This document shows, in pieces, positions 1-44,934 of a stretch of DNA of 44,934 bases. The stretch comes from Candidatus Latescibacterota bacterium. Lineage in GTDB: Bacteria; Latescibacterota; UBA2968. The notes below the pieces were generated by a model that had not been told where the DNA came from, did not search any database, and was given only the letters and a program-made list of their open reading frames with translations. The translations under genes were made by a program, and so were the position numbers. The first letter of the stretch is position 1, and every line of letters begins with the position of its first letter. The stretch covers positions 1 to 44,934 of the forward strand of contig JAJEHL010000013.1 in the NCBI GenBank assembly GCA_022823725.1, in the 5' to 3' direction.

Positions 1-36
1 TGGCGCGGCAATTTTTATATCTTTGGGGTAAGTCAT
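1..36 (-). CDS. Start of an IS-borne ORF, probably transposase (partial)
   Basis: Twelve codons are visible from ATG at 36 to the window edge (MTYPKDIKIAAP), preceded by a TTGGAGG ribosome binding site. The same start is present at 44899-44934 in the opposite orientation. Being encoded in a repeat that interrupts another gene, it is most likely a transposase. That is an inference from position; the residues seen are too few to assign a family. Confidence 0.5.
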   Translation of the reverse strand, partial: MTYPKDIKIAAP

Positions 37-141
37 CGTAGCCTCCAAGTTGGGGTTAGAATTACGTGTCACCCCTATTTTAAGACTTTTCTCGGAGCTA
101 CGGTGACTTTTTACATTTTACAGAAATATATGGACCCTATC
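1..141 (-). mobile_element. Insertion-sequence left end, copy A (inverted copy of 44794-44934)
   Basis: These 141 bases are the exact reverse complement of the last 141 bases of the window. Read on the minus strand, the segment begins GATAGGGTCC at position 141, runs through about 105 non-coding bases, has a GGAGG ribosome binding site and then an ATG at position 36. It follows directly on a truncated dioxygenase gene, which marks the insertion point. The family is not recognised because only 12 codons of the presumed transposase are visible. The right end and target duplication lie outside the window. Confidence 0.75.
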
Positions 142-708
142 ATCGCCAGCGCGTACGGGAACATCTCGCTCGTCGGGATACGACTGATAGGCCGGATGGT
201 CTGGATCGGATACGCGCCTCAAATCATCGGTATGTGCTTCGGGAGTTATGTCGTGCAGGGGATGTCGTTTTAAGTGTGAACCTTCGATTAATCTCAAACA
301 CCCGTTTTCACGCGAGGTATCTACGAGATAGTACATTAAAAATACCTGTTGCGGCAGGGGCTTGTAGCTCACGGGATCATTCCATCCCCACCAGTCCTGA
401 TGCCAGAATAGAGGTGGGCTGTGCGGGGGTTTGCTGATTATAAAACCCGAGGAGAAAGTGGGGTGATCAAAACCCATTTCTCGCAGCGCATTGAGTGCCT
501 TTTGCCAGGTGACCAGTTCGGCAAAAAAGTCATCATTGTAAATGCTGATCAAACTTCCCGTGGATTTCTGTGCTTCAAAATACTCGGCGTCTTGCGCGTC
601 TAACAGGCGATTGGATGCTGCGTTTGTGCGCTCAACCATTTCGGAAGTGAGCACATTTTCAAATACACAGAATCCATCTTGAATTAACTGTTCGCGTTTG
701 GAAGACAT
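118..708 (-). pseudogene. PhyH-type dioxygenase, truncated by IS insertion
   Basis: This is the N-terminal part of a phytanoyl-CoA dioxygenase (PhyH) family protein, a non-haem Fe(II)/2-oxoglutarate oxygenase. Codons 1-189 (708 down to 142) are native. They include the HxD iron-binding pair in WHQDWWGW (H103, D105) and the family segment around NGCLRLIEGSH. After VPVRAGD the reading frame enters the 141-base repeat and adds seven foreign residues (DRVHIFL) before a stop at 118. The distal iron-binding histidine and the 2-oxoglutarate-binding arginine are therefore missing, so this product should be inactive. Start codon 708 has a strong GAGGAGG site. The gene remainder may lie on the far side of the insertion. 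Confidence 0.85.
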
Positions 709-783
709 TATACCTCCTCGATGCCTGATGGTCGTGCAAAATACGCATACGAGAAAATATATGAAAGTGCTAAAAAACGCAAA

Positions 784-815
784 AATCGCCTGCCCGAGAT
801 AGAGGACAGGCGATT
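784..815 (-). terminator. Rho-independent terminator after the CBM48 gene
   Basis: AATCGCCTG and CAGGCGATT form a 9-bp stem around a 14-base loop. On the minus strand the stem runs into TTTTTGCGTTTTTT. It sits 24 bases beyond the stop of the 840-1097 gene. Confidence 0.75.
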
Positions 816-839
816 CTGCGTTGGTATTTTGAGAGGGTT

Positions 840-1097
840 TTATCCTACAACCACAACATTGTTCTCCGAGCCAAATTCATTGGGTACAGCAGGTGCTTCG
901 GGATCATTGCGCCATTCACCGTCGATCTGGTATCGATATTCATACCGCCCCGGTGTTAGCGTTGTCCAGGTTTTCCATTGTCCCTTTTTATTTGGTTTCA
1001 GAGACCGTTGTTCCCAGTTGTTAAAGTCGCCCAATACGACAACCGCACCCGCCCTGGGTGCTTCCACTTGAAAGTAAACCCGTTTTTTGTCTGACAT
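840..1097 (-). CDS. Small stand-alone CBM48 / glycogen-binding domain protein
   Basis: This 85-residue protein is essentially one domain like the N-terminal early-set domain of isoamylases and the AMPK beta glycogen-binding module. The visible signs are the VVVLGDFNNWE segment near residues 19-29, the WTTLTPGRYEYRYQIDGEWRNDP core near 44-66, and a C-terminal NNVVVV strand. Such modules bind alpha-glucan chains. Here there is no catalytic domain, so it may be a free binding or regulatory protein for glycogen; that role is an inference. It has its own promoter (1149-1175), a GAGGA ribosome binding site and its own terminator, so it is probably transcribed alone. Confidence 0.8.
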   Translation of the reverse strand: MSDKKRVYFQVEAPRAGAVVVLGDFNNWEQRSLKPNKKGQWKTWTTLTPGRYEYRYQIDGEWRNDPEAPAVPNEFGSENNVVVVG

Positions 1098-1148
1098 TGT
1101 AGTCCTCGCTGAATAGAAACGTGGAAATGTGTCTCAAGCACGGGCAAC

Positions 1149-1175
1149 ATTATAAGTATTCAGCGCAAAAGTCAA
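1149..1175 (-). promoter_or_regulatory. Sigma-70-like promoter of the CBM48 gene
   Basis: On the minus strand TTGACT (1175-1170) and a perfect TATAAT (1154-1149) are separated by 15 bases, shorter than the usual 17. The -10 box lies about 50 bases upstream of the ATG at 1097. The -10 is strong; the short spacing lowers confidence. Confidence 0.5.
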
Positions 1176-1202
1176 TACTTGTAACATATTTTTAACATTT
1201 GG

Positions 1203-2555
1203 TCAGGCTACGCGCTGGAGCATTTCGTTTACCTGATAACGCAATCGCGTGTGTTCGTGGTGTTGCATTGCTTTTAGCAATGGCAGTACCTGTGTATCGT
1301 CAACGCGGGCCATGTGTTCCAGAGCAGTTAGCGCGTTGAAGCCGACAAAAGGCTCCTCGTCTTTTAGTGCTGTGAGCAAGTCATCACGGGCGGTTTCGGC
1401 AGCTTTGCTCCAGATGGTCAATGCGCGTGTGGCATTGTGGCGCACCCAGTCGTCGGGATCTGAGAGTGCGTTGCGAATAGCGGGTAGTGCGTCGAGGGCA
1501 GGCAAACCAATATCGCCCAGGGTATCCGCAGCGGTCGCTCTCACCCAGTCGTCAGAGTGTGTCAATGCATGGATGAGTGGATCTACAGCGTGTCCGCCTG
1601 CTGCTGATAGTGCCGCGGGAGCTTGCTCTCGTAGGGCTTCATCTGGTCCCAATAACATATCCATCAATGCGGGTACTGCGCGTTTGCCCAATCGTCCCAG
1701 GGCGTAGGTGGCATTTAGCACGATACCCGGATCGTCGCTGTTCAGGTTGTGTATCATGTCATCTACAGAGACAGGTGCGTCATCATCCCATTCGGGCAGG
1801 GATTCACCGCGCACCCAGCGCCACATAAATTCCCATACGTGGGGATGGCGCAATAAGACGTCGGAAGGATGGTCGGGTTTTAACCGATTGGCGAGGGTGT
1901 CGAAATCGGGATCAAAGCCCGATGTGGTATGCCAACTTGGCGCTGTTGGCTCTTCGGTGCGTTTGAATAGAAATTTCATCATATACCGGTCGCGGTCGCT
2001 CGTGTTGCTGGATACGCGATGGAACAAATCAAAATGTACGAGCAATACATCGCCGGGATCGATAACTGCAAATGGGAATTCGTAATCGAATTCATTTTTC
2101 GGTTTTGCACTGTAATATTGTGTTCCGGGAAGCACGCCTGTGGGGCCCATTTCAACCGGCGTCTGGTGCGGATAACAAATTGCCATGACTGTTCGGGGGC
2201 GATGGTGCCGCCTCCACGGCCGGCTCCAGCCAGCGAAGCGACGCGTTGATCCGTCCTGATGAAAATTTCGGCCTTCTGTGCCCGCGGTATTGCGATGGCA
2301 ATGCCTGTGGCAGTGCATGACATACGAATCGCCCAGGATACTCGATAGCGCGCCGACCATTGCTTCGTCGTCGAAAATTTCGCGCAAGCCCGGTGCGGCG
2401 TGCAATATGTCATTGCCCGGGTTTCTCTCTGCCATTGCCTTTTTTGCATCTGTCAGTATTTGTGCGTGGATATGCGGCGCGACACTGGTTTTGACTACGC
2501 AATATCCCCTCGCTATGAAATGCAATATTGTTTCGTCGTTTAATAAGTGTTTCAT
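1203..2555 (-). CDS. PhyH-type dioxygenase fused to HEAT repeats
   Basis: This 450-residue protein has two parts. Residues 1-200 are a PhyH-like Fe(II)/2-oxoglutarate dioxygenase, with the metal pair in FHQDG (H99, D101), the distal histidine in HFDLFHRVSS (H179) and a following arginine. From about residue 265 to the end there are helical repeats of about 30 residues rich in A, L and D, containing PALMDML, VDPLIHAL and DDWVR units. These match HEAT/PBS-lyase-type repeats used for protein contacts. The frame is open to 2639, but ATG 2555 is chosen because AAAGGAG lies just upstream. The gene is divergent from the 2654 enzyme. The substrate cannot be told from sequence. Confidence 0.8.
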   Translation of the reverse strand: MKHLLNDETILHFIARGYCVVKTSVAPHIHAQILTDAKKAMAERNPGNDILHAAPGLREIFDDEAMVGALSSILGDSYVMHCHRHCHRNTAGTEGRNFHQDGSTRRFAGWSRPWRRHHRPRTVMAICYPHQTPVEMGPTGVLPGTQYYSAKPKNEFDYEFPFAVIDPGDVLLVHFDLFHRVSSNTSDRDRYMMKFLFKRTEEPTAPSWHTTSGFDPDFDTLANRLKPDHPSDVLLRHPHVWEFMWRWVRGESLPEWDDDAPVSVDDMIHNLNSDDPGIVLNATYALGRLGKRAVPALMDMLLGPDEALREQAPAALSAAGGHAVDPLIHALTHSDDWVRATAADTLGDIGLPALDALPAIRNALSDPDDWVRHNATRALTIWSKAAETARDDLLTALKDEEPFVGFNALTALEHMARVDDTQVLPLLKAMQHHEHTRLRYQVNEMLQRVA

Positions 2556-2653
2556 GTTTGCGGTCTCCTTTTTTAGAGATTTGCAAATAGCAGGTTTCCG
2601 TCCTATTTTTATTTTTCGACATATTTCACGATAACACATCCTAAGAGGTAAAA

Positions 2654-3859
2654 ATGAAAATTACTTCCATTACCTGCGATATTCTCTCTACCGCTCGTCA
2701 GCAGGGTGCGACGCGATATGAAGATACCGCAGGATTAAAATTTCCGCAAGTCGCGCCCCAATCCGCACAGACCTTTTCCGGCAGAGCCGATACGCGACAT
2801 CTGTGTGTTTATCCCTCGGGTCGATCGACAGCGCTTATTCGCGTGCGTACAGATGATGGCATTGAGGGGATTGGCGAAGCCCATGCCCCGGCCGCGCCCC
2901 GCGTTGTCAAAACGATTGTAGAAGATTTGTTGCGTCCTGTACTTATCGGGGAGGATCCACGCTCAATCGACGTTTTGTGGGAGCGCATGTTTTCGACGAT
3001 GCGCCTGCGTTCTCATACGCAGGGGTTTACACTGGAGGCGATTGCGGGGATTGATATCGCGCTTTGGGATGTGCGCGGTAAGTACTATAATGAACCGATC
3101 TGGCGGTTGCTTGGCGGTGCTTACCGCTTGCAAATTCCCGTGTATTCATCGGGGACGCCGGGCCAGACTATTGAATCTCGTTGCGAGGGGATTGAAAGGG
3201 TTTTGGATGAGGGTTTTTCTGTGGTGAAGACGTCCTGTGGACGAGGGGCGATAGACGAACAAATGGACCTGGTCCGAGAGATGTCTCGGGCTGTGGGAGA
3301 CCGCGGCAAGTTGCTCGTTGATGCACACGGCGGTTTCGATATTAAGGATGCCCTTCGTTTTGTCCGGTTGCTCGAGGGTCTCGGCAATGTAGAATGGTTC
3401 GAAGACGCTCTTCTTCCCGAGGATCATCAAGGGTATCGGCAGTTGACCCAATCGACTTCTGTTCGAATCGCTGTTGGGGAGACGGACTGCAACCGCTATG
3501 TCGTGCGAGACCGTTTGCTGAACGAGGAATGCGATCTCTTGCTTCCCGATGTTTGTCGGGCTGGAGGTATTTCTGAGACGCTGCGCATCGCACAATTAGC
3601 CGATGTGTTTGGCGTGTCATGGGCGTCCCATGTAAGTACGAGTACTCCCATTCACCTTATGGCGGGTTTGCATGTCGGTGCTGCAACCCCCAATTGCTTT
3701 ATCTCTGAATGTCCCAGCGGTTTTGCACGCGGTCCTTTTGGCAATGAGCTTCTTGCAGAGCCTTTGGCAGTTGAAAATGGGTATGTTACTCTGACGGAAA
3801 AACCCGGTTTGGGTATTACGCTTAATGAAGATGCTGTTGCTCGGCTGATTTTATCATAA
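2654..3859 (+). CDS. Enolase-superfamily enzyme (mandelate racemase/muconate lactonizing type)
   Basis: This 401-residue protein is of usual length for the family. Candidate metal ligands are D223 (LLVDAHGG), E250 (EWFED) and E276 (AVGETD). A D299/H326 pair (LLLPDVCRAGG; WASHVS) has the 27-residue spacing of the catalytic Asp-His dyad in mandelate racemase. The KxK motif is altered: K192-T-S (VVKTSCG), so the second lysine appears replaced by serine, leaving histidine as the likely base. Members dehydrate or racemise sugar acids and other carboxylates. The neighbouring sulfatases and fucosidase make a sugar-acid substrate plausible but unproven. It has an AAGAGG ribosome binding site and is divergent from the PhyH-HEAT gene. 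Confidence 0.82.
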   Translation: MKITSITCDILSTARQQGATRYEDTAGLKFPQVAPQSAQTFSGRADTRHLCVYPSGRSTALIRVRTDDGIEGIGEAHAPAAPRVVKTIVEDLLRPVLIGEDPRSIDVLWERMFSTMRLRSHTQGFTLEAIAGIDIALWDVRGKYYNEPIWRLLGGAYRLQIPVYSSGTPGQTIESRCEGIERVLDEGFSVVKTSCGRGAIDEQMDLVREMSRAVGDRGKLLVDAHGGFDIKDALRFVRLLEGLGNVEWFEDALLPEDHQGYRQLTQSTSVRIAVGETDCNRYVVRDRLLNEECDLLLPDVCRAGGISETLRIAQLADVFGVSWASHVSTSTPIHLMAGLHVGAATPNCFISECPSGFARGPFGNELLAEPLAVENGYVTLTEKPGLGITLNEDAVARLILS

Positions 3860-3863
3860 ATAA

Positions 3864-3892
3864 AAACTGCCGCGCAATAAACGCGGCAGTTT
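3864..3892. terminator. Bidirectional terminator between convergent genes
   Basis: AAACTGCCGCG and CGCGGCAGTTT form an 11-bp perfect stem around a 7-base loop, with A-rich and T-rich flanks. It lies between the stop of the enolase-family gene (3859) and the stop of purT (3914), so it can serve both strands. Confidence 0.75.
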
Positions 3893-3913
3893 ACATATCG
3901 GATAAAGAATATC

Positions 3914-5095
3914 TCAAAGCGCGATGCTAATGGCTTCTGCTCCCGCTTTTGCCTTTTTGCGCGCTTCCTGCAGTGTCGCGCCCCTTGAGAGGACGACGCC
4001 CATTCGCCGTTCTCCCTGTACCTCGGGTTTGCCAAATAAACGGATTTCTGTGTCGGGTGCGGCGAGTGCTGCACCCAGGTTGCCGAATTGCACTTGTTGA
4101 GAATGTCCTTCTACCAGAATTACATGCGAAGCAGATGGGCCGTGGTGTTTGATGTACGGAATTGGCAATCCCAAAATTGCCCGTGCATGGAGGGCAAATT
4201 CAGACAGGTCTTGCGAGATCATGGTTACCATGCCCGTGTCATGTGGGCGGGGTGATACTTCGCTGAAGTAGATGTCGTCGCCTTTTACAAATAGCTCTAC
4301 GCCAAATATGCCGTAGCCCCCCAGTGCGTCGGTGATTGCTTTGCCAATCCGTTGTGCGCCTTCAAGTGCAGTCTCGCTCATCGGCTGTGGCTGCCACGAT
4401 TCGCGATAGTCACCATCTACCTGTCGATGTCCTATTGGCGCGCAAAAACTCGTGCCTCCTTCATGGCGCAGGGTCAATAGCGTAATTTCATAGTCAAAAT
4501 CTACAAATCCTTCCACGATGACCGCATCTGCGCCCCCGCGCGCACCTTCCTGTGCATAGGTCCACGATTTTTCGGCGTCGGCCATGTTTTTTACGGTGCT
4601 TTGGCCTTTGCCCGATGAACTCATGGTTGGTTTTATGACACACGGTACGCCGATTTCACGAACTGCTGCACGGTATTCTTCTACATTTGATGCAAAGCGG
4701 TAAGGCGATGTTTTTAGTCCCAGTTCTTCGGCAGCCAGGCGACGAATGCCCTCGCGGTTCATTGTGAGTCGGGTCGCTCGGGCTGTTGGGATTACTGAGA
4801 ATCCTTCGCTTTCCAATTCGACGAGTGTGTCTGTGGCGATTGCTTCAATTTCGGGTACGATTAAGTCGGGCTGTTCTTTTTTTATGACTTCTCGCAGGGC
4901 ATCCCCATCTAGCATGGTAATGACATGAGACCGGTGTGCTACTTGCATCGCGGGTGCGTTGGCGTAGCGATCTACGGCGATTACTTCAACGCCATAGCGC
5001 TGGAGTTCAATTACGACTTCTTTTCCCAATTCGCCAGAGCCACACATGAGTACTTTGGTCGCGGTGGGTGAAAGCGGTGTTCCAATGGTCGGCAT
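3914..5095 (-). CDS. purT: Formate-dependent phosphoribosylglycinamide formyltransferase
   Basis: This 393-residue ATP-grasp enzyme makes formyl-GAR from GAR, formate and ATP in purine synthesis, the folate-independent alternative to PurN. The N-terminal GSGELGKEV segment, [24 protein letters not shown] and the ATP-grasp regions ([28 protein letters not shown]) are characteristic of PurT, and length is normal. The ATG at 5095 has an AAAGGA site. It is the last gene of a three-gene operon, 9 bases after the Gfo/Idh/MocA gene, and ends at a shared terminator. Why a purine gene sits behind an oxidoreductase and a hydrolase is not clear. Confidence 0.93.
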
Positions 5096-5104
5096 AGATT
5101 CCTT

Positions 5105-6142
5105 TCATCCGCTCAGTACGACAATCTCGCGGTCACTGCCCAATAAGGGGAGACCAACATAGGCTCCGTTTTGTTTATGGGAGGCGTGGAAAGCGACAAT
5201 GGCTTCGAGTGTGTGAACGGCTTCTTCGGGATTATAAGAGAATGGGACGCGATCATCCAGATAGGCAACGATTTCCGATACGGCGCGATCCATTCCAGAG
5301 ACGCTGTCCTTATAGGGTGGCCATTGTTCTGTCTCGCCAGTCCAGTATTCAAGTGTTATGCCTTTTGGCTCTATAATTGCCCGTCCTTTATGTCCGTTAA
5401 TTTCCGTGCGCGGTGGTGCTGTGGAATAGTCGGGTGCGCTCACTGTCACCATTAGTCCACCGTCCATACGCATGACACCCCATCCTCCGGGATCGCGAAA
5501 TGTCTCGCCGCGACAATCTGGCCTTCCCGATAGATCAAGGGTTGCGGAGACCGATTGAATGCGATGTCCGGTGAGCATCAAGAGCGCGTCAATTGCATGG
5601 GTTCCCACATTGCCCAATCGCCCCGTCGGCCATTGGAGAGAGGCGGAGATGAGTGTGCCGAGTTTTCCTTCGGCAATGAGCGCGCTGAGTCGGCGATAAT
5701 TGGGATCGAATCTTCGTTGATGGTTAAATACCAATAACTCGTGTTTTTGCGCTTCGAGCATGCGCTGGGCATCTATAACCGTGGTTGCCGCGGGTTTTTC
5801 GCAATAGATGACGGGGATTCCGTGTTCGGCGCACGCTATGGCTATTTCCGCATGGGTAGGGGCATAGGTCGCTATGCTGACGATATCGAGTGTTTCGTTG
5901 TCGATCATCTCACGCCAACTCTCATAAGTTATAGCACCCGTGCGCGCTTCAAAGCGCTCGCGTCGTCCCTGGTCGCGGCTTGATCCGGCTATCAGGTCGA
6001 TGCGCGGATGGTTCTGATACGCAAAAGTATGCGTGCCATCCATACTGTCCACGCGCTGGCCCAATACATCTCCTGAGACCTGATCAGCGCCGCCGATCAT
6101 TCCCAGACCGATTACCGCGGCTCGATATGTTTTAGAAGGCAT
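5105..6142 (-). CDS. Gfo/Idh/MocA family NAD(P)-dependent oxidoreductase
   Basis: The 345-residue protein has an N-terminal Rossmann fold with GLGMIGG (12-18), the family CEKP motif (114-117) containing the substrate-side lysine, and a C-terminal alpha/beta domain with NVGTHAIDALL. Family members oxidise or reduce sugars, inositols and sugar derivatives using NAD(P). The substrate is unknown. The frame is open eight codons further upstream (6166), but ATG 6142 has AGGAG at proper spacing and overlaps the preceding stop by one base (TGATG), which indicates translational coupling to the hydrolase gene. Confidence 0.85.
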   Translation of the reverse strand: MPSKTYRAAVIGLGMIGGADQVSGDVLGQRVDSMDGTHTFAYQNHPRIDLIAGSSRDQGRRERFEARTGAITYESWREMIDNETLDIVSIATYAPTHAEIAIACAEHGIPVIYCEKPAATTVIDAQRMLEAQKHELLVFNHQRRFDPNYRRLSALIAEGKLGTLISASLQWPTGRLGNVGTHAIDALLMLTGHRIQSVSATLDLSGRPDCRGETFRDPGGWGVMRMDGGLMVTVSAPDYSTAPPRTEINGHKGRAIIEPKGITLEYWTGETEQWPPYKDSVSGMDRAVSEIVAYLDDRVPFSYNPEEAVHTLEAIVAFHASHKQNGAYVGLPLLGSDREIVVLSG

Positions 6143-6867
6143 CAAGACTCCTGTTTTGCAATCCAATTAATAACAGTTTGAATCATGGCGGGGGTTGCGT
6201 CATCGCTGAATACGTGATCTGCGCCAGATAGTACGACCAGTTCTTTCGGTTTGTTGGCTTGTTCAAAGATTGCCTGAGAATCTTCAATGGGTACTACATC
6301 GTCCTCTGTGCCGTGTACGAGCAAATAGGGGACCGAGATTTGAGATGCGCGATCTACGACGGTGTCAATCGCCGTCAGGTCGTCCATATACGCGCTGGAT
6401 AGCGGACAATCCGGGTCATCCCACATGTTGCCTTCGTCGGGGGTGACATCTCCAAATTCGCGCTGTGCAAATCCCTTTGTATCTACCATGCCTGCGAGAG
6501 AGATGAGTTGTTGTATGCGTGCATCCGTGCTCGCCCGCAATACACCTACGGCGCCTCCCATACTGTGCCCGGCATAACAGATTGTATATCCGTTTAAGGC
6601 ATCCAGTACGGAACCCAGGTCATCTACTTCTTTTGTTATGGTGGAATCTTCAAACCGACCTTCCGAGTTCCCATTGCCGGCAAAAGAGAATCGGAGGACG
6701 TTGACCCCTTCGGCTTCCAATGCATGTGATAGCGCGACCAGAAATGGCCTATCTTTGTTGCCGGTTACACCATGGCCCAGGACGACGATGTGTTTGCTTT
6801 CGGCATTTCCACAGTGAAAAGTATAATCCAGTTTTTCACCGTTTTTATTTCGGATTTCTCCAAACAT
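6142..6867 (-). CDS. Alpha/beta hydrolase
   Basis: A 241-residue single-domain alpha/beta hydrolase of the dienelactone hydrolase/serine-peptidase-S33 type. The oxyanion segment VVLGHGVTG (28-36), the nucleophile elbow GHSMGG (S102), the acid in HGTEDD (D189 or D190) and the histidine in GADHVF (H218) form a complete triad. No signal peptide is present, so it acts in the cytoplasm. The substrate cannot be deduced; many such proteins are esterases. First gene of the hydrolase/oxidoreductase/purT operon, with a GGAGAG ribosome binding site. Confidence 0.85.
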   Translation of the reverse strand: MFGEIRNKNGEKLDYTFHCGNAESKHIVVLGHGVTGNKDRPFLVALSHALEAEGVNVLRFSFAGNGNSEGRFEDSTITKEVDDLGSVLDALNGYTICYAGHSMGGAVGVLRASTDARIQQLISLAGMVDTKGFAQREFGDVTPDEGNMWDDPDCPLSSAYMDDLTAIDTVVDRASQISVPYLLVHGTEDDVVPIEDSQAIFEQANKPKELVVLSGADHVFSDDATPAMIQTVINWIAKQES

Positions 6868-6961
6868 GATTCTCTCCGAAGATGAGATGCGAGATGTCTA
6901 TTCACGTTTCAGCTTGTTCTATAGGCAGGAATTTTACCTGCTTTACCGCAATTTGTCAAAG

Positions 6962-6980
6962 GTGCAACCGTTAGTTGCAC
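6962..6980 (-). terminator. Possible terminator after the fucosidase gene
   Basis: GTGCAAC and GTTGCAC form a 7-bp perfect stem with a 5-base loop, 17 bases beyond the stop at 6998. The T-run after it is short, so it may be a weak terminator or only an mRNA 3' end structure. The rest of 6868-6997 shows no gene. Confidence 0.4.
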
Positions 6981-6997
6981 AAAGATGAGTAGCTGTT

Positions 6998-8240
6998 TTA
7001 ATATCTATCAGGTATTTCGTCAAATTCGAGTTTGACCACCATCACGGTGTTGGTGAGTTCATTTACTGGCAAGTTCTGTAATCGCAAATAGGGTTTGTGT
7101 TCTATGTGATTGGTCGGCACCAGATCTACTGTGAAATCTACAGGTTCACCTGTGTTTAGTAAGGTCGCTTTCTTCGGTGCAACGTCAATTGGGTCGAGCT
7201 TGACGCCGCTTGTTCGCGGGTCGTTTACCAGGTGTACGTAGATCACATTGTCCCGGCGCGTCAATAGTATATCGCGGTTGCGCGTCAGGTGCGACGCGGG
7301 TTCTACGTCTTTGACCGCTTCTTCTACTGCGCGATACCATTTTCCGATGCGTTTTAAGATGCGTTTGGATGCGTCTGGAATTGTGCCGTCGGGTTTGGGT
7401 CCTACGTTGAGCAAGTAGTTTGCGTCGCGCGAGATACCGATCGATGCTCCGTATCAGATGGCGGTCTGTATAATAATCCTCATCTACCCGATAGCCCCAG
7501 CTTTCGAAGCCGACGGATTGGCACGCTTCGGTCAGTCGATCAAATGACTGCTGGGTATCTATGCCTTGCACATGATCGCGCTCGGGCGTTCCAAAATCAC
7601 CGGGATCAAATCCTCGATTGTTGATTACTGCCGCGGGTTGTAGCGACCGAATCATCGCGTTGATGGATGGGTCGAAGTGTTCATCTACATTCATATCCCA
7701 CCAGAATGCGTGTAGTTTTCCGTAATGGGTACACAATTCCCATACCTGTGCCTTCAGGAATTCGAGGTATTTCATCAAGTCGGGATCATCTCCCGGCTTG
7801 GGTTGGGGCAATTCGTGATGTCGTCCCTGATTGGGGTAATTGGGGTGGTGCCAGTCGGCAATTGAATAATAAAAGCCCAAGGGGAAGTTGCGTTTGTGAC
7901 ACGCATCGGCGAGCATTGCCATCAGGTCTTTCCCATATGGGGTATTCATTGTGTTGAATGCCGTGTGCGCGGTATCCCATAAGCAGAATCCATCGTGGTG
8001 TTTGGTTGTGATGATGATGTATTGCATTCCGGCTTCTTCTGCGAGATCTAACCACGCGTCGGGGTTGAAGTTTGTGGGATTCCACTGCTCGGCTAATTTT
8101 ACGTATTCATTTGCGGGCATGCGTCCGCGCCATTGGTGCTGTTCTTGCCATCCGGGGATGGCGTAGATTCCCCAGTGGACAAATAGACCAAATTGCTTTT
8201 CTAAAAACCAGTCGCGTTCATCGCCAAATTGAGTTGCCAT
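6998..8240 (-). pseudogene. GH29 alpha-L-fucosidase with a 4-base duplication frameshift
   Basis: The first 300 or so codons encode a GH29 catalytic domain: GLFVHWGIYA (18-27), TKHHDGFCLWDT (79-90) and AFWWDM (178-183), whose aspartate D182 fits the GH29 nucleophile. The frame is lost at 7438-7445, where CGATCGAT is a tandem 4-base duplication. Removing one copy restores SIGISRDANYLLNVGPKPDG and joins the downstream frame (to 6998) into a 412-residue protein, a normal family length. As it stands the product is cut short in an unrelated frame. No signal peptide is seen, so a cytoplasmic enzyme would be expected. It is the last gene of the sulfatase operon, with a GAGGT ribosome binding site. 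An assembly or sequencing error is possible. Confidence 0.85.
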
Positions 8241-8266
8241 TCGGTACCTCTAATTTTATTTTTTCT

Positions 8267-9673
8267 TCAGCGCCAGTCTCCGGTGACTTCTTCAAATGGC
8301 GCGACGGGTTCATAAGCCTCGTCGTAATCCCCACCATTGTGGCTGGCTTCGCAGGAGTGGAGCCATTGGTGCAGGGTCTCGCGCGTTTGTCCTATCCTCT
8401 CGCGTTGTTCATTCGCCAAATTGGTCGTTTCTGCGCGGTCTTCAATCATGTCAAAACACAAGTCTTCGCTGCCATCGCTCGATAGGTTGGTCAAGCATTT
8501 ATAACGGTTGTCGATCATCGCGATGGTCGGGGCGTCAAACATCGCGTTTTTGGGGCTGTTGAACCGATATGGAATGGGAACAGGGCGTTCTGTCATATTT
8601 CCTTCAATTGTCGGTAGCAGACTGATTCCGTCAATTGGTCGGGCATCGGGCATTTCATATCCCATGACCTCGGCGATTGTGGGGAAATAATCCAGTGTGC
8701 TGCACGGCATTTTCACTGTGCGCCCGGGTTCTGCATGACCCGGCCAGTGCAATAGCGCGGGTACGCCCACGCCGCCGTCAAATAGAGACCGCTTTCGCCC
8801 TCGCAAGCCACCCGTTGATCCCCGGCTACGGCCATCTCGACCCGTGCGGCCTTCTGGCCCGTTGTCCGAACAGAACCAGATCATGGTGTTGTCGGCTACG
8901 CCCCATGCTTCCAATGCGTGATACAATCGCCCTACCTGATCGTCTATGGCGGTGATACAGCCGTAGTAGTGTTGTTCATCTTCGCTGTATTCGTCGTACA
9001 TGGTGCGATAGTCCGGTCCGGCTACGACCGGGCTATGCGGTGCGTGAAACCAGATGGTCGTAAAGAACTGCTCGCCATTTTCAACAGCTTGTTCGATAAA
9101 TGGTATTGCGCGATCCATCAATACCCGGGAGTCGCATCCTTCCAGATTTTCCGTTGCCAGTACGCCATTTTCGTAATATGGGGATGCCCAGGGGCGATTT
9201 AGACGCTTTCCAGTCCTCTGGTTAATATCTATTGTGGGATCCCAGGTGGGAACCGCGTATTCCGTGGCAAAAGACGCATCGTAATCCCGCTCCCAGGGCG
9301 GGGCGTAGTTGCGCGCTGGATTGCGATTGGCTTTGCCCGAATAATTTGGGTCCAGTGTTCCCAGATGCCATTTGCCAAAGTGTCCGGTCGCATAGCCGAA
9401 GGATTTTAACATTCGAGCGAGTGTTATTTCCTGTGTGGGCAAGTGCCCGCGATTGGCATGTGTTACGCCGTATCGAAAATAATGCCGTCCGGTTAAACAG
9501 GTTCCTCGCGTTGGGGAGCAGACGGGTCCTCCTGCATAAAATCGCGTGAACCGGATCCCATTGCTCGCCAGACGGTCCAAATTCGGGGTTTTGATCACTT
9601 CGTTTCCGTTAAATCCCACGTCGCCATATCCCAGGTCGTCACACATCATTAAAATTATATTAGGGGTACTCAT
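8267..9673 (-). CDS. Type I sulfatase (formylglycine-dependent)
   Basis: This 468-residue protein belongs to the S1 sulfatases, which hydrolyse sulfate esters. Metal-binding aspartates are in MMCDDLGYGD (D12, D13). The activation motif CSPTR (52-56) followed by GTCLTGR has the cysteine that is converted to formylglycine. Further family segments are FGKWHLG, FFTTIWFHAPHSP and WFCSDNGPEG. No signal peptide is visible, so desulfation would occur inside the cell. It lies 3 bases downstream of a PhyH gene and 26 bases upstream of the fucosidase, in one operon. The likely substrate is a sulfated sugar, possibly fucose-containing; this rests on context only. Confidence 0.9.
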   Translation of the reverse strand: MSTPNIILMMCDDLGYGDVGFNGNEVIKTPNLDRLASNGIRFTRFYAGGPVCSPTRGTCLTGRHYFRYGVTHANRGHLPTQEITLARMLKSFGYATGHFGKWHLGTLDPNYSGKANRNPARNYAPPWERDYDASFATEYAVPTWDPTIDINQRTGKRLNRPWASPYYENGVLATENLEGCDSRVLMDRAIPFIEQAVENGEQFFTTIWFHAPHSPVVAGPDYRTMYDEYSEDEQHYYGCITAIDDQVGRLYHALEAWGVADNTMIWFCSDNGPEGRTGRDGRSRGSTGGLRGRKRSLFDGGVGVPALLHWPGHAEPGRTVKMPCSTLDYFPTIAEVMGYEMPDARPIDGISLLPTIEGNMTERPVPIPYRFNSPKNAMFDAPTIAMIDNRYKCLTNLSSDGSEDLCFDMIEDRAETTNLANEQRERIGQTRETLHQWLHSCEASHNGGDYDEAYEPVAPFEEVTGDWR

Positions 9674-9676
9674 TTT

Positions 9677-10426
9677 TTATTCTCCATAAACTACGGGTGG
9701 AAAATGTTCATCTGGCGGCAATGTATTGGGTGTCAGCTTTAAGGGATCTGTGACTACATGCTTTTTGCCGGTGTATTTTGCTGTTGCATCGACAAAAATA
9801 ATCACGTATCCCACCCGCCAATCATCGGTTTTATTCGGTCCCGCGGTGTGAAATGTCATTCCGTGGTGAAATGTACAATCTCCCGCCTGAAGCGGATGCG
9901 TCACCCTGGTACGCCACGCGATTTCCGGCGCGAATTCCCGCCATCCCTCCTGGTTATTTGTCGCCATGTCCGGTACGTCTTTCATTTCGTGCGATCCCTG
10001 TACAAATGACATGCACCCCATTTCTACGGGTGTATCCTGCAATGCGACCCACGCCGATAGGGCATTGGAATTGCGATCATAAGGCCATTTCACCAGGTCT
10101 TGATGGAACGCTGTTGGCACTTCGAGCTCTGGCATTTTTGCCAGGATGTGATCGTGCCAGATCCGCAATCGCACGCCCGAAATTTTCTCTGCGACAGCGG
10201 CGACATTCGGGTGTTGTGTCAAGTTGCGCAATACCTCGTCTTCTCGCCATACGTTCACTTTTTGATTAAATGGCCGGTTTGGATCCTTTGGCATGGCTTC
10301 GAGAATATCCAGTGATGCCCGACGAAATTTCGTCACTTCTTCCGGCGAGATAATCTGCGGAATTTTTATGACGCCATCGCGCCGATATGTTGCCAGCATT
10401 TCATCTGTGATATCTGTTGGTGTCAT
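9677..10426 (-). CDS. PhyH-type Fe(II)/2-oxoglutarate dioxygenase
   Basis: This 249-residue protein is a compact PhyH-family dioxygenase. The iron pair is in AFHQDLVKW (H108, D110), and the distal histidine is in the segment FHHGMTFHTAGPN (most likely H193), followed by an arginine (DWRVGY) for 2-oxoglutarate. All metal ligands appear intact, unlike the truncated paralogue at the left edge. It sits between two sulfatase genes with gaps of 3 and 17 bases, so it probably works on the same compound, for instance by oxidative cleavage or hydroxylation of a sulfated substrate or its aglycone. That is inference. Ribosome binding site AAAGGA. Confidence 0.85.
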   Translation of the reverse strand: MTPTDITDEMLATYRRDGVIKIPQIISPEEVTKFRRASLDILEAMPKDPNRPFNQKVNVWREDEVLRNLTQHPNVAAVAEKISGVRLRIWHDHILAKMPELEVPTAFHQDLVKWPYDRNSNALSAWVALQDTPVEMGCMSFVQGSHEMKDVPDMATNNQEGWREFAPEIAWRTRVTHPLQAGDCTFHHGMTFHTAGPNKTDDWRVGYVIIFVDATAKYTGKKHVVTDPLKLTPNTLPPDEHFPPVVYGE

Positions 10427-10443
10427 GGCTTTTTCCTTTTTAC

Positions 10444-12012
10444 TTACCCGCGCTTTGCGAGGATATTGTCCCAGGGTTCAATCCCGCACCGCTCTGCCCA
10501 GGCGTCGTAGATCGCCGCGAGTTCGGCTACGACATCGGGATTTTCATTTGTCAGATCGTTGAGTTCCGATCTGTCGGCTTCAATATCGTATAGCTCCCAA
10601 TCGCCCGGGTAGCGTTTTACCAATTTCCACTTGCCTTTGCGCACGGCGCCATTGCCTTCGTGTTCCCAGATCAGATATTCTTTGCCGTTGTCCTGGTTTT
10701 CAAAGATCGGCGTTAGCGAGGTGCCTTCGAGGGGCAAGATATCGTGCTCATTATAAGTTTCGGGATACGCAGCACCCGCTACATTGAGACAGGTTGCCAT
10801 GACATCGGTAAGCTGGCCGGGTTGCTCGCGCAATGCGCCGCTGTCTGTTACGCGATCGGGCCAGTGTACGATAAAGGGTGTTGCAATACCGCCTTCGTGA
10901 ACCCAGTGTTTGTACAGGCGAAATGGGGTGTTGGATACATTGGCCCAGGGTACGCCGTAGCTCTGATACGTGGTTTCGTCTCCCGGCATTATGTTGGGGT
11001 CATTGCCGCGTTGGACTGGGCGACCATTGCGCGTGGTGGCCGGGGCAATCGCGCTGCGTCGCATGCCGCCTCCCAGTTCTTCGGCACATCCCCCATTGTC
11101 GGCCAGAAATACGATCAGGGTGTTGTCCAGTTGCCCGGTTTCTTCGAGGGATTGGACGATGCGTCCGATGCCCTGATCCATGCGATCCACCTGTGCGGCA
11201 TAAACTTCCATGCGTCGCTGCTGCCACGCCTTGTGATCTGCTTCTTCCCAGGGCACTTGAGAGGGGTCGCGGTCGCTCAGTCCCCATTCGGGTTTCAAGA
11301 TGCCCATTTCGCGCATGCGCGCCAAACGCTCTTCGCGCAGTTGATCCCATCCCGCGGCAAAACGATCTTTGTATTTTGCAATGTCTTCCTCGTGCGCGTG
11401 CAGGGGCCAATGGGGTGCGGTGTATGCGGTGTATAAAAAGAATGGCTGATCTCCGTTTGCCTGCGCGTGTTCTCGGATATAATCCGCTGCCTGATCGCTG
11501 ATGGCATCGGTTAAAAAGAAATCCTCTGGAAATTCATCCACTGTAATTTGCTCGTTGTCCCGCGTGAGTGTTTGCGGCTTCCAATAATTGGCGGCACCGG
11601 TAATGATGCCGAAAAAGCGATCAAATCCGCGCTGACAGGGCCAACTGTGTTTGGGACCATCCGCATCTGCATGCCGCGTGATATGCCATTTGCCACTCAT
11701 ATAGGTCGCATATCCCACGGTTTTGAGCACTTCGGCAATGGTTACGCTCCTGAAGTTCAGATCGCCCCGATACCCTTCGTATTCCCGGTCATCCATCATG
11801 TGTCCTACACTGGCTTGATGGGGATGCAATCCTGTGAGCAGCGATGCCCGCGTGGGGCAGCACCGCGCCGTGTTGTAAAATTGAGTGAGTCGCAACCCAT
11901 TGGCAGCAAGTCGATCTAAATTTGGCGTGTGGATCTCACCGCCGTAACATCCAATATCAGAATAGCCCATATCGTCGTTCATAATCAGCAAAATATTTGG
12001 TCGCTCTGCCAT
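10444..12012 (-). CDS. Arylsulfatase-type S1 sulfatase (formylglycine-dependent)
   Basis: The 522-residue protein is a second S1 sulfatase, closer in look to arylsulfatase A-type enzymes. N-terminal MNDDMGYSDIG holds metal-binding aspartates, CCPTR (51-55) followed by ASLLTG is the formylglycine site, and MSGKWH, FFLYTAYTAPHWPLH and VFLADNGGCAEE are conserved segments. No signal peptide is seen. It is the first gene of the sulfatase-PhyH-sulfatase-fucosidase operon, with an AAGGAG ribosome binding site. It is clearly different from the 8267 sulfatase, which suggests two different sulfate positions or linkages. Confidence 0.9.
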   Translation of the reverse strand: MAERPNILLIMNDDMGYSDIGCYGGEIHTPNLDRLAANGLRLTQFYNTARCCPTRASLLTGLHPHQASVGHMMDDREYEGYRGDLNFRSVTIAEVLKTVGYATYMSGKWHITRHADADGPKHSWPCQRGFDRFFGIITGAANYWKPQTLTRDNEQITVDEFPEDFFLTDAISDQAADYIREHAQANGDQPFFLYTAYTAPHWPLHAHEEDIAKYKDRFAAGWDQLREERLARMREMGILKPEWGLSDRDPSQVPWEEADHKAWQQRRMEVYAAQVDRMDQGIGRIVQSLEETGQLDNTLIVFLADNGGCAEELGGGMRRSAIAPATTRNGRPVQRGNDPNIMPGDETTYQSYGVPWANVSNTPFRLYKHWVHEGGIATPFIVHWPDRVTDSGALREQPGQLTDVMATCLNVAGAAYPETYNEHDILPLEGTSLTPIFENQDNGKEYLIWEHEGNGAVRKGKWKLVKRYPGDWELYDIEADRSELNDLTNENPDVVAELAAIYDAWAERCGIEPWDNILAKRG

Positions 12013-12056
12013 TCGGAAACTCCTTGTGTGAAGAGATTAAAAAGGATTAGCGGTTG

Positions 12057-12085
12057 AAAATACAAAATACCAGGTCTTTTCACAA
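12057..12085 (-). promoter_or_regulatory. Possible promoter of the sulfatase operon
   Basis: On the minus strand TTGTGA (12085-12080) and TATTTT (12062-12057) are separated by 17 bases and lie about 45 bases upstream of the start at 12012. The match is moderate and the region is AT-rich, so a chance match is possible. Confidence 0.35.
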
Positions 12086-12114
12086 TGCCCGCGTGCAGGG
12101 GTAAAAAATGATAG

Positions 12115-12134
12115 GGGCGAAAAATCTTTCGCCC
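12115..12134 (-). terminator. Terminator after the UbiA-family gene
   Basis: GGGCGAAA and TTTCGCCC form an 8-bp perfect stem with a 4-base loop right after the stop of the 12136-13002 gene. On the minus strand it is followed by CTATCATTTTTT. It separates this gene from the sulfatase operon. Confidence 0.7.
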
Positions 12135-12135
12135 G

Positions 12136-13002
12136 TCAAACGTAGAGTATTAAAACCAGGGTTAGCAACCACAGGGCGCAGGCGATTAGAAGAGGGAGAT
12201 CACCCAATACGGTGGAGGTGGGATTGCCGCCCCCATCTTTTTTGTAGATGAGATAGAGGTAGCGCAACATACCGTAAATTACAAAAGGGATGGTGAGGTT
12301 GAGGTATTTGGTGCCGAGTTTTTCAATAACTTCGGGCGACATGGTGTAAAGCGCGTAGGATACCAGTGCGCCGGCTGTGACGATGGCAATTATCTGGTCG
12401 AGAAATTGCGGAGAATATTCTGCGAGGATGCGGCGGTGGGTGCTGGCGTCTCCTTCGAGCAGGGCGAGTTCATGCCGGCGCTTGGCAAAGCCGAGAAATA
12501 GTGCCAGCAGCATGGTACAGAGGATGAACCAGGAGGAAATGGCGACCTGAATCGCCACTGCACCGCCGATGGCGCGCAGAAGAAATCCCGCGGCAATGAT
12601 CATAACATCGAGGATGACGATGTGTTTGAGGTACAGCGTATAGGCGATGTTCAGTACTGCATAGATCAGGAGGACGATCCCAAAATGGGGATGTACATAA
12701 AATCCCCCGATCAGGGCGATCAGGGCGAGGAGGATAGCGGCGATGGCGGCAACGGAGATACGCAACGCGCCCGAGGCGATCGGGCGATGGCGTTTCAGAG
12801 GATGCTGGCGGTCGTTTTCTCTGTCTCGGATGTCGTTGAAAAGGTACGCTGCGCCAGAGATGAGACAAAAACAGATCAGGGCAAGGATGCCTTGCAGGAG
12901 GTCGTCGGATTCAAAAATGCGTTTGGTAAAAACGAGAGCGGCCAATACAAAGACATTTTTGACCCATTCGCGTGGACGCATCGCGTGGATGAGTGGAGAC
13001 AT
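12136..13002 (-). CDS. UbiA-family prenyltransferase, decaprenyl-phosphate phosphoribosyltransferase-like
   Basis: The 288-residue membrane protein has about eight to nine hydrophobic segments and the UbiA motif NDxxDxxxD at 56-64 (NDIRDREND), followed by RPIASG. The N-terminus MRPREWVKNVFV and the C-terminal YKKDGGGNPTSTVLGD are typical of decaprenyl-phosphate phosphoribosyl (DPPR) synthases. These move phosphoribose from PRPP onto a polyprenyl phosphate, giving precursors for arabinosyl or related cell-surface sugars. The epimerase genes that usually complete that pathway are not in the window. It lies alone between two terminators, just downstream of the large peptidase gene. Confidence 0.82.
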   Translation of the reverse strand: MSPLIHAMRPREWVKNVFVLAALVFTKRIFESDDLLQGILALICFCLISGAAYLFNDIRDRENDRQHPLKRHRPIASGALRISVAAIAAILLALIALIGGFYVHPHFGIVLLIYAVLNIAYTLYLKHIVILDVMIIAAGFLLRAIGGAVAIQVAISSWFILCTMLLALFLGFAKRRHELALLEGDASTHRRILAEYSPQFLDQIIAIVTAGALVSYALYTMSPEVIEKLGTKYLNLTIPFVIYGMLRYLYLIYKKDGGGNPTSTVLGDLPLLIACALWLLTLVLILYV

Positions 13003-13021
13003 AAGCGTTAAAATAGCGAAA

Positions 13022-13053
13022 AGTGCTCCGCCTTATAACACAGGCGGAGCACT
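13022..13053 (-). terminator. Strong terminator after the 1191-residue protein gene
   Basis: AGTGCTCCGCC and GGCGGAGCACT form an 11-bp perfect stem with a 10-base loop, 18 bases past the stop at 13072. It is followed on the minus strand by TTTTCGC and further T-rich sequence. Confidence 0.75.
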
Positions 13054-13071
13054 GGATTGCGAGAGATGGCT

Positions 13072-16000
13072 TTACAATGACAGGCCAAAATAGAATCGCG
13101 TCCCACTGACCTCTTCGATGATATCGGGGTTGTTGCGGGATGGGACTTCGAGTTTGGTGGGACGGGCGACGATGAAATAGCCGAACATGGGTAAGCGGTA
13201 ATGTGAAAATATCTGGAATCGGATTTCGGCGCCGTAGTCAAATAGGAAAGCGTTCTTGAATTTGTCCCATCGCCCACTGTGTACTTCTTCATTTACGTCA
13301 AAAATATCGCCGATGCTGGCGGCATTGGATGTGCCGCCAAACTCAAAAAAGAGCGAGGCGTAAATTTTGTCAAAAAAGAGGGGCGGGAGTTCTGCACCGA
13401 CCTGCTTGAAGATGGGCAGGGTCAGCGTGGTGCGGCCAAAGAGGGCTTTGCCACCTGATATCGTGAAATACGGATAGCCACGCAAGGTGCCCAGGCCACC
13501 GAGATAATAGCGCAGGGGATAATAGAATACGCCTTCGAATGTGCCGCCTTCTTGTTGTACTTCTTTGACATAGCCGTCTTTATAGGCTCCAAAGATCTGG
13601 AGGGCGAGTGTAGAGCGGCCGATGAGTGGGATAAATTCGTTAAAGGAAACAAGGTATTCGTTGAAACCCACGTTGACTTTATCGCCTCGGAAAAATGCGG
13701 GTGATAGGTCTTCGCCGATGGGGTCTGGGGTAAAGTCCCCATTCAGATCTGGCGTGCGGGCCAGTGTATCTATCACGGTCGCATTGATGCGCCGGTAGCG
13801 GAAGGACAATGCGCGACCACCCGACGGGTTGATGTAGAGGTCGGTTGCGGGTTTGAGGGTGACGTAGCTCCAACCACCCATCCATTCGTTACTTTTGAAG
13901 AAGTCGAGTTCTTTGTAGAGAAAATCGTCGAGAAGGGTTTCCTGCGATGCATAGCCCGATCCGGGGATCTGATCGGTAATGTCTTCAATAGCACCGGTCC
14001 CCAAATTGGTCTGAAAGACGCGAGAGCTGTCGTAAAGGACCTGAACGGCGTGCAAGTTTTCAGTATATTTGCGGTAGCCATAGGCCAGACTAAAATAGTG
14101 TCCGCGGCCTACCCCCATTTCCGCGCCTACCGTAAAATCAGAGAATACATCCTTAAAATCATCTTCTTCCGTAACTGTGAGATCTAAGTATTGCGTGACA
14201 TTGGGGATTAGAACCTGTTGTCCTTCGTCGTTTGTGGTAATTAGTGTGCCGCTGAGTGTATCGCGTACGGTTTGGACGGTACCCAAATCCACGATGCTGT
14301 TGATGGTTTGCCTGCTGCCTCCAAAGAAGATGCGGGGAACATAGGTGCTTTGTTCAGATAGAATGGGGGTGAGGCTGTTCTGGTAGTAGAAGGCAAATTC
14401 CGAGTTGAAGTCTTGTTGTCGTCTGAAGTTTTTGCCGATCAGGGCGGTGGTTACAAAAACGTCGCTGCCGAGCAGATCGCCCCAGGCCCATTGAACACCC
14501 GCGCTGAGTTGATCCAGACCGAATCGGTTGCCGATAAACGTGGGACCCAGCAATGCGATGGGTGTGATTCCGTAGGAGATGAGGCGCGTGGAATACCGCC
14601 CGATGTCGTGAAGTTCGGTGATGGGTTTGCCGGTGTAAATCTCGGCGTAGTCCCGCTCAACACCCTCGGGAGTATCGACGGCAACGGCCTCGGATAGGGG
14701 TATGCGATAGAGGTTGTAGTTCGCCGCGTGATAACCCGCGTAGATCACGTCTTTGGCATCGGGAGAAATAGTGGGCAAAAACGCGCCGCCGACAACATTG
14801 GTCAGTTGCTTTTGTTCCCCGGTCGCCATGTCGTGGGTATAGAGGTTGAAGATACCCGTGCGGTCTGAACTGAAGATAAATCCGCTGCCATCGGGTAGCC
14901 ATACGGGGTCTCGTTCGTCGGCTGTGGAGTGTACGATGGCTTTGAAGTTGGCATTGTTGGCATAGGCGAGGCTATCGGGAAATGCCTTGAGGCTGTCGGC
15001 TTTTGCCTGTTGGAGGCTGTCGAGTTGTGTGTCAACTTCTTTTTTCTCCAGCGAGCGCCGGCCCTTTTTCTTTTCCCAGGTTGTGGCCTCCACGTCGATA
15101 ATGGCAATGTCGCGGTCTTCGCCTGTGCGGAATACGCTGAAGAGCAGGTGTTTGCCGTCGGGCGACCATTTTGGGCCAAAATACTGTGTGGCGTCGTTGT
15201 TATGTGTGAGGTATCGCACATCGGTGCCGTCGGTGTTTACAAGGCCGAGATTTGCCGTGCCATCTCTCATGGTTACAAAGGCGATTTGTCTGCCATCGGG
15301 TGAGAGGGTGGGGTCTTTGCTACGCAGACCCACGGTGAGGCGCGTTTCTTTTTTCGTTTTTGTGTCATAAGTGAAGATGTCCCAACGCGCGCCTACGGCT
15401 TTGATGTACATCAGGCTGTCGCCGCTGGCTGTCCAGACAAAGCGGTTATCGACGCGGTCGGCTATTTTTGTGACTTTTTTTGTTGCGAGGTCCATCACTT
15501 TGAGTTCGGTGATGAAATAGTCGCTGTCGTCGTTGGAGATAAAACCCAGCTTATCGCCTTGCGGGGAATAGACCGGGTGATAGTCCAAACCGCCTCTATC
15601 CACGATCAATTCGCCTTCGCGTTCGCCGGCTTCCTGGATGTCGCTTTGAACCGCGCTGTATTGTTCCCCAATATGCGTTTTCCAATCGCGGTAGAGTTGT
15701 TTGGCCGATACGCCTGTGGCTTTTTTGAGCGAGGAGTTGAAGTTGATAATGGGTCTGTGTTCAAAAATTTGTCTGACAACATTGGGGCCAAAGCGTTCGC
15801 CAATGTAGTTGAGCATGGCAAAACCCTGATTATAGACCATTTCGCCGTGGAAATTGCCCTTGCCGCCGAGTTGTCCCATGCTGGATAGGGAGAGCAGATC
15901 ATTTTCGAGCGAGGCCATACGCAGGAGCATATCGCGGTGTGTGTCCCAGTGGTCATCGCCGTATTCGGTGGCTTCGTATTGCGAGATGCCTTCGGCAAAA

Positions 16001-16647
16001 CCCGAATTCATGGCGAGGTGATACAGGCCGAGTGTAAAGCTAAAATCGGGATTTTCATTGGCGCGGGAGGCGTTGACAATGCCGATTTGGAATGGCAGAC
16101 CCTTATAGGCGGCTTTTAATGTTACGATGTGGGCGAGTTCGTGGACAAAAACATTGCGTACCCAGTCGCTGGTGCCGCGGATTTCCCAGTCAATGGGGTT
16201 GGTCCAAAAATGGATGTAATTGGCACTGTACACGGCAAAGGCATTGCCCAAATAATCCGCCTGATCGTCAACGACGACATGGATGGGTGCAATGCGATCG
16301 ACAAAGGTGGGGTAATGGCGCATGAGATTTGACAGAACCTCATCGCAGAAGTCGGCAATTTGGCGGGCGGTTTTTTCAGCAGTAGAGAAGTAGATGTTGA
16401 AATATCTGGTGCGAATCATCCGAGCGCCAGCCGTCCGCAGTCCCAAAAGCGAGGGAAAAAAGCCATCGACTGTTTCGGGTTTCCAATAGGTGTAGCTTTT
16501 TTGATCGGGAGACGGACGGTTTAACGGGGTATTGGCAAGGTCAACCCCAATGGCTTTGGCGGGACCTAAAGAGGGGGGCTGTGCCAGGGCGGTGTGGGAT
16601 ATGAGGCCAGTGAGACACAGCATCGTTAAAATTTTTAAGACCTTCAC
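13072..16647 (-). CDS. Secreted metallopeptidase / TolB-like propeller / outer-membrane barrel protein
   Basis: This 1191-residue protein has a signal peptide (about residues 1-22, ending ALAQ). Next comes a gluzincin-like metallopeptidase region with HELAH (169-173) and a later GFAEG glutamate. Then come WD40-like/TolB-type propeller blades with SPDGRQIAFV, SPDGKHLLFS and DGSGFIFSSD units, roughly residues 330-660. The last 450 or so residues are rich in aromatic, alternating strands and end in RFYFGLSL, fitting an outer-membrane barrel. It is probably a surface or periplasm-facing protease anchored in the outer membrane. The start is a GTG with CAAGGAG upstream. It is flanked by a terminator downstream and the oppF-like gene 3' to 5' upstream, so probably transcribed separately. 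Confidence 0.78.
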   Translation of the reverse strand: MKVLKILTMLCLTGLISHTALAQPPSLGPAKAIGVDLANTPLNRPSPDQKSYTYWKPETVDGFFPSLLGLRTAGARMIRTRYFNIYFSTAEKTARQIADFCDEVLSNLMRHYPTFVDRIAPIHVVVDDQADYLGNAFAVYSANYIHFWTNPIDWEIRGTSDWVRNVFVHELAHIVTLKAAYKGLPFQIGIVNASRANENPDFSFTLGLYHLAMNSGFAEGISQYEATEYGDDHWDTHRDMLLRMASLENDLLSLSSMGQLGGKGNFHGEMVYNQGFAMLNYIGERFGPNVVRQIFEHRPIINFNSSLKKATGVSAKQLYRDWKTHIGEQYSAVQSDIQEAGEREGELIVDRGGLDYHPVYSPQGDKLGFISNDDSDYFITELKVMDLATKKVTKIADRVDNRFVWTASGDSLMYIKAVGARWDIFTYDTKTKKETRLTVGLRSKDPTLSPDGRQIAFVTMRDGTANLGLVNTDGTDVRYLTHNNDATQYFGPKWSPDGKHLLFSVFRTGEDRDIAIIDVEATTWEKKKGRRSLEKKEVDTQLDSLQQAKADSLKAFPDSLAYANNANFKAIVHSTADERDPVWLPDGSGFIFSSDRTGIFNLYTHDMATGEQKQLTNVVGGAFLPTISPDAKDVIYAGYHAANYNLYRIPLSEAVAVDTPEGVERDYAEIYTGKPITELHDIGRYSTRLISYGITPIALLGPTFIGNRFGLDQLSAGVQWAWGDLLGSDVFVTTALIGKNFRRQQDFNSEFAFYYQNSLTPILSEQSTYVPRIFFGGSRQTINSIVDLGTVQTVRDTLSGTLITTNDEGQQVLIPNVTQYLDLTVTEEDDFKDVFSDFTVGAEMGVGRGHYFSLAYGYRKYTENLHAVQVLYDSSRVFQTNLGTGAIEDITDQIPGSGYASQETLLDDFLYKELDFFKSNEWMGGWSYVTLKPATDLYINPSGGRALSFRYRRINATVIDTLARTPDLNGDFTPDPIGEDLSPAFFRGDKVNVGFNEYLVSFNEFIPLIGRSTLALQIFGAYKDGYVKEVQQEGGTFEGVFYYPLRYYLGGLGTLRGYPYFTISGGKALFGRTTLTLPIFKQVGAELPPLFFDKIYASLFFEFGGTSNAASIGDIFDVNEEVHSGRWDKFKNAFLFDYGAEIRFQIFSHYRLPMFGYFIVARPTKLEVPSRNNPDIIEEVSGTRFYFGLSL

Positions 16648-16695
16648 TTATGACTCCTTGAAATGGTGGGTGGATGGCACACAGGTACTGCGCCT

Positions 16696-17646
16696 CTAAT
16701 TGTGCCGCAAGATACAGGCCACGCTGTGGCCGGGTTCAATGTCTAAGAGTTCGGGTTTGCGGTGGGCGCAGTCCGGCGTTGCTTCGGGACAGCGCGGATG
16801 AAATGCACAGCCCGAAGGTACGTTGACCGGGCTGGGCACGTCGCCTGTTAAAATGGTGCGTGATCCCCTGACGCGCGGATCGGGTATGGGGATTGATGAG
16901 AGCAATGCGCGCGTATAGGGATGCTGCGGATTCTCGTAGAGTTCCTGGCTTTCGGCCAGTTCGACAATTTTGCCCAGATACATGACTGCCACGCGGTTGG
17001 AAATGTGTTTGACCACGCTCAGGTCGTGTGCGATAAAGAGATATGAAAGGCCAAACTGAGCCTGTAAATCCTGGAGTAAGTTTACTATTTGTGCCTGAAT
17101 CGATACGTCGAGTGCAGATACGGGTTCGTCCGCGATAATGAATTGCGGTTTTACGGCCAATGCGCGGGCAATGCCAATGCGCTGTCGCTGTCCGCCGGAA
17201 AATTCGTGCGGATAGCGGCGTGCGACGTCGGGAGACAAGCCCACGGTGTTGAGCAGGTCGGCGACTCGATCTTTTGTTTTGTCGCCGTGGATTTTCAGGG
17301 GTTCCGAGAGGATGCCGCCGATGGTGAGGCGGGGGTTTAGAGATCCGTAAGGGTCCTGAAAGATGATTTGCATATGCTGGCGCAGTGCTCGAAGTTGTTT
17401 TTTCCCCAGGGAGAGAATGTCGGTATTTTTGAATCGCACGGTGCCTGATGTCGCATCGATAAGGCGCAAGATGGCGCGTCCAGTTGTCGTTTTTCCGCAT
17501 CCCGATTCACCGACCAGGCCGAGGGTTTCGCCGGGGGAAATATCGAAGCTCACGTCATCTACCGCTTTGACCTGCCCGGTGTTGCGTCCCCAAAGACCCT
17601 GGGAAATGGGGTAGTATTTTTTTAAATTTTGAACTTGAAGAAGCAA
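16696..17646 (-). CDS. Peptide/nickel-type ABC transporter ATP-binding protein (OppF/DppF-like)
   Basis: The protein of about 316 residues is an Opp/Dpp-type ATPase. It has Walker [10 protein letters not shown], signature [14 protein letters not shown] and Walker [12 protein letters not shown]. The C-terminal oligopeptide-transporter extension contains [12 protein letters not shown] and cysteines ([14 protein letters not shown]) that in relatives can hold an Fe-S cluster. A TTG at 17646 with AAGGCGAG upstream is preferred; an in-frame GTG at 17673 would overlap the previous gene but has no ribosome binding site. It works as a pair with the adjacent OppD-like ATPase. No permease or binding protein is in the window, so the cargo is unknown. 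Confidence 0.88.
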
Positions 17647-17657
17647 TATTTCTCGCC

Positions 17658-18620
17658 TTATGCCATCCAGCACGCGGTCTGGTGATCGCCGTCAATGGTT
17701 TGCAGTTGCGGTGTGGTTTCCCGACAAATTGAATCGACCTTTTCACATCGATCCGCAAATCGACATCCCGATGGAAAACGCGTGGCTTCGGGGACTGTGC
17801 CCGGTATGGTTCTCAGGCGCTTGTTCGCGATGTCCAGACGGGGGACCGATGCGAGTAACCCCTGCGTGTAGGGATGCCTGGGGTTGTGAAAGATCGCGTC
17901 TGCCGGACCGGTTTCTACAATTTTGCCTGCGTACATAACCGCGACCTGATCGGCGGCTTCGGCAATAATACCCAAATCGTGGGTGATGAGCAGGACTGCC
18001 ATGCCGAGTTGTTGTTGCAAATCGCGCAACAGGTCCAGGATTTGCGCCTGTATGGTGACATCGAGTGCTGTTGTGGGTTCGTCCGCAATTAGCACTTTTG
18101 GGTTGCACGAGAGGGCCATGGCGATTATGACGCGCTGGCGTTGCCCGCCCGACAATTGGTGCGGGTATTCGTTTGCGCGTTGTTCGGGATCGGGCAGGCC
18201 CACGAGGTGGAGCATTTCAACTGTTTTTTTTCGCGCTTCGGTTTTTTCTAATCCCTGATGCCGTCTCACGGCTTCGTCAATCTGGAACCCACAGGTGTAA
18301 ACCGGGTTGAGGCTGGTCATGGGTTCCTGAAAGATCATGGCAATGTCATTGCCGCGTATGTCGCGCATTTCGGTATCTGAAAGGGATACCAGATCGCGGT
18401 CCTCAAAAAAAATATGCCCACCTTCAATGCGGCCAGGATGAGGTACCAATCGCATGATTGACAGCGAAGTGACACTTTTTCCGCACCCCGATTCACCAAC
18501 AAGGCCATACGTTTTGCCCTTGTTGAGCGTGAATGATACGCCATCTACCGCCCTCGCTGTTCCGCTGTCTGTGTGAAAATGCGTTTGGAGGTTGTCAACT
18601 GTCAGCACGGAATTGGGCAT
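17658..18620 (-). CDS. Peptide/nickel-type ABC transporter ATP-binding protein (OppD/DppD-like)
   Basis: This 320-residue protein carries Walker [10 protein letters not shown], signature [14 protein letters not shown] and Walker [12 protein letters not shown]. It has the oligopeptide-type C-terminal region with [12 protein letters not shown] and the cysteine cluster [14 protein letters not shown]. It is the partner of the 16696 ATPase, with an 11-base gap. In most genomes such a pair follows two permeases and a binding protein; here the next gene upstream (85 bases away) is an unrelated membrane protein. The transporter membrane parts must be encoded elsewhere or lost. Confidence 0.9.
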
Positions 18621-18705
18621 GTAAGATTTTTCTTTGGACTTCTATATAAGGTTGAACGTTCCCGTTTTTTTACAATGAGCGAATGGATACGCGCTTCTCC
18701 ACGAA

Positions 18706-19437
18706 TCAAAATAAAGGCAATTCGAGCACGAGCCAGTCTTCGAGCAAGAATCCGACGCGACCAATCAATAGTGAGAGACGCGCCATGATGGTGTAACCAA
18801 ATGATGCGCCAAACGAGATCATGAGGAACCAGATACCAATTTTTGACGCCACACCCACGGGACCGGTGTGTTCGACAGAGTAGAAGAAATACACGAGTAC
18901 TGTAACTACGCCGACCAGAATAATGAGCAGATTTAATCCCTCCCATGTGGGTGTTATGGGCTGCATGGTCGGTTCCAATTGTGCCAGCAAATTAGCCGCA
19001 ATGGTGCGCGGAATGCTCAACCCCGCCCCCAAGCCAACTACAAATGCGAATGCGATGCGGCTGAGCCAACTGAATGTTGCCGAGGAGAGTTGGGTGAGCA
19101 TAAAGAGGCCGAGCAATGTGGGCACGATGAGCCACAAATTGCTCATGCTCTGGCTATCGAGTCCGGAGAGGGGTTCCACGACATCGGGAAAAAGCACTGT
19201 GTACCAGACTTGAGTGAGGGTATAGGCAGCAGCGACCCCCACATAGAGATTTTCGGCAAATTTGAAGAGGGGGTTGTCTTTGTAGAGAAAGCTATAGAGC
19301 GACAGGGTAATACCCGCGGCGAGAAATGTGCCAAAGCCAGCCCAATCCGCAGAGAGGCTATCCGAACCAAAGAGGTAAATATTGATGACGGCAAAGACGA
19401 ATAAGAAGGCAACAAAAATGATCTGATCGCGGCTCAT
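18706..19437 (-). CDS. Polytopic membrane protein of the GlmL-linked cluster
   Basis: I do not recognise this 243-residue protein. It has about seven hydrophobic segments, starting with IIFVAFLFVFAVINIYLF (residues 6-23), and short loops. Its start overlaps the stop of the 19434 gene by four bases (ATGA), so the two are translationally coupled. It is the last gene of a run of membrane proteins that begins near 25981. Its place in the cluster suggests a subunit of a multi-protein inner-membrane complex; this is inference. Confidence 0.75.
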   Translation of the reverse strand: MSRDQIIFVAFLFVFAVINIYLFGSDSLSADWAGFGTFLAAGITLSLYSFLYKDNPLFKFAENLYVGVAAAYTLTQVWYTVLFPDVVEPLSGLDSQSMSNLWLIVPTLLGLFMLTQLSSATFSWLSRIAFAFVVGLGAGLSIPRTIAANLLAQLEPTMQPITPTWEGLNLLIILVGVVTVLVYFFYSVEHTGPVGVASKIGIWFLMISFGASFGYTIMARLSLLIGRVGFLLEDWLVLELPLF

Positions 19438-20264
19438 TGCCCCCCTCCTTTCTGCCGACCATAGAGGAAGTACATTACATTGCCCAGGATGATGAAGGCA
19501 ATGATAATGAGATGCACAACGGATTGGGCACCCATGCCTGCGGTGGCTTTGCCCGATGTTTCAATCAAGGTTTCGTATTCGGCAGCACCAGCCAATCCAC
19601 CCATCATGCCGTTCATTTGGCCCGATTGCAGATATGGATATTGATCGGGTGCCATAACAGCCGTGCATCCGAGGCCAAATTTGAATTTGTAGCGTTCTTG
19701 CCCAAAAGGTATCCAGATACCATCAGGCGTGTTACCCGCTGCCAGGCATAGCACATAGTCGAAGTCCGCCAATCCGTTTATATTTTTGGTGACAGGTAAT
19801 TCGGTTGTGTTGTTGCCTTGCTGGTCTTTTTGGAATGCATTATGAAAGTCATTGCCCATGTTGATGACCAGGGAACCGCCACCTGTTTTATAACCCAGAT
19901 ATGTATAATCCTCGCCGTATTGTGCGCCAAATTCTTTTGATGTGATTTCAAATGCTTCTTGTGCAAGACCAACGGCATCTACCCAGTGTGACATTCCAAC
20001 TACTTTGACATTTTTGCGAAAAGAGTGACGCAAAACTGCAATGGCCATGGGCTGTACTTCAGGTAAGGATCCAGGACCATAGTCGAAGGAGATGAGGATG
20101 GTGCCGTTTTTTGCACCCACTTCTTCAATGGTGTCGTAAATCGCTTTCACATCTTCCGTGATATGGATAGGCAGGCGCAGGGCAGCAAGCGATGGTATGA
20201 TGATGCCGAGCGCGACAAAGATAAAGATGATGCGGCGGTCGATATTGATCAAAAATTCTTTCAT
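19434..20264 (-). CDS. Bitopic membrane protein with large extracytoplasmic domain
   Basis: Not recognised. The 276-residue protein has an N-terminal hydrophobic segment (about 11-30, IIFIFVALGIIIPSLAAL) and a C-terminal one (about 249-268, VVHLIIIAFIILGNVMYFLY). A soluble domain of about 215 residues between them carries ILISFDYGPGSLPEVQPMA and a glycine-rich KTGGGSLVINMG. The two helices would leave both ends in the cytoplasm and the domain outside, if the first is a signal anchor. The start shares one base with the preceding stop (TAATG) and the end overlaps the next start by four bases. It is a core part of the cluster. Confidence 0.75.
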   Translation of the reverse strand: MKEFLINIDRRIIFIFVALGIIIPSLAALRLPIHITEDVKAIYDTIEEVGAKNGTILISFDYGPGSLPEVQPMAIAVLRHSFRKNVKVVGMSHWVDAVGLAQEAFEITSKEFGAQYGEDYTYLGYKTGGGSLVINMGNDFHNAFQKDQQGNNTTELPVTKNINGLADFDYVLCLAAGNTPDGIWIPFGQERYKFKFGLGCTAVMAPDQYPYLQSGQMNGMMGGLAGAAEYETLIETSGKATAGMGAQSVVHLIIIAFIILGNVMYFLYGRQKGGGQ

Positions 20265-20920
20265 TATTCACCTCCGCCGAGATAAGAGCGTTCAATGCCA
20301 AAAATGATGCGCAGTGCTGTGGCGACAGCACCGAGGCTGACGCCGAGCAAGATGCCGCGTTTTGCTGCCAGATTGGGCACATCCATCATCCATTGGGCGA
20401 TTTCGGGAAGTGCATGGTAAATTGCTTCGCCGATGGGTACGCGACCAATCATCACGATGATGGCGGATACGAGCAGGATGGCTGCTTCGGGTGTGCGTGC
20501 GCGAAAGGTGCGATAGGCAGCAGATGCGATGAAAAACGCGAGGATGGAGAACATGGTGGCATCGGCGGGGACCTGCACATACTTAAACATCCACACAAAA
20601 GGCCCCGAATCAATGACCTGGGGGTTGAGTGGGCCTTGTCCATCATTGTAGGTAGCGAAGATGGACATAAGTACAAAGCCCACGAATACGAGGAAGCTAT
20701 ATCCCCATCCGGATTGCTGCCGTTGCACGCGGTTCCAATGCAAGCGCATCAAGCTATAGATGCCCAATAAAAGGGCAAAAGCCGCGACAATTCGATACCA
20801 TGTTGTCAGTTCTTGCTCAAGAGCTTGGGCACCGCTATGTGGAATATAGTAAACGAGAATACCGATCATACCTACTGCAAAGGCGATGATCAGCGGAAGT
20901 GAGCGTCGTAAAAAAAGCAT
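20264..20920 (-). CDS. Polytopic membrane protein of the GlmL-linked cluster
   Basis: This 218-residue protein is not assigned to a family. About six hydrophobic segments are seen (near 8-28, 43-62, 74-93, 121-137, 146-164 and 186-208), separated by short loops such as NRVQRQQSGWG and YRTFRARTPE. The stop shares a base with the next start, and the gene starts 15 bases after the FN3-containing gene. The tight spacing suggests stoichiometric expression with its neighbours. Confidence 0.75.
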   Translation of the reverse strand: MLFLRRSLPLIIAFAVGMIGILVYYIPHSGAQALEQELTTWYRIVAAFALLLGIYSLMRLHWNRVQRQQSGWGYSFLVFVGFVLMSIFATYNDGQGPLNPQVIDSGPFVWMFKYVQVPADATMFSILAFFIASAAYRTFRARTPEAAILLVSAIIVMIGRVPIGEAIYHALPEIAQWMMDVPNLAAKRGILLGVSLGAVATALRIIFGIERSYLGGGE

Positions 20921-20935
20921 ACAAGAATCCCTTGC

Positions 20936-22144
20936 TTAATATGCGGTAAAAATATGCGTGAGTGTTTGATTTCCGAGGGTGGCCAGGAGCGTGCCCAAAA
21001 TCATGACGATTAAGAGAACTGCTTTGCCGATGTCCTGCCCTTTGAGACTGCCCAGCAGTTTGGGTTCGCGGGAGAGATACGCGCTTGCTGCATAGAGTTC
21101 TTCACCCATGAGTGTATAATCGCAGGTGGTAATGAAAAAGGGCAGTTGGGTGTAGGAGTCAGTGCCTGCGATTTGGATCGCACCCGTGGAAGCACCTGTT
21201 TCTGCCAGCAAGAGCGATTCGGCGTAGAAATAACCCATCAGGATATTGGTGGCTGGTCTATCGCGCACCATCATGCCATCGAGTGCTGCGGCATAACTGA
21301 ATTGCTCGGTAGCGACCATAAAGACCATATCATCTGAGTAGGCATCGGGCCGACCGGCGTTGAGATAGGACTCCTTGACGACTTCCTGACTCACGGCCAT
21401 GACAACTGGATCGCGATTGGCCACGCGCAATTCGGTGTTAAATTCGGCAGTGCGGTGCGCTACACGAGAGAGAACATTGACTGCCGCAATGGTGGAAACA
21501 CTACCCATGTCATGCAATCCATGCACAAAGAGCACGGGTTTGCCCATTTCAGTGGCGCGACCGAGGGCTTCGTCAAGGGCTTCGAGGCCGGCGATGCGCC
21601 GGATGAAGAGGTCGCGTTTTTGCGCGAGAATAATACCGCCTAAAATGACGAGGGAGAAGATCGTGCCAAGAACGAAGTTGTTGGTTTTAAGAGTGTTAAA
21701 GAAATTTTCATACGCTTCCGCACTTGCGACAGCAGAGGGAAATGATTCGCCAGAAGGAAGGTGGGCGATGACCTGCACGTAATAGGTTTTACCATTTTCG
21801 ATGGCGATTCTTTTAGGGGGGTCGGTTGGCGCAACATATGCGGTGATTCTGGCAAAGATCTTTTGGGATGTTTCTTCGCCATGCCCAAAAGTGCCCGGAT
21901 CAGTGGATTGCAGGTTAGCTTCATTGTACTTGGCGCTATGAAAAGGCCCATTTTCAAATTCGCCGACTGAAATTATGTATCTGATTTGTTCGGCTTTCTC
22001 ATAGGATTCTGGGTAGTCCCACACAACGGTAATGCTGCCGCCCGAGTCGTTGGGGGTGTCTTCGGCTTTGACACCGGTGGGTTGTTGTGCATGTGCCTGT
22101 GCCGCACAGAACACCAGTGTGATGCAACACAAAAAATATCTCAT
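20936..22144 (-). CDS. FN3-domain membrane protein, DUF6754-like
   Basis: The 402-residue protein starts with a signal peptide (1-20, ending AQAHAQ). A fibronectin-III-like domain follows (about 22-140, with GSITVVWDYP and KTYYVQVIAH), then a membrane helix near 156-174. A predicted cytoplasmic domain of about 200 residues (KPVLFVHGLHDMGSVSTIAAVNVL onward) and a C-terminal helix near 379-400 complete it. From memory this matches the DUF6754 family; no search was possible. ATG 22144 is chosen because it has GGGAG upstream and begins the signal peptide; the frame is open to 22225. It starts 22 bases after the preceding gene. Confidence 0.75.
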   Translation of the reverse strand: MRYFLCCITLVFCAAQAHAQQPTGVKAEDTPNDSGGSITVVWDYPESYEKAEQIRYIISVGEFENGPFHSAKYNEANLQSTDPGTFGHGEETSQKIFARITAYVAPTDPPKRIAIENGKTYYVQVIAHLPSGESFPSAVASAEAYENFFNTLKTNNFVLGTIFSLVILGGIILAQKRDLFIRRIAGLEALDEALGRATEMGKPVLFVHGLHDMGSVSTIAAVNVLSRVAHRTAEFNTELRVANRDPVVMAVSQEVVKESYLNAGRPDAYSDDMVFMVATEQFSYAAALDGMMVRDRPATNILMGYFYAESLLLAETGASTGAIQIAGTDSYTQLPFFITTCDYTLMGEELYAASAYLSREPKLLGSLKGQDIGKAVLLIVMILGTLLATLGNQTLTHIFTAY

Positions 22145-22166
22145 ACGCAATCTCCCGATGGGTCGT

Positions 22167-23285
22167 TTACTCTTCGATGAGTTCGACGTTGGCGCGCGGG
22201 ACAATGGCGCGGTCACCATTGTCAAATTCTACTTCGATTACGCGCACATGGGTTTCGGATTCGACTGTTTGCAATTCGGATGGCAGTACTGTGACTTTGC
22301 CTACCTGACCAAAATAGGGTGCGCGAATTACGCGCAAGAGTGCCCCTTCAATGAGGCCCGGATGATCGGATTCTTCGGTTTGCTCGTGTATGCTGGATTC
22401 TGGAATGATGATTTCGGGACGCAAAACTCCGGCGCGGATCTGGGTGGCACCAGAGATCGAGGCCTCTTTGCCGTTGTTTTCGCTCAGTATGTCAAAGGTT
22501 TTGCGCGCCATTGCGATGGAGCCAAAGCCTTCGGTGACGATGACGGTGAGGCCGATATTCTCGGTGCCGGTGATGGCTACGCCGAGGTCGTAACCGAGCA
22601 GGTCGCGCAAATCGGAATCGCGGATGCCGCCCCCAATGATGCCAACGGCACCGCTTTCTCGCGCTTTGTCAATTGCGTCGAGGGTGAGCAAATTGCCGCC
22701 TACGACGATTTTACCCGCGCACGAGTCGCTAATTTGATCGGGGGTTAAAATTTGATCTGGTTCTTTGGAGATGACGTGCAGAGGTCCCCAGATTTCACCG
22801 CCTATGCCAAAGATGCCCTGTACAAATGCACCTGTGGTTTCGACAATGACGCCTTCTTCGGGCAGGATTTCGATCACGTTGCCATCTATGTATGCCTGTA
22901 CCTGAACGGGGCGCGGGGGCGCGCGGAAGATGACCTGCCCGGTGATTTTGGAGATGTTTTCGAGGGTGCCACTGATGGGTGCTTTAACGGTGGTTTTGAA
23001 CCATTTGATGAAGGGGCGGGTTTCGGCAATGGGTTCGTCGGCTTCGACGGGGTCGCCTTCGCGTTTGAGCATGTAATTGGGCAGTTCTTCTGGCGTGCAG
23101 CTCAAGATGTTGACCAGGTTGAGGGTGGTGACGTTGCCGGGCAGGTGCGTGTGGGCAACGACTTGATCGCGCGTTACGCTGTCGCCTTGTGATACGACGA
23201 CTTCACCTTTGAGGGGAAGTTGGCGCTGGCGTTGAAGAAGGGTCTGCGGGGTAACGCGAAGACCGGGTGTGTATGCATGTGCCAT
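22167..23285 (-). CDS. Barrel-sandwich/lipoyl-like domain protein of unknown function
   Basis: This 372-residue protein has no membrane helix. The N-terminal 130 or so residues look like a barrel-sandwich (biotinyl/lipoyl or RnfC-like) fold, with LPLKGEVVVSQGDSVTRDQVVAHT and TVKAPISGTLENIS as paired half-barrels. A middle domain contains GKIVVGGNLLTLDAIDKA, GAVGIIGGGI and ITGTENIGLTVIVTEGFG. The C-terminus (GKVTVLPSELQTVESETHVRVIEVEFDNG) resembles a KOW/SH3-like barrel. No lipoylation or biotinylation lysine motif is obvious. It probably docks to the neighbouring membrane proteins, but the function is unknown. Confidence 0.72.
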   Translation of the reverse strand: MAHAYTPGLRVTPQTLLQRQRQLPLKGEVVVSQGDSVTRDQVVAHTHLPGNVTTLNLVNILSCTPEELPNYMLKREGDPVEADEPIAETRPFIKWFKTTVKAPISGTLENISKITGQVIFRAPPRPVQVQAYIDGNVIEILPEEGVIVETTGAFVQGIFGIGGEIWGPLHVISKEPDQILTPDQISDSCAGKIVVGGNLLTLDAIDKARESGAVGIIGGGIRDSDLRDLLGYDLGVAITGTENIGLTVIVTEGFGSIAMARKTFDILSENNGKEASISGATQIRAGVLRPEIIIPESSIHEQTEESDHPGLIEGALLRVIRAPYFGQVGKVTVLPSELQTVESETHVRVIEVEFDNGDRAIVPRANVELIEE

Positions 23286-23313
23286 AAGTTGAACCAGGTT
23301 GAGAATTATTTAT

Positions 23314-23361
23314 CCGCAGGCATGTCCCCCGTATAAAAACACTACGGGGCAGGCTCTGCGG
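23314..23361. repeat. Nested small palindrome, copy 1
   Basis: An inner stem CCCCGTA/TACGGGG (23327-23333, 23343-23349) sits inside an outer CCGCAG/CTGCGG pair (23314-23319, 23356-23361). The segment GGGGCAGGC follows the inner stem, as in copies at 36857 and 44630. It lies in the 177-base gap between the GlmL-like gene and the 22167 gene, where it may also shape the mRNA. Nothing else is seen in that gap. Confidence 0.5.
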
Positions 23362-23462
23362 GTGTAAGCAGGGATGGATGCAGATAAACGCAGATGACCG
23401 AAGGAGATATCGGATCGCGCTGGTCTAAGATAAGTGTTTTTTGAGCAAAAGTCCTGTTGATT

Positions 23463-25250
23463 TTATCGCGGATAGAGGTTGAGGGTCTCGCTCCACTGGC
23501 TTATTTGATCGGCGCGTTCGGATTGATTTTCGGCAAATACAATGGGGCGCCCGCGTCCGTCGAGGATCAGTCCGGCGGTGCCTCCTTTGACTGTGGTGTT
23601 CAGTTCTCGACCCGGTCCGGCACCTGCGTCTGTGTTGCGTTCGGGCTGTAAGGTGAGGTGTGCTTCCTGGTCGGCTTCGAGGGGGAAGTGCAGAAAATCG
23701 CCTATATTGAGCGTGCCCGATTGGGTTCCGTCGGGAAGGCCGATTTCGTATTGCGCGCAGGACGTGCCCTGTTTGCCCTGGGCGATGGGCGCGATACACG
23801 TGCCGAGGTAAATGAGGCAGTCGCGTTCAAAAACTTGCGTGGCGGCGATTTCGTTGACCGATGAGAGCACGCCGAGGTGTGGCATCATAAAGATGCTGTC
23901 AACGGCGAGGCGCGTGATGCCTTCGGGCTGGAAGGCGTCGATGAGCATGGCGGCTGTTTGCATTCGGCGCGGGGCGTGAGATAGAACGCCGCCGCTTCCG
24001 ACGAGGAGGTCGAGGTCGCGCATTTTGATGAGGCTTTCGCCGCCTGCGGATTGGTCGAATACATCGGACAGGGTGCGCTCTGCCTGCACGCCTTTGAGAC
24101 CCACGGCCAGTGCGCGGTGCTGGACAAATGCCAGACGGAGGGCTTCGCGGGCAATGGCCTGTTCGACCTGAAGTTCTTCGAGCATTTGCGGAATTGTGGT
24201 GGGGCGGATCATTTTGTTTTTGATGCGGTCTCGCAGATCGGCTTCGTCGATATTGAAAGGTACCCATCGCATGACGTCGTCGAGACCCGCTTCGGCAAGC
24301 ACGTTGGATACGCTGTAGGACATGCCGAGGTTGGCAGATACCGTGCGGTTGAAGATATCGTCAAAGACACTGAATACGTCGGTAGTGGCACCGCCTATGT
24401 CAACGCCCACGACATTGATATTTTGTTGTTTGGATACGGTTTGCATCATGAGGCCAACTGCGCCGGGCGTGGGCATGATGGGCGCACCTGTCCAGGAAAT
24501 GAGTTTTCGATAGCCGGGTGCTTGCGCCATGACGTGTTCGAGAAATAAGTCGTGGATCACATGGCGAGCGGGTCCGAGGTTTTCCGCTTCGAGCGTGGGG
24601 CGGATATTTTCCGTGACGGTGAGGGCTGTTTTGTCGCCCAGGGTGCGTTCAATTTCCTGCGCAGCATCTTTGTTTCCAGCGAAAATGACGGGCAGTTGAT
24701 ATCCCGAGCCAAATCGCGGTTTGGGGTCGGCGGCGGAGATAAATTCGGCCAGTTCGACAACGTGCGAAATAGTGCCGCCATCTGTGCCGCCCGAAAGGAG
24801 TACCATATCGGGGCGCAACTGGCGAATGCGTTCGATTTTTTCGTGGGGGTGCCGACCATCGTTGGATGCGAGAATGTCCATGACAATTGCACCTGCGCCG
24901 AGCGCGCAACGCTGTGCGCTTTCGCCGGTCATGGCCTGAATGACACCGCCGACCATCATTTGCAGGCCGCCGCCTGCGCTGCTGGTGGAAATGTAGATGT
25001 CAACTCCGCGATGATCTTCTGCGGGTGTGATGATGGTTTCGCCGTCGAGAATTTGCCTGCCGGAGAGTTCTTCGACTTCTTGAATGGCGTTGAGTACGCC
25101 GCGCGTGACGTCCTCGTAGGGAGCTTCAACTGTGGTTGGCGCTTCGCCTCGATAGGTCTGGCGATAGATATCGTCTTTTTTTTCAATCAGGATGGCTTTG
25201 GTCGTGGTGCTGCCGCAATCGGTAGCGATTATGACATCGAGGTTATCCAT
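23463..25250 (-). CDS. MutL/GlmL-family ASKHA ATPase
   Basis: This 595-residue protein belongs to the family named after glutamate mutase-associated GlmL (MutL, not the mismatch repair protein). It has an actin/hexokinase/Hsp70-type nucleotide fold, with phosphate loop DCGSTTTKA near residue 10, a second loop VGVDIGGATTDVF in the middle, and conserved LLSGGTDGG and VGSGGVLSH segments. In clostridia GlmL accompanies the B12-dependent mutase GlmS/GlmE and is thought to act as a chaperone. No mutase is present here; the partners are membrane proteins, so the ATPase may energise or assemble them. ATG 25250 is chosen because it overlaps the preceding gene by eight bases; the frame is open to 25334. 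Confidence 0.85.
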   Translation of the reverse strand: MDNLDVIIATDCGSTTTKAILIEKKDDIYRQTYRGEAPTTVEAPYEDVTRGVLNAIQEVEELSGRQILDGETIITPAEDHRGVDIYISTSSAGGGLQMMVGGVIQAMTGESAQRCALGAGAIVMDILASNDGRHPHEKIERIRQLRPDMVLLSGGTDGGTISHVVELAEFISAADPKPRFGSGYQLPVIFAGNKDAAQEIERTLGDKTALTVTENIRPTLEAENLGPARHVIHDLFLEHVMAQAPGYRKLISWTGAPIMPTPGAVGLMMQTVSKQQNINVVGVDIGGATTDVFSVFDDIFNRTVSANLGMSYSVSNVLAEAGLDDVMRWVPFNIDEADLRDRIKNKMIRPTTIPQMLEELQVEQAIAREALRLAFVQHRALAVGLKGVQAERTLSDVFDQSAGGESLIKMRDLDLLVGSGGVLSHAPRRMQTAAMLIDAFQPEGITRLAVDSIFMMPHLGVLSSVNEIAATQVFERDCLIYLGTCIAPIAQGKQGTSCAQYEIGLPDGTQSGTLNIGDFLHFPLEADQEAHLTLQPERNTDAGAGPGRELNTTVKGGTAGLILDGRGRPIVFAENQSERADQISQWSETLNLYPR

Positions 25251-25596
25251 GTTTTTCGTTTTCCAGGGTTTCAATGTGGCGAATGAGGCAGGGAATGCTT
25301 TTCCGTTTTTCCAGAAAGCGCGTGAAGCGATCAAACTCAGCTGTTGAGGAAAAGATGATAGATACGAAGGGCGACAAAAAAGTCAAAAGTTGGCTGCCAA
25401 TATAGTTAAAGGGTCGCCCGGTTTCAAGTAGCATGATGGCTGGTGCTGTGAGTCTGCGTCCTACGATGAAGGCGGCGGCTTTTTCGGCGAGAATTTCGTC
25501 TTCTTCAGTGATGGCACTTTCGGGGGGAGAGACGGCAAAGGCATGGGCGCAATAATTCTTAAGCCGGGTCAATAGCGATGTGTTTTTTGACGACAT
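25243..25596 (-). CDS. Small protein with one hydrophobic segment
   Basis: This protein of about 117 residues is not recognised. It is helical and charged at first (LTRLKNYCAHAF; EEDEILAEKAAAF), then has a hydrophobic stretch LLTFLSPFVSIIF and a basic C-terminus. ATG 25596 is preferred over an upstream in-frame start at 25668, because the earlier start lies deep inside the previous gene; even 25596 overlaps it by 38 bases. The end overlaps the GlmL-like start by eight bases. The overlaps argue that it is real and translated with its neighbours. Confidence 0.6.
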   Translation of the reverse strand: MSSKNTSLLTRLKNYCAHAFAVSPPESAITEEDEILAEKAAAFIVGRRLTAPAIMLLETGRPFNYIGSQLLTFLSPFVSIIFSSTAEFDRFTRFLEKRKSIPCLIRHIETLENEKHG

Positions 25597-25981
25597 GGTA
25601 GATCTCAGCGGGGTTTTTCGAGCGCAGAAATTGACCGCGAAATGTGTCGAGACGATGCGGTTTGACAAAAGGACTTAAGAAGATGCCGTCGGGATGGATT
25701 GCGGCGCGGCGAAAATTTGTCCACAAATATTGTCTGCGCATACCGATATGTGAAATGGTAAAACCGTGAGCGTCAATAGCATAGCGCGTTATAAAGAGAT
25801 AACGGGACATCGCTGCGGTGAGCAATACGAGTGACAGAGAGGCGAAGGTGATGCTTTGAAAGCTCACGCCGACAATAAACGCGACGCCCAGGATGATGAG
25901 CACGAGTAAAAAAGATTTTGCCAAAGGCTCTTCGCGCAGGGGATGTGAGGTCCAGGTCTTTGAAGATTCAATACTTGTCAT
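25559..25981 (-). CDS. Membrane protein with PH-like C-terminal domain
   Basis: The protein of about 140 residues has two adjacent membrane helices (about 23-42 and 46-64) followed by a soluble stretch. That stretch (YAIDAHGFTISHIGMRRQYLWTNF and RLDTFRGQFL) has the strand-turn pattern of bacterial PH-like domains. Family identity is uncertain. ATG 25981 is chosen because it lies at the end of the lipM-like gene (14-base overlap) and the helices follow soon after; the open frame to 26182 would only add a shadow of that gene. It starts the membrane cluster and links it to the fatty-acid/lipoate operon. Confidence 0.65.
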   Translation of the reverse strand: MTSIESSKTWTSHPLREEPLAKSFLLVLIILGVAFIVGVSFQSITFASLSLVLLTAAMSRYLFITRYAIDAHGFTISHIGMRRQYLWTNFRRAAIHPDGIFLSPFVKPHRLDTFRGQFLRSKNPAEIYHVVKKHIAIDPA

Positions 25982-26801
25982 TCCATTCATGCGTTGCGTA
26001 TTTCTCGGCGATGAGGCGTCGGGTTTCGGCGATTTCGGTTTTGCTGAGTGCGGCTTCAATAAGTTGGATGTTAAAGGTTTTTTGAATACCTTGTCGGATG
26101 GCGGTAGCCGCCGTATTAAAATCGATGGGAGATGCGAGGGCTTCAGAGAGAGAGATGGTGTGGCGGTCGAGTTCGCGTGCAAAACGCTTTTTCAGGCCGG
26201 GTTTGTCGCTGGGCAGAAGATCGGCGATTTGTTTGTGCTCTGGGCCGAGCAGGAGAGACCCGTGCTGCAAGAGCATTGTGCCGATGCGCTGTTGCGCGCT
26301 ACCGATGAGTTTGCGTCTCTTGAATTTGATTTCGTATTGTGCTGTGCTGGTAAAACAGGGCGCGGTGAGTTCTTTGCCGCGCGGTGAGGGCTGCGTCTGG
26401 CGGTGGGATTCAAAGGTCGCATCAACACCGAGAGCGCGAATACCCGCCAAAAGGCCCTCGCTGATTTTGCGATAGGCTTCGTTGATATTTCCCCCCATCA
26501 CGGGATTGTCGGCAGGGCAGATAACGCTATAGGTCAGTTCGTTCCAGTGCAAGACAGCGCGACCACCAGTGGGACGGCGGACAATGTCGATACCGCGCTC
26601 GCGAACTTTTTGAGCATCGACTTCGCGGCTGATGCGCTGTGCATATCCAAAAGAGACCGCGGGCGGTTGCCACCCGTAAACGCGAAATGCGGGCTGAGCA
26701 CCTATCGAGCGCACGAGAGCTTCATCGACTGCCATATTAAAAAAGGCGTTTCCATGTTGAGTATTCAGGAAACGCCATGTGGGGGGATTGCACTGTGTCA
26801 T
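25968..26801 (-). CDS. Lipoate/octanoate protein ligase family, LipM-like octanoyltransferase
   Basis: This 277-residue protein has the biotin/lipoate ligase fold. The family motif RRPTGGRAVLH (75-85) is present. The segment APCFTST has a cysteine (C149) where LipM has its catalytic residue, and a lysine follows in KLIGSAQQR. That favours octanoyl-ACP:protein transfer over ATP-dependent lipoate ligation. Octanoyl-ACP would come from the acyl carrier protein system encoded just upstream, which fits its place 2 bases after rnc. It would feed lipoyl cofactor synthesis with LipA, which is not in the window. A lipoate ligase remains the alternative. Confidence 0.82.
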   Translation of the reverse strand: MTQCNPPTWRFLNTQHGNAFFNMAVDEALVRSIGAQPAFRVYGWQPPAVSFGYAQRISREVDAQKVRERGIDIVRRPTGGRAVLHWNELTYSVICPADNPVMGGNINEAYRKISEGLLAGIRALGVDATFESHRQTQPSPRGKELTAPCFTSTAQYEIKFKRRKLIGSAQQRIGTMLLQHGSLLLGPEHKQIADLLPSDKPGLKKRFARELDRHTISLSEALASPIDFNTAATAIRQGIQKTFNIQLIEAALSKTEIAETRRLIAEKYATHEWNDKY

Positions 26802-26803
26802 GG

Positions 26804-27580
26804 TTAGTGTAGGCCCAGATGTCTGAGCGCGTCTTTTGCTGCCATCTGTTGGGCTTCTTTTTTACTGCGCCCCTGTCCTTCGCCCAATCGATCGCCCTGG
26901 AGGGTTACTTCAATAAAGAAAATTTTTCGGTGATCTGGGCCTTCTTCGGATATGGGCTGATATCGCGGATAACCCTTTCCAGTACTCTGCGTATGTTCGA
27001 GAAGCAGGCTTTTGAAGTTGAGATAGTTGCCATCGGAGAGTATTTCTTCAACATCGGTTAGAATTGTGCGCTCTACAAATGTGCGGGCAGCTTCAAGGCC
27101 ACCGTCGAGGTAAATCGCACCTAAGAGTGCTTCAAAAGCATCGCCAATAATCGAGGTGCGTTGGCGTCCGCCAGATGAGATTTCTTCTTTGCTCAAATAG
27201 AGATATTCTCCGAGTTGGATTTTGCGGCCTTTTTCGGCCAGGACCACCTTGCTGACGAGCAGAGACTTGATCTGTGTGAGTTCGCCTTCTCTTTTATTTT
27301 TAAACCGATTGTAGAGATATTCTGTCACAATAAGATCGAGCACGGCATCGCCCAAAAATTCCAGGCGTTCATTGGACGCAATGCTGCCTTCTTGAGTGAC
27401 GTAAACATAGGATCGGTGTTTGAGTGCTTGTTCGAGTAAAGCGGTATTGGAGAAGGTATAGCTGAGGTTGCGCTGGAGTTCTTCTTGAGAACGCACTCTG
27501 CTGCCTGCGGACCAGCGTCTGATCGTTTGTAAGACGGTTCCGAGTCGGATAAAACCGCCCCCTTTCAAGTCGCGTAACAT
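26804..27580 (-). CDS. rnc: Ribonuclease III
   Basis: This 258-residue enzyme cleaves double-stranded RNA during rRNA and mRNA processing. The RNase III signature NERLEFLGDAVLDL and the second catalytic segment GDAFEALLGAIYLDGG are intact. A C-terminal double-stranded RNA-binding domain (NFKSLLLEHTQ to KKEAQQMAAKDAL) completes the protein. Length is normal, with a short N-terminal extension. The gap to fabF is 11 bases, a common bacterial arrangement (acpP-fabF-rnc). Confidence 0.96.
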   Translation of the reverse strand: MLRDLKGGGFIRLGTVLQTIRRWSAGSRVRSQEELQRNLSYTFSNTALLEQALKHRSYVYVTQEGSIASNERLEFLGDAVLDLIVTEYLYNRFKNKREGELTQIKSLLVSKVVLAEKGRKIQLGEYLYLSKEEISSGGRQRTSIIGDAFEALLGAIYLDGGLEAARTFVERTILTDVEEILSDGNYLNFKSLLLEHTQSTGKGYPRYQPISEEGPDHRKIFFIEVTLQGDRLGEGQGRSKKEAQQMAAKDALRHLGLH

Positions 27581-27591
27581 GTATGGTCTCG

Positions 27592-28842
27592 TTAGTTGCG
27601 AAACTTACGCAGGATGAGGACTGCGTTGTGACCACCGAAGCCGAAGGAGTTGCTAATGGCTATTTCAACGGGTATCTCTCGCGCTTCGTTGGGCACGTAA
27701 TCGAGGTCGCATTCGGGGTCGGGTGTTTCATAGTTGATCGTAGGCGGCACCACATTGTGATGAACGGATAGGGTTGCCGCGATAGTTTCAATCGCACCCG
27801 AAGCCCCTAAAAGATGGCCGGTCATAGATTTTGTCGAACTGACGGGGAGCTTTTTGGCATAGTCGCCAAATACGGATTTGATGGCGGCTGTTTCTCCCGG
27901 ATCACCCACGGGTGTTGATGTGCCGTGTGCGTTGATATAAGACACGTCTTTCGGGTTGATCTGCGCCTGTCGCAGGGCACGGCGCAGGGCGCGGGCACCT
28001 CCCTCGCCGCCAGGTGCCATATCCGTAATGTGATAGGCATCACCAGTGTAACCGGTTCCTACCACTTCGGCATAAATAGTGGCACCTCGTTGCGTTGCGT
28101 GTTCGAGTTCTTCCAGAACAAGCCCACCGGCACCTTCTCCAATTACAAACCCATCTCGGTCTGCGTCAAAGGGGCGACTGGCTTGCGTTGGGGCGTCGTT
28201 GCGGGTTGAAAGCGTTCGCGCTGAGGCAAATCCACCGACTGACATCGGTGTAATGGCGGCTTCTGCCCCTCCTGTGATCATGATATCGGCTTCGTCGTCC
28301 CAAATTTCGCGGGCTGCATTGCCAATGGCATGGGCTGCCGAGGCACAAGCTGTAACGGTGGTATAGTTGGGACCTTTGGCGCCGAGATAGATGGATACTT
28401 GACCCGCGGACATATCGGGGATCATCATGGGCACAAAAAGCGGACTGATGCGTCGTGGACCACCCTTGCGATAGGCATCGTGCTGATCTTCAAAGGTTTG
28501 GATGCCCCCAATGCCCGAGCCAAATACAACCCCGATGCGTTCGGCCTGTTCATTACTGATATCGAGACCTGCATTTTCTACGGCCTGAACAGATGATGCG
28601 ATGGCGTACTGAGTAAAGAGATCCATGCGCCGCTGGCTGCGACGGTCAATGCCAAAGTAAGCTGGATCAAAGTTTTTGACTTCGGCGGCAAATTGCACGC
28701 GGAAATCGGTGGCGTCAAATTTTGTTATGGGACCAACACCTGTTTGTCCATTGCACAGTGCTTCCCAGTAGCTTTGTGTGGTATTGCCATTGGGGGCAAG
28801 TGTGCCCATGCCGGTGATGACCACTCTGCGTTGTCTGTTCAC
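27592..28842 (-). CDS. fabF: 3-oxoacyl-ACP synthase II
   Basis: The 416-residue condensing enzyme elongates acyl-ACP with malonyl-ACP in type II fatty acid synthesis. The active cysteine is in TACASAAHAIG, and the two histidines are in NAHGTSTPVGD and MTGHLLGASG. Length fits KAS II. Start is GTG 28842, supported by an AGGAGG site seven bases upstream. The gene follows acpP with a strong intercistronic hairpin between them, which may lower its expression relative to acyl carrier protein. Confidence 0.96.
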   Translation of the reverse strand: MNRQRRVVITGMGTLAPNGNTTQSYWEALCNGQTGVGPITKFDATDFRVQFAAEVKNFDPAYFGIDRRSQRRMDLFTQYAIASSVQAVENAGLDISNEQAERIGVVFGSGIGGIQTFEDQHDAYRKGGPRRISPLFVPMMIPDMSAGQVSIYLGAKGPNYTTVTACASAAHAIGNAAREIWDDEADIMITGGAEAAITPMSVGGFASARTLSTRNDAPTQASRPFDADRDGFVIGEGAGGLVLEELEHATQRGATIYAEVVGTGYTGDAYHITDMAPGGEGGARALRRALRQAQINPKDVSYINAHGTSTPVGDPGETAAIKSVFGDYAKKLPVSSTKSMTGHLLGASGAIETIAATLSVHHNVVPPTINYETPDPECDLDYVPNEAREIPVEIAISNSFGFGGHNAVLILRKFRN

Positions 28843-28853
28843 TAAATGACCTC

Positions 28854-28884
28854 CTGGAGGCTGGAGATTGATTCCAGCCTCCAG
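28854..28884 (-). promoter_or_regulatory. acpP-fabF intercistronic hairpin touching the fabF ribosome binding site
   Basis: CTGGAGGCTGGA and TCCAGCCTCCAG form a perfect 12-bp stem with a 7-base loop in the 50-base gap. On the minus strand the 3' arm overlaps the first two bases of the fabF AGGAGG site. There is no T-run, so it is not a standard terminator. It could stabilise the 3' end of acpP mRNA or limit fabF translation. Confidence 0.65.
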
Positions 28885-28892
28885 TTTCCGAA

Positions 28893-29132
28893 TTAATCCA
28901 GACGTTCGTCTAAGTATGCAATAGCATCGCCAACTGTTTCGAGTTTTTCAGCGTCTTCGTCGGAAATTTCCATGTCAAATTCTTCTTCGAAAGCCATGAC
29001 CAGTTCGACTGTGTCGAGCGAGTCTGCGCCCAGATCGTCAATAAAGTGGGCGTCGGCATTGACGCTATCGGCATCGACGCCGAGTTGGTCAACGATCAGA
29101 TCGGTAACTTTTTGTTGAATATCATCGGTCAT
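28893..29132 (-). CDS. acpP: Acyl carrier protein
   Basis: This is a 79-residue acidic helical protein with the phosphopantetheine attachment serine in [18 protein letters not shown]. It carries the growing chains for fatty acid synthesis and is also the likely octanoyl donor for the LipM-like enzyme. Typical size and charge. It lies between fabG and fabF as in many bacteria. Confidence 0.97.
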
Positions 29133-29167
29133 TATGAAGCCCTCCGTGTGTAGTGTGTCGTGATTAT

Positions 29168-29914
29168 TTACATCACCATTCCGCCATCGACAACGAGAAC
29201 CTGTCCGGTAATATAGGCCGCGTCATCAGAGGCGAGAAAGGCTGCGGCAGCGGCGACATCTTTGGGACTGCCGAGTTTGCCCAGTGGAATCTGTGCGATC
29301 AACTGTTCTTGTATTTTATCGTTGAGTTTGGCGGTCATGTCAGTTGGGATAAATCCGGGCGCAATGGCGTTGGCCGTAATATTGCGGCTGGCTAATTCTC
29401 TGGCTACCGATTTGGTCAGGCCAATAAGGCCCGATTTGGATGCGGCGTAATTGATCTGCCCTGCATTGCCCGTGAGCCCCACGACCGATGAGACGTTGAT
29501 GATGCGACCGGTTCGCGCCTTCATCATGGGACGGGTGACAGCTTTGACACAATGGTACGCACCTTTGAGGTTGACGTCAAGAACAGCATCCCACTCGTCT
29601 TCTTTCATACGCATCAGCAAATTGTCGCGAGTGATACCCGCATTGTTGACGAGTATATCAATTTTGCCCCAGGTGTCGAGGACGGTCTTGACGAGGACTT
29701 CAACTGATTCGGCATTGGATACATCGGTTTGTTGTACAAGGGCTTCACGGCCTTGTGCGCGGATTTTTTCGGCCACAGCTTCTGCAGCTTCCGTGCTCTG
29801 GCTGGCACAGATGGCGATGTTGGCTCCTTCGCGCGCAAGGCGCAGGGCAATGGCCTCGCCAATGCCGCGAGATCCACCTGTTATAAGAGCCGTTTTATCT
29901 GTGAGTCGGTTCAT
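29168..29914 (-). CDS. fabG: 3-oxoacyl-ACP reductase
   Basis: The 248-residue short-chain dehydrogenase reduces 3-oxoacyl-ACP with NADPH. It shows the cofactor loop [12 protein letters not shown], the [14 protein letters not shown] segment typical of FabG, the catalytic serine in [11 protein letters not shown] and YAASK. The C-terminus ends in VVDGGMVM, as FabG proteins do. It lies between fabD and acpP in the fatty-acid operon. Confidence 0.96.
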
Positions 29915-29937
29915 GAGATAATTGCCGGTTAAATGTT

Positions 29938-30855
29938 CTAAAGTTGTTCAATGGCTTCCAATGTGCCGGCTTCGCGGACTAACATATTGCGGTCGATTCG
30001 GCGCATGAGCCCCTTGAGCACATTGCCTGGTCCCACTTCGAGGGCTTCGGTCATGCCTTCTTCTATGAGCCGTTGCATGGATTCTGTCCAGCGAACAGGC
30101 GAAATAATTTGCTCGATCAACAGGTCTTTGAGCAGGTCTGGATCGCGTGTGGGTTCAGCCGTGACATTGGGGATCACGGGGATTTGCGCCCGCACAAATG
30201 GCACATCTTCGAGTATGTCGGTCAGTGCTGTTACGGCTGGTTGCATCAGGGCCGAATGAAATGCGCCACCTACGGGCAAGAGCACAGCGCGTTTGGCTCC
30301 CAGTGCTTTGGCTTTTTCAAGTGCTTCGTCAATGGCGTTTTCCTCGCCAGATAGGACCACTTGTCCCGGGCAATTGAAATTGGCTGTTGTGACATGACCT
30401 GAAGAACTGAGGTCGTCGCAAAGCCGAATCATCACGTCGTCGTCGAGGCCGAGTACTGCAGCCATGGAGCCTGGCCGAATTTTTCCCGCGACTTGCATGG
30501 CATGTCCGCGAACGCTGACGACCCGAAAGCCATCTTCGACGCGCATAACACCTGCCGCAACGAGCGCGGCGAGTTCTCCAACACTGTGTCCTGCCACGAG
30601 GTCGGGGTGCAGTCCCCGGCTTTTAATTACTTCAAGAGCGGCAATGCTGTGGGCAAAAATTGCCGGTTGTGTGACTGCGGTTTGTTTGAGTGACTCAGCA
30701 GGACCGTTGAAGCAGAATGACTTAATGTCTATATCGAGCACATCGTCGGCAAGATCAAAAATTTGGTGCGCTTCCGGTGCGCTTCTGTACAGATCGTATC
30801 CCATGCCAACGAATTGGGAACCTTGTCCTGGAAATAGGAAAGTTTTTTTTTCCAT
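29938..30855 (-). CDS. fabD: Malonyl-CoA:ACP transacylase
   Basis: This 305-residue enzyme loads malonyl groups onto acyl carrier protein. N-terminal FPGQGSQFVGMG, the nucleophile GHSVGELAAL and the histidine in GGAFHSALM mark the family. The fabH stop immediately precedes its ATG with no gap. Length normal. Confidence 0.96.
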   Translation of the reverse strand: MEKKTFLFPGQGSQFVGMGYDLYRSAPEAHQIFDLADDVLDIDIKSFCFNGPAESLKQTAVTQPAIFAHSIAALEVIKSRGLHPDLVAGHSVGELAALVAAGVMRVEDGFRVVSVRGHAMQVAGKIRPGSMAAVLGLDDDVMIRLCDDLSSSGHVTTANFNCPGQVVLSGEENAIDEALEKAKALGAKRAVLLPVGGAFHSALMQPAVTALTDILEDVPFVRAQIPVIPNVTAEPTRDPDLLKDLLIEQIISPVRWTESMQRLIEEGMTEALEVGPGNVLKGLMRRIDRNMLVREAGTLEAIEQL

Positions 30856-31848
30856 CTAATAAGCCCAGGTTAGCAGGGTGCTGCCCCAGGTATATCCCGC
30901 ACCAGCACTGGCGAGCAACACGTTGTCACCGCGATTGAGACGGCCCTGTTCGGCTGCTTCAGACAGACCAATGGGAATGGTGGCAGCCGAGGTGTTGGCA
31001 TAGCGGTCGATATTGACCACAACGCGATCTTCGGGTATATCTGTACGTCTGACACAGGCGTCAATGATGCGTTTATTGGCCTGATGCGGCACAAAAAGCG
31101 CGATGTCTTTGCCGATAAGGCCGTTGCGTTCGAGAATTTGAGCGGAAACTTCCGCCATTTTGGGGACTGCAAATTTGAAAACTTCGCGACCATCTTGATA
31201 AATATAATGCATTTTTTTTTCAACGGTTTCACGAGAGGCGGGAAGCAGACTGCCGCCAGCGGGTTGCCGCAGATATTTTACGCCGCTGCCATCAGAATAG
31301 AGGATAAAGTCTTTAAGCCCCAAACCGGGTTCGCCGGATTCGAGTAAAACGGCGCCCGCGCCATCGCCAAAGAGCACACAGGTGTCGCGATCGGCGTAGT
31401 CTGTAATGCTGCTCATTTTGTCGGCTCCGATGACGACTACGCGTTTGTGTGCGCCCGTTTCAATAAATTGCCCCCCCACCATCAGAGCATATAAAAAACC
31501 ACTACAGGCTGCTGCCAGATCAAAAGCCCAGGCATTTGTGGCACCAATTTGGTCCTGTACCAGACAGGCCGTTGATGGAAATACCATGTCGGGCGTGATG
31601 GTCGCAACGATGATCAGATCGATATCTCTGGCATCGAGTCCTTTGTTGTGCAGAATGGATTCCAGAGATTTTAGAGCCATAAAAGATGTGCCCAATCCCT
31701 CGTCGAGAATGCGGCGTTCTTTGATGCCAGTGCGGGATGTGATCCACTCGTCGGATGTATCGACCATTTTTTCGAGGTCGGTATTGGTCAGCTTTTGTTC
31801 TGGGACATAGTGCCCAACCCCGGTGATGGTGGCTGCAAGGGGATACAT
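30856..31848 (-). CDS. fabH: 3-oxoacyl-ACP synthase III
   Basis: The 330-residue KAS III starts fatty acid synthesis by condensing acyl-CoA with malonyl-ACP. The Cys-His-Asn triad is visible as AACSGFLYA, PHQANKRI and YANTSAAT. The TSDEWITSRTGIKER segment near residue 32 is typical. It lies between rpmF and fabD, the common bacterial order. Confidence 0.96.
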   Translation of the reverse strand: MYPLAATITGVGHYVPEQKLTNTDLEKMVDTSDEWITSRTGIKERRILDEGLGTSFMALKSLESILHNKGLDARDIDLIIVATITPDMVFPSTACLVQDQIGATNAWAFDLAAACSGFLYALMVGGQFIETGAHKRVVVIGADKMSSITDYADRDTCVLFGDGAGAVLLESGEPGLGLKDFILYSDGSGVKYLRQPAGGSLLPASRETVEKKMHYIYQDGREVFKFAVPKMAEVSAQILERNGLIGKDIALFVPHQANKRIIDACVRRTDIPEDRVVVNIDRYANTSAATIPIGLSEAAEQGRLNRGDNVLLASAGAGYTWGSTLLTWAY

Positions 31849-31892
31849 GATGTACTCTGCTCCTCTAAAGTCTGCGCGACGTTAGACCAAAA

Positions 31893-32075
31893 TTAAAAGC
31901 CATCGGTTTCAACCACTTCGCGCCCATTGTAATAACCGCAATTTCCACAGACCCGATGGGGTATTTTTTGCTGCCCACAGTTGGGGCATTCGTTAAAAGT
32001 GGGTTGACGCAGCTTCCAATTGGCACGGCGTTTGCCTGTGCGGGAATTTGAACTTTTTCGTTTGGGGTTGGCCAT
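31893..32075 (-). CDS. rpmF: 50S ribosomal protein L32
   Basis: A 60-residue basic protein beginning [20 protein letters not shown] with two cysteine pairs (CPNCG and CGNCG), which mark the zinc-binding form of L32. The zinc form suggests no zinc-starvation paralogue type here. It follows the DUF177 gene and precedes fabH, a widespread arrangement linking ribosome and lipid synthesis. Confidence 0.97.
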
Positions 32076-32105
32076 GGTGGTATTCCTTTTTGATTGTTGC
32101 TCTGT

Positions 32106-32621
32106 TTACTGTTCGTTTTCTTTTAGTGCGCGGAGAGCATCCCAGCGCGGGTCGAGGCTCTTTTCACGCTCGTATTCCAGTAATTCATGGGGATCTTGCT
32201 CATAGCGTTCGCAAGGGCCAGAAGGCGATGCAGCGCATGTTGGAATCATGGGCAGTTCGAGCAAAATATAGTCTTTCACGTCATTGCCCAGATCTATTTC
32301 ACCGGGTTCTTCATTGAGCCAGATCAGCGTTTCATCATCGTCATCATTCATCTGGTCGGGACGACCTTTTTGAAAAACGAATGTGTATGAGATGGCGATG
32401 GGAAATTCGATGGGTTCCAGGCACCGCGCGCATTCGGGGCGCACCAGACAGGTAGTTTGACCTTTGGCAGAGAGCGAGTCGCCGTATTTGTACACGACGA
32501 GACGGGTGTTTATGGTACCTGCAAATTGGGTGTCTTCTTCGGTAATGTGCAGGTCGGCGGGTGTTTCTTCAAACGAAAGTTCGGTCTCGCCTTCCTGTAT
32601 ATCTCTCAGGTCGATTTTCAT
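32106..32621 (-). CDS. DUF177/YceD family protein
   Basis: This 171-residue acidic protein has the family CxRC-type segment RPECARCLEPIEFPI in the middle and the C-terminal PHELLEYEREKSLDPRWDALRALKE, which is typical of YceD. YceD homologues are almost always next to rpmF and have been linked to 23S rRNA maturation. It lies 30 bases upstream of rpmF and 6 bases downstream of ndk. Confidence 0.9.
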   Translation of the reverse strand: MKIDLRDIQEGETELSFEETPADLHITEEDTQFAGTINTRLVVYKYGDSLSAKGQTTCLVRPECARCLEPIEFPIAISYTFVFQKGRPDQMNDDDDETLIWLNEEPGEIDLGNDVKDYILLELPMIPTCAASPSGPCERYEQDPHELLEYEREKSLDPRWDALRALKENEQ

Positions 32622-32627
32622 AAGGTT

Positions 32628-33026
32628 TTACCCAAAAAAGAAAGTCACTTCTCTGGCTGCATTTTCCAGTGAATCTGAGGCGTGTACGGCATTGTTTTGA
32701 ATATCGGTTGCAAAGGCTTTGCGAATGGTTCCTTCTGCGGCTTCTTCGGGATTGGTACTGCCAATGACTTCGCGCAAAAATGCGACGGCGTTGTCTCGCT
32801 CGAGTGCTATGGGTACACAGGGACCGGAGGTCATAAAATCGAGCAAGTTGTTGTAAAAAGGCCGTTGGCGATGTACTGCATAAAATTCGGCGGCCTGTTT
32901 GCGCGTGAGGCGAACCATTTCTATGTTTACAATCCGAAAGCTTTTTTCTTCGAGACGGCGAATAATTTCACCGATTACATTTTGTGCAACAGCGTCGGGT
33001 TTGACGATGAGCAGGGTGCGTTCCAT
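32628..33026 (-). CDS. ndk: Nucleoside diphosphate kinase
   Basis: The 132-residue enzyme transfers the gamma phosphate between nucleoside triphosphates and diphosphates. N-terminal MERTLLIVKPDAVAQN, the phosphohistidine in NAVHASDS and the EIIRRLEEKSFRIV helix are all present. Start 33026 matches the normal N-terminus; an upstream in-frame extension to 33158 would add 44 residues through the promoter region. It is the first gene of the operon transcribed from 33075-33103. Confidence 0.94.
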   Translation of the reverse strand: MERTLLIVKPDAVAQNVIGEIIRRLEEKSFRIVNIEMVRLTRKQAAEFYAVHRQRPFYNNLLDFMTSGPCVPIALERDNAVAFLREVIGSTNPEEAAEGTIRKAFATDIQNNAVHASDSLENAAREVTFFFG

Positions 33027-33074
33027 GAATAAAATTCCATAAAATAATAGGCTCATAACGGCATGAAGATGGAC

Positions 33075-33103
33075 AAGATAGGAGTTGGTCTTTTTTTTGT
33101 CAA
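33075..33103 (-). promoter_or_regulatory. Sigma-70-type promoter of the ndk-rpmF-fab operon
   Basis: On the minus strand a perfect TTGACA (33103-33098) and TATCTT (33080-33075) are separated by 17 bases. The -10 is 49 bases upstream of the ndk ATG. It faces away from the promoter at 33152-33180. Confidence 0.7.
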
Positions 33104-33151
33104 CCCCATTTTTGATAAGGATTTGCGCTTGTGAACTGCCCGAGAAAGGGG

Positions 33152-33180
33152 TTGACACAAGTCTAATGGTCGCCTTTAAT
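33152..33180 (+). promoter_or_regulatory. Sigma-70-type promoter of the ether-lipid operon
   Basis: A perfect TTGACA (33152-33157) and TTTAAT (33175-33180) with 17-base spacing lie 60 bases upstream of the reductase ATG at 33241. The -35 boxes of this promoter and the divergent ndk promoter are only 48 bases apart, so a single regulator could affect both. Confidence 0.7.
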
Positions 33181-33240
33181 TGGGAAGGTGGTTTTGGTGT
33201 TGTTGCGTTTTAATTTTTTTGGAAATGTCGGGGTCTTTTT

Positions 33241-34845
33241 ATGAGTGTCGTTATTCCATTTTTGAATCACAAGGTTCTGTTTGTTACAGGTGCAACTGGT
33301 TTTTTGGCCAAGGGATTGGTGGGAAAAATTCTTTGCCACGCGCCAGATGTTGGGCGCATTTATCTCATGGTGCGACCTCAAAGGCGGGGAGGGGGCAAGC
33401 CCATTAGTGCCGAAGATCGACTGCAAAGGGAGATTTTGCAATCCAGTGCCTTTACGCGATTGCGCGCAGAACTCGGGAATCATTTTGATGCTGTGATGCG
33501 CGAAAAAGTCATTGCAGTGCCGAGCGATTTGACACAAGATCACCTCGGCATGGACGCGGAGACATATAAGCGGTTGACCCGTGAAGTTAATATTGTGATA
33601 AATAGCGCGGCCAATGTGGTTTTTGACGCGCCACTGGATTTGGCCCTGGCGCAAAATACACTTGGAGCCAGGCGCGTTGTCGAATTTGCCAAAGCATGTC
33701 GAGATGCTTTGCTGGTGCATGTTTCAACGGCTTATGTCAATGGGCGGCAAAAGAGAATCATTTCTGAAGATGCGCCCGTGCCCGATCAAACGGTGGCACA
33801 ACAGATGGGAAATGGTCGCGCGCCCGATTATAGTCTGGATTCGGAAATTGAAGATATTCTGACGTATAGCCGCGAAGTAGAGGCGTCGTCGCGGAGCCCC
33901 GAGCGATTTGCGGAATTTACGCGGTTGCTGGACCGACAGGATCGTGGCAAGCGCGTTACTGCACATCGGCGGGAACATCAGTTGGAGGCCCTGCGCCAGC
34001 GCTGGGTTCGGGAACGGATGGTGGCACGCGGCATAAAGCGCGGGCGAGAGTTGGGCTGGCACGACAGTTATTCTTTTACCAAAGCCATGGGTGAGCAGAT
34101 GATTGCCAAGACCCGGGGCGATTTGCCAACCGTGATCGTGCGCCCTTCTATTATTGAGAGCAGTTTGTCCGATCCAGAGCCGGGATGGCTGGAGGGGCTA
34201 AAAGTGGCCGATCCGCTTATTGCACACTACGGCAAGGGGCGTCTGACGGATTTTCCCGCGCGTCCAGAAGCGGTTTTAGACGTTATTCCCGTGGATATTA
34301 TTATCAATGTGATTATCGGTGTTTTGCCTTCTATCCGTGCAAATGCCGATTTGAAGGTTTATCATGTGACAACAAGTGCAAAAAATCCGGTCACGGTGGG
34401 TGAGGTCGTCCAGTATGTGTACGAGTATTTTGTGAACAATCCAATGCGTGATCGCAATGGCAAACCCATTGCGGTGACGCCGTGGACCTATCCGACATTG
34501 TCACAATTTCGTCGAAAGTTGCGCTATAAGTATCTATTGCCACTCAAAATTTTGCAACGGGCACTGGATTGGGTGCCAATGGTCGATGTCTCAAAACGCA
34601 AACGCCAATTATCGATTTTGAATGCCACTTTGGAAAATACGCTGGCGCTTACCGATATTTACGGTTCTTATATTTCTCTGGATTGCGTGTTTCAAAACGA
34701 TAATATGAATCGGTTGTTTGACAGCCTGGATGCAGAAGATAAAGAGATTTTTAATTGTGATGTTTCGCGCATAGATTGGCCCGTTTACGTAAAAGATATT
34801 CATATTCCCGGCTTGCAACGGCATGTGCTCAAGACAGGTGTTTAG
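33241..34845 (+). CDS. Fatty acyl-CoA reductase (alcohol-forming)
   Basis: This 534-residue protein has the extended short-chain dehydrogenase fold of the male-sterility/FAR family. The NAD(P)H loop is VTGATGFLAKG (15-25), the catalytic pair is YSFTK (Y277, K281) in the typical context WHDSYSFTKAMGEQ, and a C-terminal FAR domain follows. These enzymes reduce fatty acyl-CoA, often in two steps, to fatty alcohol. The insert at about 190-270 before the active site is long and charged. As first gene of the operon with an AGPS-like enzyme, it would supply the fatty alcohol for ether-bond formation; wax ester synthesis is an alternative, but no wax synthase is near. Confidence 0.85.
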   Translation: MSVVIPFLNHKVLFVTGATGFLAKGLVGKILCHAPDVGRIYLMVRPQRRGGGKPISAEDRLQREILQSSAFTRLRAELGNHFDAVMREKVIAVPSDLTQDHLGMDAETYKRLTREVNIVINSAANVVFDAPLDLALAQNTLGARRVVEFAKACRDALLVHVSTAYVNGRQKRIISEDAPVPDQTVAQQMGNGRAPDYSLDSEIEDILTYSREVEASSRSPERFAEFTRLLDRQDRGKRVTAHRREHQLEALRQRWVRERMVARGIKRGRELGWHDSYSFTKAMGEQMIAKTRGDLPTVIVRPSIIESSLSDPEPGWLEGLKVADPLIAHYGKGRLTDFPARPEAVLDVIPVDIIINVIIGVLPSIRANADLKVYHVTTSAKNPVTVGEVVQYVYEYFVNNPMRDRNGKPIAVTPWTYPTLSQFRRKLRYKYLLPLKILQRALDWVPMVDVSKRKRQLSILNATLENTLALTDIYGSYISLDCVFQNDNMNRLFDSLDAEDKEIFNCDVSRIDWPVYVKDIHIPGLQRHVLKTGV

Positions 34846-34854
34846 GCTTCTCTT

Positions 34855-36801
34855 ATGACCTCACGCAATAAATCGGATACTCGCCCATTGCACGAAACAC
34901 TGCTCGATGATTTGGAGCAGATGTTGGCTATTTATGACCAATCGGTTCAGCTTATGCTCGAAGCCGTGCGGCACGATGGCTATTTTGACGAGTTCGATCC
35001 AGATGCGCTGATCTGGCCCAAAAGTAAGAGTGGGGCGATGGATATGGAGGCACTGCAATTTCGCGCTCGGCTTGTGGATGCTATTTTTCGAGACCTGCCC
35101 GAGGTCCGCAATGAGCGTTTGGACGAGGCGTACCGTCCTTTTGCAGAGTTGCTTCCGCAATATCACACGGGCAGCCGAATTTATTTGCAACTCAGGCGAC
35201 AATTTGTCGAGCGTGGGCGCGGGGATGCGAAAGATTTTTTGAAGTTGTATCAGTCTCTGTATTTGAAGGCTTTGGCACAGGCGGAGTTGCACGCGCCCGA
35301 AGCCGTTGAAGAGGCTCTGGCTCAGGTGCATATTACACAGGTGCCGATGTCGCATGCCCGCGCTGTTGCAGAGGCTCTTGACAATGTGGAGGCAGATGAG
35401 GACGCGCACTGGGCCGAGGAGTATAGCTGTGAACGAGATGGCGAGCAGATTGTGGGCACTTTGCGCGATTTGTTGCAAGATGTGGCACAGCGCACGCTCA
35501 ATTTGATCGCCGCGGGGGGGTTGTTGTCAACGCGGTATAATTATTTGACGAATTTTGGTTGGTTTGGCGTGTCGGTGTGGAAGGTGATTGTGGATGCGGA
35601 GGTGGCTTTGGCGCGGTTGCGCGAGGCGGGCTATGTGGAACTGGATGGGATAGAGGACGATTTGTTGCACATCAAGGCGCTGTTGATTGAATTTTTGCAC
35701 GCGCATCAGGAAGATCCCACCAAGCTGCGTCCCAGGCTGTACTGGTATGGGCAGGAGTATAGTTATTTGACGCGGGATATGATTGATTTGTCGGTTAAGC
35801 TAATATGCGATGTGAACGCGCAAATCGATCGCGTTGGACAAAGTGTTTCGCGTATAGAAATTCCCGCTTTGTTCGCAGATACGGCGCGAGGGCGATTTTT
35901 GGAATATCCCGATGTCGGGCGCCGGGGGCAATTTTCAAAGTTGCAGCGAGGGATGCGTTTTGTCAGATGGATGGGGACTTCGCTCAAGGTGGGACGTCAA
36001 AAAAAGAAATTGTTGGAAAGAGAAGCCGATCCCATCCGCCGCCGCGAAGCCGGATGGCGCACCTGGCTCGATTGGGGGCGTCGCACGCTGGATATTTTTG
36101 ATATTCGCGTCAACGTTTATATCGATCCCCATTTTGAAGCCATTGTGCGAGATTTGGGAGTCGATGCGGAAGATCGGCGTCTTATTTTTTTGCCAACACA
36201 TCAGAGTTTATTTGACCATCCCGTTTTGTACAGGGTTTTGCAGTCTCGAGAATTTATGAATGCAATGGGATGGGAAAGACCCGAACCTTGTGTGATTCTG
36301 GCGCGCACGGGGCTGGCGCGCTCGGGTATCAAAATTGGGTCGAAACAGATCACGCAGTTTGGGATGACGTCGGAGGTTTTTGATCAGACCTTGGAAAATG
36401 TCGATGGCTATGTGATGCTCGAGCGATCCCGTGCTGCGGGCCATACGACACAGCGCGTGGCACAGGCATTGACAGAGCGACCGGGCGTTATTTATCCCAT
36501 GGCGACGACGGCGGCTTTTGCGATTCAACAATTTCCGCTTCAACACGGAGTGTTTGCACAATTGCCCCAGGATGTGGTGATTGTGCCGATTGCGTACCGC
36601 GGGCTTCACGCGCTGTGGCCCAAGTGTCCAAAGGGCAATATCAATATCAATCCAGGGCAGGTCGATGTGTGGGTCTCGCCGCCTATGCTGGGGGAGACGA
36701 CCCTGTTGCCCAAAAGACGGTCTCTGCGGATTCAGTCCGAGGCTGCCGCGCTGTTTCAAGCGGTGCATATTGCGACGTTGTTGAATCCGGAAGAGTCTTA
36801 A
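34855..36801 (+). CDS. Large glycerolipid acyltransferase, candidate DHAP or G3P acyltransferase
   Basis: The 648-residue protein is in two halves. Residues 1-430 are mostly helical and not recognised. From about 430 there is a glycerolipid acyltransferase domain, with the HX4D motif HQSLFD (449-454), GYVMLERSR (518-526) and the PGVIYPMATTAAFA segment. Such enzymes acylate G3P, DHAP or 1-acyl-G3P. It lies 9 bases after the reductase gene and before the AGPS-like gene. A role as DHAP acyltransferase (like GNPAT) fits because AGPS needs acyl-DHAP. Its domain layout differs from PlsB and GNPAT, so the assignment is an inference. Confidence 0.75.
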   Translation: MTSRNKSDTRPLHETLLDDLEQMLAIYDQSVQLMLEAVRHDGYFDEFDPDALIWPKSKSGAMDMEALQFRARLVDAIFRDLPEVRNERLDEAYRPFAELLPQYHTGSRIYLQLRRQFVERGRGDAKDFLKLYQSLYLKALAQAELHAPEAVEEALAQVHITQVPMSHARAVAEALDNVEADEDAHWAEEYSCERDGEQIVGTLRDLLQDVAQRTLNLIAAGGLLSTRYNYLTNFGWFGVSVWKVIVDAEVALARLREAGYVELDGIEDDLLHIKALLIEFLHAHQEDPTKLRPRLYWYGQEYSYLTRDMIDLSVKLICDVNAQIDRVGQSVSRIEIPALFADTARGRFLEYPDVGRRGQFSKLQRGMRFVRWMGTSLKVGRQKKKLLEREADPIRRREAGWRTWLDWGRRTLDIFDIRVNVYIDPHFEAIVRDLGVDAEDRRLIFLPTHQSLFDHPVLYRVLQSREFMNAMGWERPEPCVILARTGLARSGIKIGSKQITQFGMTSEVFDQTLENVDGYVMLERSRAAGHTTQRVAQALTERPGVIYPMATTAAFAIQQFPLQHGVFAQLPQDVVIVPIAYRGLHALWPKCPKGNININPGQVDVWVSPPMLGETTLLPKRRSLRIQSEAAALFQAVHIATLLNPEES

Positions 36802-36856
36802 ATCAACGAATCAACGGTCAGTGGTCAAAAATCAGCGAACAATCCCATCCATCGTC

Positions 36857-36908
36857 ATTGCGGCCCCTGCTTAAATCATACAGGGGCAGGCATGCTTTAA
36901 GCCGCAAT
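36857..36908. repeat. Nested small palindrome, copy 2
   Basis: CCCCTG/CAGGGG (36864-36869, 36881-36886) sits inside a perfect 8-bp outer stem, ATTGCGGC/GCCGCAAT (36857-36864, 36901-36908). The segment GGGGCAGGCATG between them is shared with the other copies. It occupies the 164-base gap between the acyltransferase and AGPS-like genes and has no T-run. Confidence 0.5.
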
Positions 36909-36965
36909 CCAGAGGTTTTGGGTGGTTGGGCGGGGTTCGTCTATTCGCATTTTGCGAGGTAAAAA

Positions 36966-38801
36966 ATGAATGAACTGATGGTTGTCGCACTTTTATTAAT
37001 ACTGGTCTTTTTGCTCGTTCGAGGGCGTCGCGTTTTTGCCAGTAAAGGCCGTTTTTCTGATGAAGTAGCAGAAGGCGAGCGGTTTGCTCACAAGTGGGGG
37101 TATAAGGATACGCGGTTTGAGTTTGACGATGACAGGACTGTGCAGGTGACGGGAACGCGGTATCCGTTGTGTGGCTATCGGATGCCGTATTTTCTGCCTT
37201 TTGTCGAAGAGGTGCTCGAGGTGCCGATCCGTCCCGAAGATATGGGGCAAGAGGTTGAGCACTGCGATTTGCCCGCGTCCGTGGCAAATGATGAATTTTT
37301 GAGGGCGGTGCGCGAGGTGCTCAATGACGATGGTGTTTCTCAGGAGGATATGGAGCGTCTGGTGCATAGCCACGGGCAGTTGAGTGTGGATGAGGTGTAT
37401 CAAATTTTGTACCATCGGCCACCCGAACGCCTGGTGGATGTGGTGTTGTTCCCGGAGGAAGACGCGGATATTCAGGCTATTGTTCAGCTTGCAAATGATC
37501 ACAATGTGGTGCTGGTGCCCTATGGCGGCGGGACGAATGTGAGTGGCGCGCTCGCAATTCCGACGTCAGAGACGCGAATGGTCGCGTCGGTGGATATGCG
37601 TCGCATGAATCGCATTGTGCAGGTGGATGAAGAGAATTTTCAAGCGTGTGTGCAGGCGGGGATTTCGGGTAAGCAATTGGAGATTGCGCTGAATGGGCTG
37701 GGATACACGTCGGGACACGATCCAGATAGTCTGGAGTTTTCAACTCTGGGAGGATGGATTGCGACCAATGCCAGTGGTATGAAAAAAAATCGGTATGGCA
37801 ATATTGAGGATATTGTGATAGAAGCCACGCTGGTGACGCCAACAGGGGAGGTGGAGACACGCCATGCGACGCCGCGCAATTCGACAGGTGTGCAGCCCCG
37901 GTCGTTTTTGTTTGGGAGTGAGGGCAATTTGGGGATTATTACCCGGGCGACGATAAAGATCCACAAACAGCCCGAAGCACAGGCGTTTGGTTCGCTGGTG
38001 TTTCCGTCATTTGAACGGGGTGTAAGTTACTTAAAAGCACTTCGTCCAACGGGGCAAGTTCCGGCGAGTATTCGGCTGGTGAACAATACGGAATTACAGC
38101 TTGGGCAGGCGCTGAAGCCCGAGGCAAAAGGCTTCAAGAAGCTCCAGCAGGATATTCAGCAATTTTTTTTGGTTAAGGTCAAGGGGTTTGATCCAAAGCA
38201 GTTGGTGGCGTGTACGATTGTGATGGAGGGAACGAAAGACGAGGTCCGGCAGCAGGCAAAGACGATTTTTCGTTTGGCGAAGAAATACGGCGGTATTTCG
38301 GGTGGGGCGCACAGGGGCGAGCGGGGGTATATGTTGACGTTTGGGATTGCGTATATTCGCGATTTCTTTACTCAGTTTCACATTTTGGGCGAGACATTTG
38401 AAACTTCTGTGCCGTGGACTAATATTCACGATGTTATTGGTGCGGTGGAAAAGAAGTTGGTTATTTTGTGTGAAGAATACGGCGTGCCGGGCAAACCCTT
38501 TCTGGCCTATCGCGTGACGCAGACCTATCACACGGGCGTGTGCATTTATTTTACTATGGGTTTTTGTGCGCAGGGGCTTGAGGATTCGGTTGGCGTTTAT
38601 CACGCGATTGAGCGCCAGTTGCGGCAGGAGATTTTAGACCACGGCGGGTCTTTGTCACATCATCACGGCGTGGGCAAGCTCCGCAGTGGCTTTTTGCCGC
38701 AGATTCAAAGCGAAAATAGCATTGCGGTGTTGCGGCAGATGAAAAAGGCGATGGATCCAAATAATATCTTTGCCATTGGCAATGGGGCGTTTGCGGATTG
38801 A
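36966..38801 (+). CDS. Alkyl-DHAP synthase (alkylglycerone-phosphate synthase) homologue
   Basis: This 611-residue flavoprotein is very like animal AGPS, which replaces the acyl chain of acyl-DHAP with a fatty alcohol to form the ether bond. Shared segments include RYPLCG (65-70), HDPDSLEFST (251-260), SGMKKNRYGNIED (270-282), RLVNN (370-374), KVKGFDP (404-410), GETFETSVPW (475-484), CIYF (526-529) and the SHHHGVGKLR active-site histidines (564-573). It is therefore a better match to AGPS than to D-lactate or glycolate oxidases of the same FAD-binding fold. The N-terminus has one membrane helix (about 4-18) in place of the peroxisomal signal. Ribosome binding site GAGGT. Confidence 0.88.
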   Translation: MNELMVVALLLILVFLLVRGRRVFASKGRFSDEVAEGERFAHKWGYKDTRFEFDDDRTVQVTGTRYPLCGYRMPYFLPFVEEVLEVPIRPEDMGQEVEHCDLPASVANDEFLRAVREVLNDDGVSQEDMERLVHSHGQLSVDEVYQILYHRPPERLVDVVLFPEEDADIQAIVQLANDHNVVLVPYGGGTNVSGALAIPTSETRMVASVDMRRMNRIVQVDEENFQACVQAGISGKQLEIALNGLGYTSGHDPDSLEFSTLGGWIATNASGMKKNRYGNIEDIVIEATLVTPTGEVETRHATPRNSTGVQPRSFLFGSEGNLGIITRATIKIHKQPEAQAFGSLVFPSFERGVSYLKALRPTGQVPASIRLVNNTELQLGQALKPEAKGFKKLQQDIQQFFLVKVKGFDPKQLVACTIVMEGTKDEVRQQAKTIFRLAKKYGGISGGAHRGERGYMLTFGIAYIRDFFTQFHILGETFETSVPWTNIHDVIGAVEKKLVILCEEYGVPGKPFLAYRVTQTYHTGVCIYFTMGFCAQGLEDSVGVYHAIERQLRQEILDHGGSLSHHHGVGKLRSGFLPQIQSENSIAVLRQMKKAMDPNNIFAIGNGAFAD

Positions 38802-38816
38802 AATGGAAAGGACCAA

Positions 38817-39647
38817 TTGATTTTGAGTGGCGCGATGTTCAGGGATAAGGTAGCGATTATTACGGGCGCGTCTTCGGGACTTGGGGCTGCGTTGGCTCTG
38901 GAATTGGCGAAGCAGGGCGCACATCTGGCATTGTTTGCGCGGCGGGAGGAAATGCTGGGCGAGACGGCTGAGCAGTGTCGGCGGTTGGGCGTGCAGGTGG
39001 TGACAGTGGTGGGGGATGTTACACGGGTCGAAGATTGCGAACAATTGATTGAGGCGACGATTGCAGCTTATGGTCGTATAGATTATTTGATTGCCAATGC
39101 AGGGATCAGTATGTGGGCGCGGTTTGACGAGGTGGAAGATTTGGAGGTGTTTCGCAAGCTGATGGAGACCAATTATCTCGGTCTGGTTTATTGCGTGCAT
39201 GCGGCATTGCCACATTTGAAAGTTTCGAAGGGTATGATTGTGGCCATTGCATCTTTGCAGAGTAAATTTGGTGTGCCTTTGCACACGGGATATGGTGCGT
39301 CAAAGCACGCGGTGCTGGGTTTTTTAAACGCCCTGCGTCTGGAAGTCCAGGAAGTGCATGTTTTGACGGTTTTGCCGCACTGGCTTCAGGGGACGAATTT
39401 GAGACAGCACGCTTTTGGGAAGGATGGGGAAGCATTGGGCGATTCTTCACAACGGCACAATAAAGAGGCACTTTCTCTTAGATCTTGTTGCATGGCAATT
39501 TTGAAAGCGATGCGAAAACAGAAGCGCGAATTGGTGCTTCCCTGGCACCACCGCGCATTGCCCTTTCTTCAAGCGATTCATCCCAAAATTGTCGAGTGGC
39601 TGGTGAGGAGGAAGATGAGGGACCAGGGTTTGGGGGAGATGGGGTGA
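38817..39647 (+). CDS. Short-chain dehydrogenase, candidate alkyl-DHAP reductase
   Basis: The 276-residue SDR has TGASSGLGAALA for the cofactor, NAGISMW, the catalytic YGASK and a C-terminal extension with a basic end. Extended SDRs of this look (DHRS7-like) include the mammalian acyl/alkyl-DHAP reductase, which makes alkyl-G3P. That would finish the pathway begun by the three upstream genes. The start is a TTG at 38817 with AAAGGA upstream; ATG 38835 is the alternative. The stop overlaps the next gene's ATG (TGATG). Substrate is inferred from context. Confidence 0.8.
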   Translation: MILSGAMFRDKVAIITGASSGLGAALALELAKQGAHLALFARREEMLGETAEQCRRLGVQVVTVVGDVTRVEDCEQLIEATIAAYGRIDYLIANAGISMWARFDEVEDLEVFRKLMETNYLGLVYCVHAALPHLKVSKGMIVAIASLQSKFGVPLHTGYGASKHAVLGFLNALRLEVQEVHVLTVLPHWLQGTNLRQHAFGKDGEALGDSSQRHNKEALSLRSCCMAILKAMRKQKRELVLPWHHRALPFLQAIHPKIVEWLVRRKMRDQGLGEMG

Positions 39648-40699
39648 TGCCCGATGGTCTTGGAACTTCCATAGAAGAAGCAGTGGGGCAGATGTTGATG
39701 ATCGGTTTTCGCGGTGATGTTTTAGATGGAGATATCACGGCGATGCTCCGGGATATTCAACCCGGTGGGGTTGTGCTTTTTGATTATGATCTGCCGAGTA
39801 AGGGTGAGGTGGTGCGAAATATTGCGTCTCCGCAGCAACTGTGCGCTTTGACCTCGGCGCTTCAGGGTATAGCTCCCTATTTTATCGCGGTTGATGCAGA
39901 GGGCGGATACGTCAATCGGCTCAAGAATAAATATGGATTTGCCGTCTCTGTACCCTCTGCTCAAGAACTCGGCAGGCAGTCTCCGGGTGAGACAAAAAGA
40001 GTGGCAGACGCACTTGCGCGCGAATTGAAAGAGATGGGAATTAACTGGAATTTTGCTCCGGTTGTCGATGTGAATATAGATCCCAAAAGTCCGGCTATTG
40101 GCGCGATAGAACGGTCTTTTAGCGGTGTGCCGAGGACTGTGGTAGCGCATGCGAATGTGTTTGTTAAGGCGCATCGAGAACGAAGGGTGATACCGACGCT
40201 GAAACACTTTCCCGGACACGGGAGTGCAGCGGGTGATACACATCTCGGTGTTGCGGATGTTACGGAGACGTACCGACGTGCGAAAGAGCTTTTGCCGTAT
40301 CAAAAATTTATCCAGAAGGGCTATGAAGATCCGATTCTTACCGCGCATATTGTCAATCGGAAGCTCGATAAAAGTGGAAGACCAGCAACTTTGTCGCATG
40401 ATATTGTGACGAAGCTTCTCAGGTATGAGATGGGTTTTGATGGGGTTATTATTTCCGATGATATGCAGATGGGGGCGATTGTCGAGGCGTATGGGTTGAC
40501 AGAGGCGGTTGTTGAAGCCGTAAAAGCAGGTGTTGATATGATTCTGCTCGCCAACCAGATTGGGGAATACAATATTGAGCAGGTGTACGATGTTAAAAAT
40601 GCTATTGTGCAGGCGGTGGCAGATGGCGTTGTAGGAGAAGATCGCATTTGCGAATCCTTTAATCGGATTCAAAGATTGAAGCAGAGGTTCGGGATTTAA
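39647..40699 (+). CDS. GH3 beta-N-acetylhexosaminidase (NagZ-like)
   Basis: The 350-residue glycoside hydrolase family 3 enzyme has the NagZ-specific acid/base segment KHFPGHGSAAGDTH (186-199) and the nucleophile region IISDDMQMG (269-276). AVDAEGGYVNRL is the conserved substrate-binding strand. There is no signal peptide, fitting the cytoplasmic role of NagZ in recycling anhydro-muropeptides. ATG 39647 overlaps the SDR stop; an upstream open frame to 39485 is a shadow of the SDR gene. The link to lipid synthesis is unclear; coupling may only reflect operon growth. Confidence 0.85.
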   Translation: MPDGLGTSIEEAVGQMLMIGFRGDVLDGDITAMLRDIQPGGVVLFDYDLPSKGEVVRNIASPQQLCALTSALQGIAPYFIAVDAEGGYVNRLKNKYGFAVSVPSAQELGRQSPGETKRVADALARELKEMGINWNFAPVVDVNIDPKSPAIGAIERSFSGVPRTVVAHANVFVKAHRERRVIPTLKHFPGHGSAAGDTHLGVADVTETYRRAKELLPYQKFIQKGYEDPILTAHIVNRKLDKSGRPATLSHDIVTKLLRYEMGFDGVIISDDMQMGAIVEAYGLTEAVVEAVKAGVDMILLANQIGEYNIEQVYDVKNAIVQAVADGVVGEDRICESFNRIQRLKQRFGI

Positions 40700-40709
40700 C
40701 GGAGAGAAC

Positions 40710-40832
40710 GTGACGTCTTCTGATCTGCATCCAAAGCCAGAAGCGCGATCTGAGGCGGATGCTCAGACGGCAGTCACCACCCAAGTCACCACCCAAGTCA
40801 CCACCCAAGTTACCACCCAAGTCACCCCCTAA
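40710..40832 (+). CDS. Possible 40-residue peptide with VTTQ repeats
   Basis: A GTG start at 40710 with GGAGAG upstream opens a 40-codon frame just 10 bases after the GH3 stop. The second half is VTTQ repeated four times then VTP, made by the 12-base tandem repeat at 40772. It may be a real small protein, the remnant of a longer gene, or chance. The good ribosome binding site is the main support. Confidence 0.3.
   Translation: MTSSDLHPKPEARSEADAQTAVTTQVTTQVTTQVTTQVTP
40772..40831 (+). repeat. 12-base tandem repeat (five units)
   Basis: Units of AGTCACCACCCA start at 40772, 40784, 40796, 40808 (one change) and 40820 (diverged), and a partial sixth follows at 40832. The period is a multiple of three, so any frame across it gives a four-residue repeat. 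The first three units are identical, which suggests recent expansion. Confidence 0.85.
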
Positions 40833-40910
40833 GTCACCTCAGAACCTCGATAGATTTGTTCTTACATTAAGGATACAAGATCGTTTCCGCCTGTATCGGG
40901 TTAGATCCTA

Positions 40911-40941
40911 CTCATCTCATTACGAGGTGAGTTTTCTTTTT
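40911..40941 (+). terminator. Terminator-like hairpin just before the diacylglycerol kinase gene
   Basis: CTCATCTC and GAGGTGAG (one G-U pair) form an 8-bp stem with a 5-base loop, followed by TTTTCTTTTT. It ends only 6 bases before the ATG at 40948, so it may be an attenuator for that gene as well as the end of the ether-lipid/GH3 transcript. The rest of 40833-40910 shows no gene. Confidence 0.65.
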
Positions 40942-40947
40942 AATTTT

Positions 40948-41823
40948 ATGTCAAATCACTGGACAATTATTGCGAATCCCGTTTCGGGACGTGGCCGTGC
41001 AAGGCGCATAGGCGAGCGGGTTGCGGATTTGTTGCGTGAGCGCGGTGTAAATGCCGATTTGATGTTATCGGAGGCACCGGGCGATTGCGAGCGGTTAGCG
41101 CGGGAAGTGTTGGCGCAGGGCGTGCGACGGGTTGTTGCATGCGGGGGGGATGGGACTGTGCATGAGGTGATCAATGGTCTCGCAAATTCCGATGCGATTT
41201 TAGGGGTTGTGCCTTGTGGTCGCGGGAATGATCTGGCGCGGGCATTGGGGTTGTCCAGAGATGTGAAGGCCGTGGTCAATACGCTGATGCATGGGGTGGA
41301 TCGCGCGATTGATTTGGGAAGAGTGGGAGACCGATTTTTTTCGACTGTTGCGAGTTTGGGTTTCGATACGGCGGTGGCGCAAAGGGCGCGGTCTCGACCT
41401 TCGAGATTGGGTGGGACAGCGTCCTATTGTCTGGCGGTTTTGCAAACATTATCTGGATATCGATCCCCTCTTGTGCGTCTGCGGGGAGATTTTGGCATTT
41501 TTGAAGGGCGTGTTTTGCTGGCGGCAACGGCGAATGCGCCTTTTTATGGAAGTGGGGTCAAAATTGCACCCGATGCCATTGTTGACGATGGGATGCTGGA
41601 TGTATGTATTGTGGCAGATGTTTCGCGCTGGACGGTTTTACGGATGTTTTTGCGCGCGTATTCCGGCGCGCATGTTGGTCATTCTGCTGTGCGTGTTGTG
41701 CAGACGAGAACTTTGCAGATTGAGTCCGATGATTCTCTGTGGATTTTTGCCGATGGGGAACCCGTGTGTGAGGTTCCCGCGAAGATTGAGGTTGTTCCGG
41801 GTGCGTTGAGGGTGAAGGTATAG
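40948..41823 (+). CDS. Diacylglycerol kinase-family lipid kinase (YegS/BmrU-like)
   Basis: The 291-residue protein has the DAGK catalytic domain with NPVSGRGRAR (10-19) and the ATP motif GGDGT (66-70), then the C-terminal beta domain with SLGFDTAVA, DGMLDVCIV and SDDSLWIFADGEP. Family members phosphorylate diacylglycerol, undecaprenol or other lipids. ATG 40948 fits the normal N-terminus, but has no clear ribosome binding site and follows directly on a hairpin. The frame is open to 40759 through the tandem repeat, giving PPKS repeats that look like a shadow. It may serve lipid recycling alongside the ether-lipid genes; this is inference. Confidence 0.85.
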   Translation: MSNHWTIIANPVSGRGRARRIGERVADLLRERGVNADLMLSEAPGDCERLAREVLAQGVRRVVACGGDGTVHEVINGLANSDAILGVVPCGRGNDLARALGLSRDVKAVVNTLMHGVDRAIDLGRVGDRFFSTVASLGFDTAVAQRARSRPSRLGGTASYCLAVLQTLSGYRSPLVRLRGDFGIFEGRVLLAATANAPFYGSGVKIAPDAIVDDGMLDVCIVADVSRWTVLRMFLRAYSGAHVGHSAVRVVQTRTLQIESDDSLWIFADGEPVCEVPAKIEVVPGALRVKV

Positions 41824-41837
41824 TGAATTTTGGTTTT

Positions 41838-41880
41838 AAGTGTTCATTTTCGGACACTTGTGTATCATTTTCGGACACTT
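41838..41880 (+). promoter_or_regulatory. Two direct repeats, probable sigma-54 activator sites
   Basis: The 16-base sequence TCATTTTCGGACACTT occurs at 41844-41859 and again at 41865-41880, exactly 21 bases apart (two helix turns). The first copy is part of an inverted repeat AAGTGT-N10-ACACTT (41838-41859). They lie about 60-100 bases upstream of the -24 box, the usual place for enhancer-binding protein sites. Confidence 0.7.
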
Positions 41881-41941
41881 TTGGGATTGTAAAATTTGGC
41901 CGTTTTTTATAACAGGTTGAAAAATAATGAGATAAATATTT

Positions 41942-41957
41942 TGGCACGGATATTGCA
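41942..41957 (+). promoter_or_regulatory. Sigma-54 promoter (-24/-12) of the ABC ATPase gene
   Basis: TGGCAC (41942-41947), five bases, then TTGCA (41953-41957) matches the RpoN consensus with correct spacing. Transcription would start near 41968, about 48 bases before the ATG at 42016. Activation would need an NtrC-type regulator, probably at the repeats upstream; none is encoded in the window. Confidence 0.8.
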
Positions 41958-42015
41958 TAGGATACAGTTACAATTTGATCAGTTGTTCAAAGTTAGCGTA
42001 TAAAGGAGGTTCGAG

Positions 42016-42690
42016 ATGATTCAGATGTCGGGTATTCAAAAGTGGTATTCGTCGCGTTTTATTCGTACGGTTGTGTTGCAGGGTATTGATCTGGAGATTT
42101 CGTCTGGGGAGTTTGTGTCCATTATGGGGCCTTCTGGTTCGGGCAAATCTACGCTGTTGCACATTATGGGCATGCTGGATTCAGCGAATAGAGGGGAATA
42201 CTTGTTTGATGGCGAAGCCGTGCATAAGATGCGCGAGCGCGAGCGGTCGGATTGTCACAAAAACAATATCGGTTTTGTGTTTCAGAGCTATCATCTGATT
42301 GACGAACTGACTGTGTACGGCAATATCGAGACGCCTTTGTTGTACAAGAAGGTGAAGAGCGATGAACGCGAGGAGATGGTGAATGCGATGCTGGATGAGT
42401 TTGATCTGGTGGAGAAGAAAGATTTGTTTCCCCACCAGTTGTCTGGCGGGGAACAGCAGCGCGTGGGCGTTGCGCGCGCCGTGGTGATTAAACCGCGCGT
42501 GATTCTGGCTGATGAACCCACGGGGAATTTAAATTCGACGCAGGGCGAGCATGTGATGGATTTGTTCACTAAGTTGCATGGGGAAGGGACAACGATTGTG
42601 CAGGTGACGCATTCGGAAAAGTGGGCGGGCTATAGCAAACGCATTGTGCATTTGCTCGATGGAGAAGTGGTGAGGGATGAGGGGGTGTGA
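42016..42690 (+). CDS. LolD/MacB-type ABC transporter ATP-binding protein
   Basis: This 224-residue ATPase belongs to the MacB/LolD/FtsE group. It has GPSGSGKSTLLHIMGMLD (Walker A), the LSGGEQQRVGVARA signature, VILADEPTGNL (Walker B) and the switch histidine in QVTHSEK. Such proteins pair with FtsX/MacB permeases to extract lipoproteins or pump peptides and drugs. The expected permease is absent; the next gene is a convergent toxin only 4 bases away. It has a strong AAAGGAGG site and sigma-54 control. The permease may have been lost or moved by insertion of the toxin region. Confidence 0.9.
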   Translation: MIQMSGIQKWYSSRFIRTVVLQGIDLEISSGEFVSIMGPSGSGKSTLLHIMGMLDSANRGEYLFDGEAVHKMRERERSDCHKNNIGFVFQSYHLIDELTVYGNIETPLLYKKVKSDEREEMVNAMLDEFDLVEKKDLFPHQLSGGEQQRVGVARAVVIKPRVILADEPTGNLNSTQGEHVMDLFTKLHGEGTTIVQVTHSEKWAGYSKRIVHLLDGEVVRDEGV

Positions 42691-42694
42691 TAAT

Positions 42695-43018
42695 CTACGT
42701 CAGAGCATCAAATCCTAGCGCAAAAGAAATGGCAAGACGGACTTCGTGCATCTTTTCAGTAGGCAGACGAGTGATGAAAGCACCGAGGTTGCTTTTGGAA
42801 ATGGTCTGAAGATTATCGAGATTAATTGCACAGGCTGTTTTTACTCCATCGTCAGGAGTCAAGATGACCTCTGTGGGAATGCCGCGAATCGCTGTGGTAA
42901 GTGGTGCTATAGTAATAGATGTAAGGTGAGATATAGCAGAGGTGCGAGTGAGGATTAGTACAGGACGGCGTTTGTCTGGTTGCTTAAATGTGTACCAGTA
43001 AACATCTCCTCGATTCAT
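42695..43018 (-). CDS. mazF: MazF/PemK-type mRNA interferase toxin
   Basis: This 107-residue protein has the MazF fold signs: RGDVYWYTF at the N-terminus, RRPVLILTR, and IAPLTTAIRGIPTEV, followed by CAINLDNLQTISKSNLG. Such toxins cut RNA at short sequences. Its ATG overlaps the antitoxin stop by four bases. It is the last gene of the three-gene operon, convergent with the ABC gene. Confidence 0.9.
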   Translation of the reverse strand: MNRGDVYWYTFKQPDKRRPVLILTRTSAISHLTSITIAPLTTAIRGIPTEVILTPDDGVKTACAINLDNLQTISKSNLGAFITRLPTEKMHEVRLAISFALGFDALT

Positions 43019-43248
43019 TGATCACCCCAAACTTGTTCTGTTTCCCAAACGTCAAATTCACCTTCTGTCACAGGGTGTTTTTTATATCCCTCTCGATGTT
43101 TTTTTTCTAAAGCCGGTATGAGCGAATCTTTGAGTACCAATCTGAGTGAATTGCAAATAAATTCAGATCGAGTAGTACCGCTTTCTCTGATCGCATGTTC
43201 AACTTCGGCCAATAGATCCTCGTCAATTTCCATTTGAATTGTTTTCAT
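43015..43248 (-). CDS. Ribbon-helix-helix antitoxin (MazE-like)
   Basis: This 77-residue protein begins MKTIQMEIDEDLLAEVEHAI with TTRSEFICNSLRLVL, a typical ribbon-helix-helix DNA-binding domain. The C-terminal tail (EGEFDVWETEQVWGD) is acidic and aromatic, as expected for the toxin-binding part. ATG 43248 has GGGAG upstream; the frame is open further but through the preceding gene. It would neutralise the MazF-like toxin and repress its own operon. Confidence 0.82.
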   Translation of the reverse strand: MKTIQMEIDEDLLAEVEHAIRESGTTRSEFICNSLRLVLKDSLIPALEKKHREGYKKHPVTEGEFDVWETEQVWGDQ

Positions 43249-43255
43249 AAGCTCC

Positions 43256-43456
43256 CTATAAGGTTTTTTGCACAGTATATTGAAGTGCTTGTTGAATATC
43301 TGCGGCTTCAAGATAAGGATAAGCTGCAAGAATCTCTTCTGTTGACATCCGATTTGCAACCAAATTGACCAAAAGAGAAACCGTTATGCGCATGCCGCGG
43401 ATACACGCGCGTCCCCCCATCATTTTGGGATCAAATGTTATGCGATCGAATTTCAT
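43256..43456 (-). CDS. DUF433 family protein (antitoxin-like)
   Basis: This 66-residue protein has the DUF433 pattern: FDPKMMGGRACIRGMRITVSLL followed by STEEILAAYPYLEAADIQQAL. DUF433 proteins are usually antitoxin-like partners of PIN-type toxins. Here it lies 7 bases upstream of the MazE-like gene instead, in the same operon. The ATG at 43456 has a GGGAG site; the upstream open frame is not supported. Whether it takes part in the MazF system is unknown. Confidence 0.85.
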   Translation of the reverse strand: MKFDRITFDPKMMGGRACIRGMRITVSLLVNLVANRMSTEEILAAYPYLEAADIQQALQYTVQKTL

Positions 43457-43554
43457 TCTAACTCCCTTTACGCATTGATCGGATGCATTGCTTAATATCG
43501 CAAACTTTGACCGATTTTGCAATTCTAACCGTTAAAAAAACAGGAATGAATAAA

Positions 43555-44472
43555 ATGGCTAAGGAATTTGAAGAAGCAGTTGATGCCGTGATTTCCGGTG
43601 ATATTGAGACGCTTAAATCGCTGATCAGGAGAGAGCCTGATCTGATTCGCAGGCGATCATCCAGAGCGCATGGGGCGATGTTGATCCACTATGTGGCGGC
43701 AAATGGCGTGGAAGATGAACGGCAGAGTACACCGGTTAATGCCGTTGATGTAGCAAATGTGCTCATTGATGCCGGGGCTGAGATAGATGCCACGTTTCTG
43801 GATGGAGGCTCGGGGACTACACCCCTTGTTTCACTGGTGACCAGTTTTCATCCACATAAATCGGGCGTTGCCGCTGAGCTTGTGAGCGTATTCGTCAATG
43901 CAGGTGCTAGGGTAGATGGGTTAAAGGGAGATGGTGAACCACTGAGGCTCGCGCTCAGTTTTGAGTATCCCGAGTCGGTTCAGGCTCTTCTCAAATGCGG
44001 TGCAAAGATTATGAATGTCGAAATCGCCGCTGGTTTGGGGGAGCTTGAACTGGTCGAGAAATTTGTCGATGGGGGAGGTTTAGCCCGCAGGAAGTTGGAA
44101 GAGGCATTCTGGTCTGCTTGCAAGTACGGTCACACTGGGGTGGCTGAATGTCTTCTCAAATGCGGGTTGGATATAGACGCAAAGGGTGGGGCGAATAATA
44201 CAGGGTTAATGCTGGCATCACAACGCGGTTGGAGAGATACGGTTGAGATGCTTCTGGGGTACGAAGCTTCTGTTGAGCTAAAGAATGACTTTGGTGGTTC
44301 AGCACTTGGTTCAACGATGTACTTTTTGGCAAATCATCCTGCGCCAGATGCCGATTACGCCGGGGTGATCGAGTTGCTGCTCAATGCGGGGTCCAGGTAC
44401 GACTTCGCCGACAAAGCGACGGGCGATGATGAAGTGGATGATATGCTCCGTAAACGAGGTGTGATCACATAG
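43555..44472 (+). CDS. Ankyrin-repeat-like protein
   Basis: The 305-residue protein consists of helical repeats of about 33 residues of ankyrin type, with units such as AVISGDIETLKSLIRREPDLI, VANVLIDAGAEIDA, SVQALLKCGAKI and GVAECLLKCGLDIDAKG. No signal peptide or catalytic domain is seen. Such proteins bind other proteins; the partner is unknown. ATG 43555 is chosen because AGGA lies 9 bases upstream; an ATG three codons earlier is too close to it. It is divergent from the DUF433/toxin operon and may belong with it as accessory DNA. Confidence 0.78.
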   Translation: MAKEFEEAVDAVISGDIETLKSLIRREPDLIRRRSSRAHGAMLIHYVAANGVEDERQSTPVNAVDVANVLIDAGAEIDATFLDGGSGTTPLVSLVTSFHPHKSGVAAELVSVFVNAGARVDGLKGDGEPLRLALSFEYPESVQALLKCGAKIMNVEIAAGLGELELVEKFVDGGGLARRKLEEAFWSACKYGHTGVAECLLKCGLDIDAKGGANNTGLMLASQRGWRDTVEMLLGYEASVELKNDFGGSALGSTMYFLANHPAPDADYAGVIELLLNAGSRYDFADKATGDDEVDDMLRKRGVIT

Positions 44473-44629
44473 TGGTCTGTCTGCGTCCGTGTCATTTTAG
44501 GGTGAAAATAAATGAGATGCGCCCCAATTCAAAACGCTCCGCACTGAGGAGCGAATTCCTTGGCAACATCAACCTGAATGTCGTCCCACGCCTCGCTCAT
44601 TCTTCCAGCGTTAGCAGAAGATGTACTGC

Positions 44630-44652
44630 TCCCTGCTTACTACATGCAGGGA
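44630..44652. repeat. Small palindrome, copy 3
   Basis: TCCCTGC and GCAGGGA form a perfect 7-bp stem, followed by CAGGCAT. The string CCCTGCTTA...GCAGG...CAGGCAT closely resembles the copy at 36864-36894. It lacks the outer stem of the other two copies. Confidence 0.5.
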
Positions 44653-44711
44653 CAGGCATCGCAATTGTACTGGTATAAGAAAGTTAAGTAAATAGAATTT
44701 GATTTTCTTAC

Positions 44712-44760
44712 ACAAGGGCGATATATTGTCTCGATTGGACTATATATCGCCCTTGTTTTG
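44712..44760 (+). terminator. Strong terminator, perfect 15-bp stem
   Basis: ACAAGGGCGATATAT and ATATATCGCCCTTGT (44712-44726, 44742-44756) form a perfect stem with a 15-base loop, followed by TTTGTATAAAAA. It ends just before the insertion-sequence end, and could shield genes from IS-facing transcription in either direction. Confidence 0.65.
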
Positions 44761-44793
44761 TATAAAAATTTATGCATATTTTGTGAAGGGAAA

Positions 44794-44934
44794 GATAGGG
44801 TCCATATATTTCTGTAAAATGTAAAAAGTCACCGTAGCTCCGAGAAAAGTCTTAAAATAGGGGTGACACGTAATTCTAACCCCAACTTGGAGGCTACGAT
44901 GACTTACCCCAAAGATATAAAAATTGCCGCGCCA
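44794..44934 (+). mobile_element. Insertion-sequence left end, copy B (inverted copy of 1-141)
   Basis: These 141 bases are the exact reverse complement of 1-141 and reach the window edge. The match stops abruptly at 44794, where the flanks become unrelated (GGGAAA before GATAGGG here; GGCGAT at the left copy). The element therefore begins at or very near GATAGGGTCC. The orientation is outward, as at the other end. Confidence 0.75.
44899..44934 (+). CDS. Start of an IS-borne ORF, probably transposase (partial)
   Basis: Identical to the 1-36 frame: TTGGAGG, then ATG at 44899 and eleven further codons to the edge of the window. See copy A for the reasoning; family unknown. Confidence 0.5.
   Translation, partial: MTYPKDIKIAAP

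Follow-up and report, generated by a model that had tools for sequence, protein, structure and literature searches.

Background

An alkyl ether-lipid enzyme set encoded in a single bacterial operon has been described in M. xanthus, in which MXAN_1676-1674 encode AGPS, a FAR1-GNPAT fusion and a NAD epimerase/dehydratase; the AGPS is ~42% identical to human AGPS, and the ether lipids of this organism were little affected by disruption of MXAN_1676 (PMC9131029). Among Latescibacterota MAGs from the Black Sea, 67 of 92 contain AGPS homologues and 50 of 92 contain elbD homologues (PMC11868695). The elbD clusters of sponge symbionts have been assigned to Acidobacteriota and Poribacteria (PMC9426513), and in Ca. 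Promineifilum AGPS is found near an alternative fatty acyl-CoA reductase (PMC11948995). The gpsA gene is near-universal, almost every bacterial group being listed as having it (PMC5059525).

The one-operon enzyme set (in M. xanthus) and the presence of AGPS in Latescibacterota are therefore already known. In the literature searched, which excluded most subscription journals, no report was found of the loss of GpsA, PlsX and PlsY in Latescibacterota, or of acyl-DHAP as the main route of a bacterium. What is new in the present analysis is the proposed replacement of the standard route across a whole class, together with a new acyltransferase family.

Results

A four-gene locus in Latescibacterota

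The window, the whole 44,934-nucleotide stretch of DNA analysed here, is a Latescibacterota contig and belongs to a 5.3 Mb genome that is 98% complete (G000). The original prediction placed four adjacent plus-strand genes between positions 33,241 and 39,647, and all four open reading frames, FAR, AT, AGPS and SDR, were located there (Table 1), with intergenic gaps of 9 bp (FAR/AT), 164 bp (AT/AGPS) and 15 bp (AGPS/SDR). The palindrome of the AT-AGPS gap has no other copies in the window, nor in the fetched loci outside the same gap of the operon. A candidate TTGACA-N17-TTTAAT box was spotted by eye ahead of FAR, at 33152-33180. An ndk-like gene also lies upstream, on the minus strand with the fab cluster. 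SDR is followed by open reading frames for a GH3 hydrolase and a YegS/DagK-type lipid kinase; the annotated start of the latter is probably too early, the true one probably being at ~40954.

Table 1 Features of the locus, in window coordinates
Feature	Position	Strand	Remarks
Fatty-acid synthesis cluster yceD-rpmF-fabH-fabD-fabG-(acpP gap)-fabF	27592-32621	-	Upstream of the operon, on the opposite strand
Empty plsX slot	31849-31892	-	Between rpmF (31893-32075) and fabH (30856-31848), which are 44 bp apart
FAR	33241-34845	+	534 aa; alcohol-forming fatty acyl-CoA reductase type, NAD_binding_4 and Sterile domains
AT	34855-36801	+	648 aa; putative DHAP (glycerone-phosphate) acyltransferase
HX4D motif of AT, H449-D454	36199-36216	+	From the alignment of AT relatives
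AGPS	36966-38801	+	611 aa; alkyl-DHAP synthase homologue, FAD_binding_4 and FAD-oxidase_C domains
Hydrophobic N-terminal helix of AGPS	36975-37022	+	Residues ~4-19; may anchor the protein to the membrane; not found throughout the class
Codon Tyr528 of AGPS	38547-38549	+	Equivalent to guinea-pig AGPS Tyr578
Codons His565-567 of AGPS	38658-38666	+	Equivalent to guinea-pig AGPS His615-617
SDR	38817-39647	+	276 aa, TTG start; putative 1-alkyl/1-acyl-DHAP reductase
YegS/DagK-family lipid kinase	40759-41823	+	Possible accessory, from family match and neighbourhood

Two of the four proteins were readily placed by database searches. FAR has the domain arrangement of the FAR1 type that had been proposed for it, a Rossmann NAD_binding_4 domain followed by a C-terminal Sterile domain (PF07993, 3e-64; PF03015, 1.5e-14), and matched the fatty acyl-CoA reductase 7eoz in the PDB (305 bits, 6e-90); it is predicted to supply the fatty alcohol. 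SDR is, as expected, a classical SDR adjoining AGPS, with a PF00106 domain and a score of 298 bits for NF004825 against a cut-off of 215. Taken together with the searches described below, the identities of AGPS and FAR are firm, AT is known by its fold and SDR by its family.

The AGPS protein groups with animal alkyl-DHAP synthase

All three segments cited in the original prediction as shared with AGPS are present in the window protein, which matched PDB entry 4bby with E=2e-152 and is 43% identical to guinea-pig AGPS over the aligned part. A profile built from 25 AGPS sequences of the class scored 684 bits against guinea-pig AGPS, 410 bits against Dictyostelium AGPS and 125-129 bits against the best other oxidases.

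The FAD_binding_4 and FAD-oxidase_C domains are general ones, and weak GlcD matches were obtained under the NCBIfam cut-off, as might be expected if the protein were a D-lactate, glycolate or 2-hydroxyacid oxidase and the locus an unrelated cluster for fatty alcohols or waxes. This reading is scarcely credible in view of three results. First, the sequence search gave 512 bits for guinea-pig AGPS and 305 bits for Dictyostelium AGPS, against 89 bits for D-lactate dehydrogenase. Second, in a maximum-likelihood tree, in which long branches make the finer branching order unsafe, the guinea-pig enzyme grouped with the Latescibacterota sequences with support of 100/99, and these did not group with D-lactate or glycolate oxidases; Dictyostelium AGPS came next, with the Streptomyces plasmid homologue placed near it, and the Moraxella and Mycobacterium plasmid homologues (FAD oxidases) stood apart, outside these sequences. 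Third, eight of the nine sites checked are identical to those of the guinea-pig enzyme, including D303 and R515, both of which are missing from the Moraxella and Mycobacterium FAD oxidases. Among the 25 class sequences D303, T309, R419, R515, Y578 and H615-617 (guinea-pig numbering) are invariant, and the position of L469 is occupied by valine, alanine or leucine. We take the catalytic and disease-linked roles of these residues to be those given in the AGPS structure papers. The window protein is firmly an AGPS homologue by sequence, and alkyl-DHAP synthase activity is predicted for it.

An N-terminal helix had been proposed to hold AGPS to the membrane. The helix is real, with a Kyte-Doolittle mean of 2.9 over 17 residues, and anchoring by it is plausible; many relatives have it too but others do not, so that membrane attachment of this kind does not extend to the class in general.

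AT represents a candidate new acyltransferase family

Searches with AT gave no Pfam match over the cut-off and no NCBIfam match, and neither single-sequence nor profile searches against PDB sequences returned a match. A structural model was generated with AlphaFold2 from 24 sequences (pLDDT 81, pTM 0.85) and compared with solved structures using Foldseek. The best match was Thermotoga PlsC (5kym, probability 1.00, E 4e-5), two chains of which were the only ones with E <0.001, followed by squash GPAT (1k30, probability 1.00, E 7e-3). The model therefore suggests a PlsC/GPAT fold for the C-terminal half of AT.

The description of AT as a glycerolipid acyltransferase with an HX4D motif was borne out with regard to the motif and the fold, but the window protein itself falls below the Pfam acyltransferase cut-off (E=0.1). 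The histidine of HX4D is invariant in 24 relatives, and the aspartate is replaced by glutamate in a few. PF01553 gave a weak match in 9 of the 24 relatives, and some members from family f4 exceed its cut-off. Further along, where PlsC has a PEGT-type motif, the window protein has YPMATT and members of family f4 have YGEGTT; the usual glutamate of this motif is not conserved, and the AT motifs are degenerate.

The unusually long N-terminal part noted earlier is also real, with HX4D at residue 449. Residues 1-424 form a conserved, nearly all-helical half with an invariant YxYLTR at 302-307. Folded alone (pLDDT 83), this half gave no Foldseek match with E <0.001 and thus corresponded to no solved fold. 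Pfam, NCBIfam and PDB searches revealed no sequence homology of AT to GNPAT, PlsB or GPAT, the match being to the superfamily fold only. AT corresponds in type to GNPAT, as had been suggested, but is not demonstrably GNPAT; we regard it as a putative DHAP acyltransferase by role and not as GNPAT by membership. This putative acyltransferase family is new and has no Pfam or NCBIfam model.

Gene order is conserved across three families of the class

The neighbourhood search proposed with the original prediction recovered the order FAR-AT-AGPS-SDR in every fetched locus that covers all four genes, in families f1, f2 and f3, which is far beyond chance. The fab cluster stays beside the operon in f1 and in part of f2, and several members of these two families have a DagK-type gene next to the four genes. 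The operon is split in family f4, where AGPS and SDR remain neighbours, AT lies by itself, and FAR in most cases forms the N-terminal portion of an ElbD-like protein of ~1400 aa (FAR, AMP-binding and PF01553 domains; 1406 aa in one case). In one f4 genome, G049, a DagK-type gene adjoins the ElbD-like gene.

SDR adjoins AGPS in nearly all loci where the contigs allow this to be seen, and an orthologue is present in 37 of the 47 class genomes. It is absent from genus g13 and from genome G018. AGPS is also absent from four of the five g13 genomes, all four of which retain AT; in the fifth (G054) and in G018, AGPS is of a different subtype and the gene after it encodes another SDR. The other genomes without SDR have only a fragment of AGPS, have AGPS at the end of a contig, or lack it. 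That SDR tracks AGPS supports its putative assignment as the alkyl-DHAP reductase, of the Ayr1/DHRS7B type. Another reductase would be needed in the four g13 genomes with AT but with neither AGPS nor SDR.

The class lacks the standard G3P route

To determine how widely these genes are distributed, 64 Latescibacterota genomes were surveyed, 47 from the class of the window, whose members are mostly sponge-associated, and 17 from outside it. AT was found in 46/47 class genomes, FAR in 45/47 and AGPS in 42/47, and none of the three in the 17 genomes outside, whereas the enzymes of the standard G3P route were found in no class genome (PlsX over the cut-off 0/47 against 15/17 outside, PlsY 0/47 against 12/17, GpsA C-terminal domain 0/47 against 12/17); the split between the class and the rest probably arose once, at the base of the class, and not 64 times independently, and Fisher values do not constitute independent support. 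The PlsX, PlsY and GpsA searches were positive in sister classes, E. coli, B. subtilis and other controls. Given the completeness figures, it is impossible in practice for genome incompleteness to account for 47 absences. In sister classes the corresponding gene order is rpmF-plsX-fabH, plsX lying between rpmF and fabH in two sister genomes, and the window has an empty slot at this place (Table 1). No PlsB was seen in the window's genome, where the sole other PF01553 match is a PlsC-type protein of 222-223 aa. The absence of GpsA, PlsX and PlsY from the class suggests that the operon probably has a core function in building the membrane and is more than an accessory.

Loss of PlsX and PlsY alone is compensated by PlsB in some actinobacteria. 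AT could similarly be a PlsB-like G3P acyltransferase fed by glycerol kinase, with AGPS forming an accessory branch from a small acyl-DHAP pool. The resemblance of its C-terminal fold to PlsC and plant GPAT is consistent with this, as is the finding of GlpK above its cut-off both in the genome of the window and in about 30 of the 47 class genomes. However, GpsA, which makes G3P de novo, is missing in 47/47, so that there is no recognised way from DHAP to G3P, and in 15 class genomes, including the single-contig genomes G049 and G050, GlpK over the cut-off is missing as well, leaving no recognised G3P source there. In three families, moreover, the AT gene is flanked by FAR and AGPS, and we consider a G3P acyltransferase unlikely.

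GGGP synthase (PF01884) was found in 62 of the 64 genomes, with TIGR01769 over its cut-off in that of the window, and the class may make some isoprenoid ether lipids. Could such archaeal-type lipids be its main product, GpsA, PlsX and PlsY having been lost for this reason and the four genes contributing minor lipids? FCB relatives with archaeal lipid genes are known (PMC7852524), but this explanation was rejected as very unlikely: GGGP synthase is equally present in sister classes retaining GpsA, PlsX and PlsY and does not track their loss, fatty-acid genes, FAR and PlsC are kept, and the UbiA of the window is a decaprenyl-phosphate phosphoribosyltransferase and not a DGGGP synthase. No further archaeal lipid genes were found beside GGGP synthase in the window's genome, its neighbours being PfkB, PtsI and SAM synthetase.

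The survey also bears on whether the operon is an accessory, elbD-like alkylglycerol cluster that serves signalling or the sponge host, its housekeeping counterparts having been replaced by unrecognised divergent enzymes. Clusters of the elbD type are widespread in sponge Acidobacteriota and Poribacteria (PMC9426513), and family f4 has the ElbD-like FAR-AMP-AT protein. Against this, AT has a housekeeping-like distribution, being found in all but one class genome and in four families even where AGPS has been lost, and three unrelated families (GpsA, PlsX and PlsY) would all have to have diverged past detection, which makes an accessory cluster extremely improbable.

Discussion

We consider it probable that the four genes together constitute a glycerolipid pathway of the DHAP-first kind, and that in the class this eukaryote-type route has taken the place of the one usual in bacteria. 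On the best reading of the genomes, the class dropped the G3P route and would begin its glycerolipids with DHAP, part of which would be diverted to alkyl ethers. In the proposed pathway, AT would acylate DHAP to 1-acyl-DHAP and FAR would reduce fatty acyl-CoA or fatty acyl-ACP to a fatty alcohol, which AGPS would exchange for the acyl group to give 1-alkyl-DHAP. SDR would then reduce alkyl-DHAP, and perhaps also acyl-DHAP, to the sn-glycerol-3-phosphate form, to which a separate PlsC would add the sn-2 chain. The same entry step probably feeds ester lipids too in this class devoid of GpsA, PlsX and PlsY; where AGPS is missing, some other reductase would have to act on acyl-DHAP. All substrates, the lipids produced and the way in which the flux runs are our inference from the genomes. 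DHAP is the putative acceptor of AT, to which the absence of GpsA from the class points indirectly; GlpK is present in many class genomes, and it is possible that glycerol kinase provides G3P from glycerol and that AT is a GPAT. The broader proposal, that the whole class makes all its glycerophospholipids, ester and ether, from DHAP via acyl-DHAP starting with the new acyltransferase family, is one that we favour slightly. Vinyl ethers are less likely products, as no homologue of CarF/PEDS1 (PF10520), the desaturase of the aerobic plasmalogen pathway, was seen in the 64 genomes, in a search that was silent in the control genomes too and is therefore uninformative by itself.

If this is true, a bacterium can form its entire membrane by the DHAP-first route, which textbooks ascribe to the peroxisomes of animals. 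A whole class would then have exchanged the acceptor step of phospholipid synthesis, a step regarded as all but invariable in bacteria. The class would also provide a naturally occurring example of AGPS and FAR working in concert with a new acyltransferase, and a possible source of bacterial ether lipids in sponges. Surveys of the lipid divide could then not take gpsA, plsX and plsY for granted. AGPS is the enzyme affected in human RCDP type 3, and the window offers a well-conserved bacterial counterpart for its study.

Comparison with known systems

AT would take the same metabolic slot as PlsX/PlsY and PlsB of other bacteria, that of the first acylation, but it is a different protein with DHAP and not G3P as its predicted acceptor, and GpsA has been lost too. 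PlsA/Ger of anaerobes also yields bacterial ether and vinyl-ether lipids, but does so by reducing finished ester lipids. Myxobacterial ElbD is a FAR-ACS-ACP-AT multidomain enzyme, to which the 1406-aa protein of family f4 is similar, with AGPS-SDR located elsewhere; unlike ElbD, FAR and AT of the window's family are single-domain proteins.

With the animal peroxisomal pathway of FAR1, GNPAT, AGPS and DHRS7B the window would share its reaction logic, and its AGPS shares the catalytic residues. Unlike in animals, the set is encoded in one bacterial operon with no peroxisome, AT is not recognisably GNPAT, PEDS1/CarF was not found in the search described above, and some AGPS proteins of the class have an N-terminal hydrophobic helix. 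The original prediction described the four genes as a one-locus bacterial version of the animal set. They do match FAR1, GNPAT, AGPS and the alkyl-DHAP reductase in type, but the locus is not the first of its kind, being preceded by MXAN_1676-1674 of M. xanthus (PMC9131029). Both operons hold an alkyl ether-lipid enzyme set; in M. xanthus FAR and acyltransferase are fused, whereas in the window they are separate, and AT has no recognisable sequence relation to GNPAT, unlike the M. xanthus fusion. The M. xanthus operon is accessory, whereas that of the window belongs to a class without the standard route.

Lipid gene variants in the class and its sister classes

In the sister classes the gene order is rpmF-plsX-fabH; in the window it is rpmF-fabH, and plsX appears to have been cleanly lost from this cluster.

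Variant forms of FAR and AGPS were identified within the window's class. In family f4, ElbD-like proteins of ~1400 aa, comprising FAR, AMP-binding and acyltransferase domains, take the place of the stand-alone FAR. A second AGPS subtype, ~46% identical to the main AGPS, is adjoined by an SDR differing from that of the operon. The operon is also interrupted in relatives: a DUF6036 nucleotidyltransferase and a small partner are inserted in the AGPS-SDR gap (79% similar in genome G038), and what looks like an ATPase-type gene pair is inserted in the AT-AGPS gap of G038.

Coordinates of the features (G, genome; C, contig; L, fetched locus)
Feature	Position	Strand	Evidence or content
rpmF-plsX-fabH, sister classes	L166:6981-9286; L164		
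rpmF-fabH junction	window 31849-31892		
ElbD-like proteins, f4	L141:5097-9317; loci L116-L123	- (L141)	
Second AGPS subtype	L138:7959-9662; L145:7360-9054		
Operon inserts in relatives	L003:11837-12682; L128:9229-11061		
12-bp tandem repeats	window 40760-40850		six copies
Probable glycan-breakdown block	window 118-12012		three PhyH-type dioxygenases, two sulfatases, one alpha-L-fucosidase, one Gfo/Idh/MocA oxidoreductase
Geranylgeranylglyceryl phosphate synthase	G000:C48:97444-98094 (L155:9397-10146)	- (L155)	TIGR01769 above cut-off
UbiA-family protein	window 12136-13002	-	NF008977, PDB 8j8j

Other features and isoprenoid-type genes

The DagK-type ORF carries the tandem repeats in its 5' part, where they encode SPPKSPPK... 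and probably precede the true start. The block at 118-12012 is likely to serve the breakdown of sulfated glycans. Geranylgeranylglyceryl phosphate synthase was found almost throughout the phylum. The UbiA-family protein fits a decaprenyl-phosphate phosphoribosyltransferase, of the arabinan-precursor enzyme type.
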